Below the pieces are notes generated by a model. That model worked only from the letters and a program-made list of their open reading frames with translations. It was not told where the DNA came from and searched no databases. A stretch of DNA of 47,247 bases from a virus. The translations under genes and the position numbers were made by a program. Positions 1 through 47,247 of the stretch are shown piece by piece. The stretch is from positions 1 to 47,247 of the IMG/VR virus record IMGVR_UViG_3300017917_003119; one strand, given 5' to 3'. How positions within the stretch are numbered: position 1 is the stretch's first letter; every line of letters begins with the position of its first letter.

Positions 1-1
1 A

Positions 2-1654
2 TATTTTGGTGATAATCCACAACAATACTACTTTATGGCAAAACATACTGCTCCTAAGAAATTTGCTAAAGCTTGGCAAACAATAGCAATGACTGATAAA
101 AACAAGTTACTATATTATCAATTACTTTATGAAACAATGGCAACGTTGTATAAGTATGGCAGAGCAAACAACATGGGATGGGACTTACATACTGAAAATG
201 TTATGCGTAGGAAAGACGGTACATTAGTTATTACTGATCCTTTTTATGACTTTATTAATAATAAGTTAAATGAAATTAAAGCGTTAGAAGATTATGATCC
301 TAATGGTCCTCCTCCTGGACCTGAATTTAAACCAACAATGCCAGCTGGCACCTTAAGAGTTGATGTAAGTGATGTATATGATTGGTATAAGCTTGGACAA
401 CATATTAGCAACATGAAGGGTCTAGGTAAGCATGATTTTGGTAAAGGACCACCAAGCACTATATTAAGTTTTGGTGATGAAGATACTGAACATCAGTATA
501 TACAAGATTTAGAAAAAACAGGATTAACAACTACAGATATTGATCCTATAGATAAGAATCAACCTATAGGAATGAAAAAACAAAAAGTTGATCCTACATA
601 TAATGTAGGTGTTACAGAAGGCTTGTCTTGGTCGTCACTGGATGCGGGATTAAGTATGGAAGATAAGATGGCTATTTTTGAGGAATATGCTATCAACGGA
701 AATTTAACTGAGGCAATCGATGATGATAAAAGAGATTATTTTATGTCATTGTTTAGATTGTCGGACATACCAATTAAAGATAAAAAATATATCGTAGCCC
801 CGTTAGCACTTGTTGGTAATAAAATAATGCCATTGGACGATCCCTCGATTATGAACTATTTTGGGCAAGATAAAGATGGTTTAGTGTTTTACAGAGATGA
901 TGTTACAAAAACATATCCATCAAAAGCCATTAGAGATTTATCTGTATTTAATGTTTTTACTTTTGCTAATAAGGCTGTTTATGACAAATTTAGAACTGCG
1001 CTATCTTTAAAATTTGATATTAACTTACCATCAGTAGGTAATAGTGAGCAAGGTTTGACGGAAGCCTTTGACAAACCCTACAAATTAAAATGGTTTCCAG
1101 GTGATTGGGATGAGGTAACAGCCTACGCTGACATACCCGATGGTGATGATCTAACTATCATATTCAATAACGATGAAAATGAAGAAGGTGAAGAAGCTTG
1201 GAGTCTTGAGTTTTATAGAAACAATAGTCAAGAAATAACAGGTGAAGGTGACGCACAGAGAATATTTGCCACAGTATTAAGTGCGATTCAAACATTCATT
1301 AAGAAATACAAGCCGAACCGAATAATATTTTCAGCTAGTAAAGAAGTTGAACCAGGACAAAAAATACAAAGTCGTGCTAATTTATATGATAGATTAGTTC
1401 AGCGTTATGCTAAGGCATTGGGATATAAAGCATTTAGGGCTGATGCTGGTAATAAAGTTCATTACGAATTGAGTAAAATAAAGAAAAGCGTATCAGAGGC
1501 TTCAGGATACATCCCAAGCGAAAAAGAAAAGAATGACCCACGATTTAAAACAGCATTGACAGTTGATGTAAAGCCTGATAGCATTAAAAAGAATGCCAAA
1601 GCGTTTGGGTCAAAAATCAGTAGAGCAGGTATTCCCCCATTACTTAAACCATAA
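2..1654 (+). CDS. Modular virion-type protein with kinase-like catalytic loop, 5'-truncated
   Basis: The frame is open from the left edge and the first ATG (base 35) lies inside it, so the real start is probably outside the window. Counting from that ATG, residues 49-57 read WDLHTENVM, followed by ITDP at 66-69. This resembles the D-x-H-x-x-N and D-x loops of protein-kinase or aminoglycoside-kinase folds. The middle is rich in D, P and G. Roughly residues 350-490 form a separate acidic then basic module containing EFYRNNSQE and SRANLYDRLVQRYAKALGY, which could be an acetyltransferase-like or structural module. It sits just upstream of the tagged, basic modular proteins and probably belongs with them. 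Kinase activity is an inference from the loop only; a glycine-rich loop is not visible in what is present. Confidence 0.55.
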   Translation, partial: YFGDNPQQYYFMAKHTAPKKFAKAWQTIAMTDKNKLLYYQLLYETMATLYKYGRANNMGWDLHTENVMRRKDGTLVITDPFYDFINNKLNEIKALEDYDPNGPPPGPEFKPTMPAGTLRVDVSDVYDWYKLGQHISNMKGLGKHDFGKGPPSTILSFGDEDTEHQYIQDLEKTGLTTTDIDPIDKNQPIGMKKQKVDPTYNVGVTEGLSWSSLDAGLSMEDKMAIFEEYAINGNLTEAIDDDKRDYFMSLFRLSDIPIKDKKYIVAPLALVGNKIMPLDDPSIMNYFGQDKDGLVFYRDDVTKTYPSKAIRDLSVFNVFTFANKAVYDKFRTALSLKFDINLPSVGNSEQGLTEAFDKPYKLKWFPGDWDEVTAYADIPDGDDLTIIFNNDENEEGEEAWSLEFYRNNSQEITGEGDAQRIFATVLSAIQTFIKKYKPNRIIFSASKEVEPGQKIQSRANLYDRLVQRYAKALGYKAFRADAGNKVHYELSKIKKSVSEASGYIPSEKEKNDPRFKTALTVDVKPDSIKKNAKAFGSKISRAGIPPLLKP

Positions 1655-1705
1655 TTGTTTTATAAAAGAATTCTGATAAATATATCACAAGTATGGAATT
1701 CTTTT

Positions 1706-2413
1706 ATGAAAATTAATCAAATCATTAGTGAAATGGCAACTACTTCAGGAGCTATTGCTACAGGGCCAGCCATGCCAATGGGTGAAATGCAAAAACGTAC
1801 AAAGGTATCAGGTTTAGAACCAGCGGACAAAGTTATGTTTGGAAAAACAAAAAAGAAAGGTAAATATGTTAATAGTATAAGTGAAGGAAAAATGGAAGAT
1901 TTATCATTAGACTTACGCAGTGATAAAAATGATTTGAAAGTAAATGAAGCAGAATTAAGTGAAGATGATATTATAGTAGTTCCAGGACGAGGTCGTAAAT
2001 TTAAAACAGGGTTTGTTCCTAAAGGTCAAAGTAGAGTAGATCACGAAGTAGAAATGGCACGCAGTGATGTATTAGCTACTATGAAAAATGCAAAGGCAAT
2101 TTATTTACTGTTAAAAAATCGCAGTGAAGAAGAAGGTATTGAAGGTTGGGTACAAGAAAAATTAATTAAAGCTAATGATTATTTAAATGCTGTTAAAGAA
2201 TATTATGATGAAAAAATGATGCAAGAAATGACAGGTGGTGTGATTGCTGGTGGTGTAGCGTTTGAAGGTAAAAAAGTTGACCGTATGGTTAGTCACATTA
2301 AAAAATCTGAAATTAAAACAGGGAAAAGTTCAGATAAAGCAGAAGATATTGCTTGGGCTACTGTTAATAAACGTGGCTATTTAGATAACAAAAATAAAAA
2401 GAAAGGCAAATGA
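1706..2413 (+). CDS. Putative internal head protein with N-terminal capsid-targeting tag
   Basis: A 235-residue protein. The ATG at 1706 is preferred over an upstream TTG (1655) because it gives the N-terminus MKINQIISE, which matches the nine-residue tag of four other proteins in this window and the (I/L)-x-E cut rule of T4 prohead protease gp21. A second possible cut site, SISEG, occurs about 70 residues in. The rest is polar, rich in K, E and D, with a helical segment that includes RSDVLATMKNAKAIYLLL. The C-terminus is strongly basic. A GATAAATA octamer (1675-1682) lies just upstream, like a T4 late promoter. A function inside the capsid is inferred from the tag; no enzyme motif is visible. 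Confidence 0.6.
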   Translation: MKINQIISEMATTSGAIATGPAMPMGEMQKRTKVSGLEPADKVMFGKTKKKGKYVNSISEGKMEDLSLDLRSDKNDLKVNEAELSEDDIIVVPGRGRKFKTGFVPKGQSRVDHEVEMARSDVLATMKNAKAIYLLLKNRSEEEGIEGWVQEKLIKANDYLNAVKEYYDEKMMQEMTGGVIAGGVAFEGKKVDRMVSHIKKSEIKTGKSSDKAEDIAWATVNKRGYLDNKNKKKGK

Positions 2414-2414
2414 T

Positions 2415-4421
2415 ATGAGTAATATTTTAAAGGGCCTTTTAGAAGAATTAGATATTGAAGAAACAAAAAAGTTAACTCCACATGAAAAATTTAAACGTAG
2501 CATGAAACGTGCAGGTTATGATATGGATGCTGGTGCTAAACGATTACACGATTTACTAGATAAACAAAAAAAAGAACGTGAAGAATTTGAAAAGAAAGAA
2601 AAAGAAATAAAAGAAGGACCTGCTGTTGATGCATATATGGCAGGTAAAAGTCCTGCCATAGCACATTTCGCTGATAAACTAGATAAAATTAAAGAAGATG
2701 AGTCTATGCAATTTGCTGCTGAGATAACCCCAAAAATTAGTGCATACACAGGGCTAGAAGATAGAAAATACAGAGGTAGTATTAGCGAAGGGATAAACAA
2801 AATATTAGAAAATCCCGACTACGGCCCAACAGACAGTGGATACCAACAAGGTGGCTGGAGAAAAATGAATGAACAAGAAGTTAGTGAAGATTTGCGTAAA
2901 TGGTTTAAAGAAAAGTGGGTAAGATTCGGACCAGATGGTAAGATTCGTGGAGCGTGTGCAAGAGGTGATGATAGTGAAGGTAAGCCAAAATGTTTACCAC
3001 AAGCAAAAGCACATGCGTTAGGTAAGAAAGGTCGTAAGTATGCTGCTGCTAAAAAGCGTAGAGAAGATCCTAATCCAGAGCGTAGTGGTCCAGCAAAGAA
3101 TGTTGCTACCAAAAAGAAATCAAATGAATGTATACAAGAGAATATGCAAGCTAATTACAAAAACTACTCTACACAAGATTTACTTAGAATGATTAAAACA
3201 ATAAAGAGAGATGAGATTGGCATGAAAATTATCAAAGCTATCTCTAATGAATTAATTCGTAGGAAAGAAAGTGTGGCGGAAGGCACAGAACAGTCTTTAC
3301 AAAAGAAGATTCAGGCTAAACGCGATGCTCTTGGGCTAGCTAGAGAACAACGCAGGGCACGAGGTCAACATCAACAAGGTCAACGCGAAATCAAACTACA
3401 GGCTGAGATTGACAAACTTAGTAGCCAACTAACTCAAATTAAAAAGCAAGATGTGGCGGAAGGCTGGGGATTTGACCAATGGGGACACGACACTTGGACA
3501 GATGCTCAAAAAGAAGTAGCACGAAAGAAAAAGTACGAAATGATGCTATCAAATGGAAAAGTAAAGCGTTTTACTGCCAAAGACGATGCTGATGCCAAAC
3601 GAATTGCTAAAGGTCACGGTGCTAAAAGTGTTATTAAGATGAAAGGTGATCTTCCTGGTAACAAGATAGCAGAGCAAGGTGTGGCGGAAGGCTTTGGTGA
3701 CATATCTGGGTTATTGTCTGCTAGCAACCTAAACAACTCATACATCATTACTGCTGAGTTAGCAGAAGGTGGTAAGAAAAAATTTAGAGTAAAAGCACAA
3801 AATGAAAGAGTTGCTATTGAGAAATTTAAGAAACATCATTCAATGGCAAAAATAATTAATGTTGAGGAAGAAGGTGTTAATGAAGGTAGTAAATACCCAA
3901 GAAACCCAGCTAGTTATCATTTAAAGAAATATCCTGTTCCGCCAGAGCAAATGGTAAGACCAGTTAAAAAGCAAAAAGTTAAACCAAACGAAAAGCCTGA
4001 CCAAAAACCAGAAGAAAAACTTGATGAATTAAAATGTTGGCCTGGTTATAGTAGAGTACAAGGTGTACCAGCGGGTGCTCCTGGTAGTTGTAAAAAGAAA
4101 ACAAACGAAGAACATCAACAATGCCCTGAATGCGGTGGTGCTATGTATGAAGTATCACTAATGAATGAAAAGAAAGATGCTTGTTATTACAAAGTTAAAA
4201 GTCGTTATAAAGTATGGCCTAGTGCTTATGCCTCAGGCGCATTAGTTAAATGTCGTAAAAAAGGTGCTAAAAATTGGGGTAGTAAAAGTAAGAGTAATGA
4301 AGGACAAATTTATAGCACAGGTGGAGGAGCAGGAGAGGCACAAAGATATTATACACCTAAGGATAACTTAGGTGAAGCAAAGAGTAATATATTAACTGGT
4401 ATTTTTAAGGCAAACAACTAA
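2415..4421 (+). CDS. Modular basic polyprotein-like internal virion protein
   Basis: A 668-residue, lysine-rich protein built of unrelated short modules joined by V-A-E-G or similar sites: IKEG (65-68), ISEG (123-126), VAEG (287-290, 347-350, 423-426), LAEG (449-452), VNEG (488-491) and LGEA (652-655). These fit the (L/I/V)-x-E|(G/A) pattern cut by T4-type prohead proteases. Modules include a Cys-bearing basic segment (about 170-233), a coiled-coil-like one (291-346), CWPGYSRVQG (541-550), a C-P-E-C knuckle (570-573) and WPSAYASGALVKC (601-613). The N-terminus (SNILKGLL) is echoed at the C-terminus (SNILTGIF). It starts 1 bp after the upstream stop and its own stop overlaps the next ATG (TAATG). 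Likely a packaged precursor chopped into DNA-binding peptides; this is inference. Confidence 0.55.
   Translation: MSNILKGLLEELDIEETKKLTPHEKFKRSMKRAGYDMDAGAKRLHDLLDKQKKEREEFEKKEKEIKEGPAVDAYMAGKSPAIAHFADKLDKIKEDESMQFAAEITPKISAYTGLEDRKYRGSISEGINKILENPDYGPTDSGYQQGGWRKMNEQEVSEDLRKWFKEKWVRFGPDGKIRGACARGDDSEGKPKCLPQAKAHALGKKGRKYAAAKKRREDPNPERSGPAKNVATKKKSNECIQENMQANYKNYSTQDLLRMIKTIKRDEIGMKIIKAISNELIRRKESVAEGTEQSLQKKIQAKRDALGLAREQRRARGQHQQGQREIKLQAEIDKLSSQLTQIKKQDVAEGWGFDQWGHDTWTDAQKEVARKKKYEMMLSNGKVKRFTAKDDADAKRIAKGHGAKSVIKMKGDLPGNKIAEQGVAEGFGDISGLLSASNLNNSYIITAELAEGGKKKFRVKAQNERVAIEKFKKHHSMAKIINVEEEGVNEGSKYPRNPASYHLKKYPVPPEQMVRPVKKQKVKPNEKPDQKPEEKLDELKCWPGYSRVQGVPAGAPGSCKKKTNEEHQQCPECGGAMYEVSLMNEKKDACYYKVKSRYKVWPSAYASGALVKCRKKGAKNWGSKSKSNEGQIYSTGGGAGEAQRYYTPKDNLGEAKSNILTGIFKANN
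3273..3284 (+). repeat. 12-bp repeat GTGGCGGAAGGC, copy 1
   Basis: Encodes V-A-E-G at residues 287-290 of the modular protein. The same 12 bases recur exactly at 3453 and 3681, including GCG and GGC codons that are uncommon in this AT-rich region. Exact nucleotide identity between otherwise unrelated modules suggests copying of the junction itself. Confidence 0.85.
3453..3464 (+). repeat. 12-bp repeat GTGGCGGAAGGC, copy 2
   Basis: Second exact copy, encoding V-A-E-G at residues 347-350, at the end of a coiled-coil-like module. Confidence 0.85.
3681..3692 (+). repeat. 12-bp repeat GTGGCGGAAGGC, copy 3
   Basis: Third exact copy, encoding V-A-E-G at residues 423-426, between a basic Lys/Ala-rich module and the next beta-rich module. 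Confidence 0.85.
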
Positions 4422-5212
4422 TGCGTTTTTTTGAATTTAGAATAAAACCTGTTGATGCGGTTTATAAAATTCCACAGGATAAGCCTCGCCAACCACAAAC
4501 ATATGTGAGCAAAACTAAAAAAACTGAACCTGCTGCTAAATTAAATTTTGCACACGAGTTGGAAAAGTATAAAAGATTACCAGAAGGTAATGATCAAGAA
4601 TTTTATACTGGCGGATCAAAAGGTTTACCTTATCCAGGAACATATGAACAAGAAGCTAAACCTTTTATAAAAAAAGGCCAGCGAAGAATTATAGCTATGA
4701 CTAATGAAGAAATAAAATTAAAAGATTTACCTTCTGCGGTTATAGAATTTTATAAAACGGTTCCAAATTTTAAAAAAGAACCAGTTAAAAATTATGATGA
4801 ATTAACTGTAGATTATTTAAACAAAACAAATGGAAAATTAAGAAATAAATTAGAAAAAATACTTAATATGGGAAAGAAAAATCCATATTTGCAAGGTGGT
4901 ATCATAACAACTATCGGTGCTTTACTCGCAGGAAGTATCTTAAGTTTTGGAAGTAAATATGGACTAAGCCCAACTCAAACAAATATTTTATTGCAAGGTA
5001 TTTTAAATACTGTTATACCAACGTTGGTAAGTAGAATAAATGGCCGTGATTGGAAAGATACAATTAAATATACATTAGCAAGTGCAGGTACAGGAGTAGG
5101 TATAGCTTCTTTGACAGAAAAATGGAGCAATAAATATAAACGTAGTATAAATTGTAATAGTCCTAAAGGATTTAGTCAAAGAGCACATTGTCAAGGAAGA
5201 AAAAAGAAATGA
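4421..5212 (+). CDS. Putative internal virion protein with hydrophobic segments and basic Cys tail
   Basis: A 263-residue protein that starts in a TAATG overlap with the upstream modular protein. Its N-terminus, MRFFEFRIK, resembles the capsid-targeting tags elsewhere in the window but lacks the terminal Glu, so it may be a divergent, uncleaved version. The first 120 residues are polar. Two hydrophobic, glycine-rich stretches follow (around 158-175 and 185-200), then another near the end, which could insert in a membrane. The C-terminus contains SINCNSPKGFSQRAHCQG followed by a Lys/Arg run, a short two-Cys basic module of the same general kind as those in the upstream protein. A role in DNA ejection or packaging is inferred from context only. 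Confidence 0.5.
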   Translation: MRFFEFRIKPVDAVYKIPQDKPRQPQTYVSKTKKTEPAAKLNFAHELEKYKRLPEGNDQEFYTGGSKGLPYPGTYEQEAKPFIKKGQRRIIAMTNEEIKLKDLPSAVIEFYKTVPNFKKEPVKNYDELTVDYLNKTNGKLRNKLEKILNMGKKNPYLQGGIITTIGALLAGSILSFGSKYGLSPTQTNILLQGILNTVIPTLVSRINGRDWKDTIKYTLASAGTGVGIASLTEKWSNKYKRSINCNSPKGFSQRAHCQGRKKK

Positions 5213-5258
5213 GTCATTTTAATTTTTATTGGAACAGAAAAGGATATCCGAGGTAATC

Positions 5259-5702
5259 ATGTTAGCAGACACACTAAAAACACTATTAGCAACAAGTTAT
5301 GCTTTTGTCATCAAAGCACAAAACTTTCATTGGAACTGCGAGGGTCCCAACTTCCCTGAGTACCATAAGTTCTTGGGAGATTTGTATGAAGAAGTGTATG
5401 AAAATAGTATTGACCAAACGGCTGAGTACATTCGTGTTCTTGGAAGTTATACTCCTGGTAGCATTAGTCGTTTCGCTGAATTAAGTCAAATTCCAGACCA
5501 AATTAAAATACCAAGAGCAGAACTAATGTTTGCTGAATTAGAACAAGATAATCAAAAAATAACAGACATGTATAAACAAGCTTTCCATATTGCCGAAGAA
5601 TCAGATGAACAAGGTATAGCAGATTATATTGCTAGTCGTATAGATGCACATGGAAAACATGGTTGGATGTTACGTAGTATACTTAAAAAAGAACGAGCAT
5701 AA
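5259..5702 (+). CDS. dps: Dps-like ferritin-family protein
   Basis: A 147-residue protein with the Dps signature near the N-terminus: NFHWNCEGPNF (22-32), then H36, D52 and E56, spaced like the inter-subunit ferroxidase residues of Dps. Dps proteins form 12-subunit shells that oxidise and store iron and protect DNA from peroxide. The ATG at 5259 is preferred over an upstream TTG at 5229 because it has a GAGG ribosome site just before it and matches the usual Dps length. It lies between the internal-head-like genes and a secreted nuclease gene. Phage copies are known; whether this one acts in the cell or travels in the virion is not visible. Confidence 0.9.
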   Translation: MLADTLKTLLATSYAFVIKAQNFHWNCEGPNFPEYHKFLGDLYEEVYENSIDQTAEYIRVLGSYTPGSISRFAELSQIPDQIKIPRAELMFAELEQDNQKITDMYKQAFHIAEESDEQGIADYIASRIDAHGKHGWMLRSILKKERA

Positions 5703-5703
5703 T

Positions 5704-6141
5704 ATGAAAATACTTATAGGATTGGTTACATTATTTTTATGTAGTTTTGTTTTAGCACAAAAAGCACCTGTAGGTGTTACGTATGATGCAAAAATAATTA
5801 GAGTAAATGATGGAGATACTGTTGTAATAAGTGCTCCCTTTTTACCCTTACCATTAAAACCTGAACTTGCAGTAAGAATTTATGGCGTTGATACACCTGA
5901 AAAAGGATTTCGTGCTAAATGTCCACAAGAAGATCAACGTGGACAAGCCGCTAGTGCTTTTACTAAGAACTTAGTAGCAACAACACAAAAACACCAAGTT
6001 ATCCTTTATGATTGGGATAAATTTGGTGGTCGTGTACTTGGTGATATGATATTGAACGGAAAAAGTTTAAGAGAACAGCTTATTGCTAATAATTTTGCAA
6101 GAGCATATTTTGGTGAAGCAAAACAAAGTTGGTGTAATTAA
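5704..6141 (+). CDS. Secreted staphylococcal-nuclease-like (thermonuclease) protein
   Basis: A 145-residue protein with a clear signal peptide (MKILIGLVTLFLCSFVLA, then Q19) and one SNase domain. The catalytic trio of staphylococcal nuclease is recognisable as R58 (VRIYG), E66 (VDTPE) and R110 (DKFGGR), with the Asp pair DGD at 36-38 for calcium. SNases cleave DNA and RNA using calcium. Export to the periplasm would let it degrade nucleic acid there, for example incoming DNA of competitors or host debris (inference). The ATG at 5704 follows the Dps stop by 1 bp. The stop overlaps the end of the convergent methyltransferase gene by 4 bp. Two Cys near the C-terminus could form a disulphide in the periplasm. 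Confidence 0.9.
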   Translation: MKILIGLVTLFLCSFVLAQKAPVGVTYDAKIIRVNDGDTVVISAPFLPLPLKPELAVRIYGVDTPEKGFRAKCPQEDQRGQAASAFTKNLVATTQKHQVILYDWDKFGGRVLGDMILNGKSLREQLIANNFARAYFGEAKQSWCN

Positions 6142-6872
6142 ATTTTTTCGTAAACAAAATAGAGCCTGCCTAATTCAGCAGGTTCTTTTTTAAACTCTAA
6201 TAACTTAAGGTTATATTTTTCTGCAAACTCATTTACTATTTCAAAAGTCCATGGAAATATATCAACATATGGACCAGTCTTATGTGATAAGCCTGGATTA
6301 GCTCTTAAATAAAATCTTCCATGTTTTTCTAATAATGAAACACAGTGTTTAAAACGTTCTTCTATCTCATCTTTGCTGTTAAAGTTTATTGAACCTAAAG
6401 CTAAAATAATATCATGACTCTCTGGTTTAACTTTGTAATCAAGTATATCAACTTCGTAATCAGCACAATTATTATATGGATCTATTCCTACTAAATTTTG
6501 TATACGACCTTTAAAGGGATGATACCCACATCCTACATCTAATACTTTTTTTGGATTTAGTTTGTTAATTTCTTCAACTAAAGCCCAACCACTATGGTCA
6601 TATTCATTAGTGCGAGGTTTCCAAATCTCACTAAAAAATCTGTGAGTATATCGTTCACTAAAATCGTCAACTATATCTTTAATATTTCCAATATAATCAG
6701 AATGAAGCTGCAACTCATTCCAAATTATGTCTTTAAACTTTCTATATCTTGCAGGAGTCCATGGTAAATCTTGAAAAATTGTTGAATCATCGATAACAAT
6801 TTTTGAATATTTAGGTAAATTAAATGCTAATCGCAAATTTTTTTCTATTAAATTATATATTTTAGTATTCAT
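6138..6872 (-). CDS. Class I SAM-dependent methyltransferase-like protein
   Basis: A 244-residue protein with a Rossmann methyltransferase core. The SAM-binding motif I is VLDVGCGYHPFKG at about 110-122, with the acidic end of strand 2 in VGIDPY, and a later segment LEKHGRFYLRANPG like the strand 5 region of this class. The 100-residue N-terminal part contains WTPARYRKF and has no recognised motif. Substrate cannot be told. It is a single minus-strand gene between two plus-strand genes; its 3' end overlaps the nuclease stop by 4 bp. The left flank of the next plus gene provides a short divergent promoter region. Confidence 0.75.
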   Translation of the reverse strand: MNTKIYNLIEKNLRLAFNLPKYSKIVIDDSTIFQDLPWTPARYRKFKDIIWNELQLHSDYIGNIKDIVDDFSERYTHRFFSEIWKPRTNEYDHSGWALVEEINKLNPKKVLDVGCGYHPFKGRIQNLVGIDPYNNCADYEVDILDYKVKPESHDIILALGSINFNSKDEIEERFKHCVSLLEKHGRFYLRANPGLSHKTGPYVDIFPWTFEIVNEFAEKYNLKLLEFKKEPAELGRLYFVYEKI

Positions 6873-6880
6873 AATAAATA
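6873..6880 (+). promoter_or_regulatory. AATAAATA late-promoter-like octamer
   Basis: One of several near-matches to the T4 late promoter TATAAATA lying in the few intergenic gaps. It is 25 bp before the ATG at 6906. In an AT-rich sequence this can occur by chance. Confidence 0.35.
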
Positions 6881-6905
6881 TGATATATTTAGAATAAAAT
6901 TTTAC

Positions 6906-7430
6906 ATGGAAATAATTTTATATGCAGCCGGTGCAGCCGGAGATTTAGTTACTGCCACAATTGATCCTCGAGGATACATTTTAAATGGAAATCATCTTAT
7001 TATAGACCCAATCACAAAAACATATGAAAGAATTATATTAAGAAATAAAAAGGCATTATCTTCACTGACAGACGAAGATAGAGACAATTATTTAAAAAAT
7101 TGTCCATGGAACGCACTTGCAAGTCATGCGTATGAGTATCATGTTAGGAAAAAACATAACTTTATTTTGATTGATTCAAGTGATATTGAATATTCAAAAT
7201 GGGCAGCAAACAGATATAATAGTATTTACCCTGGAAAAACTAATAATAATCTACCTATGAGTTATCATTACCATATAGAAAGGTTCAATGTTGCAAAAGA
7301 CTTTACAGACAGAATAATAACACTAAAAGATATAATACAAGGAAATTTAATTAGTAGACTAGAAAATTTAACTGGTAATAAATTTTCTGATTTTTTATAT
7401 AAAAAATGGTTAGAACATAATAAATTTTAG
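6906..7430 (+). CDS. Conserved-looking phage protein of unknown function
   Basis: 174 residues, not recognised with confidence. The N-terminus MEIILYAAGAAGDLVTATID has a beta strand followed by a glycine-rich turn, similar in style to the P-loop/sulfotransferase-like protein encoded at 8447, so the two may be distant relatives. The rest is mixed alpha/beta with several W and Y residues and no cysteine cluster beyond a single NCPW. It stands alone after the divergent methyltransferase gene and before the Bug-family gene. Confidence 0.55.
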   Translation: MEIILYAAGAAGDLVTATIDPRGYILNGNHLIIDPITKTYERIILRNKKALSSLTDEDRDNYLKNCPWNALASHAYEYHVRKKHNFILIDSSDIEYSKWAANRYNSIYPGKTNNNLPMSYHYHIERFNVAKDFTDRIITLKDIIQGNLISRLENLTGNKFSDFLYKKWLEHNKF

Positions 7431-7456
7431 ATATTACATTTTTTTTATCTTTATTG

Positions 7457-7464
7457 AATAAATA
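7457..7464 (+). promoter_or_regulatory. AATAAATA late-promoter-like octamer
   Basis: Octamer 32 bp before the Bug-family gene (ATG 7497). A sigma70-like TATAAT also occurs at 7480-7485, but the only -35 candidate (TTGAAT, 7454) is 20 bp away, so this octamer is the better guess. Confidence 0.3.
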
Positions 7465-7496
7465 ATATTGTTATTTTATTATAATAAGGATAGATT

Positions 7497-8450
7497 ATGA
7501 AAAAACTTTTTGTTTTATTATTTTTTATGCCATTGCTTGCAGCCGCATGGCAACCAACTAAACCTATTAATGTAGTATTTCCTAATGGACCTGGCGCAGG
7601 AAATGAAATTAGTTTTTTCATTGTTGCAGATATAGTGTCTAAAAATACCGGAGTTGTATTCAATAGGGAACATAAACCTGGCGCAGATGGCAACATAGCA
7701 ATAAATGGATTTATGAATGCATTACCTGATGGACATACTGTTGCTGTTCCTGCTTGTCAGAGTAATTGGGTAACTGCTGAAATATGGTATCCACATCTTG
7801 TAAAATATGATATTATGTCTTTTGAACCAGTAACAAATATAGCACGTAGTCCACTTGCATTTTTTGCACATCCTTCTAGTAAAGTAAACACACCAGAGGA
7901 ACTTGTTAAAGATATAATTGCAAAACAAAGACCAATTAATTTTGCAATAGGGGGAGGTGGTCATAGATTGGCATTGGAGTATCTTGTAGAAAAAACAAAT
8001 GTAAAAGATGATAAGGTACAAACTGCTATGTATAAAGGACCTGCACAAGCTTTACTTGACGTTATGGGAGGTCATGTAGAGTTTGGAATCACTCCAATCG
8101 CTGTGGGCTATCCGCATGTACAATCAGGAAGACTAAAACTTATTGGCATTGCAAATGAAAAGCCACTTCCAGGATTAGAAAAAGTTAGATTAATGCATGA
8201 TGTGGCTACAGGATTGTATATACATGGATGTTGGAATATTATACTACCAAAAGGTACACCAGAGCCTATACAAAAATGGTATCGTGATAATTTTATTCCA
8301 GCAATTAGAAGTAAGGAAGCAGACGTTAAGTTTAGAGAAAACATGATGTTTATTACTACTGAATGGCATAACCCAGAAGGGGTAAGAGCAGCAATGCATA
8401 GAATGCGTCAAATTTGGCAACCAATCGCAAAAAGGATTAAACCTGAATGA
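7497..8450 (+). CDS. Bug-family (TctC-like) periplasmic solute-binding protein
   Basis: A 317-residue protein of normal length for the Bug/TctC family, the extracytoplasmic receptors of tripartite tricarboxylate transporters. A signal peptide (MKKLFVLLFFMPLLAAA) is followed by WQPTKPINVVFPNGPGAG (18-35), HKPGADGNIAI and ALPDGHTVAV, which are family hallmark loops lining the carboxylate-binding cleft. Later blocks include YKGPAQALLDVMGGHVEFG and SGRLKLIGIAN. Bug proteins are greatly expanded in Betaproteobacteria such as Burkholderiales. No membrane subunits are encoded nearby, so it would have to work with host TctA/TctB, or act as a decoy or sensor. A rare kind of cargo for a phage. Ligand unknown. 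Confidence 0.88.
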   Translation: MKKLFVLLFFMPLLAAAWQPTKPINVVFPNGPGAGNEISFFIVADIVSKNTGVVFNREHKPGADGNIAINGFMNALPDGHTVAVPACQSNWVTAEIWYPHLVKYDIMSFEPVTNIARSPLAFFAHPSSKVNTPEELVKDIIAKQRPINFAIGGGGHRLALEYLVEKTNVKDDKVQTAMYKGPAQALLDVMGGHVEFGITPIAVGYPHVQSGRLKLIGIANEKPLPGLEKVRLMHDVATGLYIHGCWNIILPKGTPEPIQKWYRDNFIPAIRSKEADVKFRENMMFITTEWHNPEGVRAAMHRMRQIWQPIAKRIKPE

Positions 8451-9067
8451 AATATATATTTGTAAGTGGAGCCCCAGGTTCTAAGTGGAGCAGTGTGGTA
8501 AAAAACATATATTATAGCCCAAGCATTGATAGTAGCGATGCAAGTCCACAACGTGAATATTATCACGATGCTACAGGTGAATATCAACTAATGCACATGG
8601 GTGTATATTGGGGTCCTGCTATGGAGTTTGGTAATAACTTTGAAAGACTAGATCAATATACAAAAGAAGAAAACGAATGTGAATTTGATGCTCCCTTTAG
8701 TGGTACAGGTATACGCATTATTAAAAGTCATGTGTTTGGATATCATTTGAATTATATTAAAAAAACATGGCCTGACTGCCCTATTATTTTAATTGATAGA
8801 ACTGACGATGCTTGTTTAGGTTGGTGGGTAAAATGTGGTGAGTTTAATATTACATATCCACTATACAGAGATTACTACAAAGACCTTAAACAAATGGCAC
8901 AATGTATTCGCAGTGAAAATGAAGGTAATCGTAGGGGTGCTAGAGAACATCCAAGTAGGATGGTAGAAACAAATCTTCAGTTAGCAAGATTACTAAATAT
9001 TGAATTGCCATCAGTTGAATATTATCAAGACTATTTGGCATCGGATATAAAGGTCACCGTAATATGA
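8447..9067 (+). CDS. P-loop/sulfotransferase-like phage protein
   Basis: A 206-residue protein beginning with a strand and a loop, FVSGAPGSKWSSVVKNIY, that resembles the 5'-phosphosulfate binding loop of sulfotransferase-like P-loop proteins. A second block, IKSHVFGYHL then CPIILIDRTDDACLGWW, recalls the strand and Arg region binding the 3'-phosphate in sulfotransferases. Acceptor and donor are unknown. The ATG overlaps the Bug-gene stop by 4 bp (ATGA) and the stop overlaps the next gene by 4 bp, so it is translationally coupled with both. It may serve in modification of a sugar or small molecule together with the following oxygenase-like and kinase-nucleotidyltransferase genes (inference). 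Confidence 0.45.
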   Translation: MKYIFVSGAPGSKWSSVVKNIYYSPSIDSSDASPQREYYHDATGEYQLMHMGVYWGPAMEFGNNFERLDQYTKEENECEFDAPFSGTGIRIIKSHVFGYHLNYIKKTWPDCPIILIDRTDDACLGWWVKCGEFNITYPLYRDYYKDLKQMAQCIRSENEGNRRGAREHPSRMVETNLQLARLLNIELPSVEYYQDYLASDIKVTVI

Positions 9068-9726
9068 TAAGTAATTGGGAGTTAACAAAAAAACGTAGTA
9101 AATATCATTTTAATAATTTTAAAATAGATAAAGATTTTGATACTATAATAAATTTTGGAAAAATTACGACAGATTGGCAAGATTCTATAAATGAATCGAT
9201 AAAAATAGCGGAACCAGTATCATGGCGTACAAGAAATCAACAGGGAAAAACTAGACCAGAATCTGAATATTTAAGTGAAGAATATGATTTAGAAAAAATA
9301 GGCATGCCTGTTGATTATAAAGTTACAAATTTAACATATGAAGTACATCCTGTATTTCAAAAAATAGCAGATGCTTTTGCAATAGATGATAGTATGATAC
9401 GTGTTCATGTTCAATTTCCTGGACAAGTTTGGAATTTACATATAGATAAATTAGAAAAATGGGCTCCTGAAGATCCTGATCGTGTTATAAGAATTTTTAT
9501 AGCCTTAACTGATTATGAACAAGGTCATTTTTGGAATTACGGTAATTATATACATACAGGATGGAAATTAGGAGAAGTTCATACATTTGATTGGAAAAAT
9601 GTTCCTCATTCAACTGCAAATGCAGGTCACAATCCCAGAGTTACTTTACAAATAACAGGTGTCAAAACATTGAAAACTTTACAATTTTTAAATAAACTTC
9701 TTAATGAAAAGTTAGTAGAGGTATAA
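9064..9726 (+). CDS. 2OG-Fe(II) oxygenase / aspartyl-hydroxylase-like protein
   Basis: A 220-residue protein whose second half looks like a double-stranded beta helix: VHVQFPGQVWNLHIDKLEKW gives an H-x-D pair, HTFDWKNVPHSTANAG gives the distal His, and PRVTLQITG supplies the Arg that would bind 2-oxoglutarate. This is the arrangement of phage oxygenases related to aspartyl/asparaginyl beta-hydroxylases. It overlaps the upstream gene by 4 bp and ends 1 bp before the next. A second protein of the same style is encoded at 44692. The substrate is unknown. Confidence 0.6.
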   Translation: MISNWELTKKRSKYHFNNFKIDKDFDTIINFGKITTDWQDSINESIKIAEPVSWRTRNQQGKTRPESEYLSEEYDLEKIGMPVDYKVTNLTYEVHPVFQKIADAFAIDDSMIRVHVQFPGQVWNLHIDKLEKWAPEDPDRVIRIFIALTDYEQGHFWNYGNYIHTGWKLGEVHTFDWKNVPHSTANAGHNPRVTLQITGVKTLKTLQFLNKLLNEKLVEV

Positions 9727-9727
9727 A

Positions 9728-10561
9728 ATGACTGAAAAGATATTAATAATGGGTTTACCTGGATCCGGGAAAACTTATTTTAGTGAACGACTAAAAAACT
9801 ACTTAGAAATCCATGATACTAGAAAAAATATTTCTGATTCCCCATATGTATCATTAAATGCAAGAGTTGATTGGTTCAATGCAGATGATGTACGTAAAAA
9901 GTTTAATGACTGGGATTTTAGCAAAGAGGGTAGAATTCGACAAAGTTTACGCATGGCAGAGTTTGCATTAAGATGTATAAGTGAATATGTTATTTGTGAC
10001 TTTGTTGCACCACTACCTGAAATGCGGCATAATTTTAAGGCTGACTGGACTATTTGGATGGATACTATTGATTCAAGTAGATATGAAGACACTAATAAAG
10101 CATTTGTACCACCTGAAATTTATGATTTTAGAATTAATGAACAAAATGCAGACAAATGGGTACCCTTTGTAGGAGAAATGATTATTAGTAAAAAGCGCCG
10201 ACCAACATTTACATTTAAAAAAGAAACAGTACAAATGTTAGGTCGTTGGCAACCATGGCATCAAGGTCATCGTGCATTATTTGAAAGACTTATACAGCGC
10301 ACAGGACAAGTTATAATACAAATACGTGATGTGCAAGGTTGGCAAAAAAGTAATCCATTTTCATTTGAAGAAGTAAAAAACCTTATAAAACGTGATTTAG
10401 ACCCATTGTACCAAGGACAGTATGAAATTATGTTAGTACCTAATATTGTGCATATAGGATGGGGTCGAGGAGTCGGGTACACCAATGGCGAAGAAACTTT
10501 TGATGAATCAATAACCCAAATTAGTGCTACAAAAATCAGAAAAGAAATGGGTTTGGAATGA
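9728..10561 (+). CDS. APS-kinase-like / nucleotidyltransferase fusion protein
   Basis: A 277-residue two-domain protein. Residues 1-150 form a P-loop kinase: Walker A GLPGSGKT (9-16), then DWFNADDVRKKF (48-59) and DFSKEGRIRQSLRM (63-76), which match the layout of adenylylsulfate kinases. Residues 165-277 form an HxGH-type nucleotidyltransferase, with GRWQPWHQGH (172-181), NPFSFEEVKNLI (209-220) and the closing ISATKIR (265-271), most like nicotinamide-nucleotide adenylyltransferases. The pairing suggests a phosphorylation step followed by nucleotidylation of the same small molecule, possibly in NAD salvage, although true APS kinases have another context. The substrate is not proven. It is the last gene of the coupled set starting at 8447. 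Confidence 0.7.
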   Translation: MTEKILIMGLPGSGKTYFSERLKNYLEIHDTRKNISDSPYVSLNARVDWFNADDVRKKFNDWDFSKEGRIRQSLRMAEFALRCISEYVICDFVAPLPEMRHNFKADWTIWMDTIDSSRYEDTNKAFVPPEIYDFRINEQNADKWVPFVGEMIISKKRRPTFTFKKETVQMLGRWQPWHQGHRALFERLIQRTGQVIIQIRDVQGWQKSNPFSFEEVKNLIKRDLDPLYQGQYEIMLVPNIVHIGWGRGVGYTNGEETFDESITQISATKIRKEMGLE

Positions 10562-10567
10562 TAAATA
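10560..10567 (+). promoter_or_regulatory. GATAAATA late-promoter-like octamer
   Basis: Octamer directly before the tagged metalloprotease. It ends 7 bp before the ATG, which would make a nearly leaderless mRNA, so it is a weak candidate. Confidence 0.25.
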
Positions 10568-10574
10568 ATAGATT

Positions 10575-11276
10575 ATGCTCGCAAAAGAATTTATTATTGA
10601 ACGTAGGAAAAAACTTAGACGTAAACCATCATTAAAAAAGTATTATTTTGGCTACGGTTATTACGGTAATACAGAAAATTCATCCGGTGAAACAGGCGAC
10701 GGTGGCGGTGAGAGTGTATATGAAGGTGCAGTAGACGAATTAAGAAAACGTCTACCTAGTCTTAAAAAGCACAATCTTACTACAATAGAAAGATTAGTCA
10801 AAAGCATTTCAATTAAACATAAAATCAACCAACATGCATTAGAAAGACTATTTTCAAAGAAATTTGATAAAACGCCCTCGCAATGGTTAGCAAGTAGATT
10901 AGATGAACACGATGCTGTTGATTGTGATTTGGAAGATGAAGTTAATAAATTTGCACATTGGGCTAGTAAGAAACTTAGTTTAAAAGTTGTACCAAAAATT
11001 CAACTTAGTATGGACACGCAAGAAGCACAAGATGGTCATCATACTGGTAGTCACAAAGCAGGATCTCACGAGGTTTGGGTATATGCTAAAAATAGAAATT
11101 TAGTTGATATTTTACGCACTGTATTTCATGAGTTAGTGCATGTTCGTCAGGGCGAATTAAACATGATAAAAGATGGTGATAGTTATCCTGGTAGTGCTAT
11201 TGAAGCAATGGCAGATATGTTAGCTGGAAAGTATATTAAAGTATACGGTGAAAAAAATCACCATATTTTCCAATAA
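10575..11276 (+). CDS. Zinc metalloprotease (HELVH) with capsid-targeting tag
   Basis: A 233-residue protein. The N-terminus MLAKEFIIE fits the nine-residue packaging tag, with I-I-E at 7-9 as a prohead-protease site, and SVYEG (47-51) could be a second site. Residues 10-45 are basic then Gly/Tyr-rich, a linker. The catalytic motif HELVH is at 185-189, with E210 in SAIEAMAD as the likely third zinc ligand, as in gluzincins. A His-rich loop (GHHTGSHKAGSH, about 154-165) precedes it. A packaged protease could be delivered with the DNA and act on host proteins, or act in head maturation (inference). It stands between the kinase fusion and tilS. Confidence 0.75.
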   Translation: MLAKEFIIERRKKLRRKPSLKKYYFGYGYYGNTENSSGETGDGGGESVYEGAVDELRKRLPSLKKHNLTTIERLVKSISIKHKINQHALERLFSKKFDKTPSQWLASRLDEHDAVDCDLEDEVNKFAHWASKKLSLKVVPKIQLSMDTQEAQDGHHTGSHKAGSHEVWVYAKNRNLVDILRTVFHELVHVRQGELNMIKDGDSYPGSAIEAMADMLAGKYIKVYGEKNHHIFQ

Positions 11277-11308
11277 ATATTTTCAATAAAATAAAGATAT
11301 GCTATGAT
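11272..11308 (+). promoter_or_regulatory. Possible promoter region of tilS
   Basis: The gap before the TilS-like gene contains an AATAAATA octamer (11272-11279) and a weak sigma70-like pair, TTTCAA (11281-11286) and TATGAT (11303-11308) with a 16-bp spacer. Either could drive the gene that starts at 11315. The last element is close to the ATG, so the leader would be very short. Confidence 0.3.
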
Positions 11309-11314
11309 TAAAGC

Positions 11315-11917
11315 ATGTTTAAATTACTTTTTCCATTACCAAAACAAATTACACTAGCTACCAGTGGTGGCGTTGATAGTATGGCTGTGCTTGATTTTTT
11401 AAAAAGAAAACATGACGTAACTGTTGCATTTTATAATCATAATACAGAAACAAGTGAAAGAGCAATGATGTTCATTGCCGAGTATTGTACTGAACATGAC
11501 TTACCAATGGTAGTTGGAATGTTGCAAAATGATAAACCAAAAGAATGTAGTGAAGAAGAACATTGGAGAAATTGTAGATATAATTTTTTAGATAATTGTG
11601 GATATGTTGTAACAGCACATCATCTAAATGATTCTGTAGAAACTTATATTTGGTCTTCGTTACATGGAAAACCTAAAATAATTAATTTACACAGAAACAA
11701 TGTACATAGACCGTTTTTAACAACGCCTAAATCAAAATTCGTTGATTGGTGCGAGCGACATAATGTACCATGGCTAGATGATAAAAGTAATTATAATACA
11801 AAATATACACGTAATTATATTAGACATGAATTAATGCCACATGCCTTAAAGGTAAATCCAGGTATTAATAAAACTGTTGAAAAATTAATCTTGAAAAAGC
11901 AATTTAGTGAAATTTGA
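11315..11917 (+). CDS. tilS: TilS-like tRNA(Ile)-lysidine synthase
   Basis: A 200-residue PP-loop ATPase, equal to the catalytic core of TilS without the C-terminal domains. The ATP loop is SGGVDS (17-22), followed by AHHLNDSVET (101-110), the RPFL block and the TilS-specific DDKSNYNTKYTRNYIRHEL segment. TilS converts C34 of tRNA-Ile(CAU) to lysidine so that it reads AUA instead of AUG. In an AT-rich phage full of AUA codons this could support late translation. No phage tRNA-Ile2 is seen in the window, so a host tRNA, or a phage tRNA elsewhere, would be the target. QueC was considered, but the RN-x-x-R block points to TilS. Its 3' end overlaps the convergent gene by 33 bp. Confidence 0.82.
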   Translation: MFKLLFPLPKQITLATSGGVDSMAVLDFLKRKHDVTVAFYNHNTETSERAMMFIAEYCTEHDLPMVVGMLQNDKPKECSEEEHWRNCRYNFLDNCGYVVTAHHLNDSVETYIWSSLHGKPKIINLHRNNVHRPFLTTPKSKFVDWCERHNVPWLDDKSNYNTKYTRNYIRHELMPHALKVNPGINKTVEKLILKKQFSEI

Positions 11918-12529
11918 TAGTAACTTGTGATGATAATATTCGTGCCAATATAATTTCATTGTATTTCTAGTATACCAAGATTTCATACTTTCAGGATGAC
12001 AACCAATTAGACCTATATGGTTTTGTATTACAGCCATTGGGTCTTTGTTTTTATATGTAGCTATTGTTGTGAAGTTTTTACCAATCATAGCAGCACCATC
12101 ATAAAAATACATTTGCAGTGGTTCATTGTTCCATGTTATTTTAGCGAGTGTACCAAAAGACCTTTTTATATCTGTGTTGGGTCTACGAATATATTGTACA
12201 ATGTCTATATTATTTACTATATCAAAGTAATGATGTCCAGCCCAATAAGCACCCATACAAATACCTAAATATCGTTTACCTTTACCCACGAAGTTTCTAA
12301 TGATATCTGCTTCAGATCCTATATATTTGTGGAAGGTCTCACTATCTCCAACTCCACCCGGGAAGATTACCATATCAAATTTTTTTAAGTATGATTCTTT
12401 TAATTTACTTCGGTCAAATATAATTGTAGTAAAATCATTATGTAATGCTTCATAGATTCCACTGGCACATTGAACAGAACATTCTGGATGATTAACAAAT
12501 AATGCAGCGGTTGGTTTACCTCTTTTCAT
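11885..12529 (-). CDS. Class I glutamine-amidotransferase-like protein (BPL_N type)
   Basis: A 214-residue protein with a flavodoxin-like glutaminase fold. It has FPGGVGDSETFHKYI followed by GICMGAYWAG, where the Cys sits at the nucleophile elbow, and GCHPES near the C-terminus, in the place of the glutaminase His-Glu region. This order fits the biotin-protein-ligase N-terminal family, whose biochemical role is mostly undefined. It is the last gene of a three-gene minus-strand operon after the DnaE-like polymerase, and its start overlaps the upstream gene by 14 bp. Its stop lies inside the 3' end of tilS, a 33-bp antisense overlap. Confidence 0.65.
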   Translation of the reverse strand: MKRGKPTAALFVNHPECSVQCASGIYEALHNDFTTIIFDRSKLKESYLKKFDMVIFPGGVGDSETFHKYIGSEADIIRNFVGKGKRYLGICMGAYWAGHHYFDIVNNIDIVQYIRRPNTDIKRSFGTLAKITWNNEPLQMYFYDGAAMIGKNFTTIATYKNKDPMAVIQNHIGLIGCHPESMKSWYTRNTMKLYWHEYYHHKLLSNFTKLLFQD

Positions 12530-12824
12530 TCTTTAATTCATCATATGTTTTAACAATTTCTAATGATTTAGGATCGTGTTTTTTATGATAAGGCACTGGT
12601 AAACTTTGCCATTCATCTTCAGTTACATCACAAGTTACAAATAGTTCATACTTATGTCCATCACTTGTATATAATTCTATTGTTTCTAATCCAATCACAG
12701 ACTTACTTGCTTTAATCAACGTTTCACCCAATGCACGTAATGATATTTTTTCTCCTATAATATAGGCTCTGCCGTTAGGTTCATTATGATTGTGTAGGTG
12801 TAATCTAGCTTTTACTGGTATCAT
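12516..12824 (-). CDS. Small protein of unknown function in DnaE-like operon
   Basis: A 102-residue protein not recognised. The sequence alternates beta strands and one helix (RALGETLIKASKSV) and reads as a compact alpha/beta fold with an immunity-protein-like look: ETIELYTSDGHKYELFVTCDV then an acidic stretch. Its ATG overlaps the stop of the DnaE-like gene by 4 bp, and its 3' end overlaps the glutaminase-like gene by 14 bp, so the three are probably co-translated. Confidence 0.6.
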   Translation of the reverse strand: MIPVKARLHLHNHNEPNGRAYIIGEKISLRALGETLIKASKSVIGLETIELYTSDGHKYELFVTCDVTEDEWQSLPVPYHKKHDPKSLEIVKTYDELKNEKR

Positions 12825-14488
12825 GTTAATTCCGTTAATTTAAAACGCTTATGTTTTTTAACTGTAACATATTCTGTGTTATTTTTGTAGCCTAATTTAC
12901 CCACACCCCATACAACTGGGTAGTCGTGTAAACTAATTGCTTTATCTAATATAACATCAATATAACGATTATTACCTGTTCCTAAAGTAACAAATGTAAT
13001 ATATTCTTTTGGTTTGCTTTTAAATACACGGTAATTAGCCACCAACCCACAAAATTCAACTTCTCCGGGTTTACGAACTTCAGTACAAAATGGTAAAAAC
13101 TTTTTACTATGCCAGTGCCCCGTTTTTAATAACTCATTAACTTCATTACCTTCGTATATACTATTGATTGCTCCTGCCAACTTAGCTTCATGATGATATA
13201 CCCAACGGCTATAACTACCTTGACAATGTTTCAATGTGGCACGCCAAAACTTTTCAGGATTATGTGCTTTTTGATAAGCGATAGCCCATATCAATCTTCC
13301 TAAATTAATTGCATGAGCGCGGCATAATCCAAAATTACTCAATTCAGTAAGTGCATAAAACACTTCTTCTTTGTTTTCGTGATTTCCAATCAAATCCATA
13401 AACTCAAATATCTTTTCTTCGTTACGTTTGGCAAAGGCACGACGCCACATATCTGCTTCATAATGATTACAATCTAATAGTTTACTAATCAACATAATCG
13501 CATCATCTTCAAACACAATAGTATTATCAAATGTGTCTTTACTCCAATCACGAAAAAAACTTGCCTTACGTCGACCTTGGGTAGCAACAGGTCTAATCAA
13601 TGCTGTGGCTAATACACAATCTTCACGTTTGGTTGGCTTTATCGCTCTTAATAATCTTCGCATTGCAGGGCTTTCTGCCTGTGTTACTCCAAGTACGTTG
13701 CCATTTCGTAAAAGTTCGGCTGTTTGTTCATCGTACTCAGGGTAATCTAATAAATTTTTATTTGGATCAATATCATAAAGTTGTGATAGTCCACGATTAG
13801 CCAATATATCTATCTTAAAATGTTCTAAATCTTCAATCTCATATTTGTCTAATAATATTTGATTTTCTGCATTGATTAAACTTTTAGGCACACTACGATC
13901 AAAAATTAATATGCCACCACAATGTTTGCTAATACAACGTTTTTTACCTAATAATTTATTTACCAAACGTTTAGCATCTTCTGCGAATTCTGGTACAACT
14001 TTGTCTAAGTCAACATTGCGAGGTAGTCTTCCTTTAGCGCCATATCGTTTTGCTGCTTCACGTATTGCACTTTTTTCCTTATAAGTGACATAATTACTTA
14101 CCCGTGCTGATTGATTTGGCCAATGTTTATAGATACGATTCATTACAGTTTCTTGCTGGTAATGTGGAAAGTCTAAATCAATATCAGGTAAATCATCACG
14201 TTTTGGATTCATAAATCGTGCTAATGGAATCTTTTCTTTTATTGGGTCAACATCACTAATGCCCAATAACCAACATAATAAACTACTACCTGCACTACCA
14301 CGGGTCATATGTGGTATATCTTTGGTTAACTCTAATATTTCTACTACACGTAAAAAATGTTTGGCAAACCCTAATTTTGCTATAAGTTCAAGTTCTTCTT
14401 CTAATCGCTTTTCATATTCAGTATTGTCTGGTAATTGTCTTATAAATTTTTTAATTAATATTTCTAATTCTTTGTATCTACTTTCCAT
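12821..14488 (-). CDS. Compact DnaE-type (family C) DNA polymerase, no PHP domain
   Basis: A 555-residue homologue of bacterial polymerase III alpha, half the usual length. The palm is present: RGSAGSSLLCWLLGISDVDP (63-82), RFMNPKRDDLPDIDLDF with D102 and D104, and FKIDIL with D227. These correspond to the three catalytic Asp of E. coli DnaE. A KHCGGILIF block and the finger-like SPAMRRLLRAIKP and CRAHAINLGRLIWAIAYQKA blocks follow. The end (about 475-555) looks like the OB-fold region. The N-terminal PHP domain is missing. Coexistence with a family B replicase next door is unusual; repair, translesion or primer extension roles are guesses. Confidence 0.8.
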   Translation of the reverse strand: MESRYKELEILIKKFIRQLPDNTEYEKRLEEELELIAKLGFAKHFLRVVEILELTKDIPHMTRGSAGSSLLCWLLGISDVDPIKEKIPLARFMNPKRDDLPDIDLDFPHYQQETVMNRIYKHWPNQSARVSNYVTYKEKSAIREAAKRYGAKGRLPRNVDLDKVVPEFAEDAKRLVNKLLGKKRCISKHCGGILIFDRSVPKSLINAENQILLDKYEIEDLEHFKIDILANRGLSQLYDIDPNKNLLDYPEYDEQTAELLRNGNVLGVTQAESPAMRRLLRAIKPTKREDCVLATALIRPVATQGRRKASFFRDWSKDTFDNTIVFEDDAIMLISKLLDCNHYEADMWRRAFAKRNEEKIFEFMDLIGNHENKEEVFYALTELSNFGLCRAHAINLGRLIWAIAYQKAHNPEKFWRATLKHCQGSYSRWVYHHEAKLAGAINSIYEGNEVNELLKTGHWHSKKFLPFCTEVRKPGEVEFCGLVANYRVFKSKPKEYITFVTLGTGNNRYIDVILDKAISLHDYPVVWGVGKLGYKNNTEYVTVKKHKRFKLTELT

Positions 14489-14520
14489 ATTTGTGCCTAG
14501 TTATTGTGCCATAAGTGAAT

Positions 14521-14528
14521 TATTTATT
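14521..14528 (-). promoter_or_regulatory. AATAAATA late-promoter-like octamer, minus strand
   Basis: Reads AATAAATA on the minus strand, 32 bp before the ATG of the DnaE-like gene, in the divergent gap shared with the DsbA-like gene. Candidate only. Confidence 0.3.
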
Positions 14529-14552
14529 TGGTAACCTTACATACCAAAAGAT

Positions 14553-14581
14553 TTGTGTTTTCGTTTAAAGCACTATATAAT
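14553..14581 (+). promoter_or_regulatory. Sigma70-like promoter for DsbA-like and polymerase genes
   Basis: TTGTGT (14553-14558), a 17-bp spacer and a perfect TATAAT (14576-14581). It lies 24 bp before the ATG at 14606, and a good AGGAG ribosome site follows. It would drive the DsbA-like gene and the polymerase. Confidence 0.6.
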
Positions 14582-14605
14582 AGACAACTAATAATAGGAG
14601 AATAT

Positions 14606-14863
14606 ATGTCAAGAACGTTCACAGGGGAAGCAAAAACTAAATTAACACAACTTATTAATGAGGGTTGTGCTGTAATGCATGAAATTGAAACATTACAAGG
14701 TGGACTTACAGATACCATCAAAGCTGTAGCAGAAGAACTTGAAGTAAAACCTAGTGTGCTCAAAAAAGCAATTCGCATTGCCCATAAAGCAAATTTGGGA
14801 GCAGCAAATAAAGAACATGAAGAATTAAATGACATTTTGGAAACTGTGGGAAAAACACTTTAA
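14606..14863 (+). CDS. DsbA-like dsDNA-binding protein (T4 type)
   Basis: An 85-residue, all-helical, charged protein: GEAKTKLTQLINEG, then an amphipathic helix, then KPSVLKKAIRIAHKANLG and a final acidic helix. Size and layout match T4 DsbA (89 residues), a DNA-binding protein that assists late transcription, and its place beside polymerase and clamp supports this. The ATG at 14606 has AGGAG seven bases upstream; a longer in-frame reading from 14528 lacks a ribosome site and crosses the promoter. Its stop overlaps the polymerase ATG (TAATG). Assignment rests on similarity of pattern, not on a catalytic motif. Confidence 0.6.
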   Translation: MSRTFTGEAKTKLTQLINEGCAVMHEIETLQGGLTDTIKAVAEELEVKPSVLKKAIRIAHKANLGAANKEHEELNDILETVGKTL

Positions 14864-17571
14864 TGTCATATATTGATGCCGTACACGACCGTGACACTGA
14901 TAAAATCTATGTTGTAGAAAGAACTACTGTTGGAGAACGTACATATAAAGAATACAACGCAAACTACACTTTTTACTATAGTGACCCAAAGGGTAAATAT
15001 CGTAGTATATTTGGAGACAGTGTAAGTAAATTTAGTACGAGAAAACGTAGTGAATTTGAAAAAGAACGTAGGATACATAACAATAAAAAACTCTTTGAAA
15101 GTGATATTAATGTAGTATTTCGTTGCCTTAGTGAAAACTATCTTAAGGTTGAACCACCGAAACTACATACATGCTTTTTTGACATTGAAGTAGATTTTTC
15201 TCCTGAAAAAGGATTTAGTCCTACTAGTGATCCATTTAATCCTGTCACTGCTATTAGTTTATACTTAGATTGGCTAGATCAATTAGTAACACTTGTGATA
15301 GCTCCTAAACATATGAGCATAGATACAAGTCATGAAATATGTAATCAATTTGAAAATTGTCTATTGTTTCCAAATGAAACAGAAATGTTTGAAACATTTT
15401 TTCAACTCATTGAAGACGCTGATGTATTAACTGGATGGAATTCAGAAGGATATGATATACCGTATATGGTAAATCGTGTAACAAGAATAATGAGCAAAGA
15501 TGACACACGTAAGTTTTGCTTATTAGGACAGTTTCCTAAACCAAGAACATATGAACGTTTTGGTAAAGAAGAAACTACTTTTGATTTAGTTGGTCGTGTT
15601 CATATGGATTATTTACAGTTATATAAAAAATATAATTATGAAAGCCGTCATAGTTATTCACTAGATGCAATTGGTGAAATGGAAGTAGGTGAGCGTAAGA
15701 CACAATATGAAGGAACATTAGACCAGCTATACAACAAAGACTTTAAAACATTTATACAGTATAATAGACAAGATACCATGCTCATGGTAAAAATTCATAA
15801 TAAATTAAAATTTTTGGATCTTGCCAATGCGCTAGCGCATGAAAATACTGTATTATTGCCAACTGTCATGGGATCTGTTGCAATGATTGAAATGGCAATC
15901 ATGAACGAGGCTCATGAACGTGGTTTAGTTGTACCTGATAAAAAACGAAAGGAAAACAATGACGAACAACCAGCGGCAGGTGCCTATGTTGCTACGCCCA
16001 AAAAAGGAATACACGAATATGTCGGAGCAGTCGATATCAACAGTCTCTACCCGTCGGCAATCCGCGCTCTTAACATGGCGCCCGAAACAATTGTTGGTCA
16101 AGTCAGACAAACACTTACCAATCAATACATGAAAGACAAGGGTGCAAAGCTTGCCCGAGAAAAGAAATACTATAAAGATGGTGATGATGACGTAACAGGT
16201 GCAATATTATGGGAAAACTTGTTTGGTAGTTTAGAATATGAAGCTATTATGAAACAAGAACGTGGTACTATACTTACACTTGATTATGAAGATGGTCGTA
16301 GTGAAGACATGAGCGCAGCAGAAATATGGAAATTAGTTTTTGATAGCCATAAACCCTATATGATAAGTGCGAATGGTACCATCTTTAGATATGATACTGA
16401 AGGTGTAATTCCTGGATTATTAACACGCTGGTACACAGAACGAAAAAGTATTCAGAAACAAGCAAAAGAATCATATGGCACCGACATGTATGAATATTAT
16501 GACAAAAGACAACTTGTACGTAAGATTTTGTTGAACAGTGCATATGGTGCATTGTTAAATGAACATTGCCGTTTTTATGACAAACGTATAGGACAAAGTG
16601 TAACATTAAGTGGTAGACAAATTGTCAAACACATGATGAGTACAATTAATGAAGTTGTTGAAGGTACTTATGATCATAATGGTAAAGCAATTGTTTATGG
16701 TGACACAGACAGTTGCTACTTTACTGCATATCCTATTCTACGTTCTCAAATAGAAAACAAAGAATTAAATTGGAGTAAAGAGTCTTGTGTAGAATTATAT
16801 GATGCTATTGCAGAACAAGCTAATGAAAGCTTTCCAGCATTTATGGAACGAGCATTTCATGTCCCTAGAAAGAATGGTGAAATAATTAAAGCAGGACGTG
16901 AATTAATTGGTGATCGAAGTTTGTTTATAACTAAAAAACGTTATGCTATTAATATATATGATAAAGAAGGTAAACGCAAAGACGTTAATGGTAAAATGGG
17001 TGATATCAAAGCTATGGGCCTTGATTTAAAACGTGCTGATACACCAAAATATATACAAGAATTTTTAATGCAAGTATTAGAAATTGTATTAGAGGGTAAA
17101 ACAAAGAATGATGTTATTGAACTAATTAAAAAATTTAAACTTAAATTAGGAGAACAAGATAGTTGGACTAAAGGTACTCCTAAGTCAGTTAACAAATTAA
17201 CATATTATGGTGATTTAGAAAAGAATAGTAAAACTGGAAAAGCTAATATGCCAGGACACGTTCGTGCTGCATTAAATTACAACTTTTTACGTAAGGCAAA
17301 TGATGATAATTACAGTATGAGAATTGTAGATGGCATGAAGGTAGTTGTATGTAAACTTAAGTCTAACCCGTTAGGGTTTACAAGCATTGCTTATCCTACC
17401 GATGAACTTAGGTTGCCTAAGTGGTTTTGCGAGTTACCATTTGATGACGCTGAAATGGAAAGAACATTGGTCGATGAGAAAATAGAAAACTTATTGGGTG
17501 TATTAGAATGGGACTTACGAACAAGTACAAACACAAATTCGAAATTTGATGATTTATTTAGTTTTGAATAA
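14863..17571 (+). CDS. 43: Family B replicative DNA polymerase (T4 gp43-like)
   Basis: A 902-residue polymerase, close to T4 gp43 in length. The proofreading exonuclease has FFDIEVDF (D107, E109), GWNSEGYDIPYM and YNRQDT. The polymerase has motif A VDINSLYPSAI (D391), motif B KILLNSAYGAL (K554, Y561) and motif C YGDTDS (D614, D616). All catalytic Asp residues are present. The C-terminus (KFDDLFSFE) is a short hydrophobic tail suitable for clamp binding; the DpdA-like protein downstream ends in a similar FDEFFSFE. Bases from roughly 15950 to 16130 around motif A use many C/G-ending codons unlike the flanks. It is translated from a TAATG overlap with the DsbA-like gene. Confidence 0.97.
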   Translation: MSYIDAVHDRDTDKIYVVERTTVGERTYKEYNANYTFYYSDPKGKYRSIFGDSVSKFSTRKRSEFEKERRIHNNKKLFESDINVVFRCLSENYLKVEPPKLHTCFFDIEVDFSPEKGFSPTSDPFNPVTAISLYLDWLDQLVTLVIAPKHMSIDTSHEICNQFENCLLFPNETEMFETFFQLIEDADVLTGWNSEGYDIPYMVNRVTRIMSKDDTRKFCLLGQFPKPRTYERFGKEETTFDLVGRVHMDYLQLYKKYNYESRHSYSLDAIGEMEVGERKTQYEGTLDQLYNKDFKTFIQYNRQDTMLMVKIHNKLKFLDLANALAHENTVLLPTVMGSVAMIEMAIMNEAHERGLVVPDKKRKENNDEQPAAGAYVATPKKGIHEYVGAVDINSLYPSAIRALNMAPETIVGQVRQTLTNQYMKDKGAKLAREKKYYKDGDDDVTGAILWENLFGSLEYEAIMKQERGTILTLDYEDGRSEDMSAAEIWKLVFDSHKPYMISANGTIFRYDTEGVIPGLLTRWYTERKSIQKQAKESYGTDMYEYYDKRQLVRKILLNSAYGALLNEHCRFYDKRIGQSVTLSGRQIVKHMMSTINEVVEGTYDHNGKAIVYGDTDSCYFTAYPILRSQIENKELNWSKESCVELYDAIAEQANESFPAFMERAFHVPRKNGEIIKAGRELIGDRSLFITKKRYAINIYDKEGKRKDVNGKMGDIKAMGLDLKRADTPKYIQEFLMQVLEIVLEGKTKNDVIELIKKFKLKLGEQDSWTKGTPKSVNKLTYYGDLEKNSKTGKANMPGHVRAALNYNFLRKANDDNYSMRIVDGMKVVVCKLKSNPLGFTSIAYPTDELRLPKWFCELPFDDAEMERTLVDEKIENLLGVLEWDLRTSTNTNSKFDDLFSFE

Positions 17572-17584
17572 TTTTCCTAAATAC

Positions 17585-17612
17585 TTGAACTAACAAATAA
17601 AAACATTATACT
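17585..17612 (+). promoter_or_regulatory. Sigma70-like promoter for clamp gene
   Basis: TTGAAC (17585-17590), a 16-bp spacer and TATACT (17607-17612), in the 62-bp gap between polymerase and clamp. An AAGGA ribosome site follows before the ATG at 17634. Confidence 0.55.
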
Positions 17613-17633
17613 TAACAAATATAAAGGATAAAC

Positions 17634-18365
17634 ATGAAAGATTATTTACAAGATTTAATTCAACATACTTATGGACTAGGAGTAATTGAACTTGTTAAAG
17701 TAGTAGGCACTGATAAAGAAACAAATGTCTATGCTAATACAGAAAACAAAACATTAATTTTTAATGGTAAATTTAACACTCCAATCGCAGATTTTATTGG
17801 GGTGTTTGGTATGCCAAACTTGGATAGACTTAAAACAATTTTAGGTTTTGAAGAATATGATGAACATGCTATTATTAAAGTTTTGCGTCAAAATAAAGAT
17901 GGAGAAGATGTTCCTGCATCAATTCAATTTGTAACAAAGATAAGTGACTTTACTAATGACTATAGATTAATGGCAAAATCATTGGTTGAAGAAAAAATAA
18001 AAACAATTAAATTTGCAGGAGCTACTTGGAATATTGAATTTGTTCCGACCTTAGAAGGTATTATGCGTTTGAAAAAACAAGCAAGTGCAAATAATACTGA
18101 AACAAACTTTGTTATGAAAGTAGATAAAGGTGATTTAAAATGTTATTTTGGTGACATTGGAACACACTCTGGTAATTTTGTTTTTCAACCACAAGTTAAT
18201 GGATCATTGTCTAGACCATTGATTTGGCCAATTAAAGTATTTCAATCAATCATGGATTTGCCTGGTGAAAAAACTATTAGATTAAGTGATCAAGGTGTTG
18301 CAGAAATTGTTGTTGATAGTGGACTTGGTGTTTATTATTATCGTCTCCCAGCACAAACAAAATGA
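17634..18365 (+). CDS. 45: Probable sliding clamp (T4 gp45-like)
   Basis: A 243-residue protein, close to the 228 residues of T4 gp45, with repeated beta-rich halves and no enzyme motif. The C-terminus, AEIVVDSGLGVYYYRLPAQ, resembles the final strand of clamp proteins. It follows the polymerase gene directly. Clamps form a ring that tethers the polymerase to DNA, and in T4-like phages they also activate late transcription. The call rests on size, fold pattern and position. No clamp-loader gene is seen in the window, so those must lie elsewhere. The stop overlaps the next ATG by 4 bp. Confidence 0.6.
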   Translation: MKDYLQDLIQHTYGLGVIELVKVVGTDKETNVYANTENKTLIFNGKFNTPIADFIGVFGMPNLDRLKTILGFEEYDEHAIIKVLRQNKDGEDVPASIQFVTKISDFTNDYRLMAKSLVEEKIKTIKFAGATWNIEFVPTLEGIMRLKKQASANNTETNFVMKVDKGDLKCYFGDIGTHSGNFVFQPQVNGSLSRPLIWPIKVFQSIMDLPGEKTIRLSDQGVAEIVVDSGLGVYYYRLPAQTK

Positions 18366-18745
18366 TTAAAACAATAAAAGGTACTAACGGTGTTACTGTG
18401 AATGGCGGTACAAGTAGCTTTCCCTTTTTCAACATGAATTCATATTCAGGAACAAGTATTGCACCAGGTACAGTAAGATATAACGGTTATAATTATAACT
18501 TTGAAGTATATGATGGTTTTGCGTGGTTGACAATTCCCAGTAATCATTCTACAATAGAATTAGATCAAACAACTAAAGAAATTATTGAATGGGCTAAGGC
18601 TAAACGTGCTGAAGAAGAATATCTAAAATCTGAAGCAGAGAAAAACCCTACCATAAAAGATTTATTGAATCAACGTAATGATATTGACAGTAAAATTACT
18701 ATGGTAAAAACTCTAATTCAAAACTGCAAAGTATGCGAATCATAA
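18362..18745 (+). CDS. Small protein with virion-type Y/G-rich motif and coiled-coil tail
   Basis: A 127-residue protein. The first 65 residues are Gly/Ser/Thr-rich and contain GTVRYNGYNYNFEVYDG followed by W-L-T-I, a motif like those at the tips of phage tail fibres or structural proteins. The second half is helical (TKEIIEWAKAKRAEEEY, then a heptad-like helix) and ends with a C-x-x-C pair. Function unknown; a structural role is suggested only by the N-terminal part. It overlaps the clamp stop by 4 bp and the next gene's start by 13 bp if the first ATG is used there. Confidence 0.55.
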   Translation: MIKTIKGTNGVTVNGGTSSFPFFNMNSYSGTSIAPGTVRYNGYNYNFEVYDGFAWLTIPSNHSTIELDQTTKEIIEWAKAKRAEEEYLKSEAEKNPTIKDLLNQRNDIDSKITMVKTLIQNCKVCES

Positions 18746-20217
18746 GTATGATTGAACAAGACAATCTTTCACAAAAGCAAAACCCTGATTGGGCATTGTT
18801 TCTACCCGCAGTATCTAGCTTTTTTATCAGTGGATTAGGCAAACAACGTGAAGGTGAAAACTATTTTGATATTAATAGGATTCCTAAAGGATTTAATGGT
18901 GATGTTGAATGCTTAAATTTCTTAAACAGTAAACAAGGCCTATATAATTATAAATGGGGATTATACAGTGCTGGTCATGCAAATCTTGATACTAATGTTA
19001 TTGATAATGCTGAAAGCATTATAAGAAAACGTGAAAAAGGTACTTTCTTATTAGGTGATAGTGGTGGCTTTCAAATCATGAAGGGTCAATGGCCTGCAGA
19101 TTGGAAAGACATTAATTGCCCTAAAGCTATGAAGCAGCGACAAAAGGTTCTCAAATGGATGGATACATACATGGACTACGGTATGTGTTTAGATGTACCT
19201 ACGCAAACATTACGTAATAAACATTTATTAGACAAACATGGTATATCTACAATTGAAGAAGCAGTACGTGCTACACATATCAATAACGAATATTTTATAA
19301 ACAATCGCAGTGGAGAATGTAAATTTCTCAACGTACTTCAAGGTTTGACGCATAAACAATCTGATGATTGGTATGATGAAATGAAGAAGTATTGTGATCC
19401 AAAAATATATCCTAAAAATCATTTTAACGGTTGGGCTTTTGGTGGGCAAACAAAGATTGATATTCATTTAACATTAAAAAGAATGTTGGGTATCATACAT
19501 GATGGGTTATTAGAAGAAGGTAAACACGATCTAATACATTGTTTGGGTACTAGCATTTTAGAATATGCTGTACTTTTTAGTGATATACAACGAGCAATAA
19601 GAAAATATCATAACCCAAAACTAATTATTACATTTGATTGTGCTAGCCCATTTTTTAGTGCTGCAAAAGGTCTTGCATACTTTAATACAAATATACAACA
19701 TGATAAAAAATGGTCTTATAGTATGGAAAAGACTGCTGAAAATAAAAGCTATGCCAATGATAATCGTAAGTTTCGGGATGCTGTATTACAAGATGGTATC
19801 CATAAACTATTTACAGACAGCCCCGTAACTGATAGAATGTTGGTTAGTGATTTGTGCTACAGAGGTATAGGATTCATTGGTCAACATGGTAAAGAAACTA
19901 AAACGAGTTGGGATACATTAAGTTATACATTGTTACAAGCACATAATGTTTATCAACATATTTGGTCAGTTCAAGAAGCCAATCGTAAATATGATCAAGG
20001 TGTAAAACCTTCAATGGTTTTAGATAAATTTACAGGTGTTGATTTTGGTACTATTGTAGACGAAATATTCAGTAAAAAAGATTACAAAAAAAGTATGGAC
20101 TTACTAGATAAATATAGTAAATTTTGGATGCAGATGAAATCTGGTAGTCAAGGTTATAGTGGTGAAAAAACAGTTAATTCTCTTACAAAATTTGATGAGT
20201 TTTTTTCTTTTGAATAA
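18733..20217 (+). CDS. dpdA: TGT-like 7-deazaguanine DNA transglycosylase (DpdA family)
   Basis: A 494-residue protein with the tRNA-guanine transglycosylase fold: LLGDSGGFQ gives the acid/base D109 and substrate loop 110-114, then FLNVLQG (197-203), WAFGGQ (233-238), the HCLGTS block and ITFDCASP with D301 at the nucleophile position. Queuine TGTs carry a PTR motif after that Asp; here it reads SPF, as expected of a paralogue. DpdA enzymes swap guanine in DNA for preQ0 or related bases, protecting phage DNA from restriction. FolE, QueD, QueE and a YhhQ-like transporter are encoded 7-11 kb downstream. Start is either 18733 or the ATG at 18748, which avoids the overlap. The C-terminus FDEFFSFE may bind the clamp. 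Confidence 0.82.
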   Translation: MRIISMIEQDNLSQKQNPDWALFLPAVSSFFISGLGKQREGENYFDINRIPKGFNGDVECLNFLNSKQGLYNYKWGLYSAGHANLDTNVIDNAESIIRKREKGTFLLGDSGGFQIMKGQWPADWKDINCPKAMKQRQKVLKWMDTYMDYGMCLDVPTQTLRNKHLLDKHGISTIEEAVRATHINNEYFINNRSGECKFLNVLQGLTHKQSDDWYDEMKKYCDPKIYPKNHFNGWAFGGQTKIDIHLTLKRMLGIIHDGLLEEGKHDLIHCLGTSILEYAVLFSDIQRAIRKYHNPKLIITFDCASPFFSAAKGLAYFNTNIQHDKKWSYSMEKTAENKSYANDNRKFRDAVLQDGIHKLFTDSPVTDRMLVSDLCYRGIGFIGQHGKETKTSWDTLSYTLLQAHNVYQHIWSVQEANRKYDQGVKPSMVLDKFTGVDFGTIVDEIFSKKDYKKSMDLLDKYSKFWMQMKSGSQGYSGEKTVNSLTKFDEFFSFE

Positions 20218-20226
20218 GGAAATATC

Positions 20227-20430
20227 ATGCCATACCGTAAACAAATTAACAGAGTATTAGAAAATAAAAATAATATTACCCAACAAATTAAACATCTTGA
20301 AATGATTGGGGCTAGTTATGAACGTATAAATGAGCTAAAGCATAGAGAACAAATTTTTCAACGAGAATTATCGAAGCTTTATAAACTTCAATATGAAGAA
20401 GAAACAGAACGTGTAGGATATGATGACTAA
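20227..20430 (+). CDS. Small coiled-coil protein
   Basis: 67 residues, almost entirely helical and charged, for example TQQIKHLEMIGASYERINEL, with heptad spacing that suggests a coiled coil. It starts 9 bp after the DpdA-like gene with a ribosome site AAGGAA. No function can be assigned. Confidence 0.6.
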   Translation: MPYRKQINRVLENKNNITQQIKHLEMIGASYERINELKHREQIFQRELSKLYKLQYEEETERVGYDD

Positions 20431-20448
20431 AAAAATATAGAGATTATA

Positions 20449-20901
20449 ATGGAACAAAGAAACGAAATTTTAAACGAAAGAAGAAAGCTTATAAGTCATG
20501 AAGCTAAACGTATGATATGGGTAACATTTCGTAAAGAAGGCATACATAAATACCCAGCTGCATTAGACGATCCTAAACTTAAAACAGGAGATGAATATGA
20601 TGTTTCGTTTTTGGGCTATCCGCATAGGCATATTTTTCATATCAATGTTAGCATTGAAGTATTTCATAACGACCGAGACATTGAATTCATACAATTCAAA
20701 CGGTTTTGTGAGCGTCTCCTGCACGAGGGGGTAGTTCAACTTAACTATAAAAGCTGCGAAATGATTAGCGATGATTTATACGAATCTATTGCTAGTCGTT
20801 ATCCAGATCGTGACATTCATATCACTGTGAGCGAAGATGGTGAAAATGGTGCTACGATTTTATATAACACAACGAAACCTTATCAACAAATTAAAATCTG
20901 A
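20449..20901 (+). CDS. Conserved-looking phage protein of unknown function
   Basis: 150 residues, not recognised. It has a basic N-terminal helix, a segment RMIWVTFRKEGIHKYP, a beta segment with YPHRHIFHINVSIEVFHNDR that contains three His, and an acidic C-terminal half. The His cluster could bind metal, but the pattern fits no family I can name. Bases 20620-20740 are richer in C/G-ending codons than the flanks. It lies in a run of small genes between DpdA-like and nucleotidyltransferase genes. Confidence 0.6.
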   Translation: MEQRNEILNERRKLISHEAKRMIWVTFRKEGIHKYPAALDDPKLKTGDEYDVSFLGYPHRHIFHINVSIEVFHNDRDIEFIQFKRFCERLLHEGVVQLNYKSCEMISDDLYESIASRYPDRDIHITVSEDGENGATILYNTTKPYQQIKI

Positions 20902-20908
20902 GGTAAAA

Positions 20909-21118
20909 ATGGGAAAACAAGCAATTAAAGTAAATAATCAATATAACAAAATTTTTGATGACCTAGAAAAATATTTAGAATTTTGTAGGACATATGGGTA
21001 CGTTTTTGACGAAAAAGACCTTTATAAAGAAAAAAGTTTTGTTTATAGACTTTTTACTAAATATCTTAACGGAAAAGACGTTAAGGATAACTGGGAAATT
21101 GATGCAAAATCAGTTTAA
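20909..21118 (+). CDS. Small helical protein of unknown function
   Basis: 69 residues, starting at the ATG at 20909 with GAGG a few bases upstream; a longer in-frame reading would overlap the previous gene. It contains NQYNKIFDDLEKYLEFCRTY and ends EIDAKSV. The last 17 bases overlap the start of the nucleotidyltransferase gene. Confidence 0.55.
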   Translation: MGKQAIKVNNQYNKIFDDLEKYLEFCRTYGYVFDEKDLYKEKSFVYRLFTKYLNGKDVKDNWEIDAKSV

Positions 21119-21869
21119 AATCGTTGTAGTAACAGGGGGTTTCGACCCCCTTCATTCTGGGCATATATCTTATCTTAATCACGCTGATCATCTTGGTGAT
21201 CATGTAGTTGTTGGTTTAAATTCAGATGCATGGCTTACTCGAAAAAAGGGTAGACCTTTTATGCCATGGAGAGAACGTATGACTATTTTAGATAACTTAC
21301 ATATGGTAGGAGAAGTCATTGAATTTGATGACAGTGATGGTACATCTATTGATGCTATAAAAAAAATAAAAGAAAAATATCCTAACGACAAAATTATATT
21401 TGCGAACGGTGGTGACAGAACAAAAGAGAATTGCCCAGAAATGATATTTGATGATATAGAATTTGTATTTGGTGTTGGTGGCAATAAAAAACATAATAGT
21501 TCTAGTTGGTTACTGGAAAATTGGAAAAATCCAAAAACTGAAAAGAGTTGGGGTTGGTATCGTGTGCTTGATGATGTACCAGGATATAAGGTAAAAGAAT
21601 TAGTTATTGAACCACATAAAGCGTTTTCAATGCAAAAACACAATTTTCGTAGTGAATATTGGTATATATTAAAAGGTAAATGTAAAATAATAACAGATTA
21701 TAATAATCAACCATGTGAATTGACAAAAGTTGCAAATGAGTCATATAATATAGGTGTTGGTGTTTGGCATCAGTGTAAAAATGATTATGATGAACCTTGT
21801 CATATTTTAGAAGTTCAACATGGTTCCAAATGTGTAGAAGAAGATATTGAAAGAAAATTAAATGATTGA
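21102..21869 (+). CDS. Nucleotidyltransferase-cupin fusion protein
   Basis: A 255-residue two-domain protein. The N-terminal half is a cytidylyltransferase-like domain: VVVTGGFDPLHSGHISYL with the HSGH motif, and LNSDAWLTRKKGRPFMPW with an R-P-x-M-P loop as in RfaE/HldE- and TagD-type enzymes. The C-terminal half is a cupin like the type II mannose-6-phosphate isomerase domain, with EPHKAFSMQKHNFRSEYW then GVWHQCKND and HILEVQHG. Together they suggest making a nucleotide-activated sugar and isomerising its precursor. The ATG at 21102 is preferred to the earlier one because the shared family starts just before GGFDP. A glycosyltransferase gene follows. Confidence 0.75.
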   Translation: MQNQFKIVVVTGGFDPLHSGHISYLNHADHLGDHVVVGLNSDAWLTRKKGRPFMPWRERMTILDNLHMVGEVIEFDDSDGTSIDAIKKIKEKYPNDKIIFANGGDRTKENCPEMIFDDIEFVFGVGGNKKHNSSSWLLENWKNPKTEKSWGWYRVLDDVPGYKVKELVIEPHKAFSMQKHNFRSEYWYILKGKCKIITDYNNQPCELTKVANESYNIGVGVWHQCKNDYDEPCHILEVQHGSKCVEEDIERKLND

Positions 21870-22026
21870 TAAAATTTTTTGGGGCACTATAGTAATTTTC
21901 TTTGTTGGAACATTTATTTTCATAATTTATGGCATGAATAAACTTGATGATAAAATTACAAATTGTAAGGGACTGGTAGTTAAAACTCCTGCAGGTTGGG
22001 AATGTTCAACAGCACAAAAGGCTTAA
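21862..22026 (+). CDS. Small single-pass membrane protein
   Basis: 54 residues. A hydrophobic stretch (FWGTIVIFFVGTFIFIIYG, about 6-24) is followed by a polar tail with two Cys, ending in CSTAQKA. The ATG overlaps the upstream stop by 8 bp (ATGATTGA). The tail would probably face the periplasm. Function unknown. Confidence 0.6.
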   Translation: MIDKIFWGTIVIFFVGTFIFIIYGMNKLDDKITNCKGLVVKTPAGWECSTAQKA

Positions 22027-22027
22027 T

Positions 22028-23203
22028 ATGCGGAAACTTTATTACATGGGCTTGGAGCCTTATAAGGCTAGATACACACTACAATTACGTGAATGGAATC
22101 GCAGTGTATTTGAACGCAGAAAAATTAAGTATGTAATGGTTCCAGGTGAAACATTAAGTAATGATAAGGCTATTGTTACAGGACAAGTATTAGATGCACA
22201 TGGTAGAACTTATTATGGTATGAGTCAACTTATGAATCTTATACGCATGATGAAAGCAGGAGATTTGAATAATGAAGATGTTATACTATTTGAAGACATG
22301 TTTCAGCCCGGTATCGAGAGCATACCTTATATTCTCAATCAAATTGACATTGCTCACCGTCCTAGGATTTTTGTCCGTTGTCTTGCTCAATCCATTGATC
22401 CAGATGATTTTGTACATGTATGGGGTATGTCAAAATGGATGGATGCGTATGAAAAAATGGTTGACACTTTCGTAGATGGTGTGTTAGCTACTAATGAAGA
22501 AATGGTAGCACATATGCGTATCGCAGGATGGACTAGTAAAATTTATAATATTTCGGGACTTGCATTCGGTAAACAAGAAGTACAAAATAGAGTTGATCGT
22601 ATAAAACCATTTAATGACAGACGTATGCGTGTGGTATTTTCTGCACGTTGGGATCAAGAAAAACAACCAGATTTTTATATGGATCTGATTGAGCTTTACC
22701 ATAAAAGACACGGACACAATACTGAATTTGTAGTTTGTAGTGGTGGTAAATTAAAGTCTAATAATGAATCATATATGAATCGTACAAGAAAAATGGTAGA
22801 GGATAAAAAACTAACAATCTATGAAGATTTAGAAAAAGATGCATATTATGAAATTGTTAATAATAGTAGAGTAGTTTTTAATTGTGCATTGCAAGACTGG
22901 GTAAGTAATACAGTAAGTGAGGCAGATGCATTAGGATGTAATGTACTATATCCAGCTTATCGTAGCTTTCCAGAAACATTTGCAAATGATTATGAACGTA
23001 TGTATATTCCATGGTCACTGGAAGATGCGTTAAGTAAATTAGAAATATTACTTAAAAAACCACACAAAAATATTGGCAAAATATCCGACTATAATAATAA
23101 AACAATAGATAGAATATGTGATATTTTAGAAGGTAATGGAGAACATATGCTGCGTGAAACAACTGATTATAGAAAACATTTACGAGAAAAAAAGTATGAG
23201 TAA
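22028..23203 (+). CDS. Glycosyltransferase (GT4/GT-B-like)
   Basis: A 391-residue protein. The second half contains VVFSARWDQEKQPDF, typical of the nucleotide-sugar half of GT-B glycosyltransferases, and NTVSEADALGCNVLYP, the E-A-x-G-like donor-binding loop. The N-terminal half includes DVILFEDMFQPGIESI. The acceptor could be DNA, as in T4 alpha- or beta-glucosylation, or a surface glycan; a nucleotidyltransferase-cupin fusion upstream favours a private sugar route. It follows the small membrane protein by 1 bp. Codons near 22290-22390 are more C/G-ending than elsewhere. Confidence 0.75.
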   Translation: MRKLYYMGLEPYKARYTLQLREWNRSVFERRKIKYVMVPGETLSNDKAIVTGQVLDAHGRTYYGMSQLMNLIRMMKAGDLNNEDVILFEDMFQPGIESIPYILNQIDIAHRPRIFVRCLAQSIDPDDFVHVWGMSKWMDAYEKMVDTFVDGVLATNEEMVAHMRIAGWTSKIYNISGLAFGKQEVQNRVDRIKPFNDRRMRVVFSARWDQEKQPDFYMDLIELYHKRHGHNTEFVVCSGGKLKSNNESYMNRTRKMVEDKKLTIYEDLEKDAYYEIVNNSRVVFNCALQDWVSNTVSEADALGCNVLYPAYRSFPETFANDYERMYIPWSLEDALSKLEILLKKPHKNIGKISDYNNKTIDRICDILEGNGEHMLRETTDYRKHLREKKYE

Positions 23204-23345
23204 AAATTATAGTGATTATACTGTTCAAAAAAATATTTTACTTGAATATTTACAAGTTATGGTTGCATTAGAAGATTGGCATGGTGTTGCAGACGTTGCT
23301 ATGGATTTAAGAGAGCTTGAAGCTAAACATAAAAATGCGAATTGA
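23196..23345 (+). CDS. Small acidic phage protein
   Basis: 49 residues. The ATG at 23196 overlaps the glycosyltransferase end by 8 bp. The sequence LEYLQVMVALEDWHGVADVA followed by LRELEAKH is mostly helical. It looks like a genuine, coupled small gene; the function is unknown. Confidence 0.55.
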   Translation: MSKNYSDYTVQKNILLEYLQVMVALEDWHGVADVAMDLRELEAKHKNAN

Positions 23346-24171
23346 AAATAAAAATATAAAGGTTTTAATAGCAGGTGGATGTAGTTTTACACAAATACCT
23401 GTTTATTCATTTACTGAAGGATTCGAAACAAAAATAGTACCGAAGCAAATTATTAAAAATATTTTTGACAACGGAGATATTGATTCTAAGGTAAGAATTA
23501 CTTGGCCAATACATCTTTCATTACTAATAAGTTGTTCTAGTATTTTCGAGGGTAGAGGAGCCTGTGGCAATGGTATAATTAGTAGGTCTATTATTGAAGC
23601 AACTGAATTTGCATTAAAAAAATATGAACCTGAAGAAATATTAGTTGGTGTGATGTGGAGTGGTAGAGATAGGGGAGAATATTTTTTTAATGATAAACCT
23701 AATTATACTTACGATAATTTAGGGGGACAAAAATTTAAATATTATAAAAATCCAATGAATATTACTACTAAAGCAAACTATTATATTACTAACTCACATT
23801 GGAATGATGAAATTTCTAAACATTATTATAGTTATTATGATGATCACGGGGCAACACAAAAAACATTAGAGCATATATTAAGAATACAGTGGTATCTAAA
23901 AAATAAAAATATTAAATATTTTTTTTCAGAATATCATTGTGATGTATTACCTAAAACAGAAGAATATACAAACCATCCTGATTTAAAAACATTATATGAA
24001 TTATTAGACATGGATAATTTTTTACCATGCACCAATTGTTATGATTGGTGTTTAGATTTTGGAAGTTATGAATATTTAGAAATGCATGGAAATCACCCTA
24101 GTTCTGAACAAAGTTTAGAATTTACAGAAAAAGTAATCATACCACATTTAATTACAAAAAAAATATTATGA
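23335..24171 (+). CDS. SGNH/GDSL-hydrolase-like protein
   Basis: A 278-residue protein. After a short basic start it has VLIAGGCSFTQ, a block I-like G-x-S-F-T with a candidate nucleophile Ser, GRGACGNGIISRSI, which would supply Gly/Asn of the oxyanion hole, and near the end EMHGNHPSSEQSLEF with a His at the catalytic position. This is the pattern of SGNH esterases in phage and cyanobacterial surface-sugar clusters. The substrate could be acylated polysaccharide or sugar. The ATG at 23335 overlaps the preceding small gene; its 3' end overlaps the guaC fragment by 4 bp. Confidence 0.55.
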   Translation: MRIENKNIKVLIAGGCSFTQIPVYSFTEGFETKIVPKQIIKNIFDNGDIDSKVRITWPIHLSLLISCSSIFEGRGACGNGIISRSIIEATEFALKKYEPEEILVGVMWSGRDRGEYFFNDKPNYTYDNLGGQKFKYYKNPMNITTKANYYITNSHWNDEISKHYYSYYDDHGATQKTLEHILRIQWYLKNKNIKYFFSEYHCDVLPKTEEYTNHPDLKTLYELLDMDNFLPCTNCYDWCLDFGSYEYLEMHGNHPSSEQSLEFTEKVIIPHLITKKIL

Positions 24172-25007
24172 GAGTTGAAGACGAAATTAAGTTAGATTTT
24201 AAAGATGTGTTAATTAGACCTAAACGTAGCACATTATCAAGTCGTAAAGAAGTTGATTTAGTAAGAACATACAAATTTAAACATAGTAGGTATGAATATC
24301 AAGGTATTCCTATTATGGCTTCGAATATGGATGGTGTCGGTACAATTCAAATGGCAGAAACGTTAGATAAACATAGGTTATTTACGTGCCTTATAAAATT
24401 GTATAATAATGACATTGACAACTTTATGGTTTTCAAAGTACCAAATAATTCTTACGCAGTAAGCACAGGAACAAGTGACCAAGATTTTCGTAATTTAAAC
24501 ACGATAGTAACAGGATTAGGGACACAGTTTATTTGTATAGATGTGGCTAATGGTTATAGTGAACATTTCGGAGACTTTGTAGAAAGCGTTAGAAAGCGAT
24601 GGCCAGATAAAACAATTATTGCTGGTAACGTTGTTACAGCAGATATGACACAGGAGTTAATATTACGTGGAGCTGATATTGTTAAAGTTGGTATTGGGCC
24701 TGGCTGTTTTGCTCCGGGCCAAAAAGTTAAAACGGATAAAGGCTTAAAAAATATCGAAGATATCAAACAAGGCGAAAAAGTTTTAACACATACTGGTTCT
24801 TACAAAACTGTGACAAACACATTTAAATTTGATGATAAAAAATCGATAGTCGATGTAAATGGAATCAAAGCAACTCCTAATCACGAGTTTTATGTTTTAC
24901 ATAAAAAATATCGAGACATTGTAACAGATGATAATATTCATCAGTTTGCAGAATGGGTTAAAGCAAAAGACTTAACACAGGATTATTTACTTCTAAAGCA
25001 TAAATAA
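24168..25007 (+). CDS. guaC: GMP reductase N-part fused to N-terminal split intein
   Basis: A 279-residue protein. Residues 1-179 are the N-part of GuaC, the NADPH-dependent enzyme turning GMP into IMP: FKDVLIRPKRSTLSSR (11-26), FICIDVANGYSEHF and IVKVGIGPG. At C180 the enzyme stops just before its catalytic loop, and 100 residues of IntN follow: CFAPGQKVKT with Cys1 (180), then NIEDIKQGEKVLTHTG and block B TPNHEF. The frame stops after LLLKHK with no C-terminal intein blocks. The remaining part is encoded at 25854. The arrangement matches the IMPDH-1-type split inteins described from marine metagenomes. Confidence 0.93.
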   Translation: MRVEDEIKLDFKDVLIRPKRSTLSSRKEVDLVRTYKFKHSRYEYQGIPIMASNMDGVGTIQMAETLDKHRLFTCLIKLYNNDIDNFMVFKVPNNSYAVSTGTSDQDFRNLNTIVTGLGTQFICIDVANGYSEHFGDFVESVRKRWPDKTIIAGNVVTADMTQELILRGADIVKVGIGPGCFAPGQKVKTDKGLKNIEDIKQGEKVLTHTGSYKTVTNTFKFDDKKSIVDVNGIKATPNHEFYVLHKKYRDIVTDDNIHQFAEWVKAKDLTQDYLLLKHK

Positions 25008-25036
25008 TATTATAAAAGTTGCTATAGGAGTAGGAT

Positions 25037-25864
25037 ATGAAATCTAATATGTTTAAAAATTCTGTGGAAATTGTAAGATTTGAAAAAGCAGGCAGAAATA
25101 ACTTTGCTTACTTTAAAAATGGGGAAAAAATTTCTTCAGGTGATTTAGGCAGAATTGAAATCGAATGTGATAACTGTAAATCGTTAAAACAGGTGGGGTT
25201 TAGATCAGCGTTATTAAAAAAGGAATATGTGTGCCAAAGTTGTAACAAAATAGGCAAAAGTAATCCCTTTTATGGAAAAACTCATACACAAGAAACTATA
25301 AAGCGTCATTCTAAATATATGAAGGGTCGATTTGTTGGCGACCGTAATCCATTTTACAGTAAGACCCATACAGAAGAAACTAAAGAAATACTTCGTCAAA
25401 AATGCGCTCACTATGGAGAGGATAACGGATTTTATGGAAAAACTCATACTGATGAATTTAAAAAGAAACATTCCGAATTTATGAAAACTATAGGAAAACG
25501 TCCTATAGAATATTACTCATTGATGGGCATAAAATCTGTTAATAGCAAACCCAAAAAAACTAAAATAGAAAAAGCAACGGAACAAAAGTTACAAGAATCG
25601 GGTGTTAATTTTAAGTACAACTTCATTTTACAAAATAAAGCACAGTATGATTTTTTAATAAACGACAACATTGTTTTAGAAGTTCATGGAGACTTTTGGC
25701 ACGGAAATCCCGAAGTGTATAGCACATTAACAGAACGACAAGAATATAAAAAGCAACGAGATTTTGAAAAACAAAAATTAGCAGAAGATAACGGATACAA
25801 ATATATCGTTATATGGGAATCACAAATTAAAAAAAATGACTGGAGTATTTTAGATGAAATTTGA
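25037..25864 (+). CDS. Free-standing homing endonuclease, NUMOD3-like repeats and Vsr-like nuclease
   Basis: A 275-residue protein lying between the two guaC-intein halves. It has a C-x-x-C pair (DNCKS region then CQSC) like a zinc finger, then three repeats with G/S-K-T-H-T-x-E (about 75-145), which are NUMOD3-like DNA-binding repeats. The C-terminal domain reads [15 protein letters not shown], then [15 protein letters not shown] and [11 protein letters not shown]. This is the layout of Vsr-related EDxHD-type homing endonucleases reported in fractured genes. It would cut intein-free guaC alleles and spread the insertion. Its ATG has a GGAG site; its stop overlaps the next ATG by 11 bp. Confidence 0.88.
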
Positions 25865-26468
25865 ATTAGTCGAAATAGGCACACTCGAAACTGAATCATA
25901 CAACGGATACACATATGATTTAGAAGTTGAAGAAGATCATTCATACAATATCGAAGGTGTAGTAGTACATAATAGCGTGTGTACCACGAGGTTGCAGACT
26001 GGTGTTGGATATCCGCAATTATCAGCAATCATCGAATGTGCCGACGCCGCTCATGGCCTTGGTGGACATATTATCGCTGATGGGGGTTGTACTTGTCCTG
26101 GAGACATTGCCAAAGCTTTTGGAGCAGGTGCAGATTTTGTAATGCTTGGTGGTATGTTAGCAGGACATGATGAAGGTGGTGGCGAAGTAATTAGTGAAGA
26201 TGGCTATAATCCAAGAGTGATCTTTTATGGTATGAGCAGCGATACCGCAATGGAAAAGCACCAAGGGGGAGTAGCTGAATATCGTAGCAGTGAGGGTCGT
26301 ACTGTTGATATACCATATCGCGGTCCTGTACGTGATACTGTATTAGATATTTTAGGTGGTTTACGTAGTACGTGTACATATGTTGGCGCTAGTAATTTAA
26401 AACAACTTCCTAAGTGTACAACATTTATTAAAGTAAATAGACAAGTAAATGATGTATTTTTAAAGTGA
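25854..26468 (+). CDS. guaC: C-terminal split intein fused to GMP reductase C-part
   Basis: A 204-residue protein. Residues 1-40 form Int[21 protein letters not shown] (21-40), ending in H39-N40, with S41 as the +1 nucleophile. Residues 41-204 are the C-part of GuaC, starting [15 protein letters not shown] with catalytic C43. They continue with [53 protein letters not shown] and [13 protein letters not shown]. The 179 and 164 extein residues sum to 343, near the 347 of E. coli GuaC, so the spliced product should be complete. Splicing would restore GPG-S-x-C-T-T-R, so the intein sits in the active-site loop. Confidence 0.93.
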
Positions 26469-26474
26469 GATATT

Positions 26475-26720
26475 ATGGCAAAGTCAAAGAAAAAAGAATT
26501 ATTTGTTGATGGACATGGTGATATCAGAGAAGTTGGATTGCAACAATACGAAATTAATTGGGAAAAAATAGCTAACGACGTTAAAGAAGCAAAGTTATTA
26601 GTTGAAAATAAACAATACGAACCTGACGATGGTCCTTTGACAAAAAGTCAAATTAAACAAATTAAAGAGAGCGCACCTAAAATGAAAACTAAAACAAAGA
26701 AAACTAAAGCAAAAAACTAA
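26475..26720 (+). CDS. Small lysine-rich protein
   Basis: 81 residues with a Lys-rich N-terminus (AKSKKKE), an acidic middle and a Lys/Thr-rich tail (KTKTKKTKAKN). It might bind nucleic acid; nothing more can be said. It starts 6 bp after the guaC C-part. Confidence 0.5.
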   Translation: MAKSKKKELFVDGHGDIREVGLQQYEINWEKIANDVKEAKLLVENKQYEPDDGPLTKSQIKQIKESAPKMKTKTKKTKAKN

Positions 26721-26781
26721 ACATAAATACTTTGTCAAAATAAGATAGATTTTGACTTTAAAAAATTTTTATAATAAAAAT

Positions 26782-26806
26782 GGTTTAGTATTCTTGTAAC
26801 TAAACC
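26782..26806. promoter_or_regulatory. Perfect 8-bp stem-loop upstream of folE
   Basis: GGTTTAGT (26782-26789) and ACTAAACC (26799-26806) pair perfectly around a 9-base loop. A T/A-rich run follows but not a clean U-tract. It could end the guaC transcript or control folE; the downstream ribosome site AAGGAG for folE is 26 bp further on. Confidence 0.45.
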
Positions 26807-26849
26807 TATATTATTTATAACAAAACAAATTTGAGTAAGGAGAACCAAT

Positions 26850-27536
26850 TTGAGTTTTGATAAAACTAAAGTAGACCCTGTATTAGGGAAAAAAGTAAGA
26901 GAATATTTAATTAAAATGGGAGTAGAAACTCCTATTAATAATGAAGCACTTGCTGTTGAAAACAAGAAAAAAATTGATATTCTTGAAAATGCATTTACAA
27001 CTATATGGAAAACAGTAGGTATGGATCTAAATGATGATAGCCTACAAGAAACACCAAATAGAATGGCAAAAATGTATATTAATGAGATATATTTTGGCCT
27101 CAAGGAAGAAAACTTTCCAAAGTGTACTACGGTAAATAATAAAATGCAGTACAACGAAATGGTGGTGGAAAGAAATGTCTCAGTTCAAAGCAATTGTGAA
27201 CATCATGGTGTTATTATTGACGGTCTTGCTACTGTTGCATATGTACCTAAGGATAGAGTATTGGGTCTTAGCAAAATTAACAGAATTGTGGAGTATTTTA
27301 GTAAGCGTCCTCAAATCCAAGAACGGTTGACTGAACAAATTTTTCATACATTACAATATATCTTAGATACTGAAGATGTTGCAGTAATGATTGACGCACA
27401 ACATTATTGTGTAAAAAGTCGTGGTGTAGAGGATACAGGAAGTAGTACTGTTACTAGTAGATTAGGTGGTGGATTTAAATCTGATCCAGCAGTACGTAAT
27501 GAGTTTTATAGTATTGCTCGATCAGGATGTAAATAA
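26850..27536 (+). CDS. folE: GTP cyclohydrolase I
   Basis: A 228-residue protein of the FolE type. Zinc ligands C116 (NCEHHG), H119 nearby and C187 (HYCVKSRG) are present, with LSKINRIVEYFSKRPQIQERL (140-160) covering the active-site helix. FolE opens GTP to 7,8-dihydroneopterin triphosphate, the first step of both folate and 7-deazaguanine synthesis. The start is TTG (26850) with AGGAG seven bases upstream. The presence of queD and queE close by makes the deazaguanine route the more likely use. The final part, VTSRLGGGF, follows the canonical signature. Its stop overlaps the next ATG (TAATG). Confidence 0.95.
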   Translation: MSFDKTKVDPVLGKKVREYLIKMGVETPINNEALAVENKKKIDILENAFTTIWKTVGMDLNDDSLQETPNRMAKMYINEIYFGLKEENFPKCTTVNNKMQYNEMVVERNVSVQSNCEHHGVIIDGLATVAYVPKDRVLGLSKINRIVEYFSKRPQIQERLTEQIFHTLQYILDTEDVAVMIDAQHYCVKSRGVEDTGSSTVTSRLGGGFKSDPAVRNEFYSIARSGCK

Positions 27537-27769
27537 TGGGATATAAAAAGCCAGACCTGCATAATACTAACGTGCTTATTAATAGTGCGATTTGTGAGGC
27601 AAATAGTCGTTTCAACGATGGATTTACACAGTTTGAGATTAAAAAAGAATTATACAAACTAAAATGGATTCTTGATGAATATTTTACAAAAGCGCCTAAA
27701 TACCTAGGTGAGGATGAATGGATTGATGAAATGATGAAACGTAGAGTTATAGAAATACTTAAAAAATGA
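27536..27769 (+). CDS. Small helical protein of unknown function
   Basis: 77 residues, mostly helical, with FEIKKELYKLKWILDEYF and a basic C-terminus (MMKRRVIEILKK). It is coupled to folE by TAATG and overlaps the next gene by 4 bp, so it is in the same operon. No known family recognised. Confidence 0.6.
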   Translation: MGYKKPDLHNTNVLINSAICEANSRFNDGFTQFEIKKELYKLKWILDEYFTKAPKYLGEDEWIDEMMKRRVIEILKK

Positions 27770-28230
27770 TATTCAACAAAATTAAAGAATTAAAAGATAA
27801 AGTCGTTGCTATAACTTTTTCTACGTTTGACTTACTACATGCAGGACATATTGCTATGTTAGCAGAAGCTAAAAATCATTGTGATTATTTGATAGTTGCA
27901 TTACAGACTGATCCAACTATTGATAGACCAGATACAAAAAACAAACCAGTACAAACAATCGTTGAAAGACAAATACAATTACAGGCTGTAAGATATGTTG
28001 ATGAGATTGTTGTTTATGAAACGGAAAAAGATTTAGAGGATTTATTACTTACGTTGCCCATTCAGAAAAGAATTTTGGGTATAGAGTATGCTGATAAAGA
28101 CTTTACAGGTAAACAAATTTGTATTGACAGAGGCATAGAAATCATTTATAATAAACGTGACCATAGTTTTAGTAGCAGTAGTTTACGCAAAAGAGTATAT
28201 CATGCTGAAGCTTATAAAGAACGGTGGTAA
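27766..28230 (+). CDS. Glycerol-3-phosphate-cytidylyltransferase-like nucleotidyltransferase
   Basis: A 154-residue single-domain nucleotidyltransferase. FSTFDLLHAGHIAML carries the HAGH motif, and FSSSSLRKRV near the C-terminus matches the S-x-S-x-x-R closing motif of TagD-like enzymes. The middle contains TVERQIQLQAVRYVDEIVVY-type sequence, as in TagD. A CTP- or ATP-dependent transfer to a phosphorylated alcohol or sugar is expected. It is the third nucleotidyltransferase in this window and shares the operon with folE and queD. Confidence 0.75.
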   Translation: MIFNKIKELKDKVVAITFSTFDLLHAGHIAMLAEAKNHCDYLIVALQTDPTIDRPDTKNKPVQTIVERQIQLQAVRYVDEIVVYETEKDLEDLLLTLPIQKRILGIEYADKDFTGKQICIDRGIEIIYNKRDHSFSSSSLRKRVYHAEAYKERW

Positions 28231-28307
28231 ATAGTATTAGCGGTCTGTGGCATTCATCCCGCTTTATAAATTCTGCATGTCATCAAACTTACTCAAGGAG
28301 GCAAGAG

Positions 28308-28781
28308 GTGGCAAAGTTTATTTCAACAAAAACCTATCGTCAGATAGGCCCAGTAGCATATCGCCAATGGCGTGCTGATAGTCATTGTAATCTTATACAT
28401 GGTTATGCATTAAGTTTTCATTTTGAATTTGAATGTGATACTCTTGATGCACGTAACTGGTGTATGGATTTCGGTGGACTCAAAGATTTAAAATTTAAAT
28501 TGGAAGATTGGTTTGATCATACATTATTAGTTGCAGTTGATGATCCCCAACGTGAAGACTTATTACATTTAGGAAAAATTGGTTTAGCAAAAATTACAGA
28601 AGTAGAGAAAACAGGTTGTGAAGGCATTGCTGATTTTCTTTATGAATATGTAAACACAATTTATTTGCCTAGTTTTGGAAAAGGTGAAGCAGAAAGAGTA
28701 TGGTGTAGTAAAGTAGAAGTGCGTGAAACTGATGCTAACATGGCAATGAGAGTAGGTCATAGAGAGGAATTAATATGTTAG
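28308..28781 (+). CDS. queD: QueD-like 6-carboxytetrahydropterin synthase
   Basis: A 157-residue protein (start GTG 28308, preceded by AAGGAGG; an upstream in-frame reading from 28224 has no ribosome site). RQWRADSHCNLIHGYALSF carries the QueD motif, but the usual H-G-H is H-G-Y, so the third zinc ligand may be replaced. CMDFGGLKDLK, WFDHTLLVA and a late E in CEGIAD complete the active-site pattern. QueD turns dihydroneopterin triphosphate into 6-carboxytetrahydropterin, the second step to preQ0. It lies after a nucleotidyltransferase and overlaps the aldolase gene by 7 bp. Confidence 0.88.
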   Translation: MAKFISTKTYRQIGPVAYRQWRADSHCNLIHGYALSFHFEFECDTLDARNWCMDFGGLKDLKFKLEDWFDHTLLVAVDDPQREDLLHLGKIGLAKITEVEKTGCEGIADFLYEYVNTIYLPSFGKGEAERVWCSKVEVRETDANMAMRVGHREELIC

Positions 28782-29404
28782 AAACATGCTGTGATGTGCT
28801 TGTAGAAGCTTATAACAGAAATTGGATCACAAGTCGTGATGGAAATTTAAGCATTCGTTATCACGACCGAAATCATTTTTACATTACTCCTAGTGGCGTT
28901 CGTAAACAAAAAATGCAATATGATATGTTTAAAAAAATACGTATTGCAAACAGTGGAATAAGAGAATACCCTGAAGTTATTGAACAGAATGATATAAGTG
29001 GTAATCTAGAACCAAGTGGTGAATTGCCATTGCATTTTGGTTTACAACGAGAAATGGGACAACATAGTAATGATATTCGTGTTGTAGTTCATTTACACCC
29101 AACCTATATTATTGCTGCAATGCACAAAGGTATAATATTACAAAATTTAGTAAAAGATTTTCCTGAATTAAGTAGGTACACAAAAGTTGCACCAAACGTT
29201 GGAGATGTACCTCCTATCAGTCAAGAATTAGCAGACGCATGTCATTGTGCCTTAAATCTTGACAACATGGGAAATATTGACTATGATATTGTAGGTATTA
29301 AAGGACATGGGGTTGTAAGTATTGATACAACTCCATGGAGGGCTTTCGAGCATATCGAAAGGCTAGAACATATTTGTAAAATTGTTCTAGCATCAGGTGT
29401 TTAA
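28775..29404 (+). CDS. Class II aldolase-family protein
   Basis: A 209-residue protein with the fuculose-phosphate aldolase/adducin fold: SRDGNLSIRY (the phosphate-binding start), YITPSGVRKQ, EPSGELPLHFGLQ with the acidic residue, VVHLHPTYIIA giving the H-x-H zinc pair, and GIKGHGVVSID followed by HIERLEHICKI. This matches AraD-like 4-epimerases and aldolases with zinc. The substrate is probably a sugar phosphate. It shares an operon with queD and the YhhQ-like gene; a direct role in deazaguanine chemistry is not evident. Confidence 0.78.
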   Translation: MLETCCDVLVEAYNRNWITSRDGNLSIRYHDRNHFYITPSGVRKQKMQYDMFKKIRIANSGIREYPEVIEQNDISGNLEPSGELPLHFGLQREMGQHSNDIRVVVHLHPTYIIAAMHKGIILQNLVKDFPELSRYTKVAPNVGDVPPISQELADACHCALNLDNMGNIDYDIVGIKGHGVVSIDTTPWRAFEHIERLEHICKIVLASGV

Positions 29405-29422
29405 TTTTATAAGGATAAAAAA

Positions 29423-30049
29423 ATGTTAAACAAAATTTTAGATGGTGTAGATAAATCAATAGCATATAAACTTATGCTTGCACATATTTTAATTATTGCT
29501 ATTAGTAATTATGTTGTACAATTTAAGTTCACTATATTTGGAGCACCATTAGCTTGGGCAGCATTTACGTTTCCACTAGTAGTGGTATTAACTGATTTAA
29601 CAGTAAGACTTCTAGGAAAACAAACTGGTAGAGCGGTTATTAGTCTTGCATTTATACCTGCTATTTTGGTAAGTATGGCAGTTGTAAAATTGGGAGGTGC
29701 TCCTGACAGTGTTGCTTTTAGAATCGGTTTAGGTTCAGGTATGGCTTATTTTATTAGTAACTTACTTGATGTTTATGTTTTTCAATATTTCCGTGAAAAA
29801 TATAGTTCATGGTGGATTGCACCTACTTTAAGCGCAATTGCAAGTACATTTATTGATACTTATGTATTTTTTGGTACAGCATTTGCAGGTGGTGCAGATG
29901 AGTTTATGGCTAATAATTGGCATATTGTTGCTACTAATAATAGTATTAGTAAAATTATCATAAGTTTAGTTGTAATATTACCAGCTTATGGTTTATTACT
30001 AAATCATCTTCAACGTAAATTAGCTAATCAAGAAACATCCAATGGATAA
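29423..30049 (+). CDS. yhhQ: Queuosine-precursor transporter (YhhQ family)
   Basis: A 208-residue membrane protein with about six hydrophobic helices. Family hallmarks are LTDLTVRLLGKQTGR, where D and R are conserved, then ISNLLDVYVFQYFRE, SWWIAPTLSAIASTFIDTY and FFGTAF. YhhQ-type proteins import 7-deazaguanine precursors such as preQ0 or preQ1. In this cell such a carrier would supply the transglycosylase, or the host, with preQ0, complementing FolE, QueD and QueE. It follows the aldolase after 18 bp with an AAGGA site, and its end overlaps a MazG-like gene by 8 bp. Confidence 0.85.
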   Translation: MLNKILDGVDKSIAYKLMLAHILIIAISNYVVQFKFTIFGAPLAWAAFTFPLVVVLTDLTVRLLGKQTGRAVISLAFIPAILVSMAVVKLGGAPDSVAFRIGLGSGMAYFISNLLDVYVFQYFREKYSSWWIAPTLSAIASTFIDTYVFFGTAFAGGADEFMANNWHIVATNNSISKIIISLVVILPAYGLLLNHLQRKLANQETSNG

Positions 30050-30320
30050 TCGAGTTAGAGAAACACTGCTAATTTTACAAGAAGAATGTGCAGAAGTTAC
30101 CCAAGCCGTTAGCAAATGCTTTAGGTTTGGGTTAGACAATTTCAAGCCAGGTAAACCCTCAACCAATTTAGAACATATGGAAACTGAGATTGGTGATGTA
30201 TTAGCTATGATTGACATTCTAGTAGAACAAGGAGTAGTAAGTAAAGAAAACTTGATTGCTGCAACAGCAGCCAAGAAACAAAAACTTAAACAATGGTCAA
30301 ATATATATGAAAATATGTAA
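30042..30320 (+). CDS. MazG-like NTP pyrophosphohydrolase
   Basis: A 92-residue all-helical protein with LQEECAEVTQAVSKCFRFG, matching the E-x-x-E of the MazG/phosphoribosyl-ATP pyrophosphatase group, and METEIGDVLAMIDILVEQG with E-x-x-D. These bind magnesium and hydrolyse nucleoside triphosphates to monophosphates. Phage versions are common and may clear altered or excess nucleotides such as dNTPs. It is the last gene of the deazaguanine-related operon before a 107-bp gap. Confidence 0.72.
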   Translation: MDNRVRETLLILQEECAEVTQAVSKCFRFGLDNFKPGKPSTNLEHMETEIGDVLAMIDILVEQGVVSKENLIAATAAKKQKLKQWSNIYENM

Positions 30321-30374
30321 ACAATCATTAAACAGTCATTGAATTTAAATTAAATTATTGTTCCTAAAAACTTT

Positions 30375-30403
30375 TTGAGCTATTATTATTATGATAATAT
30401 GCT
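30375..30403 (+). promoter_or_regulatory. Sigma70-like promoter for queE
   Basis: TTGAGC (30375-30380), a 17-bp spacer and TATGCT (30398-30403) in the gap before queE. A second TATAAT-like site (ATTATAATAA near 30406-30415) lies just after it. The spacer is ideal but the boxes are not perfect. Confidence 0.4.
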
Positions 30404-30427
30404 ACATTATAATAAACTGCTAATATT

Positions 30428-31267
30428 ATGAGTAAATTAAAAATAAGTGAATTGTTTTATAGTATCCAAGGTGAGGGTAGGTATCAAGGAGTACCAAGTG
30501 TGTTTTTACGTACTTTTGGATGCAATTTTAAATGTGCAGGTTTTGGAATGCCCAGGGGAGAACTAAGTAATGAGCGTAACGAAATCAAAATAGAAGAATA
30601 TACAGACTACAAAATGCTTCCGTTGGTTAGTACTGGTTGCGATAGTTATGCTAGTTGGGACCCTAGGTTCAAACATCTTAGTCATTATTATGATTCTGAT
30701 GTTCTTGTAACTAAAATCCTTGATTTACTGCCTTCAGGTTATTGGCAAGAAGAACATTTAGTTATCACAGGTGGTGAACCGTTATTAGGTTGGCAAAGTA
30801 GTTATCCTGATTTACTTAATCATGAGTTCATGGAACATCTAAATTATATTACTTTTGAAACAAATGGTACACAAAAACTTAGTATTGATTTTTATAACTA
30901 CTTGTTAAATTGGTTAAGTAAAGGTGATCGAGAAATAACTTTTAGTGTAAGTCCTAAATTACCAAACAGTGGTGAAATTTATGAAGAAGCAATTAAACCT
31001 GATGTTGTATTACAATATCAAGAAATTGGGTACACATATTTAAAATTTGTAGTAGCTACTGAACAGGATGTTATAGATGCAGAAGACGCAGAAAGAGAAT
31101 TTAAAGCACACGGATTTCGTGGGCCCACTTATATTATGCCTGTTGGTGGTGTTACTAATATCTATCATTTAAATACAAAAAATGTAGCATTGGCAGCTAT
31201 GAAGCGTGGTTGGCGCTACAGCGCAAGACTTCAATGCGATTTATTCAAAAACGAATGGGGAACATAA
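30428..31267 (+). CDS. queE: QueE-like 7-carboxy-7-deazaguanine synthase
   Basis: A 279-residue radical SAM protein. SELFYSIQGEGRYQGVPSVF and RTFGCNFKC match QueE. Two cluster Cys are C32 and C36; the next Cys in the region is C71 in STGCDSYASW, giving C-x3-C-x34-C instead of C-x3-C-x2-C or the C-x14-C-x2-C form. The F at 39 stands where the third Cys would be. VITGGEPLLGWQ carries the SAM-binding G-G-E-P, and FETNGTQKL, FSVSPKL and YTYLKFVV the later blocks. QueE makes the 7-deazapurine ring from 6-carboxytetrahydropterin. Its stop overlaps the next ATG (TAATG). Confidence 0.92.
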   Translation: MSKLKISELFYSIQGEGRYQGVPSVFLRTFGCNFKCAGFGMPRGELSNERNEIKIEEYTDYKMLPLVSTGCDSYASWDPRFKHLSHYYDSDVLVTKILDLLPSGYWQEEHLVITGGEPLLGWQSSYPDLLNHEFMEHLNYITFETNGTQKLSIDFYNYLLNWLSKGDREITFSVSPKLPNSGEIYEEAIKPDVVLQYQEIGYTYLKFVVATEQDVIDAEDAEREFKAHGFRGPTYIMPVGGVTNIYHLNTKNVALAAMKRGWRYSARLQCDLFKNEWGT

Positions 31268-31449
31268 TGGTGAAGACAGTAATTACAAGAAAACAATATG
31301 AGAAATTAAAAGAAGTATTTGAAATGTATGATTTGGATAGTGTAGTTTGGAAAGAGGAATCACTAAGTGGTATTGGTCCTAATGTTACACTTGAGTTTTT
31401 TCCAAGAAATCCAATTAAAATAGATATTACTGATGTTGAAAGTTGGTAA
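31267..31449 (+). CDS. Small acidic protein downstream of queE
   Basis: 60 residues starting with MVKTVITRKQYEKLKEVFEM and ending in KIDITDVESW. It has a helix-strand-strand layout with LSGIGPNVTLEFFP in the middle. The ATG overlaps the queE stop by 1 bp and the stop overlaps the next ATG (TAATG). Likely a genuine coupled gene of unknown function. Confidence 0.6.
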   Translation: MVKTVITRKQYEKLKEVFEMYDLDSVVWKEESLSGIGPNVTLEFFPRNPIKIDITDVESW

Positions 31450-31637
31450 TGCTTATAGGAACTAAAAATAACTTTTTACTATTACCTAAACGCTGTAGGA
31501 TATCTAAAAAATTATTATGGTTTACTAATGCCTATGTAGAAATACATTGTTTTACCGGACCTGGCGATAGTATATTTGAATACAAATATTATGATAAAAA
31601 TGAGTATTTGGTAAATAAGTTAAAGGGTAAAGTTTGA
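31449..31637 (+). CDS. Small protein of unknown function
   Basis: 62 residues, strand-rich, with KKLLWFTNAYVEIHCF and a polar end. The start overlaps the preceding stop, and its TGA overlaps the TTG start of the glycosyltransferase. It is probably co-translated with both. Confidence 0.5.
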   Translation: MLIGTKNNFLLLPKRCRISKKLLWFTNAYVEIHCFTGPGDSIFEYKYYDKNEYLVNKLKGKV

Positions 31638-32971
31638 GAACATACGATAAAAGAATTGGTTTTATAGTAAGCAGCCAAACACTTATTCCACACGGTGGTA
31701 TTGGGCAGTTTGCAAAAAGTTTCTGTGAATTAATGGAAGAACATAACATAAAAGTTGATATAATTACAGACAAAGATCCACAGGATAAAACATTTGTAAA
31801 GTCATTAAAAGCTAATATTATAAGCCCACAAGAATCATTACCATATACAATCCATAATAATATTTTTATGTATGGAGATACATTTTGTTATGAACGTATG
31901 GCTAACTTTCGTAATGCTATTATACAAGCTTTAGAACATAACTTATATGATATATTCATTTGTAACACTTATGAAAGCGTACAGGTTGCAAGTACAATGG
32001 GTCTAGAGGATGTTGTACAAATCATTGCGTACACACATTTAGAAAGCCAAATGTTTAATGATACCAAGAATCCATTTCTAGCAAGTACAAACGAAATGAT
32101 GCGTAAACAACTTGAATGCTATGGTTTTTATATCGGTACACAAAGCAAATTTAATCAATTATCTATGAACAATGACGCTTGGCATCTTCCTATACCTATT
32201 ACTGAGCGTGGGTTGTTACAAGAACATCATGAACCACGAGAAGGTGTATTGTTTATTGGGCGTTGGGAAGAAGGTAAAAACCCAGAACTTTTTATTGATT
32301 TGATTGAACAAACTAAATTGCCAGCAAAAGTAATGACCAGTCCAAATGGTGTTAAAAAGTTTGAAGAACGTTTAAAGAAACTGGGAGTAAAATATGATGT
32401 TCGTGCTAGTATAATTGGACAAGAAAAAGTAGATTTTATTACAAGTGCTAGAGTCTCTTTTAATCCTAGCACAGTAGAAAGTTATGGTATGGCATTTTAT
32501 GAACAGATGATACAGATGCCTACAGTAGCATTAGAAAATCAACGATGGACTAAAAACTTTGATAGCCGTCATTATTTTACAGTAAATAAGAAAAATATGG
32601 CAAAAACTGTGTTAGATTTGTACAATAATGTTCCTGATGCTAAAACATGGTATAGTAATGGAATATTAGAATCATATCGTAACAGAGAAAATGAGGTGTT
32701 TCATAAATGGTCAACATGTTTTAATGACTTTAAATCCAAACAAAGCAATAGCAACACAGCATTAATTTGTAACTTTAACACAGTTAATCATCAGGATTTT
32801 ATAAGTTCTTTGAAAAGAAAATTGATATGCATTGATGATGTGCGTAGTGTATTAACAAACAAACATAAATTTCGTATTATATACACTAACAAAGATACAT
32901 GGCTTACAAAAGACCCAACCTTTAAACCACATGAAACATTTGAAGAAAACAATTTATTTTTTACTGAATAG
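31634..32971 (+). CDS. Glycosyltransferase (GT4-like)
   Basis: A 445-residue protein with a GT-B layout: RIGFIVSSQTLIPHGGIGQF at the N-terminus (acceptor-side Rossmann half with the G-G-x-G-x-F loop), GVLFIGRWEEGKNPELFIDL in the linker, and STVESYGMAFYEQMIQMPTV as the E-x7-E donor loop. The last 100 residues form an extra polar extension. Nucleotide-sugar donor and acceptor are unknown. It begins with TTG (31634), overlapping the upstream stop. A GalE-like epimerase follows at 8 bp, which may provide its sugar nucleotide. A second glycosyltransferase is at 22028. Confidence 0.82.
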   Translation: MRTYDKRIGFIVSSQTLIPHGGIGQFAKSFCELMEEHNIKVDIITDKDPQDKTFVKSLKANIISPQESLPYTIHNNIFMYGDTFCYERMANFRNAIIQALEHNLYDIFICNTYESVQVASTMGLEDVVQIIAYTHLESQMFNDTKNPFLASTNEMMRKQLECYGFYIGTQSKFNQLSMNNDAWHLPIPITERGLLQEHHEPREGVLFIGRWEEGKNPELFIDLIEQTKLPAKVMTSPNGVKKFEERLKKLGVKYDVRASIIGQEKVDFITSARVSFNPSTVESYGMAFYEQMIQMPTVALENQRWTKNFDSRHYFTVNKKNMAKTVLDLYNNVPDAKTWYSNGILESYRNRENEVFHKWSTCFNDFKSKQSNSNTALICNFNTVNHQDFISSLKRKLICIDDVRSVLTNKHKFRIIYTNKDTWLTKDPTFKPHETFEENNLFFTE

Positions 32972-32979
32972 GATAAAAG

Positions 32980-33804
32980 TTGAAAAAAATACTAATTACA
33001 GGAAGTTCTGGTTATATAGGTTCACATTTATGCTCTATGTTGGCAGACAAGTATATAGTCCATGGACTTGACATAGAAGATCCTATTGTTGAAATAGAAA
33101 AATTTTATAAAATTGATATTACTAAACCATTTATTTTTGATAATATTGAATATGATGCAGTTGTACATTTGGCAGCTTTAGTAAATGTAGGAGAAAGCGA
33201 ACGTAGGCCTATAAGTTATTACATAACTAATTTAAACGGTACTATGAATGTAATTAATAAATTAAAAACAAAAAATTTTATTTTTTCAAGTACAGGAGCA
33301 GCAAAATTTTGTGAAAGTGTTTATGGAGTAAGTAAACGCGGAGCAGAAGATATTGTAAAATCCTATAGTGAAAATGCTAACATGGATTACACTATTTTTA
33401 GATTTTATAATGTAATTGGGTCTAGTGTGACCTATCCCAAAAATCCAGATGGGTTGTTTTATAATTTATTACGTGCAAAAGAAACAGGGTTATTTAATAT
33501 TTACGGTGATGATTATGATACAAAAGATGGTACATGTGTAAGAGATTATTTACATGTGATTGAAGTTTGCAATTCAATTATGTTAGCAATAGAAAAACCA
33601 TCTAATAGTATTGAATGTTTAGGTCATGGTGTAGGTTATACTGTTAAAGAAATGGTTGATATTTTTAAGCTTGTAAATAATTGTAATTTTGATGTTGAAT
33701 ATGTAGAACGTAGGAAAGGTGACATTGGATATTATGTGTTAGATAATGTTTCACCATATATGAAAAATATGTTTTCTATAGTTGACTTATGTAAAATAGT
33801 TTAA
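32980..33804 (+). CDS. NAD-dependent sugar-nucleotide epimerase (GalE-like)
   Basis: A 274-residue short-chain dehydrogenase-type epimerase. TGSSGYIGSHL carries the G-x-x-G-x-x-G NAD loop, VVHLAALVNVGES follows, FSSTGAAK gives the S/T region, and YGVSKRGAED supplies the Y-x-x-x-K catalytic pair. It starts with TTG (32980). UDP-glucose 4-epimerase-like enzymes interconvert UDP-sugars; the protein is shorter than GalE (about 340), so it may be another nucleotide-sugar epimerase. It probably feeds the glycosyltransferase upstream. Its stop overlaps the end of the convergent gene at 33801. Confidence 0.85.
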   Translation: MKKILITGSSGYIGSHLCSMLADKYIVHGLDIEDPIVEIEKFYKIDITKPFIFDNIEYDAVVHLAALVNVGESERRPISYYITNLNGTMNVINKLKTKNFIFSSTGAAKFCESVYGVSKRGAEDIVKSYSENANMDYTIFRFYNVIGSSVTYPKNPDGLFYNLLRAKETGLFNIYGDDYDTKDGTCVRDYLHVIEVCNSIMLAIEKPSNSIECLGHGVGYTVKEMVDIFKLVNNCNFDVEYVERRKGDIGYYVLDNVSPYMKNMFSIVDLCKIV

Positions 33805-34355
33805 ATATATTGTTTAACAAACTGTAAAAATGATTTTTTAGTTTTTGGCGGCGGACCTTTAATTAATCCATGTTGCTTGTGAATAGCTTTGTAGTTAACT
33901 AATCTGCTGACTAATTGATAACCAGGTTTAAAAAATATAGCAGCAGGAACGTTACTCATGCGTATTATGCCTACTCTTTCTTTGCCTTGAGGAGCATCTA
34001 TTACTTTTTTGTCTCCTCTTTTAACTACTTGTAACCAAGCATTTGGTTTTAACTTTACTACAAAAACATATGGGGCTTCTGTACGGAATAATTCTTTACT
34101 TTGTAGTAAAAACTTAGCTGGATAAAACCATAATGCCCTACGACCATGTAATGCTCCAATATAATCTACAGTGAATTTAGGATCATCTACATCAGGCGTT
34201 TTACCAAATGTTTGTCTGCCACTGTATCCAAGTTGGTCAATATCTGAAAATCTTATAAAGTAATCATTTATATTACCACCATCCTTTTTGATAGCATAAA
34301 TGATTCTATCTTTTATTGGAGGCTGACCTTCTAATAAGATTTCACTTAATCTCAT
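33801..34355 (-). CDS. Tagged putative internal virion protein
   Basis: A 184-residue protein beginning MRLSEILLE, a clear match to the nine-residue packaging tag with L-L-E at 7-9. The body is basic, strand-rich and has no family I recognise. It has a segment YIGALHGRRALWFYP followed by PYVFVVKLKPNAWLQVV, and a basic C-terminus ending LQFVKQYI. The possibility of an ADP-ribosyltransferase-like effector was considered, since T4 packages such enzymes (Alt), but the R-S-E motif is not found. It is the last of three tagged minus-strand genes. Confidence 0.6.
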   Translation of the reverse strand: MRLSEILLEGQPPIKDRIIYAIKKDGGNINDYFIRFSDIDQLGYSGRQTFGKTPDVDDPKFTVDYIGALHGRRALWFYPAKFLLQSKELFRTEAPYVFVVKLKPNAWLQVVKRGDKKVIDAPQGKERVGIIRMSNVPAAIFFKPGYQLVSRLVNYKAIHKQHGLIKGPPPKTKKSFLQFVKQYI

Positions 34356-34356
34356 T

Positions 34357-35220
34357 TTACATTATAAAGATTTTACCAACACTACTAGCTAATACATCAT
34401 TAAATAGCATTTCCATATCACTTGCTAATATTTCACTAGCATATTGTCTATCATCAGTATCACGGTATTCAGGTTTGATATTCATATATTTTGTAGGATT
34501 ACCAAATACTTTACGACCATAAGTTAAATTAGTTGGGAATGGATTTAATGTTATCTTGCCAGTACCTAAATATTGAGCAAATAATTCATACATAAATTCA
34601 TATGGTCTACGAATTTGTCCTGTACGGCTACTACGCTGTGTTCCTATAGCATTGAATAATGCGTTGTATTCAGGAGTTAGTTCAAATTTTAGATTACTAT
34701 TTTGCTTATTACTTTGTTTACCTACCTTACCGTAATACTCATTTAATAAGTTATTGACTGTACTGAAGAAATGATTTTCAGCCTCAGTCCATTCACTCCA
34801 GCCTTGTTTTCTCCTTCTACTTGCTACTATGGCATGACCAAATCTATGTGCCATAACCCATGGAGTAAGCATAACTTTATCGTCACCTTTGTTACCAACG
34901 AACACTATAGTAATTGCATCTTCACTATCATCAAGTATTTGTTCGGCTTGATCCTTAAATATTTCTTTTATACCATTTGGCCCCATTTGTCCATACTCAC
35001 TATATCGTCCTGTTCCTGATAGATTACTAAAGAATAATCTAAAATCATATGGAGTCTTTTCAAAGAACTTTTGTGTTTTTAATTGATTCTTTGGATGGGG
35101 AACTAATCTTTTATCAGCACCAGTAAATGGTCCTGGTTTAGTAAAGTCACCAAATGTAGTGTACTTACTTAATGCCATCTCATCGACGGCTGATTCTCTA
35201 ATAAACTCTATAGCTCGCAT
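34357..35220 (-). CDS. Tagged metalloprotease-like protein with degenerate HRFGH motif
   Basis: A 287-residue protein starting MRAIEFIRE, the packaging tag with I-R-E at 7-9. WVMAHRFGHAIVA (121-133) has the spacing of a zinc H-E-x-x-H motif, but the catalytic Glu is Arg. A possible third ligand lies in YELFAQYL (211-218). This suggests a protease-like fold that may have lost hydrolysis yet still bind a metal or protein. It lies between two other tagged genes with 1-bp gaps, so all three are probably co-transcribed. The C-terminus (LASSVGKIFIM) is hydrophobic. Confidence 0.6.
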   Translation of the reverse strand: MRAIEFIRESAVDEMALSKYTTFGDFTKPGPFTGADKRLVPHPKNQLKTQKFFEKTPYDFRLFFSNLSGTGRYSEYGQMGPNGIKEIFKDQAEQILDDSEDAITIVFVGNKGDDKVMLTPWVMAHRFGHAIVASRRRKQGWSEWTEAENHFFSTVNNLLNEYYGKVGKQSNKQNSNLKFELTPEYNALFNAIGTQRSSRTGQIRRPYEFMYELFAQYLGTGKITLNPFPTNLTYGRKVFGNPTKYMNIKPEYRDTDDRQYASEILASDMEMLFNDVLASSVGKIFIM

Positions 35221-35221
35221 T

Positions 35222-36403
35222 TTAGTGGAACATTAAAAATTGATTTTGTACATCTAATCTTGGAGCACCTAAATCGCCATGTCCTGCTGGGAATACTACA
35301 ACATTCCATTTTGGTTTAGGTCCTTCTGGAATTTTAACCATTTGGTCATATGTGATGATACTATCTTTATCTATCTTATATTGACTAGCTAATTTATTTT
35401 TAAACTGATCCCATGCTTCACTACTTTTTACTACAGTTCTGCCATCTTCATCTTTAACATACTTACCTTTTTCATCAGTCTTAAATAAACCTTTGAAGAA
35501 TTCTTTTGGTAATGTTACAGCATCTTTAACAAACTGTCCTTTTTCTCTAGCAAATTTAACTGTTTTTACTTCTTTACTCTTAGCACCTGGGCTAAATTGT
35601 TTGACTACATTAGGTGGACTGTTTGGATCTGTTACTATCTCTCCCATCTTGCTATAGAAATAAAATCTTACATCAGGATTCATTTTAGCAACATCCATCA
35701 TTAAATCATAATAATCTTTACTAAAGAAATCACCTGCATCATGTATACGAACTAATAATTTAATACCTGCTTTATCTACTCTTGCTTTAGCTTGCTTTAC
35801 TTCACTATCAAACATCTTCATATAATCTACAGGATGATTTAGTAAGAAGTTTAGTGCCCTAGCAGCACTCATACTGCTTCCTGGAAACATTACATAACCA
35901 CCTTTTCTAGCATAACAATAGAGTTGGCACTCACCAGCACCTGGACATGTTTCTACTTCAACAAAAACTGGTTCACCACCTGCACTGGCTTCTTCATCAA
36001 CTACAATACCACTTAGTGCTGGTAATGTTAAATCATAAGTAATTGCACCTTCTTTTTTACTTTTAGCCATTTTAGCATTGGTTCCCAATATACTATTTGG
36101 AGGAGTAGTTATTTGATTGGCTAAATCATCTAAGTCCCATTCAGTATTATTATCGTCCATAGTAATTGCTTTAATATTACTAGCGTGTATAATAGGCTTA
36201 AATCTATCTGCTTTAGTCTTTTCACCCTTTTTAATGCGTGATAAGTATGCTTGTAACTCATCTTTGCTATATTGTTTTTGTGGGATATCAACCTTTAAGG
36301 CTTCATCTACTCCCTGTTGTTCGATATTTAAGGGAGTAACTGGAAAGCCTCCTAATGTTAACACACTCATTTTATCTTCAAATAGTATTTCATTGATTTT
36401 CAT
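35222..36403 (-). CDS. gp88-like protein with capsid-targeting tag
   Basis: A 393-residue protein. The N-terminus MKINEILFE fits the tag (L-F-E at 7-9), and GVDEAL (31-36) could be another cut site. The core matches the mycobacteriophage gp88 family: ETCPGAGECQLYCYARKGG (C153, C159, C163), VRIHDAGDFFSKDYYDLM and PDVRFYFYSKMG. The three Cys and His-Asp block suggest a metal cluster. Activity of gp88 proteins is not established. Its presence among packaged-type proteins suggests delivery with the DNA. It is the first gene of the three-gene minus-strand operon, divergent from the UV endonuclease gene. Confidence 0.75.
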   Translation of the reverse strand: MKINEILFEDKMSVLTLGGFPVTPLNIEQQGVDEALKVDIPQKQYSKDELQAYLSRIKKGEKTKADRFKPIIHASNIKAITMDDNNTEWDLDDLANQITTPPNSILGTNAKMAKSKKEGAITYDLTLPALSGIVVDEEASAGGEPVFVEVETCPGAGECQLYCYARKGGYVMFPGSSMSAARALNFLLNHPVDYMKMFDSEVKQAKARVDKAGIKLLVRIHDAGDFFSKDYYDLMMDVAKMNPDVRFYFYSKMGEIVTDPNSPPNVVKQFSPGAKSKEVKTVKFAREKGQFVKDAVTLPKEFFKGLFKTDEKGKYVKDEDGRTVVKSSEAWDQFKNKLASQYKIDKDSIITYDQMVKIPEGPKPKWNVVVFPAGHGDLGAPRLDVQNQFLMFH

Positions 36404-36475
36404 AGGTTTTTCCGTTGTACTTGATACTAAATAGTTTTTCTGTTAATATATATTGTATTTATCATAAAATGGCTT

Positions 36476-37525
36476 ATGTATACTAATCAAAATATCAAAC
36501 GAATTGGCTTTGCCTGTAAATGGGTAGAGATTAATAAAAAGAATGAAATCAGTAGCGTAGATGGTTACAATACTGGTGGCACTACTCATGCTTGGGCAAA
36601 ACGTCAAATACGTGAAAAGGCCGAAGAAAAAGTATTAGATGTTGCTAAACGCAACATTGTTAATACACATAACTTGATTAAGAAAGTAGGCACGCTTGAT
36701 CCAAGGTTGCGTATGTTACGTTTGACAAGTGACATGCTTAGTTTTTACACTATGGATGATTGGAAACTATTTTGGCAATCAAGCACAGTACGTAATTTAC
36801 TTGAACGTTGGTTCGCCCCACTTGGTGAAACTGCAAGAAAAAATGATGTTAGATTAAGTTTTCATCCTGACCAATTTGTTGTATTAGCAAGTGATAGGCC
36901 TGAGGTAGTAAATAAAAGTATAGAGGAGTTTGAATATCATGTGGATATGGCCCGCTGGATGGGGTACGGACAAAAATTTCAGGACATTAAAATCAATGTC
37001 CACATCTCGGGTAGAGCAGGTGTCGAAGGTTTTAGACAAGCCTATGCGAGATTGTCCGACGAAGCCCGCAGTAGTATTACAATTGAAAACGAAGAAATAA
37101 GCTATGGACTCATTGACTGTCTTCAACTTAGTGATATTATTCCTATTGTTCTTGATATACATCATCATTGGATTCGTGAAGGTGAATATATCTCCCCAAG
37201 AGATGATCGTGTTAAAAGGGTTATCGATAGTTGGCGCGGGGTGCGCCCTACTTGCCATTATTCTGTCAGTAGAGAAGATATCTTGGTTAACCACTGTGTT
37301 CATACACTTCCCAATCATAAGGTTCTCCTAGAATCTGGGCACAATAAACAGAAATTACGAGCACACAGTGATTATTATTGGAACAATGCAGTGAACGAAT
37401 GGGCTATAGAATTTCTAGAAAACTTCGATATTATGGCCGAATCCAAAGCAAAGAATCTTGCTAGTTTTAAATTATATGAGGATTATATTTTAGGTGATCA
37501 AACAAACAAAAACAAAATACTGTGA
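36476..37525 (+). CDS. uvsE: UV damage endonuclease (UvdE/UvsE-like)
   Basis: A 349-residue TIM-barrel nuclease. Family motifs are NIKRIGFACKWVE at the start, LRMLRLTSDMLSFYT, LSFHPDQFVVLAS, INVHISGRAG, ITIENEEISYG, VLDIHHHWIRE and CHYSVSRED, which supply the His, Glu and Asp metal ligands. UVDE nicks 5' of pyrimidine dimers and other lesions, so it would repair phage DNA in sunlit water. From about 36930 to 37330 the codons shift to C/G endings. The ATG at 36476 follows the divergent promoter region; an earlier ATG at 36469 runs into a stop after five codons. The next gene overlaps its end by 32 bp. Confidence 0.92.
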   Translation: MYTNQNIKRIGFACKWVEINKKNEISSVDGYNTGGTTHAWAKRQIREKAEEKVLDVAKRNIVNTHNLIKKVGTLDPRLRMLRLTSDMLSFYTMDDWKLFWQSSTVRNLLERWFAPLGETARKNDVRLSFHPDQFVVLASDRPEVVNKSIEEFEYHVDMARWMGYGQKFQDIKINVHISGRAGVEGFRQAYARLSDEARSSITIENEEISYGLIDCLQLSDIIPIVLDIHHHWIREGEYISPRDDRVKRVIDSWRGVRPTCHYSVSREDILVNHCVHTLPNHKVLLESGHNKQKLRAHSDYYWNNAVNEWAIEFLENFDIMAESKAKNLASFKLYEDYILGDQTNKNKIL

Positions 37526-38288
37526 TAATTTTTTTTATTATGAAAATGATAATGTAATAGGAAAAAGTATAGAAAATTACGGTGAATATGCTCAACGTGA
37601 GCTTGATTTTTTAACTTCATTATTAAACAAAAATTGTGTAGTATATGATATAGGCGGTAATATTGGTTACCACGCTATTGCTTTTGCGTCTGTGGCAAAA
37701 TATGTTTATACCTTTGAACCAAATTTACAAAACTTTGATTTATTATTAAAAAATATAAAAGATTATAATAATATATGTCCAATCAATGCAGCAGTAGGGG
37801 ATATTGGGACTGTACTAAATATAGAAGAATTTAATACAACTCAACAAAGTAATTACGGGAATGTAAAAGTTGGTAAAGGTAATAAACAAGTAATATCATT
37901 AAAATTAGATAATTTTTTAATGCCACAACCAAACTTAGTCAAAATTGATGTTGAAGGCTTTGAGTATAAAGTAATACAAGGTATGAAAAATATAATTGAA
38001 TTGTGCAGTCCTTGGATCTATTTTGAAGCACACGAAACAGTTGAGTTACCCGAAATTATAAAGTTTTTAAATGATTTAAAGTATAATATGTACTGGTGTG
38101 AAGTTAAAAATTTTAATGAGAATAACTTTTTAAAAAACACAAACAATGTTTTTGCTAATTCTGCTACAATTTCAATTTTAGCAGTGCCCAATTATTTAGA
38201 AAAATTACCTTTAGACAAGGTATTAGACGAGAACGATACATATGAAAAGCTAAGTATGCGTATAAAACAACGTATTAAAGATAACTAA
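37494..38288 (+). CDS. FkbM-family methyltransferase
   Basis: A 264-residue SAM methyltransferase. VVYDIGGNIGYHAIAF gives motif I, VYTFEPNLQNFDLL the acidic strand 2, and LVKIDVEGFEYKVIQG the FkbM-typical D-V-E-G block. FkbM enzymes methylate hydroxyls on sugars or glycolipids. The GTG start at 37494 overlaps the UvdE gene by 32 bp and is preceded by a GAGG some ten bases upstream; no closer ATG exists before the conserved domain. It may be linked to the glycosylation genes upstream. Confidence 0.82.
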   Translation: MIKQTKTKYCDNFFYYENDNVIGKSIENYGEYAQRELDFLTSLLNKNCVVYDIGGNIGYHAIAFASVAKYVYTFEPNLQNFDLLLKNIKDYNNICPINAAVGDIGTVLNIEEFNTTQQSNYGNVKVGKGNKQVISLKLDNFLMPQPNLVKIDVEGFEYKVIQGMKNIIELCSPWIYFEAHETVELPEIIKFLNDLKYNMYWCEVKNFNENNFLKNTNNVFANSATISILAVPNYLEKLPLDKVLDENDTYEKLSMRIKQRIKDN

Positions 38289-38290
38289 TT

Positions 38291-38746
38291 ATGGGCATAT
38301 TTGATAAATTTTTTAAAAAGAAAGAAGAAAGTATAGTATCTCCTATACCAAAACAGGTACCTGTTAAAAAACCTGTTAAAAAACCTGTTAAAAAACCCAG
38401 AAAACAAAAAATAAAACAAGAAATAATTTTATCTGAAAAAGAAAAAGCCACAGTTGCAGGCGAGCCGTTCGTACAAATCCTTAAAGTTGAAATTGACCCA
38501 CAAAATATAAATAATGGATCTTTTGAACTAGATTGGAACGATAAGTTTTTACTAAATTTAGTAAAAGCGGGGTATAAAATTAAACCTGATGATACTGACA
38601 ATGAAATTGTAGACCGTTGGTTTCAAACAGTTTGTAGAAATATTGCTTTGGAAATATATGAACAACAACAAGCAGACCCAGAAAATCGTGATTTAAGAGT
38701 GATTCGTACCCGAGATTTGGGAGATGGAAGAACAGAAGTTTCTTAA
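38291..38746 (+). CDS. Conserved-looking phage protein with KKPV repeat linker
   Basis: 151 residues. The first 40 are basic and contain three tandem P-V-K-K units, the remainder an acidic helical domain with GSFELDWNDKFLLNLVKAG, DRWFQTVCRNIALEIYEQQQ and the end GDGRTEVS. A repeat-based linker followed by a compact domain fits a virion or regulatory protein. It starts 2 bp after the FkbM stop. Function unknown. Confidence 0.6.
   Translation: MGIFDKFFKKKEESIVSPIPKQVPVKKPVKKPVKKPRKQKIKQEIILSEKEKATVAGEPFVQILKVEIDPQNINNGSFELDWNDKFLLNLVKAGYKIKPDDTDNEIVDRWFQTVCRNIALEIYEQQQADPENRDLRVIRTRDLGDGRTEVS
38360..38395 (+). repeat. Three tandem 12-bp repeats
   Basis: CCTGTTAAAAAA is repeated exactly three times, encoding P-V-K-K in the linker of the gene at 38291. 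Such repeats can change in number by slippage. Confidence 0.9.
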
Positions 38747-38748
38747 AT

Positions 38749-38777
38749 TTGACAATAAATCCTTATTATGCTAAATT
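38749..38777 (+). promoter_or_regulatory. Sigma70 promoter for ParB-like gene
   Basis: TTGACA (38749-38754), a 17-bp spacer and TAAATT (38772-38777). The -35 box is perfect. It precedes the gene at 38819 by 41 bp. Confidence 0.65.
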
Positions 38778-38818
38778 AGCATTTATATTATTTTTTATTT
38801 ACAACTCCAAGGTATTTT

Positions 38819-40090
38819 ATGACATTACATGAAACAAAACAGAACCAAGACTTTTTTGATTCTCTACAAATTAATGTATTAGATTCGTATGAGTCTGTCC
38901 CTGTGATTAGTCAACAAGACAGGGCATTCAATGAATTAGACAAACGTCCTGACCAGCATGATGCTAAATCAGTGGAAACATTGGTTGAAGAGTTTTTTGA
39001 TGACCCTATCTGTAATGTCACAATTAAAAATCTTAAAAAGAATGGTAAATTTACAGTACAAAAAATATCAGATTGGTCATATGCTTTAAGCATTCCTCTT
39101 AAAGAGTTACTTAGTGCTTTGGCTGTACAAAGACCTATTGATAAAAAGCACCTAAAGAAAATTCAAGAAAAATATAATCCTCATAAAGTACAATTTGTTA
39201 ATGTACTTAAAATTAAATTTAAAGGTGAATATTTCTTATATATTATTGATGGACAACATACTGCAACAACGATTGGTATTAGAGCCAAGTTAGGACTTAT
39301 TGAAGGCTTTGGCATTGATAATTGGAAAGATGTACCTATTAACTGTCAAGTTGTAGAATGTGATAACTTTACTTTTGCTAGGGAACATTTTTTAGGTATC
39401 AACGGTGATGATAAATTAGAACTTGCACGTTTTGATAAATGGAAAAATATGGTACTGGGCAAACGTCAAGATAGTCCAGATGAAGATTGCGGTAATCCTG
39501 AATGGGAAGATGCATATGAACAACAGTGTATTCTTGAACAATATGGCATCTATCCTGTACACGAAAGTAATAAATCAGAGTCAGTAAAGCCAGGGGCTTT
39601 TTCCCGTGTTGACTTGCTTAAAGATATGAAACCTGAGGACTTGCATTGGATCTGCCAACTTCATCAGTTAAACTGGGACCATCTTCCTGTAGATGCTTTT
39701 GAGGTTATTCCTATGCGTAAGCTTAAGGAAAGAATGCGCTGCGATACTAGTTTAGATAATATTGAAGTTAAAGATTTTATTACACAACTTGCAAACATTA
39801 TTAAAAATACTGTTGGTACTCCTGCTAAATGGAAAAAATTAACAGAAAAAACTTATAAGCTTTATGTTAAAACTATTAACGGTGAGGATACTCCTAAAAA
39901 GATTAGTGTAGATGAAGATGCTTCGCTTGCCCTTTTGCTACAGTGTTATTATCGTGCAGGCGGAAAATTCAATAAAATTCGTAAAATGTTTTTAAACGAT
40001 TTTAAAGAGGGTGATTATGAGATGTTTGATGCACTTACTCTCGACGGAGAAAATGTAGATGAAAATCTAAAAAATATCATCGAACATTAA
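38819..40090 (+). CDS. ParB/sulfiredoxin-fold-like protein with DGQHTA motif
   Basis: A 423-residue protein. VQRPIDKKHLKKIQEKYNPH and FLYIIDGQHTATTIGIRAK form a ParB-like core, where D-G-Q-H replaces the G-E-R-R or G-N-H-R motif. In DGQHR-type phage and restriction-associated proteins the same motif binds a nucleotide or DNA. The C-terminal 150 residues are helical and charged. A direct activity cannot be assigned. The strong promoter upstream suggests early expression. The following gene starts directly after the stop. Confidence 0.6.
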   Translation: MTLHETKQNQDFFDSLQINVLDSYESVPVISQQDRAFNELDKRPDQHDAKSVETLVEEFFDDPICNVTIKNLKKNGKFTVQKISDWSYALSIPLKELLSALAVQRPIDKKHLKKIQEKYNPHKVQFVNVLKIKFKGEYFLYIIDGQHTATTIGIRAKLGLIEGFGIDNWKDVPINCQVVECDNFTFAREHFLGINGDDKLELARFDKWKNMVLGKRQDSPDEDCGNPEWEDAYEQQCILEQYGIYPVHESNKSESVKPGAFSRVDLLKDMKPEDLHWICQLHQLNWDHLPVDAFEVIPMRKLKERMRCDTSLDNIEVKDFITQLANIIKNTVGTPAKWKKLTEKTYKLYVKTINGEDTPKKISVDEDASLALLLQCYYRAGGKFNKIRKMFLNDFKEGDYEMFDALTLDGENVDENLKNIIEH

Positions 40091-40540
40091 ATGAATACCT
40101 GTCTTTATATCGGTATATATGAGGGTAGAGAAACATATATAAAAAATGGTATTTTTACTGAACTACATAGTAGAATGAAAAATTATAGTAGCGGGGGAAA
40201 CCTTATGACAATACACAGGTTATGTGTTTGTATACCAGGTCTAGACTATAAAATTGAAGCACTTGAAGAATCAGGTAAAAACCATTTTTTACCATACCGT
40301 ATGAAATTTAATGGTATGGATAGCACTGAATATCTACAATATAAAACAAGCCCAAAAGGATATACATTATTAACTTTAGAGTCTGTAATAGAATGGTATT
40401 ATAATAAAACTAAAAATATCAAAGGTTTATTTTGGGTAAAAGAAAAATACTTTCCAATTACTAGTGAGGATGACAACCTTAAATTATTAATGGAAAAAAT
40501 TAGGAACAATCCAAAAGAATATTTGGATATAAATTCTTGA
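40091..40540 (+). CDS. Possible GIY-YIG-fold (T5orf172-like) protein
   Basis: A 149-residue protein. CLYIGIYEGRETYIKNGIF followed by SRMKNYSSGGN resembles the Y-x-I then K-x-G and R-x-x-x-Y order of T5orf172/GIY-YIG nucleases, and EALEESGKNHF has an acidic residue in a fitting place. The evidence is weak. It sits directly after the ParB-like gene, and such pairs could form a DNA-directed module. Confidence 0.4.
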   Translation: MNTCLYIGIYEGRETYIKNGIFTELHSRMKNYSSGGNLMTIHRLCVCIPGLDYKIEALEESGKNHFLPYRMKFNGMDSTEYLQYKTSPKGYTLLTLESVIEWYYNKTKNIKGLFWVKEKYFPITSEDDNLKLLMEKIRNNPKEYLDINS

Positions 40541-40565
40541 CAACAACTGATAATATGCGTATAAT
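40537..40565 (+). promoter_or_regulatory. Consensus sigma70 promoter for RNase H gene
   Basis: TTGACA (40537-40542), exactly 17 bp, then TATAAT (40560-40565), all consensus. The start codon at 40601 follows at 35 bp. It overlaps the upstream stop codon. Confidence 0.85.
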
Positions 40566-40600
40566 ATACACATATTATCAAACTACATACTTTCCTACAT

Positions 40601-41599
40601 ATGAAATACGCACTAATAGACACTGCAAATACTTTCTTCCGTGCTCGGCATATTGCAAGTCGTAATAGCGACACTTGGGAAAAGATTGGTATGGCATTAC
40701 ATCTTACACTTGCAAGTGTAAATCAGGTAGTACGTACTCATAAAATAGACCACGTTGTTTTTATGTTAGAGGGCAGGTCATGGCGCAAAGATTATTACAA
40801 ACCTTACAAAGCCAATCGTAAGCTTGATGAATCTGCTATGACAGAAGCAGAGATTGAAGAAAACAAAATGTTTTGGGAAACGTATGAAATGTTTACAACT
40901 TTTCTACGTGAAAAAACTAATGTGTCTGTTTTGCGTGAACCTAACGCTGAAGCAGATGATCTTATTGCAAGATTCATTACATTACATCCAAATGACACGC
41001 ATTATATTATTAGTTCTGATACTGATTACATTCAGCTTATTAGTGAGAATGTGTTCCAATACAACGGAGTATCCAACGAATTCATTACCCTCGAAGGATA
41101 TTTTAAGGATAATGGTAAGCCTGTAATTGACAAAAAAACTAAAGAACATAAGTTACTTGAAGACCCAGAATATTTATTGTTTAAAAAGTGTATGCGAGGT
41201 GATAGCACCGATAATGTATTCAGTGCTTATCCTGGTGTACGTGAAAAAGGCAGTAAAAATAAAGTTGGTCTATTAGAAGCTTTTGCTGACCGTAATAAAC
41301 AAGGTTTCCATTGGAATAACATGATGTTACAACGATGGTTAGATCATAACGGTGAAGAACAACGTGTACGTGATTGTTATGAACGTAATCGTACACTTAT
41401 TGACTTGAATGCTCAACCACAAGAAGTAAAAGATAAAGTAGATTTTGCGATTCGGAATGGAGTTCGAATAGCAACCACTCCTCAAGTTGGTATACATTTT
41501 ATGAAGTTTTGTGGAAAATATGAACTTAATAAAATCAGTGACCAAGCAGAAACATATAGCAAATGGTTAAACAGCCCATATAAAGGATCATTGGTATGA
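40601..41599 (+). CDS. rnh: RNase H / 5'-3' exonuclease (T4 Rnh-like, FEN family)
   Basis: A 332-residue FEN-family nuclease of T4 RNase H type. Acidic metal ligands are visible at D7 (LIDTANTFFR), in EADDLIARF, in ISSDTDYIQLI and in GDSTDNVFSAYPGV. WRKDYYKPYKANR is the arch/gateway region. The enzyme removes RNA primers and flaps from lagging-strand fragments. It has its own consensus promoter. The start at 40601 is the first ATG after the promoter. Stop overlaps the next gene by 4 bp. Confidence 0.92.
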   Translation: MKYALIDTANTFFRARHIASRNSDTWEKIGMALHLTLASVNQVVRTHKIDHVVFMLEGRSWRKDYYKPYKANRKLDESAMTEAEIEENKMFWETYEMFTTFLREKTNVSVLREPNAEADDLIARFITLHPNDTHYIISSDTDYIQLISENVFQYNGVSNEFITLEGYFKDNGKPVIDKKTKEHKLLEDPEYLLFKKCMRGDSTDNVFSAYPGVREKGSKNKVGLLEAFADRNKQGFHWNNMMLQRWLDHNGEEQRVRDCYERNRTLIDLNAQPQEVKDKVDFAIRNGVRIATTPQVGIHFMKFCGKYELNKISDQAETYSKWLNSPYKGSLV

Positions 41600-42045
41600 A
41601 CTATGATTATGAAGAACGTAAAGTAAAAAACCAACAAAGTTTGGAAAATCCACGAATTGGTGATTATTGGCATGAAATGTTTTGTCCTTATTTTGTTGTA
41701 GTAGATGTTAAGAATGATGATATTACTGTATTAAGTTGTTTAGGTGGCCCTGACAGTTATAATCGCAAGCATGAACCTAATGCAAAAATTGATTTAAAAG
41801 ATGGGTGGACTTTTGACCTAAGTAAATCAATGGTTGTCAATCGTGAATGGATAAGTAGGGCTGTAAAGTATGAAAGCATAGAAGGCTTTGTTGCCGATGT
41901 AGTCAATAGTGAAAAGACTGTTAAAATTGCTATGGAGTGGCGGGACCATAAACAAAAACAAATTCGTAATCAAATTATAGAATTAGAAAAACAATGGAAT
42001 GAGTTTACAGGTTGGGTACACTTAAAAGACACGGAAAATATTTAA
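41596..42045 (+). CDS. Conserved-looking phage protein of unknown function
   Basis: 149 residues with RIGDYWHEMFCPYFVVVDV, a beta-rich core containing ITVLSCLGGPDSYNRKHE, and a helical, basic C-terminal tail (EWRDHKQKQIRNQIIELEKQ). It overlaps the RNase H stop by 4 bp. No family recognised; the order (strands then helix) suggests a small DNA- or protein-binding domain. Confidence 0.6.
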   Translation: MNYDYEERKVKNQQSLENPRIGDYWHEMFCPYFVVVDVKNDDITVLSCLGGPDSYNRKHEPNAKIDLKDGWTFDLSKSMVVNREWISRAVKYESIEGFVADVVNSEKTVKIAMEWRDHKQKQIRNQIIELEKQWNEFTGWVHLKDTENI

Positions 42046-42047
42046 AT

Positions 42048-42506
42048 ATGAAACAATTAATTGCAAAACCAATTATACAAGACCAGTACTGGGTAGTTAC
42101 TGACGGTGAAGAAAAAGTGGGTAATGTTATTGCAGATGGTACTGAATACCAAGTTCTTTTAAATGGACAAAATAGTAGATTTAAAGCCACTGACGATATT
42201 ACTAGGACTTACAAAATTACATTTGAAAAAATTAAATTAACAAACAAAAAAACAGATTTACTTTACAGTGAATTTCCAACCGCAGGTAAGGTATATAATA
42301 GTATTTTTGATATTAAAAAACGTATACATCTTTATACAAAATCACTAAAAAGTAAATGTTATTATGCTGCAGGTTGGTATGTTATAAAACAATCACAAAA
42401 TATTGAAGTAATATTTTGTCCTAAATATATTTTTATTCAAAGATATGACTATTTAGGACCATATAAATCAAAGTCTGAAGCAGAAATCCAGATAAATAAA
42501 CTATAA
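42048..42506 (+). CDS. Conserved-looking phage protein of unknown function
   Basis: 152 residues. The ATG at 42048 follows the upstream stop by 2 bp and is preferred to a longer reading that overlaps it. The first half (MKQLIAKPIIQDQYWVVTDG) is strand-rich, and the second contains YYAAGWYVIKQSQ and IFIQRYDYLGPYKSKSEAE. No known family. The stop overlaps the next ATG (TAATG). Confidence 0.6.
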   Translation: MKQLIAKPIIQDQYWVVTDGEEKVGNVIADGTEYQVLLNGQNSRFKATDDITRTYKITFEKIKLTNKKTDLLYSEFPTAGKVYNSIFDIKKRIHLYTKSLKSKCYYAAGWYVIKQSQNIEVIFCPKYIFIQRYDYLGPYKSKSEAEIQINKL

Positions 42507-42706
42507 TGTATATTAAAAAGTTTATTGAAAAGGTATCTTTAATCGAGTCTAAGGCAAATAAAGATTTGGTAATGTCAATCTCAGATGCTAGGTTTTTGCG
42601 TGATGAGATTGCAAAGTTATTAGTTGATTATAATGAATTGTTACAGAAGCCTACTAAAGAACCTGTTGTAAAAATTGAATTAAAGGGTCGATCATTTAAT
42701 GAGTAG
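42506..42706 (+). CDS. Small helical protein
   Basis: 66 residues, two amphipathic helices (KKFIEKVSLIESKANKDL and ARFLRDEIAKLLVDYNELL) with a basic tail. It is coupled by TAATG upstream and overlaps the next gene by 8 bp. Confidence 0.6.
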   Translation: MYIKKFIEKVSLIESKANKDLVMSISDARFLRDEIAKLLVDYNELLQKPTKEPVVKIELKGRSFNE

Positions 42707-42998
42707 AACACAACCCAAAGTTTTATTAGAACTTGTAGACAAGGTAACATATAAATGCGACCAAATTGTTGAAGCAGCAGGAATTTGGGCTGTATTTTAT
42801 GACGGGCAATCTATAAATTTAAAAAGCCAACACTACTTAGATAATGAGGCTACACCCAAATACAAAAAAACAAGTTTTAGTAATCCAGGTCATGCACGTA
42901 ATTTGTGTAGAAAATTAAATTCACAATTTAAAACAAATAAATTTACTGTAGTTTTTATGAACTCTGGAACATGTGTATATCCAGATGAGCAACCTTAA
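42699..42998 (+). CDS. Small strand-rich phage protein
   Basis: 99 residues: KVLLELVDKVTYKCDQIVEA, AGIWAVFYDGQSINLKSQ and NKFTVVFMNSGTCVYPD. Three Cys. The layout suggests a small alpha/beta domain; no function is evident. It overlaps neighbours on both sides by 8 and 14 bp. Confidence 0.55.
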   Translation: MSRTQPKVLLELVDKVTYKCDQIVEAAGIWAVFYDGQSINLKSQHYLDNEATPKYKKTSFSNPGHARNLCRKLNSQFKTNKFTVVFMNSGTCVYPDEQP

Positions 42999-43404
42999 GC
43001 CAACAAAAGAAAAAATTACTACAGCAGTATTGGCTGAAATAAGAAAACAAAAAACAGATTATACACATCCAGTAGAATATTATATCGTACATTGGTGGAC
43101 TACAGGAAGAAATGATGGATTGCGTCTTAAAGAAGAAGGTCATCAAGCATTTAAACTTGCTAATATAGAATATTATGACGTAAATTTAGACCCAAAAGAT
43201 TTACAAAATAATGGCTCTTGGTACAATTTTTTAATACAATGCAGTAAAAAAATTAAATGTCCGTATTATATAGGTTTAAATAAAGAAGGCAAAACAAAAC
43301 AACCATATATGCGTTTTTTTGATAGCAAAATTGCTATGATGATTACACTATATGGGAATATTTTTTCTTATATAGATAGTATTAATGTTAAAAAGGATAA
43401 TTAA
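42985..43404 (+). CDS. Conserved-looking phage protein of unknown function
   Basis: 139 residues starting MSNLKPTKEKITTAVLAEI. It contains YYIVHWWTTGRNDGLRLKEE and PYYIGLNKEGKTKQPYMRFF and ends basic. No family recognised. The ATG at 42985 lies inside the end of the previous gene, an overlap of 14 bp. Confidence 0.55.
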   Translation: MSNLKPTKEKITTAVLAEIRKQKTDYTHPVEYYIVHWWTTGRNDGLRLKEEGHQAFKLANIEYYDVNLDPKDLQNNGSWYNFLIQCSKKIKCPYYIGLNKEGKTKQPYMRFFDSKIAMMITLYGNIFSYIDSINVKKDN

Positions 43405-43560
43405 ATGGCAGAAGAAAAGAAAAAAAATGTATTGAATGACTTGCTAGTCAAAAAGAAAAATGCCTTAGCAAATAAAAACAATGACTTACATAATAAACAA
43501 TCAAACAAAACAAATAAAAATACAAATACAGTTGTAAGAAGAAGTGGTAGAGGTGGTTAA
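43405..43560 (+). CDS. Very small basic, Asn/Lys-rich protein
   Basis: 51 residues, starting immediately after the upstream stop. MAEEKKKNVLNDLL is followed by an Asn/Lys-rich stretch and it ends RRSGRGG. It is probably disordered and nucleic-acid binding. Confidence 0.5.
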   Translation: MAEEKKKNVLNDLLVKKKNALANKNNDLHNKQSNKTNKNTNTVVRRSGRGG

Positions 43561-43569
43561 TAAGGACAA

Positions 43570-43585
43570 AAAACTTTAAAGTTTT
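43570..43585. repeat. Perfect 16-bp palindrome
   Basis: AAAACTTTAAAGTTTT, flanked by GAC on the left (after two extra A) and GTC on the right, so the hairpin can extend. It lies between the small basic gene and the exported Lys/Ala-rich protein. It may be a terminator without a U-run or an operator. Confidence 0.5.
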
Positions 43586-43655
43586 GTCAACGGAAATATA
43601 AACTTGTGCGTTAATATTAGTAGACGTTAAGTCTATTTTACATAAAGGAAAAAAA

Positions 43656-43886
43656 ATGAAATTAGTTGCAACATTTATCGCATCACTATTTGCAGTAACC
43701 GCTTTCGCTGCTGATGCACCAAAGAAAGACGAAAAGAAAGCTGAAGCCAAACCAGCTGCTACTGCACCTGCTGAAGCAAAGAAAGAAGAAATCAAACTGC
43801 CTGCAAAAAAGGACGATGCCAAGAAAAGTGATGCTAAACCTGCAGGAAAAGCCGAGGATAAAAAAGCCGAAGCTACTAAGAAGTAA
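43656..43886 (+). CDS. Exported small Lys/Ala-rich protein
   Basis: 76 residues. A signal peptide (MKLVATFIASLFAVTAFA) precedes a mature part made almost wholly of K, A, E, D and P (for example APAEAKKEEIKLPAKK). This composition is typical of small periplasmic stress-type proteins in proteobacteria, and of a GC content above that of its neighbours. A ribosome site AAGGA lies upstream. Periplasmic location is inferred from the signal. It might buffer charge or bind the envelope; it looks host-derived. Confidence 0.7.
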   Translation: MKLVATFIASLFAVTAFAADAPKKDEKKAEAKPAATAPAEAKKEEIKLPAKKDDAKKSDAKPAGKAEDKKAEATKK

Positions 43887-43938
43887 TACTATTAGATATT
43901 ATTTAATCAACTATCAGGGTTGGAATCCAACAGAGTTA

Positions 43939-44088
43939 TTGATAGAAGATGAAGATATCATACTTAATAATCGTAGATTAAGAATTATTGATTTAAAAAT
44001 CGTCGATAAATTAAGTGAATATGTAAAACTTAGATTATGGTTAGCAAGGCAACTTGCTCTATTAAAGTTTGACGAAAAGTGGGTCTAG
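43939..44088 (+). CDS. Small basic protein, start uncertain
   Basis: About 49 residues from a TTG, but the protein-like reading (GWNPTELL, then LKIVDKLSEYVKLRLWLARQ and LLKFDEKWV) extends upstream to at least 43891 without an ATG. The TTG at 43939 is a compromise. The stop (44086-44088) lies in the loop of a terminator hairpin. Function unknown; the C-terminal half is strongly helical. Confidence 0.45.
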   Translation: MIEDEDIILNNRRLRIIDLKIVDKLSEYVKLRLWLARQLALLKFDEKWV

Positions 44089-44107
44089 TACCCACTTTAT
44101 TATTTTT
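44076..44107 (+). terminator. Rho-independent terminator
   Basis: AAAGTGGGT (44076-44084) pairs with ACCCACTTT (44090-44098) around a five-base loop CTAGT, followed by a T-rich tract. The stop codon TAG of the preceding ORF sits inside the loop. Confidence 0.8.
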
Positions 44108-44140
44108 GAACTAAATACATTTACACACATATAGAGGACA

Positions 44141-44320
44141 ATGAAAATGACTATATCAACATTTATGCTCAATATCCTTGAGCGCCTAGTAGAGATGTTT
44201 CCATTAGACGGATACCAAAGTCGTTTGGAAATGTATCTTAAAACAAAAAGCATTACCGATGCCGCAACTCTTGACAATTACATTAAAGAGTTTGAATATC
44301 AATCCCATAAGGACAATTAA
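44141..44320 (+). CDS. Small helical protein, possibly DUF3563-like
   Basis: 59 residues: a hydrophobic-amphipathic N-terminal helix (STFMLNILERLVEMF) then RLEMYLKTKSITDAATLDNY, whose Y-L then D-x-A-x-L-x-x-Y order recalls small DUF3563-type proteins of betaproteobacteria and their phages. The resemblance is weak. A GAGG site lies upstream, after the terminator. An alternative start is the ATG at 44147. Confidence 0.5.
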   Translation: MKMTISTFMLNILERLVEMFPLDGYQSRLEMYLKTKSITDAATLDNYIKEFEYQSHKDN

Positions 44321-44321
44321 T

Positions 44322-44432
44322 ATGATAAGTTTTTTAACAACTATTTTACATTGTATTTTTAAGGCAATGGAGCGTAGTAGCAAAGCCCGAGCACGTAGAT
44401 TTCTAAATTTACATAAAGGAACATGGCAATGA
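44322..44432 (+). CDS. Micro-protein, 36 residues
   Basis: MISFLTTILHCIFKAMERSS at the start, then a basic part (KARARRFLNLHKGTWQ). It starts 1 bp after the upstream stop; its TGA overlaps the next ATG (ATGA). Likely a real coupled micro-gene in a run of three. Confidence 0.45.
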   Translation: MISFLTTILHCIFKAMERSSKARARRFLNLHKGTWQ

Positions 44433-44536
44433 AAATTATTTACTTAATAATAGAATCATTTTGCCAAGCTATATTAGCCAGTAAACTTGTTCGTAGAGGA
44501 CGTTGGCAAAACGCTTTGACTATAATGGAGAAATAA
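44429..44536 (+). CDS. Micro-protein, 35 residues
   Basis: A hydrophobic helix (IIYLIIESFCQAILAS) followed by KLVRRGRWQNALTIMEK. It has the same hydrophobic-then-basic design as the preceding micro-protein, so the two may be related. It overlaps the previous stop by 4 bp. Confidence 0.45.
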   Translation: MKIIYLIIESFCQAILASKLVRRGRWQNALTIMEK

Positions 44537-44537
44537 T

Positions 44538-44658
44538 ATGATGATTACCTATATAATTTTAAGTCTATTAATGGCTAGATGAACACCTAGATCGGAAAAG
44601 AAATCCAATATTAGGTGAAGAATGGGACTTTACAAAAAATAATTATATTCCAAAATAA
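44538..44658 (+). pseudogene. Micro-gene apparently broken by a +1 frameshift
   Basis: An ATG at 44538 gives a hydrophobic peptide (MMITYIILSLLMAR) that stops at 44580-44582. In the +1 frame from 44575 the sequence reads LDEHLDRKRNPILGEEWDF and on to a stop at 44656-44658, a protein-like polar tail with no start of its own. Together they would make a membrane-anchored peptide of about 40 residues. It may be a frameshift mutation, a sequencing error or programmed frameshifting. Confidence 0.35.
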
Positions 44659-44665
44659 TTAATTT

Positions 44666-44673
44666 AATAAATA
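44666..44673 (+). promoter_or_regulatory. AATAAATA late-promoter-like octamer
   Basis: Octamer 18 bp before the ATG of the 2OG oxygenase-like gene at 44692, in a short gap. A late-type T4 promoter candidate. Confidence 0.35.
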
Positions 44674-44691
44674 AAATGTTAGGTAATAATT

Positions 44692-45486
44692 ATGGTATCA
44701 AGATATGAGGTAGATTTAGCAAGGAAAAATGCAGAAAATAAATATATTTTTAAAAAAACTGTACCTGAGAATTACAGAATATTAATGGAAAAAGCTAGTA
44801 TTAAATATAGACCGATACGTTGGTTACCTCTAGATTTACCTAAAGTACAATTTGATGATATTAATGAATTTTTAGAATTTTGGGATACTGAAAGTATTAA
44901 TATAGTTAGAAAAAAACCAGATGGTGCTGAGCCTTGGAATAAAGATGTACATCCTTTAGCGGAAAATAGCAGTTATTATATACCTAGATTTAAAGGTCTT
45001 TACTTTTATTCATATAACAGTCAGGAAGAGTTTTTAAAAAGAGATTCTGTGTGGACTGAACGTCTTTATCAACATTTTATATTTAAAAAAATTACAGAGC
45101 AAATATTGGATACGTTTCCATTTGATAAAATTAGTAAAATGTATATGTGGGAAAGTGTTAGAGAGATAGGCCCACATAGAGATGAAACTTGGTTTTACAA
45201 TTGTCCAACTGAATTCCGTGTAATGATAAATGATGAAAACGAAAAGCCAACTTTATATGTTGCAGATATTGAATATGGTGATATAAATTATATTGATATA
45301 AATGGTTTGGATACTAATTCTTTTTGCTGGAGCAACGGTTCTCAATTACATGGAAGTGATTTTGTCGGTAAAAGAAAACATCTTATAGTAATAAATGGTA
45401 TTATATCTTATGAAAAAATGGTCTCTCTTTTGGATAGAAGTATTGAAAAATATAAAAATAATTTAAATTACAATCTTCAAATGTGA
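44692..45486 (+). CDS. 2OG-Fe(II) oxygenase / aspartyl-hydroxylase-like protein
   Basis: A 264-residue protein. MWESVREIGPHRDETWFYNC gives an H-x-D pair in the middle, SFCWSNGSQLHGSDFVGKRK the distal His and a basic residue, and LIVINGI a final strand. This is the same architecture as the oxygenase-like protein encoded at 9064. The first 110 residues are polar and unrecognised. The substrate is unknown. A late-promoter-like octamer precedes it; a 99-bp gap follows. Confidence 0.55.
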   Translation: MVSRYEVDLARKNAENKYIFKKTVPENYRILMEKASIKYRPIRWLPLDLPKVQFDDINEFLEFWDTESINIVRKKPDGAEPWNKDVHPLAENSSYYIPRFKGLYFYSYNSQEEFLKRDSVWTERLYQHFIFKKITEQILDTFPFDKISKMYMWESVREIGPHRDETWFYNCPTEFRVMINDENEKPTLYVADIEYGDINYIDINGLDTNSFCWSNGSQLHGSDFVGKRKHLIVINGIISYEKMVSLLDRSIEKYKNNLNYNLQM

Positions 45487-45543
45487 GGTTAAATTAGAAT
45501 ACAAGTTAAATTTATAGAAACATGAAAAAGAAATAAATAATTA

Positions 45544-45552
45544 TGTTATACT
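45544..45552 (+). promoter_or_regulatory. Extended -10 promoter element
   Basis: TG, one base, then TATACT (45547-45552), an extended -10 arrangement without a clear -35. An AATAAATA octamer (45532-45539) lies just upstream. It precedes the gene at 45586 by 33 bp. Confidence 0.45.
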
Positions 45553-45585
45553 AGCAAATACATACATACACATAAAGGAGAAAAT

Positions 45586-45882
45586 ATGTTAAATCAACCA
45601 GAATTATTAGTAGATACGATCCAAAATGCTAAAAAACAATGGGTAGAAAAATACGTTAAGAATACTGATGTAAAAAATAATCTTAATTTATATGTAGACG
45701 CACAATCTAAATTTTTGAAAACAGCAATACTAACAACATCGGGAATATTATCGACAGTTGGGTATGAAATGCTTAATACAAAAATTGAAAAAATGTTTAA
45801 TCCATATGGAATAGATTTTTTCAAAGCAGGTTGGGATGCATTGACAGAAGCAAATCGTAATGCTTATGCTAAAAAATCCTAA
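45586..45882 (+). CDS. Small protein of unknown function (phasin-like pattern)
   Basis: 98 residues, mostly helical: ELLVDTIQNAKKQWVEKY, YVDAQSKFLKTAILTTSG and DFFKAGWDALTEANRNAY. The amphipathic helices recall phasins, but this is only a compositional resemblance. It is preceded by a strong AAGGAG site. A second small gene with a similar leader follows at 45909. Confidence 0.5.
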   Translation: MLNQPELLVDTIQNAKKQWVEKYVKNTDVKNNLNLYVDAQSKFLKTAILTTSGILSTVGYEMLNTKIEKMFNPYGIDFFKAGWDALTEANRNAYAKKS

Positions 45883-45908
45883 GACATATACACACTAAGG
45901 AGAAAAAT

Positions 45909-46196
45909 ATGTTAAATAATTACGGTGATAAAATTTTACCAGATATTAAATTACCAGAAGTAAAGTTTAATAAAAGTGGATACGAAATTCGCAGTGATAT
46001 ATTAGCGATGGCTAAAGATATGGTACAAGCAGAGTATACATATAAATGGCAAGGTTGGGAAATGAGTACTAAACGTGATGAAAAAACAGGTCAAATTGTT
46101 AACACAGTTAACATGCCTGAATTTCCTGGTTTAGATAAGGTTCTTGAAACTGCGGAAAAAATGTATAATTTTGTAAGTTACAGTACTAAAAAATAA
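45909..46196 (+). CDS. Small phage protein of unknown function
   Basis: 95 residues with IKLPEVKFNKSGYEIRSDIL, AKDMVQAEYTYKWQGWEMS and FPGLDKVLETAEKMYNF. Well-spread conserved-looking residues suggest a real folded domain. It has an AAGGAG site and is followed directly by a strong terminator, so it ends a transcript. Confidence 0.6.
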   Translation: MLNNYGDKILPDIKLPEVKFNKSGYEIRSDILAMAKDMVQAEYTYKWQGWEMSTKRDEKTGQIVNTVNMPEFPGLDKVLETAEKMYNFVSYSTKK

Positions 46197-46199
46197 CAG

Positions 46200-46223
46200 A
46201 AAACCCCTTTAAAGGGGTTTTTT
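46200..46223 (+). terminator. Rho-independent terminator
   Basis: AAAACCCCTTT and AAAGGGGTTTT form a perfect palindrome (46200-46221), followed by more T. It ends the transcript of the genes at 45586 and 45909, immediately before the next promoter. Confidence 0.9.
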
Positions 46224-46229
46224 CATGGC

Positions 46230-46258
46230 TTGACAATAATAAATTAGTAGTTTAAAAT
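46230..46258 (+). promoter_or_regulatory. Sigma70 promoter for small-gene cluster
   Basis: TTGACA (46230-46235), 17 bp, then TAAAAT (46253-46258). The ATG at 46265 is only 6 bp after the -10, so the transcript would be nearly leaderless. Confidence 0.7.
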
Positions 46259-46264
46259 GCGTAA

Positions 46265-46501
46265 ATGAACAAACGTTATTTAGAATTACAAAAACAAGCT
46301 AGTATAGAACAATATGACCCAGTAACTGGATGTTACCAATATATTCTAAACCCTGAAAAGTTTGCTGAATTATTAATTACGGAATGCTTACTAGCACTAG
46401 AACCAAACTTATATGAAAGTGATATTGAGTACAGAGTAGATCAAGCATTTTATAAAAGATGTGAAAGTTTAATAAAAAAACATTTTGGAATCATAGAATG
46501 A
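46265..46501 (+). CDS. Small protein, paralogue of the gene at 46843
   Basis: 78 residues: MNKRYLELQKQASI, then FAELLITECLLAL and the end KKHFGIIE. The same frame (M-N-K-R, F-A-E-L-x-x-x-E-C, H-F-G) recurs in the protein encoded at 46843. Such small proteins are common in large phages; the function is unknown. Confidence 0.6.
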   Translation: MNKRYLELQKQASIEQYDPVTGCYQYILNPEKFAELLITECLLALEPNLYESDIEYRVDQAFYKRCESLIKKHFGIIE

Positions 46502-46593
46502 CATATCGCCAATATTATTTTAAACAGATGAAAAGAGTAGCTATAGCTTTTTGTGTTTATACAAAAGGATTCATTCTTAATAGGAAAGTATAA
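46498..46593 (+). CDS. Micro-protein, 31 residues
   Basis: MTYRQYYFKQMKRVAIAFCV then a short basic end. Its start overlaps the upstream stop (ATGA), and its stop overlaps the next ATG (TAATG), so coupling is possible. Weak evidence otherwise. Confidence 0.35.
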   Translation: MTYRQYYFKQMKRVAIAFCVYTKGFILNRKV

Positions 46594-46787
46594 TGAACAA
46601 ACATATTGGCTATGTAGAGCGTGAAGAAGGCTTTTACAAAATCTATGTGCCAGTTAAAGGTCAGGTTGTTACTAAAGCTTTTATTTTGTGTAAGTATTGC
46701 AATGGTGTAATATACCATTGCAATGGCCCCAAACATGATGCGGTTTGTTTTACTTGCTATGAAAAAGACCCTGATCGCAGAGGTTGA
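46593..46787 (+). CDS. Small zinc-ribbon-like protein
   Basis: 64 residues. After a strand-rich start (GYVEREEGFYKIYVPVKG) it has CKYC, HC and CFTC (LCKYCNGVIYHCNG, then VCFTCYEKD), a pattern for a zinc ribbon or treble-clef. It probably binds nucleic acid or protein. Coupled upstream by TAATG. Confidence 0.55.
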   Translation: MNKHIGYVEREEGFYKIYVPVKGQVVTKAFILCKYCNGVIYHCNGPKHDAVCFTCYEKDPDRRG

Positions 46788-46812
46788 CAATAAATGGATT
46801 TAGTTGTATAAT
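46784..46812 (+). promoter_or_regulatory. Consensus sigma70 promoter
   Basis: TTGACA (46784-46789), 17 bp, then TATAAT (46807-46812), full consensus. It begins inside the 3' end of the zinc-ribbon gene and drives the gene at 46843. Confidence 0.88.
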
Positions 46813-46842
46813 ATGGGTATAGTGAACAACAAGGAGCAAGAG

Positions 46843-47088
46843 ATGAACAAGAGAATTAAAGAACTAATGGAACAATCTCAGGATTGGGCAGATGCTCATG
46901 CACCTTATGCCAGTGAAGAACACGAATACTTTGCTGAAAAGTTCGCCGAGCTGATTGTCCTAGAATGTGCGAAGGCGATAGCCGACGACGATTTGGCAAA
47001 AGATTGCGACACTTTTTTGATGGACTCATATGCAAAAGGGATGCGATATTCGGTAGAAGTGATTAAAGAACATTTTGGAGTCAAATGA
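46843..47088 (+). CDS. Small protein, paralogue of the gene at 46265
   Basis: 81 residues from the ATG at 46843, which has AGGAG upstream; an earlier ATG at 46804 lies inside the promoter. MNKRIKELMEQSQDWADAHA, FAEKFAELIVLECAKAIA and the end KEHFGVK match the 46265 protein in order. Codons near 46940-47010 are richer in G and C. Function unknown. Confidence 0.65.
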   Translation: MNKRIKELMEQSQDWADAHAPYASEEHEYFAEKFAELIVLECAKAIADDDLAKDCDTFLMDSYAKGMRYSVEVIKEHFGVK

Positions 47089-47243
47089 TGCGAGTTTATG
47101 TTGTACTAGAAGAAGATCGTGGGTGTGGTCCTTCAGTAGCAGGCGTGTTTGCGTCATTGGAGGCAGCACAGGCATATCTAGCAGGACCTTCAGGTTCCAA
47201 CTGCTATCTTTACTCTGAACAAGGCGAGGAGGTACAAGAATGA
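47088..47243 (+). CDS. Small protein of unknown function
   Basis: 51 residues: MRVYVVLEEDRGCGPSVAGV, then FASLEAAQAYLAG and an acidic end. The strand-loop-helix order resembles small phage proteins with a V-x-x-x-F-x-S-x-E-x-A-x-x-Y motif. Its ATG overlaps the previous stop by 1 bp, and a new ATG (47240) overlaps its own stop. Confidence 0.55.
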   Translation: MRVYVVLEEDRGCGPSVAGVFASLEAAQAYLAGPSGSNCYLYSEQGEEVQE

Positions 47244-47247
47244 ACGA
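47240..47247 (+). CDS. Start of a further gene, cut by window edge
   Basis: An ATG overlaps the stop of the preceding gene (ATGA) after a GAGG. Only M-N is seen before the edge; it may be another copy of the MNKR-type small gene. Confidence 0.3.

Follow-up and report, generated by a model that had tools for sequence, protein, structure and literature searches.

An 18-bp in-frame joint between exchangeable modules of a presumed head-cargo precursor in uncultured giant phages

We consider it likely that the 668-residue product of one gene in this viral record is a precursor chain of head cargo, in which modules are joined by [VIL]-x-E-G sites and cassettes are exchanged at an 18-bp linker. In the proposed cycle, a T4-type leader and contacts with the core would draw the chain into the prohead core, a gp21-type S77 protease would cut after each E, and the freed modules would be packed with the DNA and then injected, some of them to act on host machinery. 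At the level of the genome, the 18-bp sequence CAAGGTGTGGCGGAAGGC at module ends would serve as a fixed DNA linker: recombination between its copies would add, remove, duplicate or swap module-plus-junction cassettes in frame, and every new join would rebuild a cleavage site automatically.

The chain and its modules

The window, by which we mean the whole stretch of DNA analysed, is one complete IMG/VR virus record of 47,247 bases with 32% GC and is probably a genome fragment. Its DNA polymerase most resembles, at 42-49% identity, those of giant T4-related phages, for example Sinorhizobium phage Phosso, Agrobacterium phage Atu_ph07, Vibrio phage 2.275.O and Cronobacter phage GAP32. The modular gene, its parts and its neighbours are arranged as follows:

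35..1654, plus strand: further modular gene with a kinase-like stretch and an ASGYIPS module at its end
1706..2413, plus strand: upstream gene (leader MKINQIISE); many cassette chains have a relative of it as N-terminal anchor
2415..4421, plus strand: 668-aa modular chain, matching phrog_727 and other PHROGs, all of unknown function
2415..2792, plus strand: module M1, with ISEG at its end; 25 loci have relatives of it in other contexts
2793..3119, plus strand: module M2, Lys/Arg-rich (WFKEKWVRFGPDGK...); 134 loci with varying neighbours
3120..3284, plus strand: cassette M3 with its VAEG junction (12-mer 3273-3284); missing in L124/L125
3285..3464, plus strand: cassette M4 with its VAEG junction (12-mer 3453-3464), predicted helical; missing in L124/L125
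3465..3692, plus strand: cassette M5 with its junction, the full CAAGGTGTGGCGGAAGGC at 3675-3692; missing in L124/L125
3693..3887, plus strand: module M6, ending in VNEG; 8 loci, directly after M2 in L124/L125
3888..4421, plus strand: modules M7-M8, with Cys residues and many Lys/Arg; conserved in T4-like cyanophages
4421..5212, plus strand: downstream gene (MRFFEF...) with no family match, possibly part of the same cargo cluster by position and N-terminus

The preliminary description had reported three exact VAEG-coding copies within the 668-aa ORF, and these are confirmed: GTGGCGGAAGGC, the 12-mer coding VAEG, occurs exactly at 3273, 3453 and 3681, each time in the frame of the chain, where 0.04 copies with at most one mismatch are expected by chance in 47 kb and three copies were reached in none of 100 shuffles. 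The chain also carries IKEG at residue 65, ISEG at 123, LAEG at 449, VNEG at 488 and LGEA at 652, and it has seven [VIL]xEG sites in all, where shuffling its residues gives 0.75 and not one of 5000 shuffles reached seven. These sites have the aliphatic P3 and the E at P1 of a gp21-type site. All four of the variant sites named at the outset (ISEG, LAEG, VNEG and LGEA) are thus present, but LAEG is probably no junction, because it sits within M6 and is TAEG in the relatives L124 and L125. ISEG is IGEG in both relatives, the P3 and P1 residues being kept. No Pfam family matched the chain, and no tandem array was found within the gene, the junction being its sole repeated part.

Several parts of this region recur elsewhere. 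A module 70% identical to M4 follows QGVAEG in L035, and M5 occurs in 36 loci with differing partners, mostly bounded by VAEG-type sites. A moderate-confidence structure model of M5 shows a small alpha/beta domain with a disordered C-terminal VAEG end; it gave no significant PDB match, and a weak likeness to the phage antitoxin Dmd (E about 0.2) counts as no evidence. The relatives of the upstream gene, a relation read from sequence, are first modules in their chains, a family of 28 in all, and have 23 different modules to their right; the ASGYIPS module comes after GVAEG in L133.

The rest of the window holds genes of other kinds. A ferritin-like (Dps-like) gene lies at 5229-5702, directly past the presumed cargo cluster. 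A TctC-family tripartite tricarboxylate transporter receptor gene at 7497-8450 is a possible auxiliary gene; this family is especially expanded in Betaproteobacteria, and the gene would fit a betaproteobacterial host, which we take as a lead only. An IMP dehydrogenase/GMP reductase gene lies in two halves at 24168-26468, each with intein sequence; with Hint_2 and intein splicing matches in the halves and a NUMOD3 endonuclease-like ORF between them, it has the look of a fractured gene that carries a split intein. Genes at 18733-20217 and 26850-31267 that resemble GTP cyclohydrolase, PTPS/QueD (Pfam match), QueE and TGT-like proteins (by eye) possibly form a 7-deazaguanine DNA modification set.

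Proposed head packaging and cleavage at the sites

A Peptidase_S77 protein, of the T4 gp21 family, is encoded in 9 of 25 records and in 6 of the 8 over 250 kb, and in jumbo-phage relatives its gene shares an operon with those for an acidic core-like protein, a gp22-like scaffold and gp23; no S77 protease gene was detected within the 47-kb window fragment. Two long records, L048 (343 kb) and L050 (266 kb), have the junction and no PF03420 match, their prohead protease being either diverged or missing. The major capsid proteins of the relatives carry an L-x-E about 40 residues in, directly before the conserved body (LLAE-SSAG, LLSE-SSAG, HLAE-NATAG, YLKE-NASAG), a position comparable to that at which T4 gp23 loses its 65-residue propeptide (PMC5694885).

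A second line of evidence comes from gene starts. The T4-like leader pattern, M[KR]-short spacer-[EQDN][FILV][ILVFTRM]xE, occurs at 344 of 4,663 gene starts in the junction loci, compared with 0.7% of internal Met; the N-terminus of T4 ipII and ipIII reads MKTYQEFIAE-A, and in L085 and L109 the leader runs directly into VAEG. Six of the 60 gene starts in the window fit the leader, including that of the upstream gene and one, at 20449, that looks like chance; the other four mark candidate packaged proteins:

10575-11276, plus strand: leader gene MLAKEFIIE
33801-34355, minus strand: leader gene MRLSEILLE
34357-35220, minus strand: leader gene MRAIEFIRE
35222-36403, minus strand: leader gene MKINEILFE, with a GP88 domain that recurs in one cassette chain

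The 668-aa chain itself does not match the strict leader motif; LLE at its residues 8-10 could be a candidate leader site. The cultured phage PA5oct is a relative by its capsid protein (L454), and its first 150 kb contain just one strict leader gene, MKINDIITEG (MK797984.1, 82921-83142). This gene adjoins the one for the portal, and its annotation records detection by ESI-MS/MS, a single case that agrees with packaging. The cargo leaders may copy the N-terminus of a core protein.

The sites themselves show the mark of protein-level selection. With VAEG set aside, [VIL]xEG is enriched 2.0-fold in chain ORFs and 1.03-fold in others, and polar and charged residues are depleted at P3 in the chain ORFs, the pattern that a protease with an aliphatic P3 would select; V at P3 of the presumed site is an extrapolation from the T4 consensus (L/I)xE. 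Relatives of the C-terminal module occur in 365 phage records, nearly all of T4-like cyanophages, where they include the T4-GC 119 proteins (Syn9 gp114, P-SSM2 PSSM2_123). The S-CREM2 homologue, ORF160 (128342-129235), was detected in the virion proteome by 7 unique peptides with 13.1% coverage, at which cut and uncut protein are indistinguishable (PMC10665884 Table 3), and the S-SCSM1 homologue gp029 is annotated as a virion protein, in a phage for which virion proteins are known from mass spectrometry (PMC9602691). The T4-GC 119 proteins have neither the 18-bp joint nor the VAEG array, and the cyanophage proteins detected in virions have no such joint; the joint therefore arose within a lineage that has no known cultured representatives. 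Together, the S77 operon, the capsid LxE, the leaders, the [VIL]xEG enrichment and the homologues in virions lend indirect support to the original suggestion of gp21-type cleavage into packaged peptides. We infer, with good support, that the chains are packaged and cleaved; packaging of the 668-aa chain in particular, its cutting at VAE/G, injection, host action and the recombination pathway used are inferred as well.

What the modules might do in the host is indicated by their domains. In L131 (5698-9363), one of the cassettes consists of a sigma-70 region 4 domain (E 2e-18), a good candidate for an injected protein that would target the RNA polymerase of the host. A Pfam scan of 53 chains returned GNAT, sigma-70 region 4, GP88 and DUFs, and kinase families were also matched among modules; none of the 53 contained a named large-polyvalent-protein domain. 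The sigma-70 region 4, GNAT and kinase-like domains make the host-active peptides of the preliminary description plausible, and the sole observation bearing on its DNA-condensing peptides is that M2 and M7 are Lys/Arg-rich. Within the homologous chain of L124 and L125, a cassette in its upstream part (YHATLKAFEPSIIKSGLLPGGN...) is similar by eye to an RNA 2'-phosphotransferase or ADP-ribosyltransferase fold and has no Pfam match.

An unlikely though not negligible alternative is a multidomain polyvalent protein that is packaged or expressed in one piece, with QGVAEG a flexible linker that is kept as a recombination joint and never cut. The chain is indeed a mosaic of shuffled domains, and the modules of such chains resemble polyvalent proteins both in their mosaic order and in the domains they include (GNAT, kinase, sigma region). 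Polyvalent proteins are likewise long mosaic phage proteins of many shuffled domains, thought to be injected with the DNA, for which the available text of Iyer et al. 2017 (PMC5512222) describes no periodic protease sites or conserved DNA joint. This reading would account for shuffling without a protease, but a plain linker does not need the fixed E, the aliphatic P3 and E-G are selected at the protein level even where the DNA differs, and the chains stand beside genes with T4-like [IL]xE leaders in phages that have a gp21-type protease and an LxE capsid site.

The joint as DNA and the exchange of cassettes

In IMG/VR, the full junction is the 18-bp sequence coding Q-G-V-A-E-G, and our junction dataset comprises 688 distinct VAEG junctions in 359 ORFs. 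Of the 524 distinct exact 12-mers counted over all loci, 522 are in the frame that reads VAEG. Because the 12-mer itself served to fetch many of the loci, conservation within that set is inflated; codons were accordingly counted only in loci fetched by protein similarity, which avoids this search bias. There, VAEG is spelled GTG GCG GAA GGC in 25 of 49 distinct contexts, compared with 0.4% expected from codon usage, GGT precedes it in 39 of 49 and CAA stands before that in 27 of 49, and the joint is therefore CAA GGT GTG GCG GAA GGC. These loci use GCG and GTG sparingly (9% and 19% of the codons for their amino acids), and the claim that exact identity extends to uncommon codons stands.

The 12-mer occurs 44 times in 25 long records and is found in 20 of them (reversed control, 0), most of these records having been picked for carrying it. 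The viral collection contains at least 120 matches to a 17-base version of the junction and at least 120 to each of two 21-base versions; 50,697 isolated phage records gave just weak partial matches (E 0.8 or worse). A bacterial or archaeal source of the junction was rejected, the 20-mer having no exact match in 257 Gb of bacterial and archaeal genome contigs.

The 359 ORFs divide into 1,092 modules, with 70 families of at least three members, of which 54 have at least two different left neighbours and 52 at least two different right neighbours. Nucleotide identity between occurrences of one module in different contexts is about 0.9 within it, 0.84-0.99 across the 18 bp and about 0.3 just outside, and on the right side the drop falls exactly at the last base of GGC. 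Between flanks that are 96-99% identical, single cassettes have been gained or lost (202 nt in L079/L390, 388 nt in L023/L442) with breakpoints inside the junction, and L115 contains a tandem cassette duplicate. In L124 and L125, the nearest relatives of the window, M2 is joined straight to M6, so that the stretch M3-M4-M5, to which all three VAEG copies belong, is an insertion relative to them; L125 in turn has one QGVAEG cassette more than L124. The GC content of M4 and M5 (0.43-0.44 vs 0.33-0.37 in flanking modules) is as expected of pieces from a shared pool. Junctions, shuffling, breakpoints and indels are all direct observations of this analysis. The boundary profiles, the clean module indels and the three cassettes missing in L124/L125 strongly support the earlier proposal that the junctions were copied by recombination, and the question it had posed, whether modules of homologues shuffle with the junction kept, is answered strongly in the affirmative.

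These data also bear on explanations that place the cause in the DNA itself. It is improbable that the units are a selfish mobile element, with a dedicated recombinase moving module plus junction and VAEG an incidental in-frame spelling of the insertion site. The joint is identical at the DNA level, is gained and lost by unit and has spread over many genomes, in line with such an element, but nearly all copies are in one sense frame, which would not be maintained by an element to which the product made no difference, no mobility gene is common to the modules, and the joint is non-palindromic with no common fold. More doubtful still is the proposal that the codons of the joint are preserved by demands of translation or RNA, such as a pause where a module ends, with recombination secondary: the uncommon GCG and GTG codons would suit it, but no common RNA fold was found at the junction, and pausing needs neither the same preceding CAA GGT nor breakpoints exactly at the joint edges. 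Chimeric contigs joined at a short repeat are hardly credible, even though all junction-bearing loci are metagenomic contigs with no isolate match, for open frames span up to 8 junctions, nearly all copies share one frame, contigs from different datasets show an identical match (e.g., L143, L144 and L146), and the 12-21 bp repeat is shorter than the k-mers with which assemblers usually finish.

To account for these data, general recombination of the T4 type or annealing at short repeats would suffice. A broader reading, which we judge to be evenly balanced, is that the 18-bp sequence is both recombination joint and code for a head-protease site, through which a broad population of uncultured giant phages would trade a shared pool of injected modules, possibly by a dedicated recombination mechanism.

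Known systems and implications

The closest likeness is to the T4 internal head proteins (IPI, IPII, IPIII and Alt), which carry a capsid targeting sequence and are cut by gp21: the leader M[KR]xxEFIxE resembles T4 MKTYQEFIAE, and common to both are the gp21-22-23 operon, x-E sites with an aliphatic P3 and diverse cargo. The T4 proteins are single genes with one or few sites, whereas here many modules share a chain with a repeated site that doubles as a conserved DNA exchange joint. Once injected, T4 internal proteins and Alt have host-takeover roles (PMC9026906, a review). Giant phages of the phiKZ/SPN3US type likewise cut several head proteins after x-x-E with a gp21-related protease and inject large cargo (PMC5694885, PMC9026906), but their motif is S/A-x-E, and neither exchangeable module chains nor a conserved DNA junction is reported there. 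In the open-access literature searched, we found no description of in-frame cassettes with a conserved DNA joint encoding a processing site, nor any account of cleavage in these chains; a search on the peptide motif returned unrelated papers only, and one on shuffled polyproteins and prohead protease returned nothing.

Short conserved DNA at the joints of exchangeable modules is familiar from the boundary linkers of mosaic phages and from integron cassette arrays. The present joint differs in lying within the coding frame and encoding a presumed processing site, and, unlike integron-type recombination sites with their inverted repeats or folded strand, it has no common fold.

If the proposed reading is true, it would explain how phages diversify their injected proteins: a joint-flanked module could be inserted without breaking the frame and would be released by the same protease. 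The 18-bp DNA tag and the leader M[KR]xxEFIxE would then list hundreds of unannotated candidates for injected modules of host takeover or counter-defence, and the old idea that mosaic evolution makes use of short fixed linkers at module boundaries would become directly testable.
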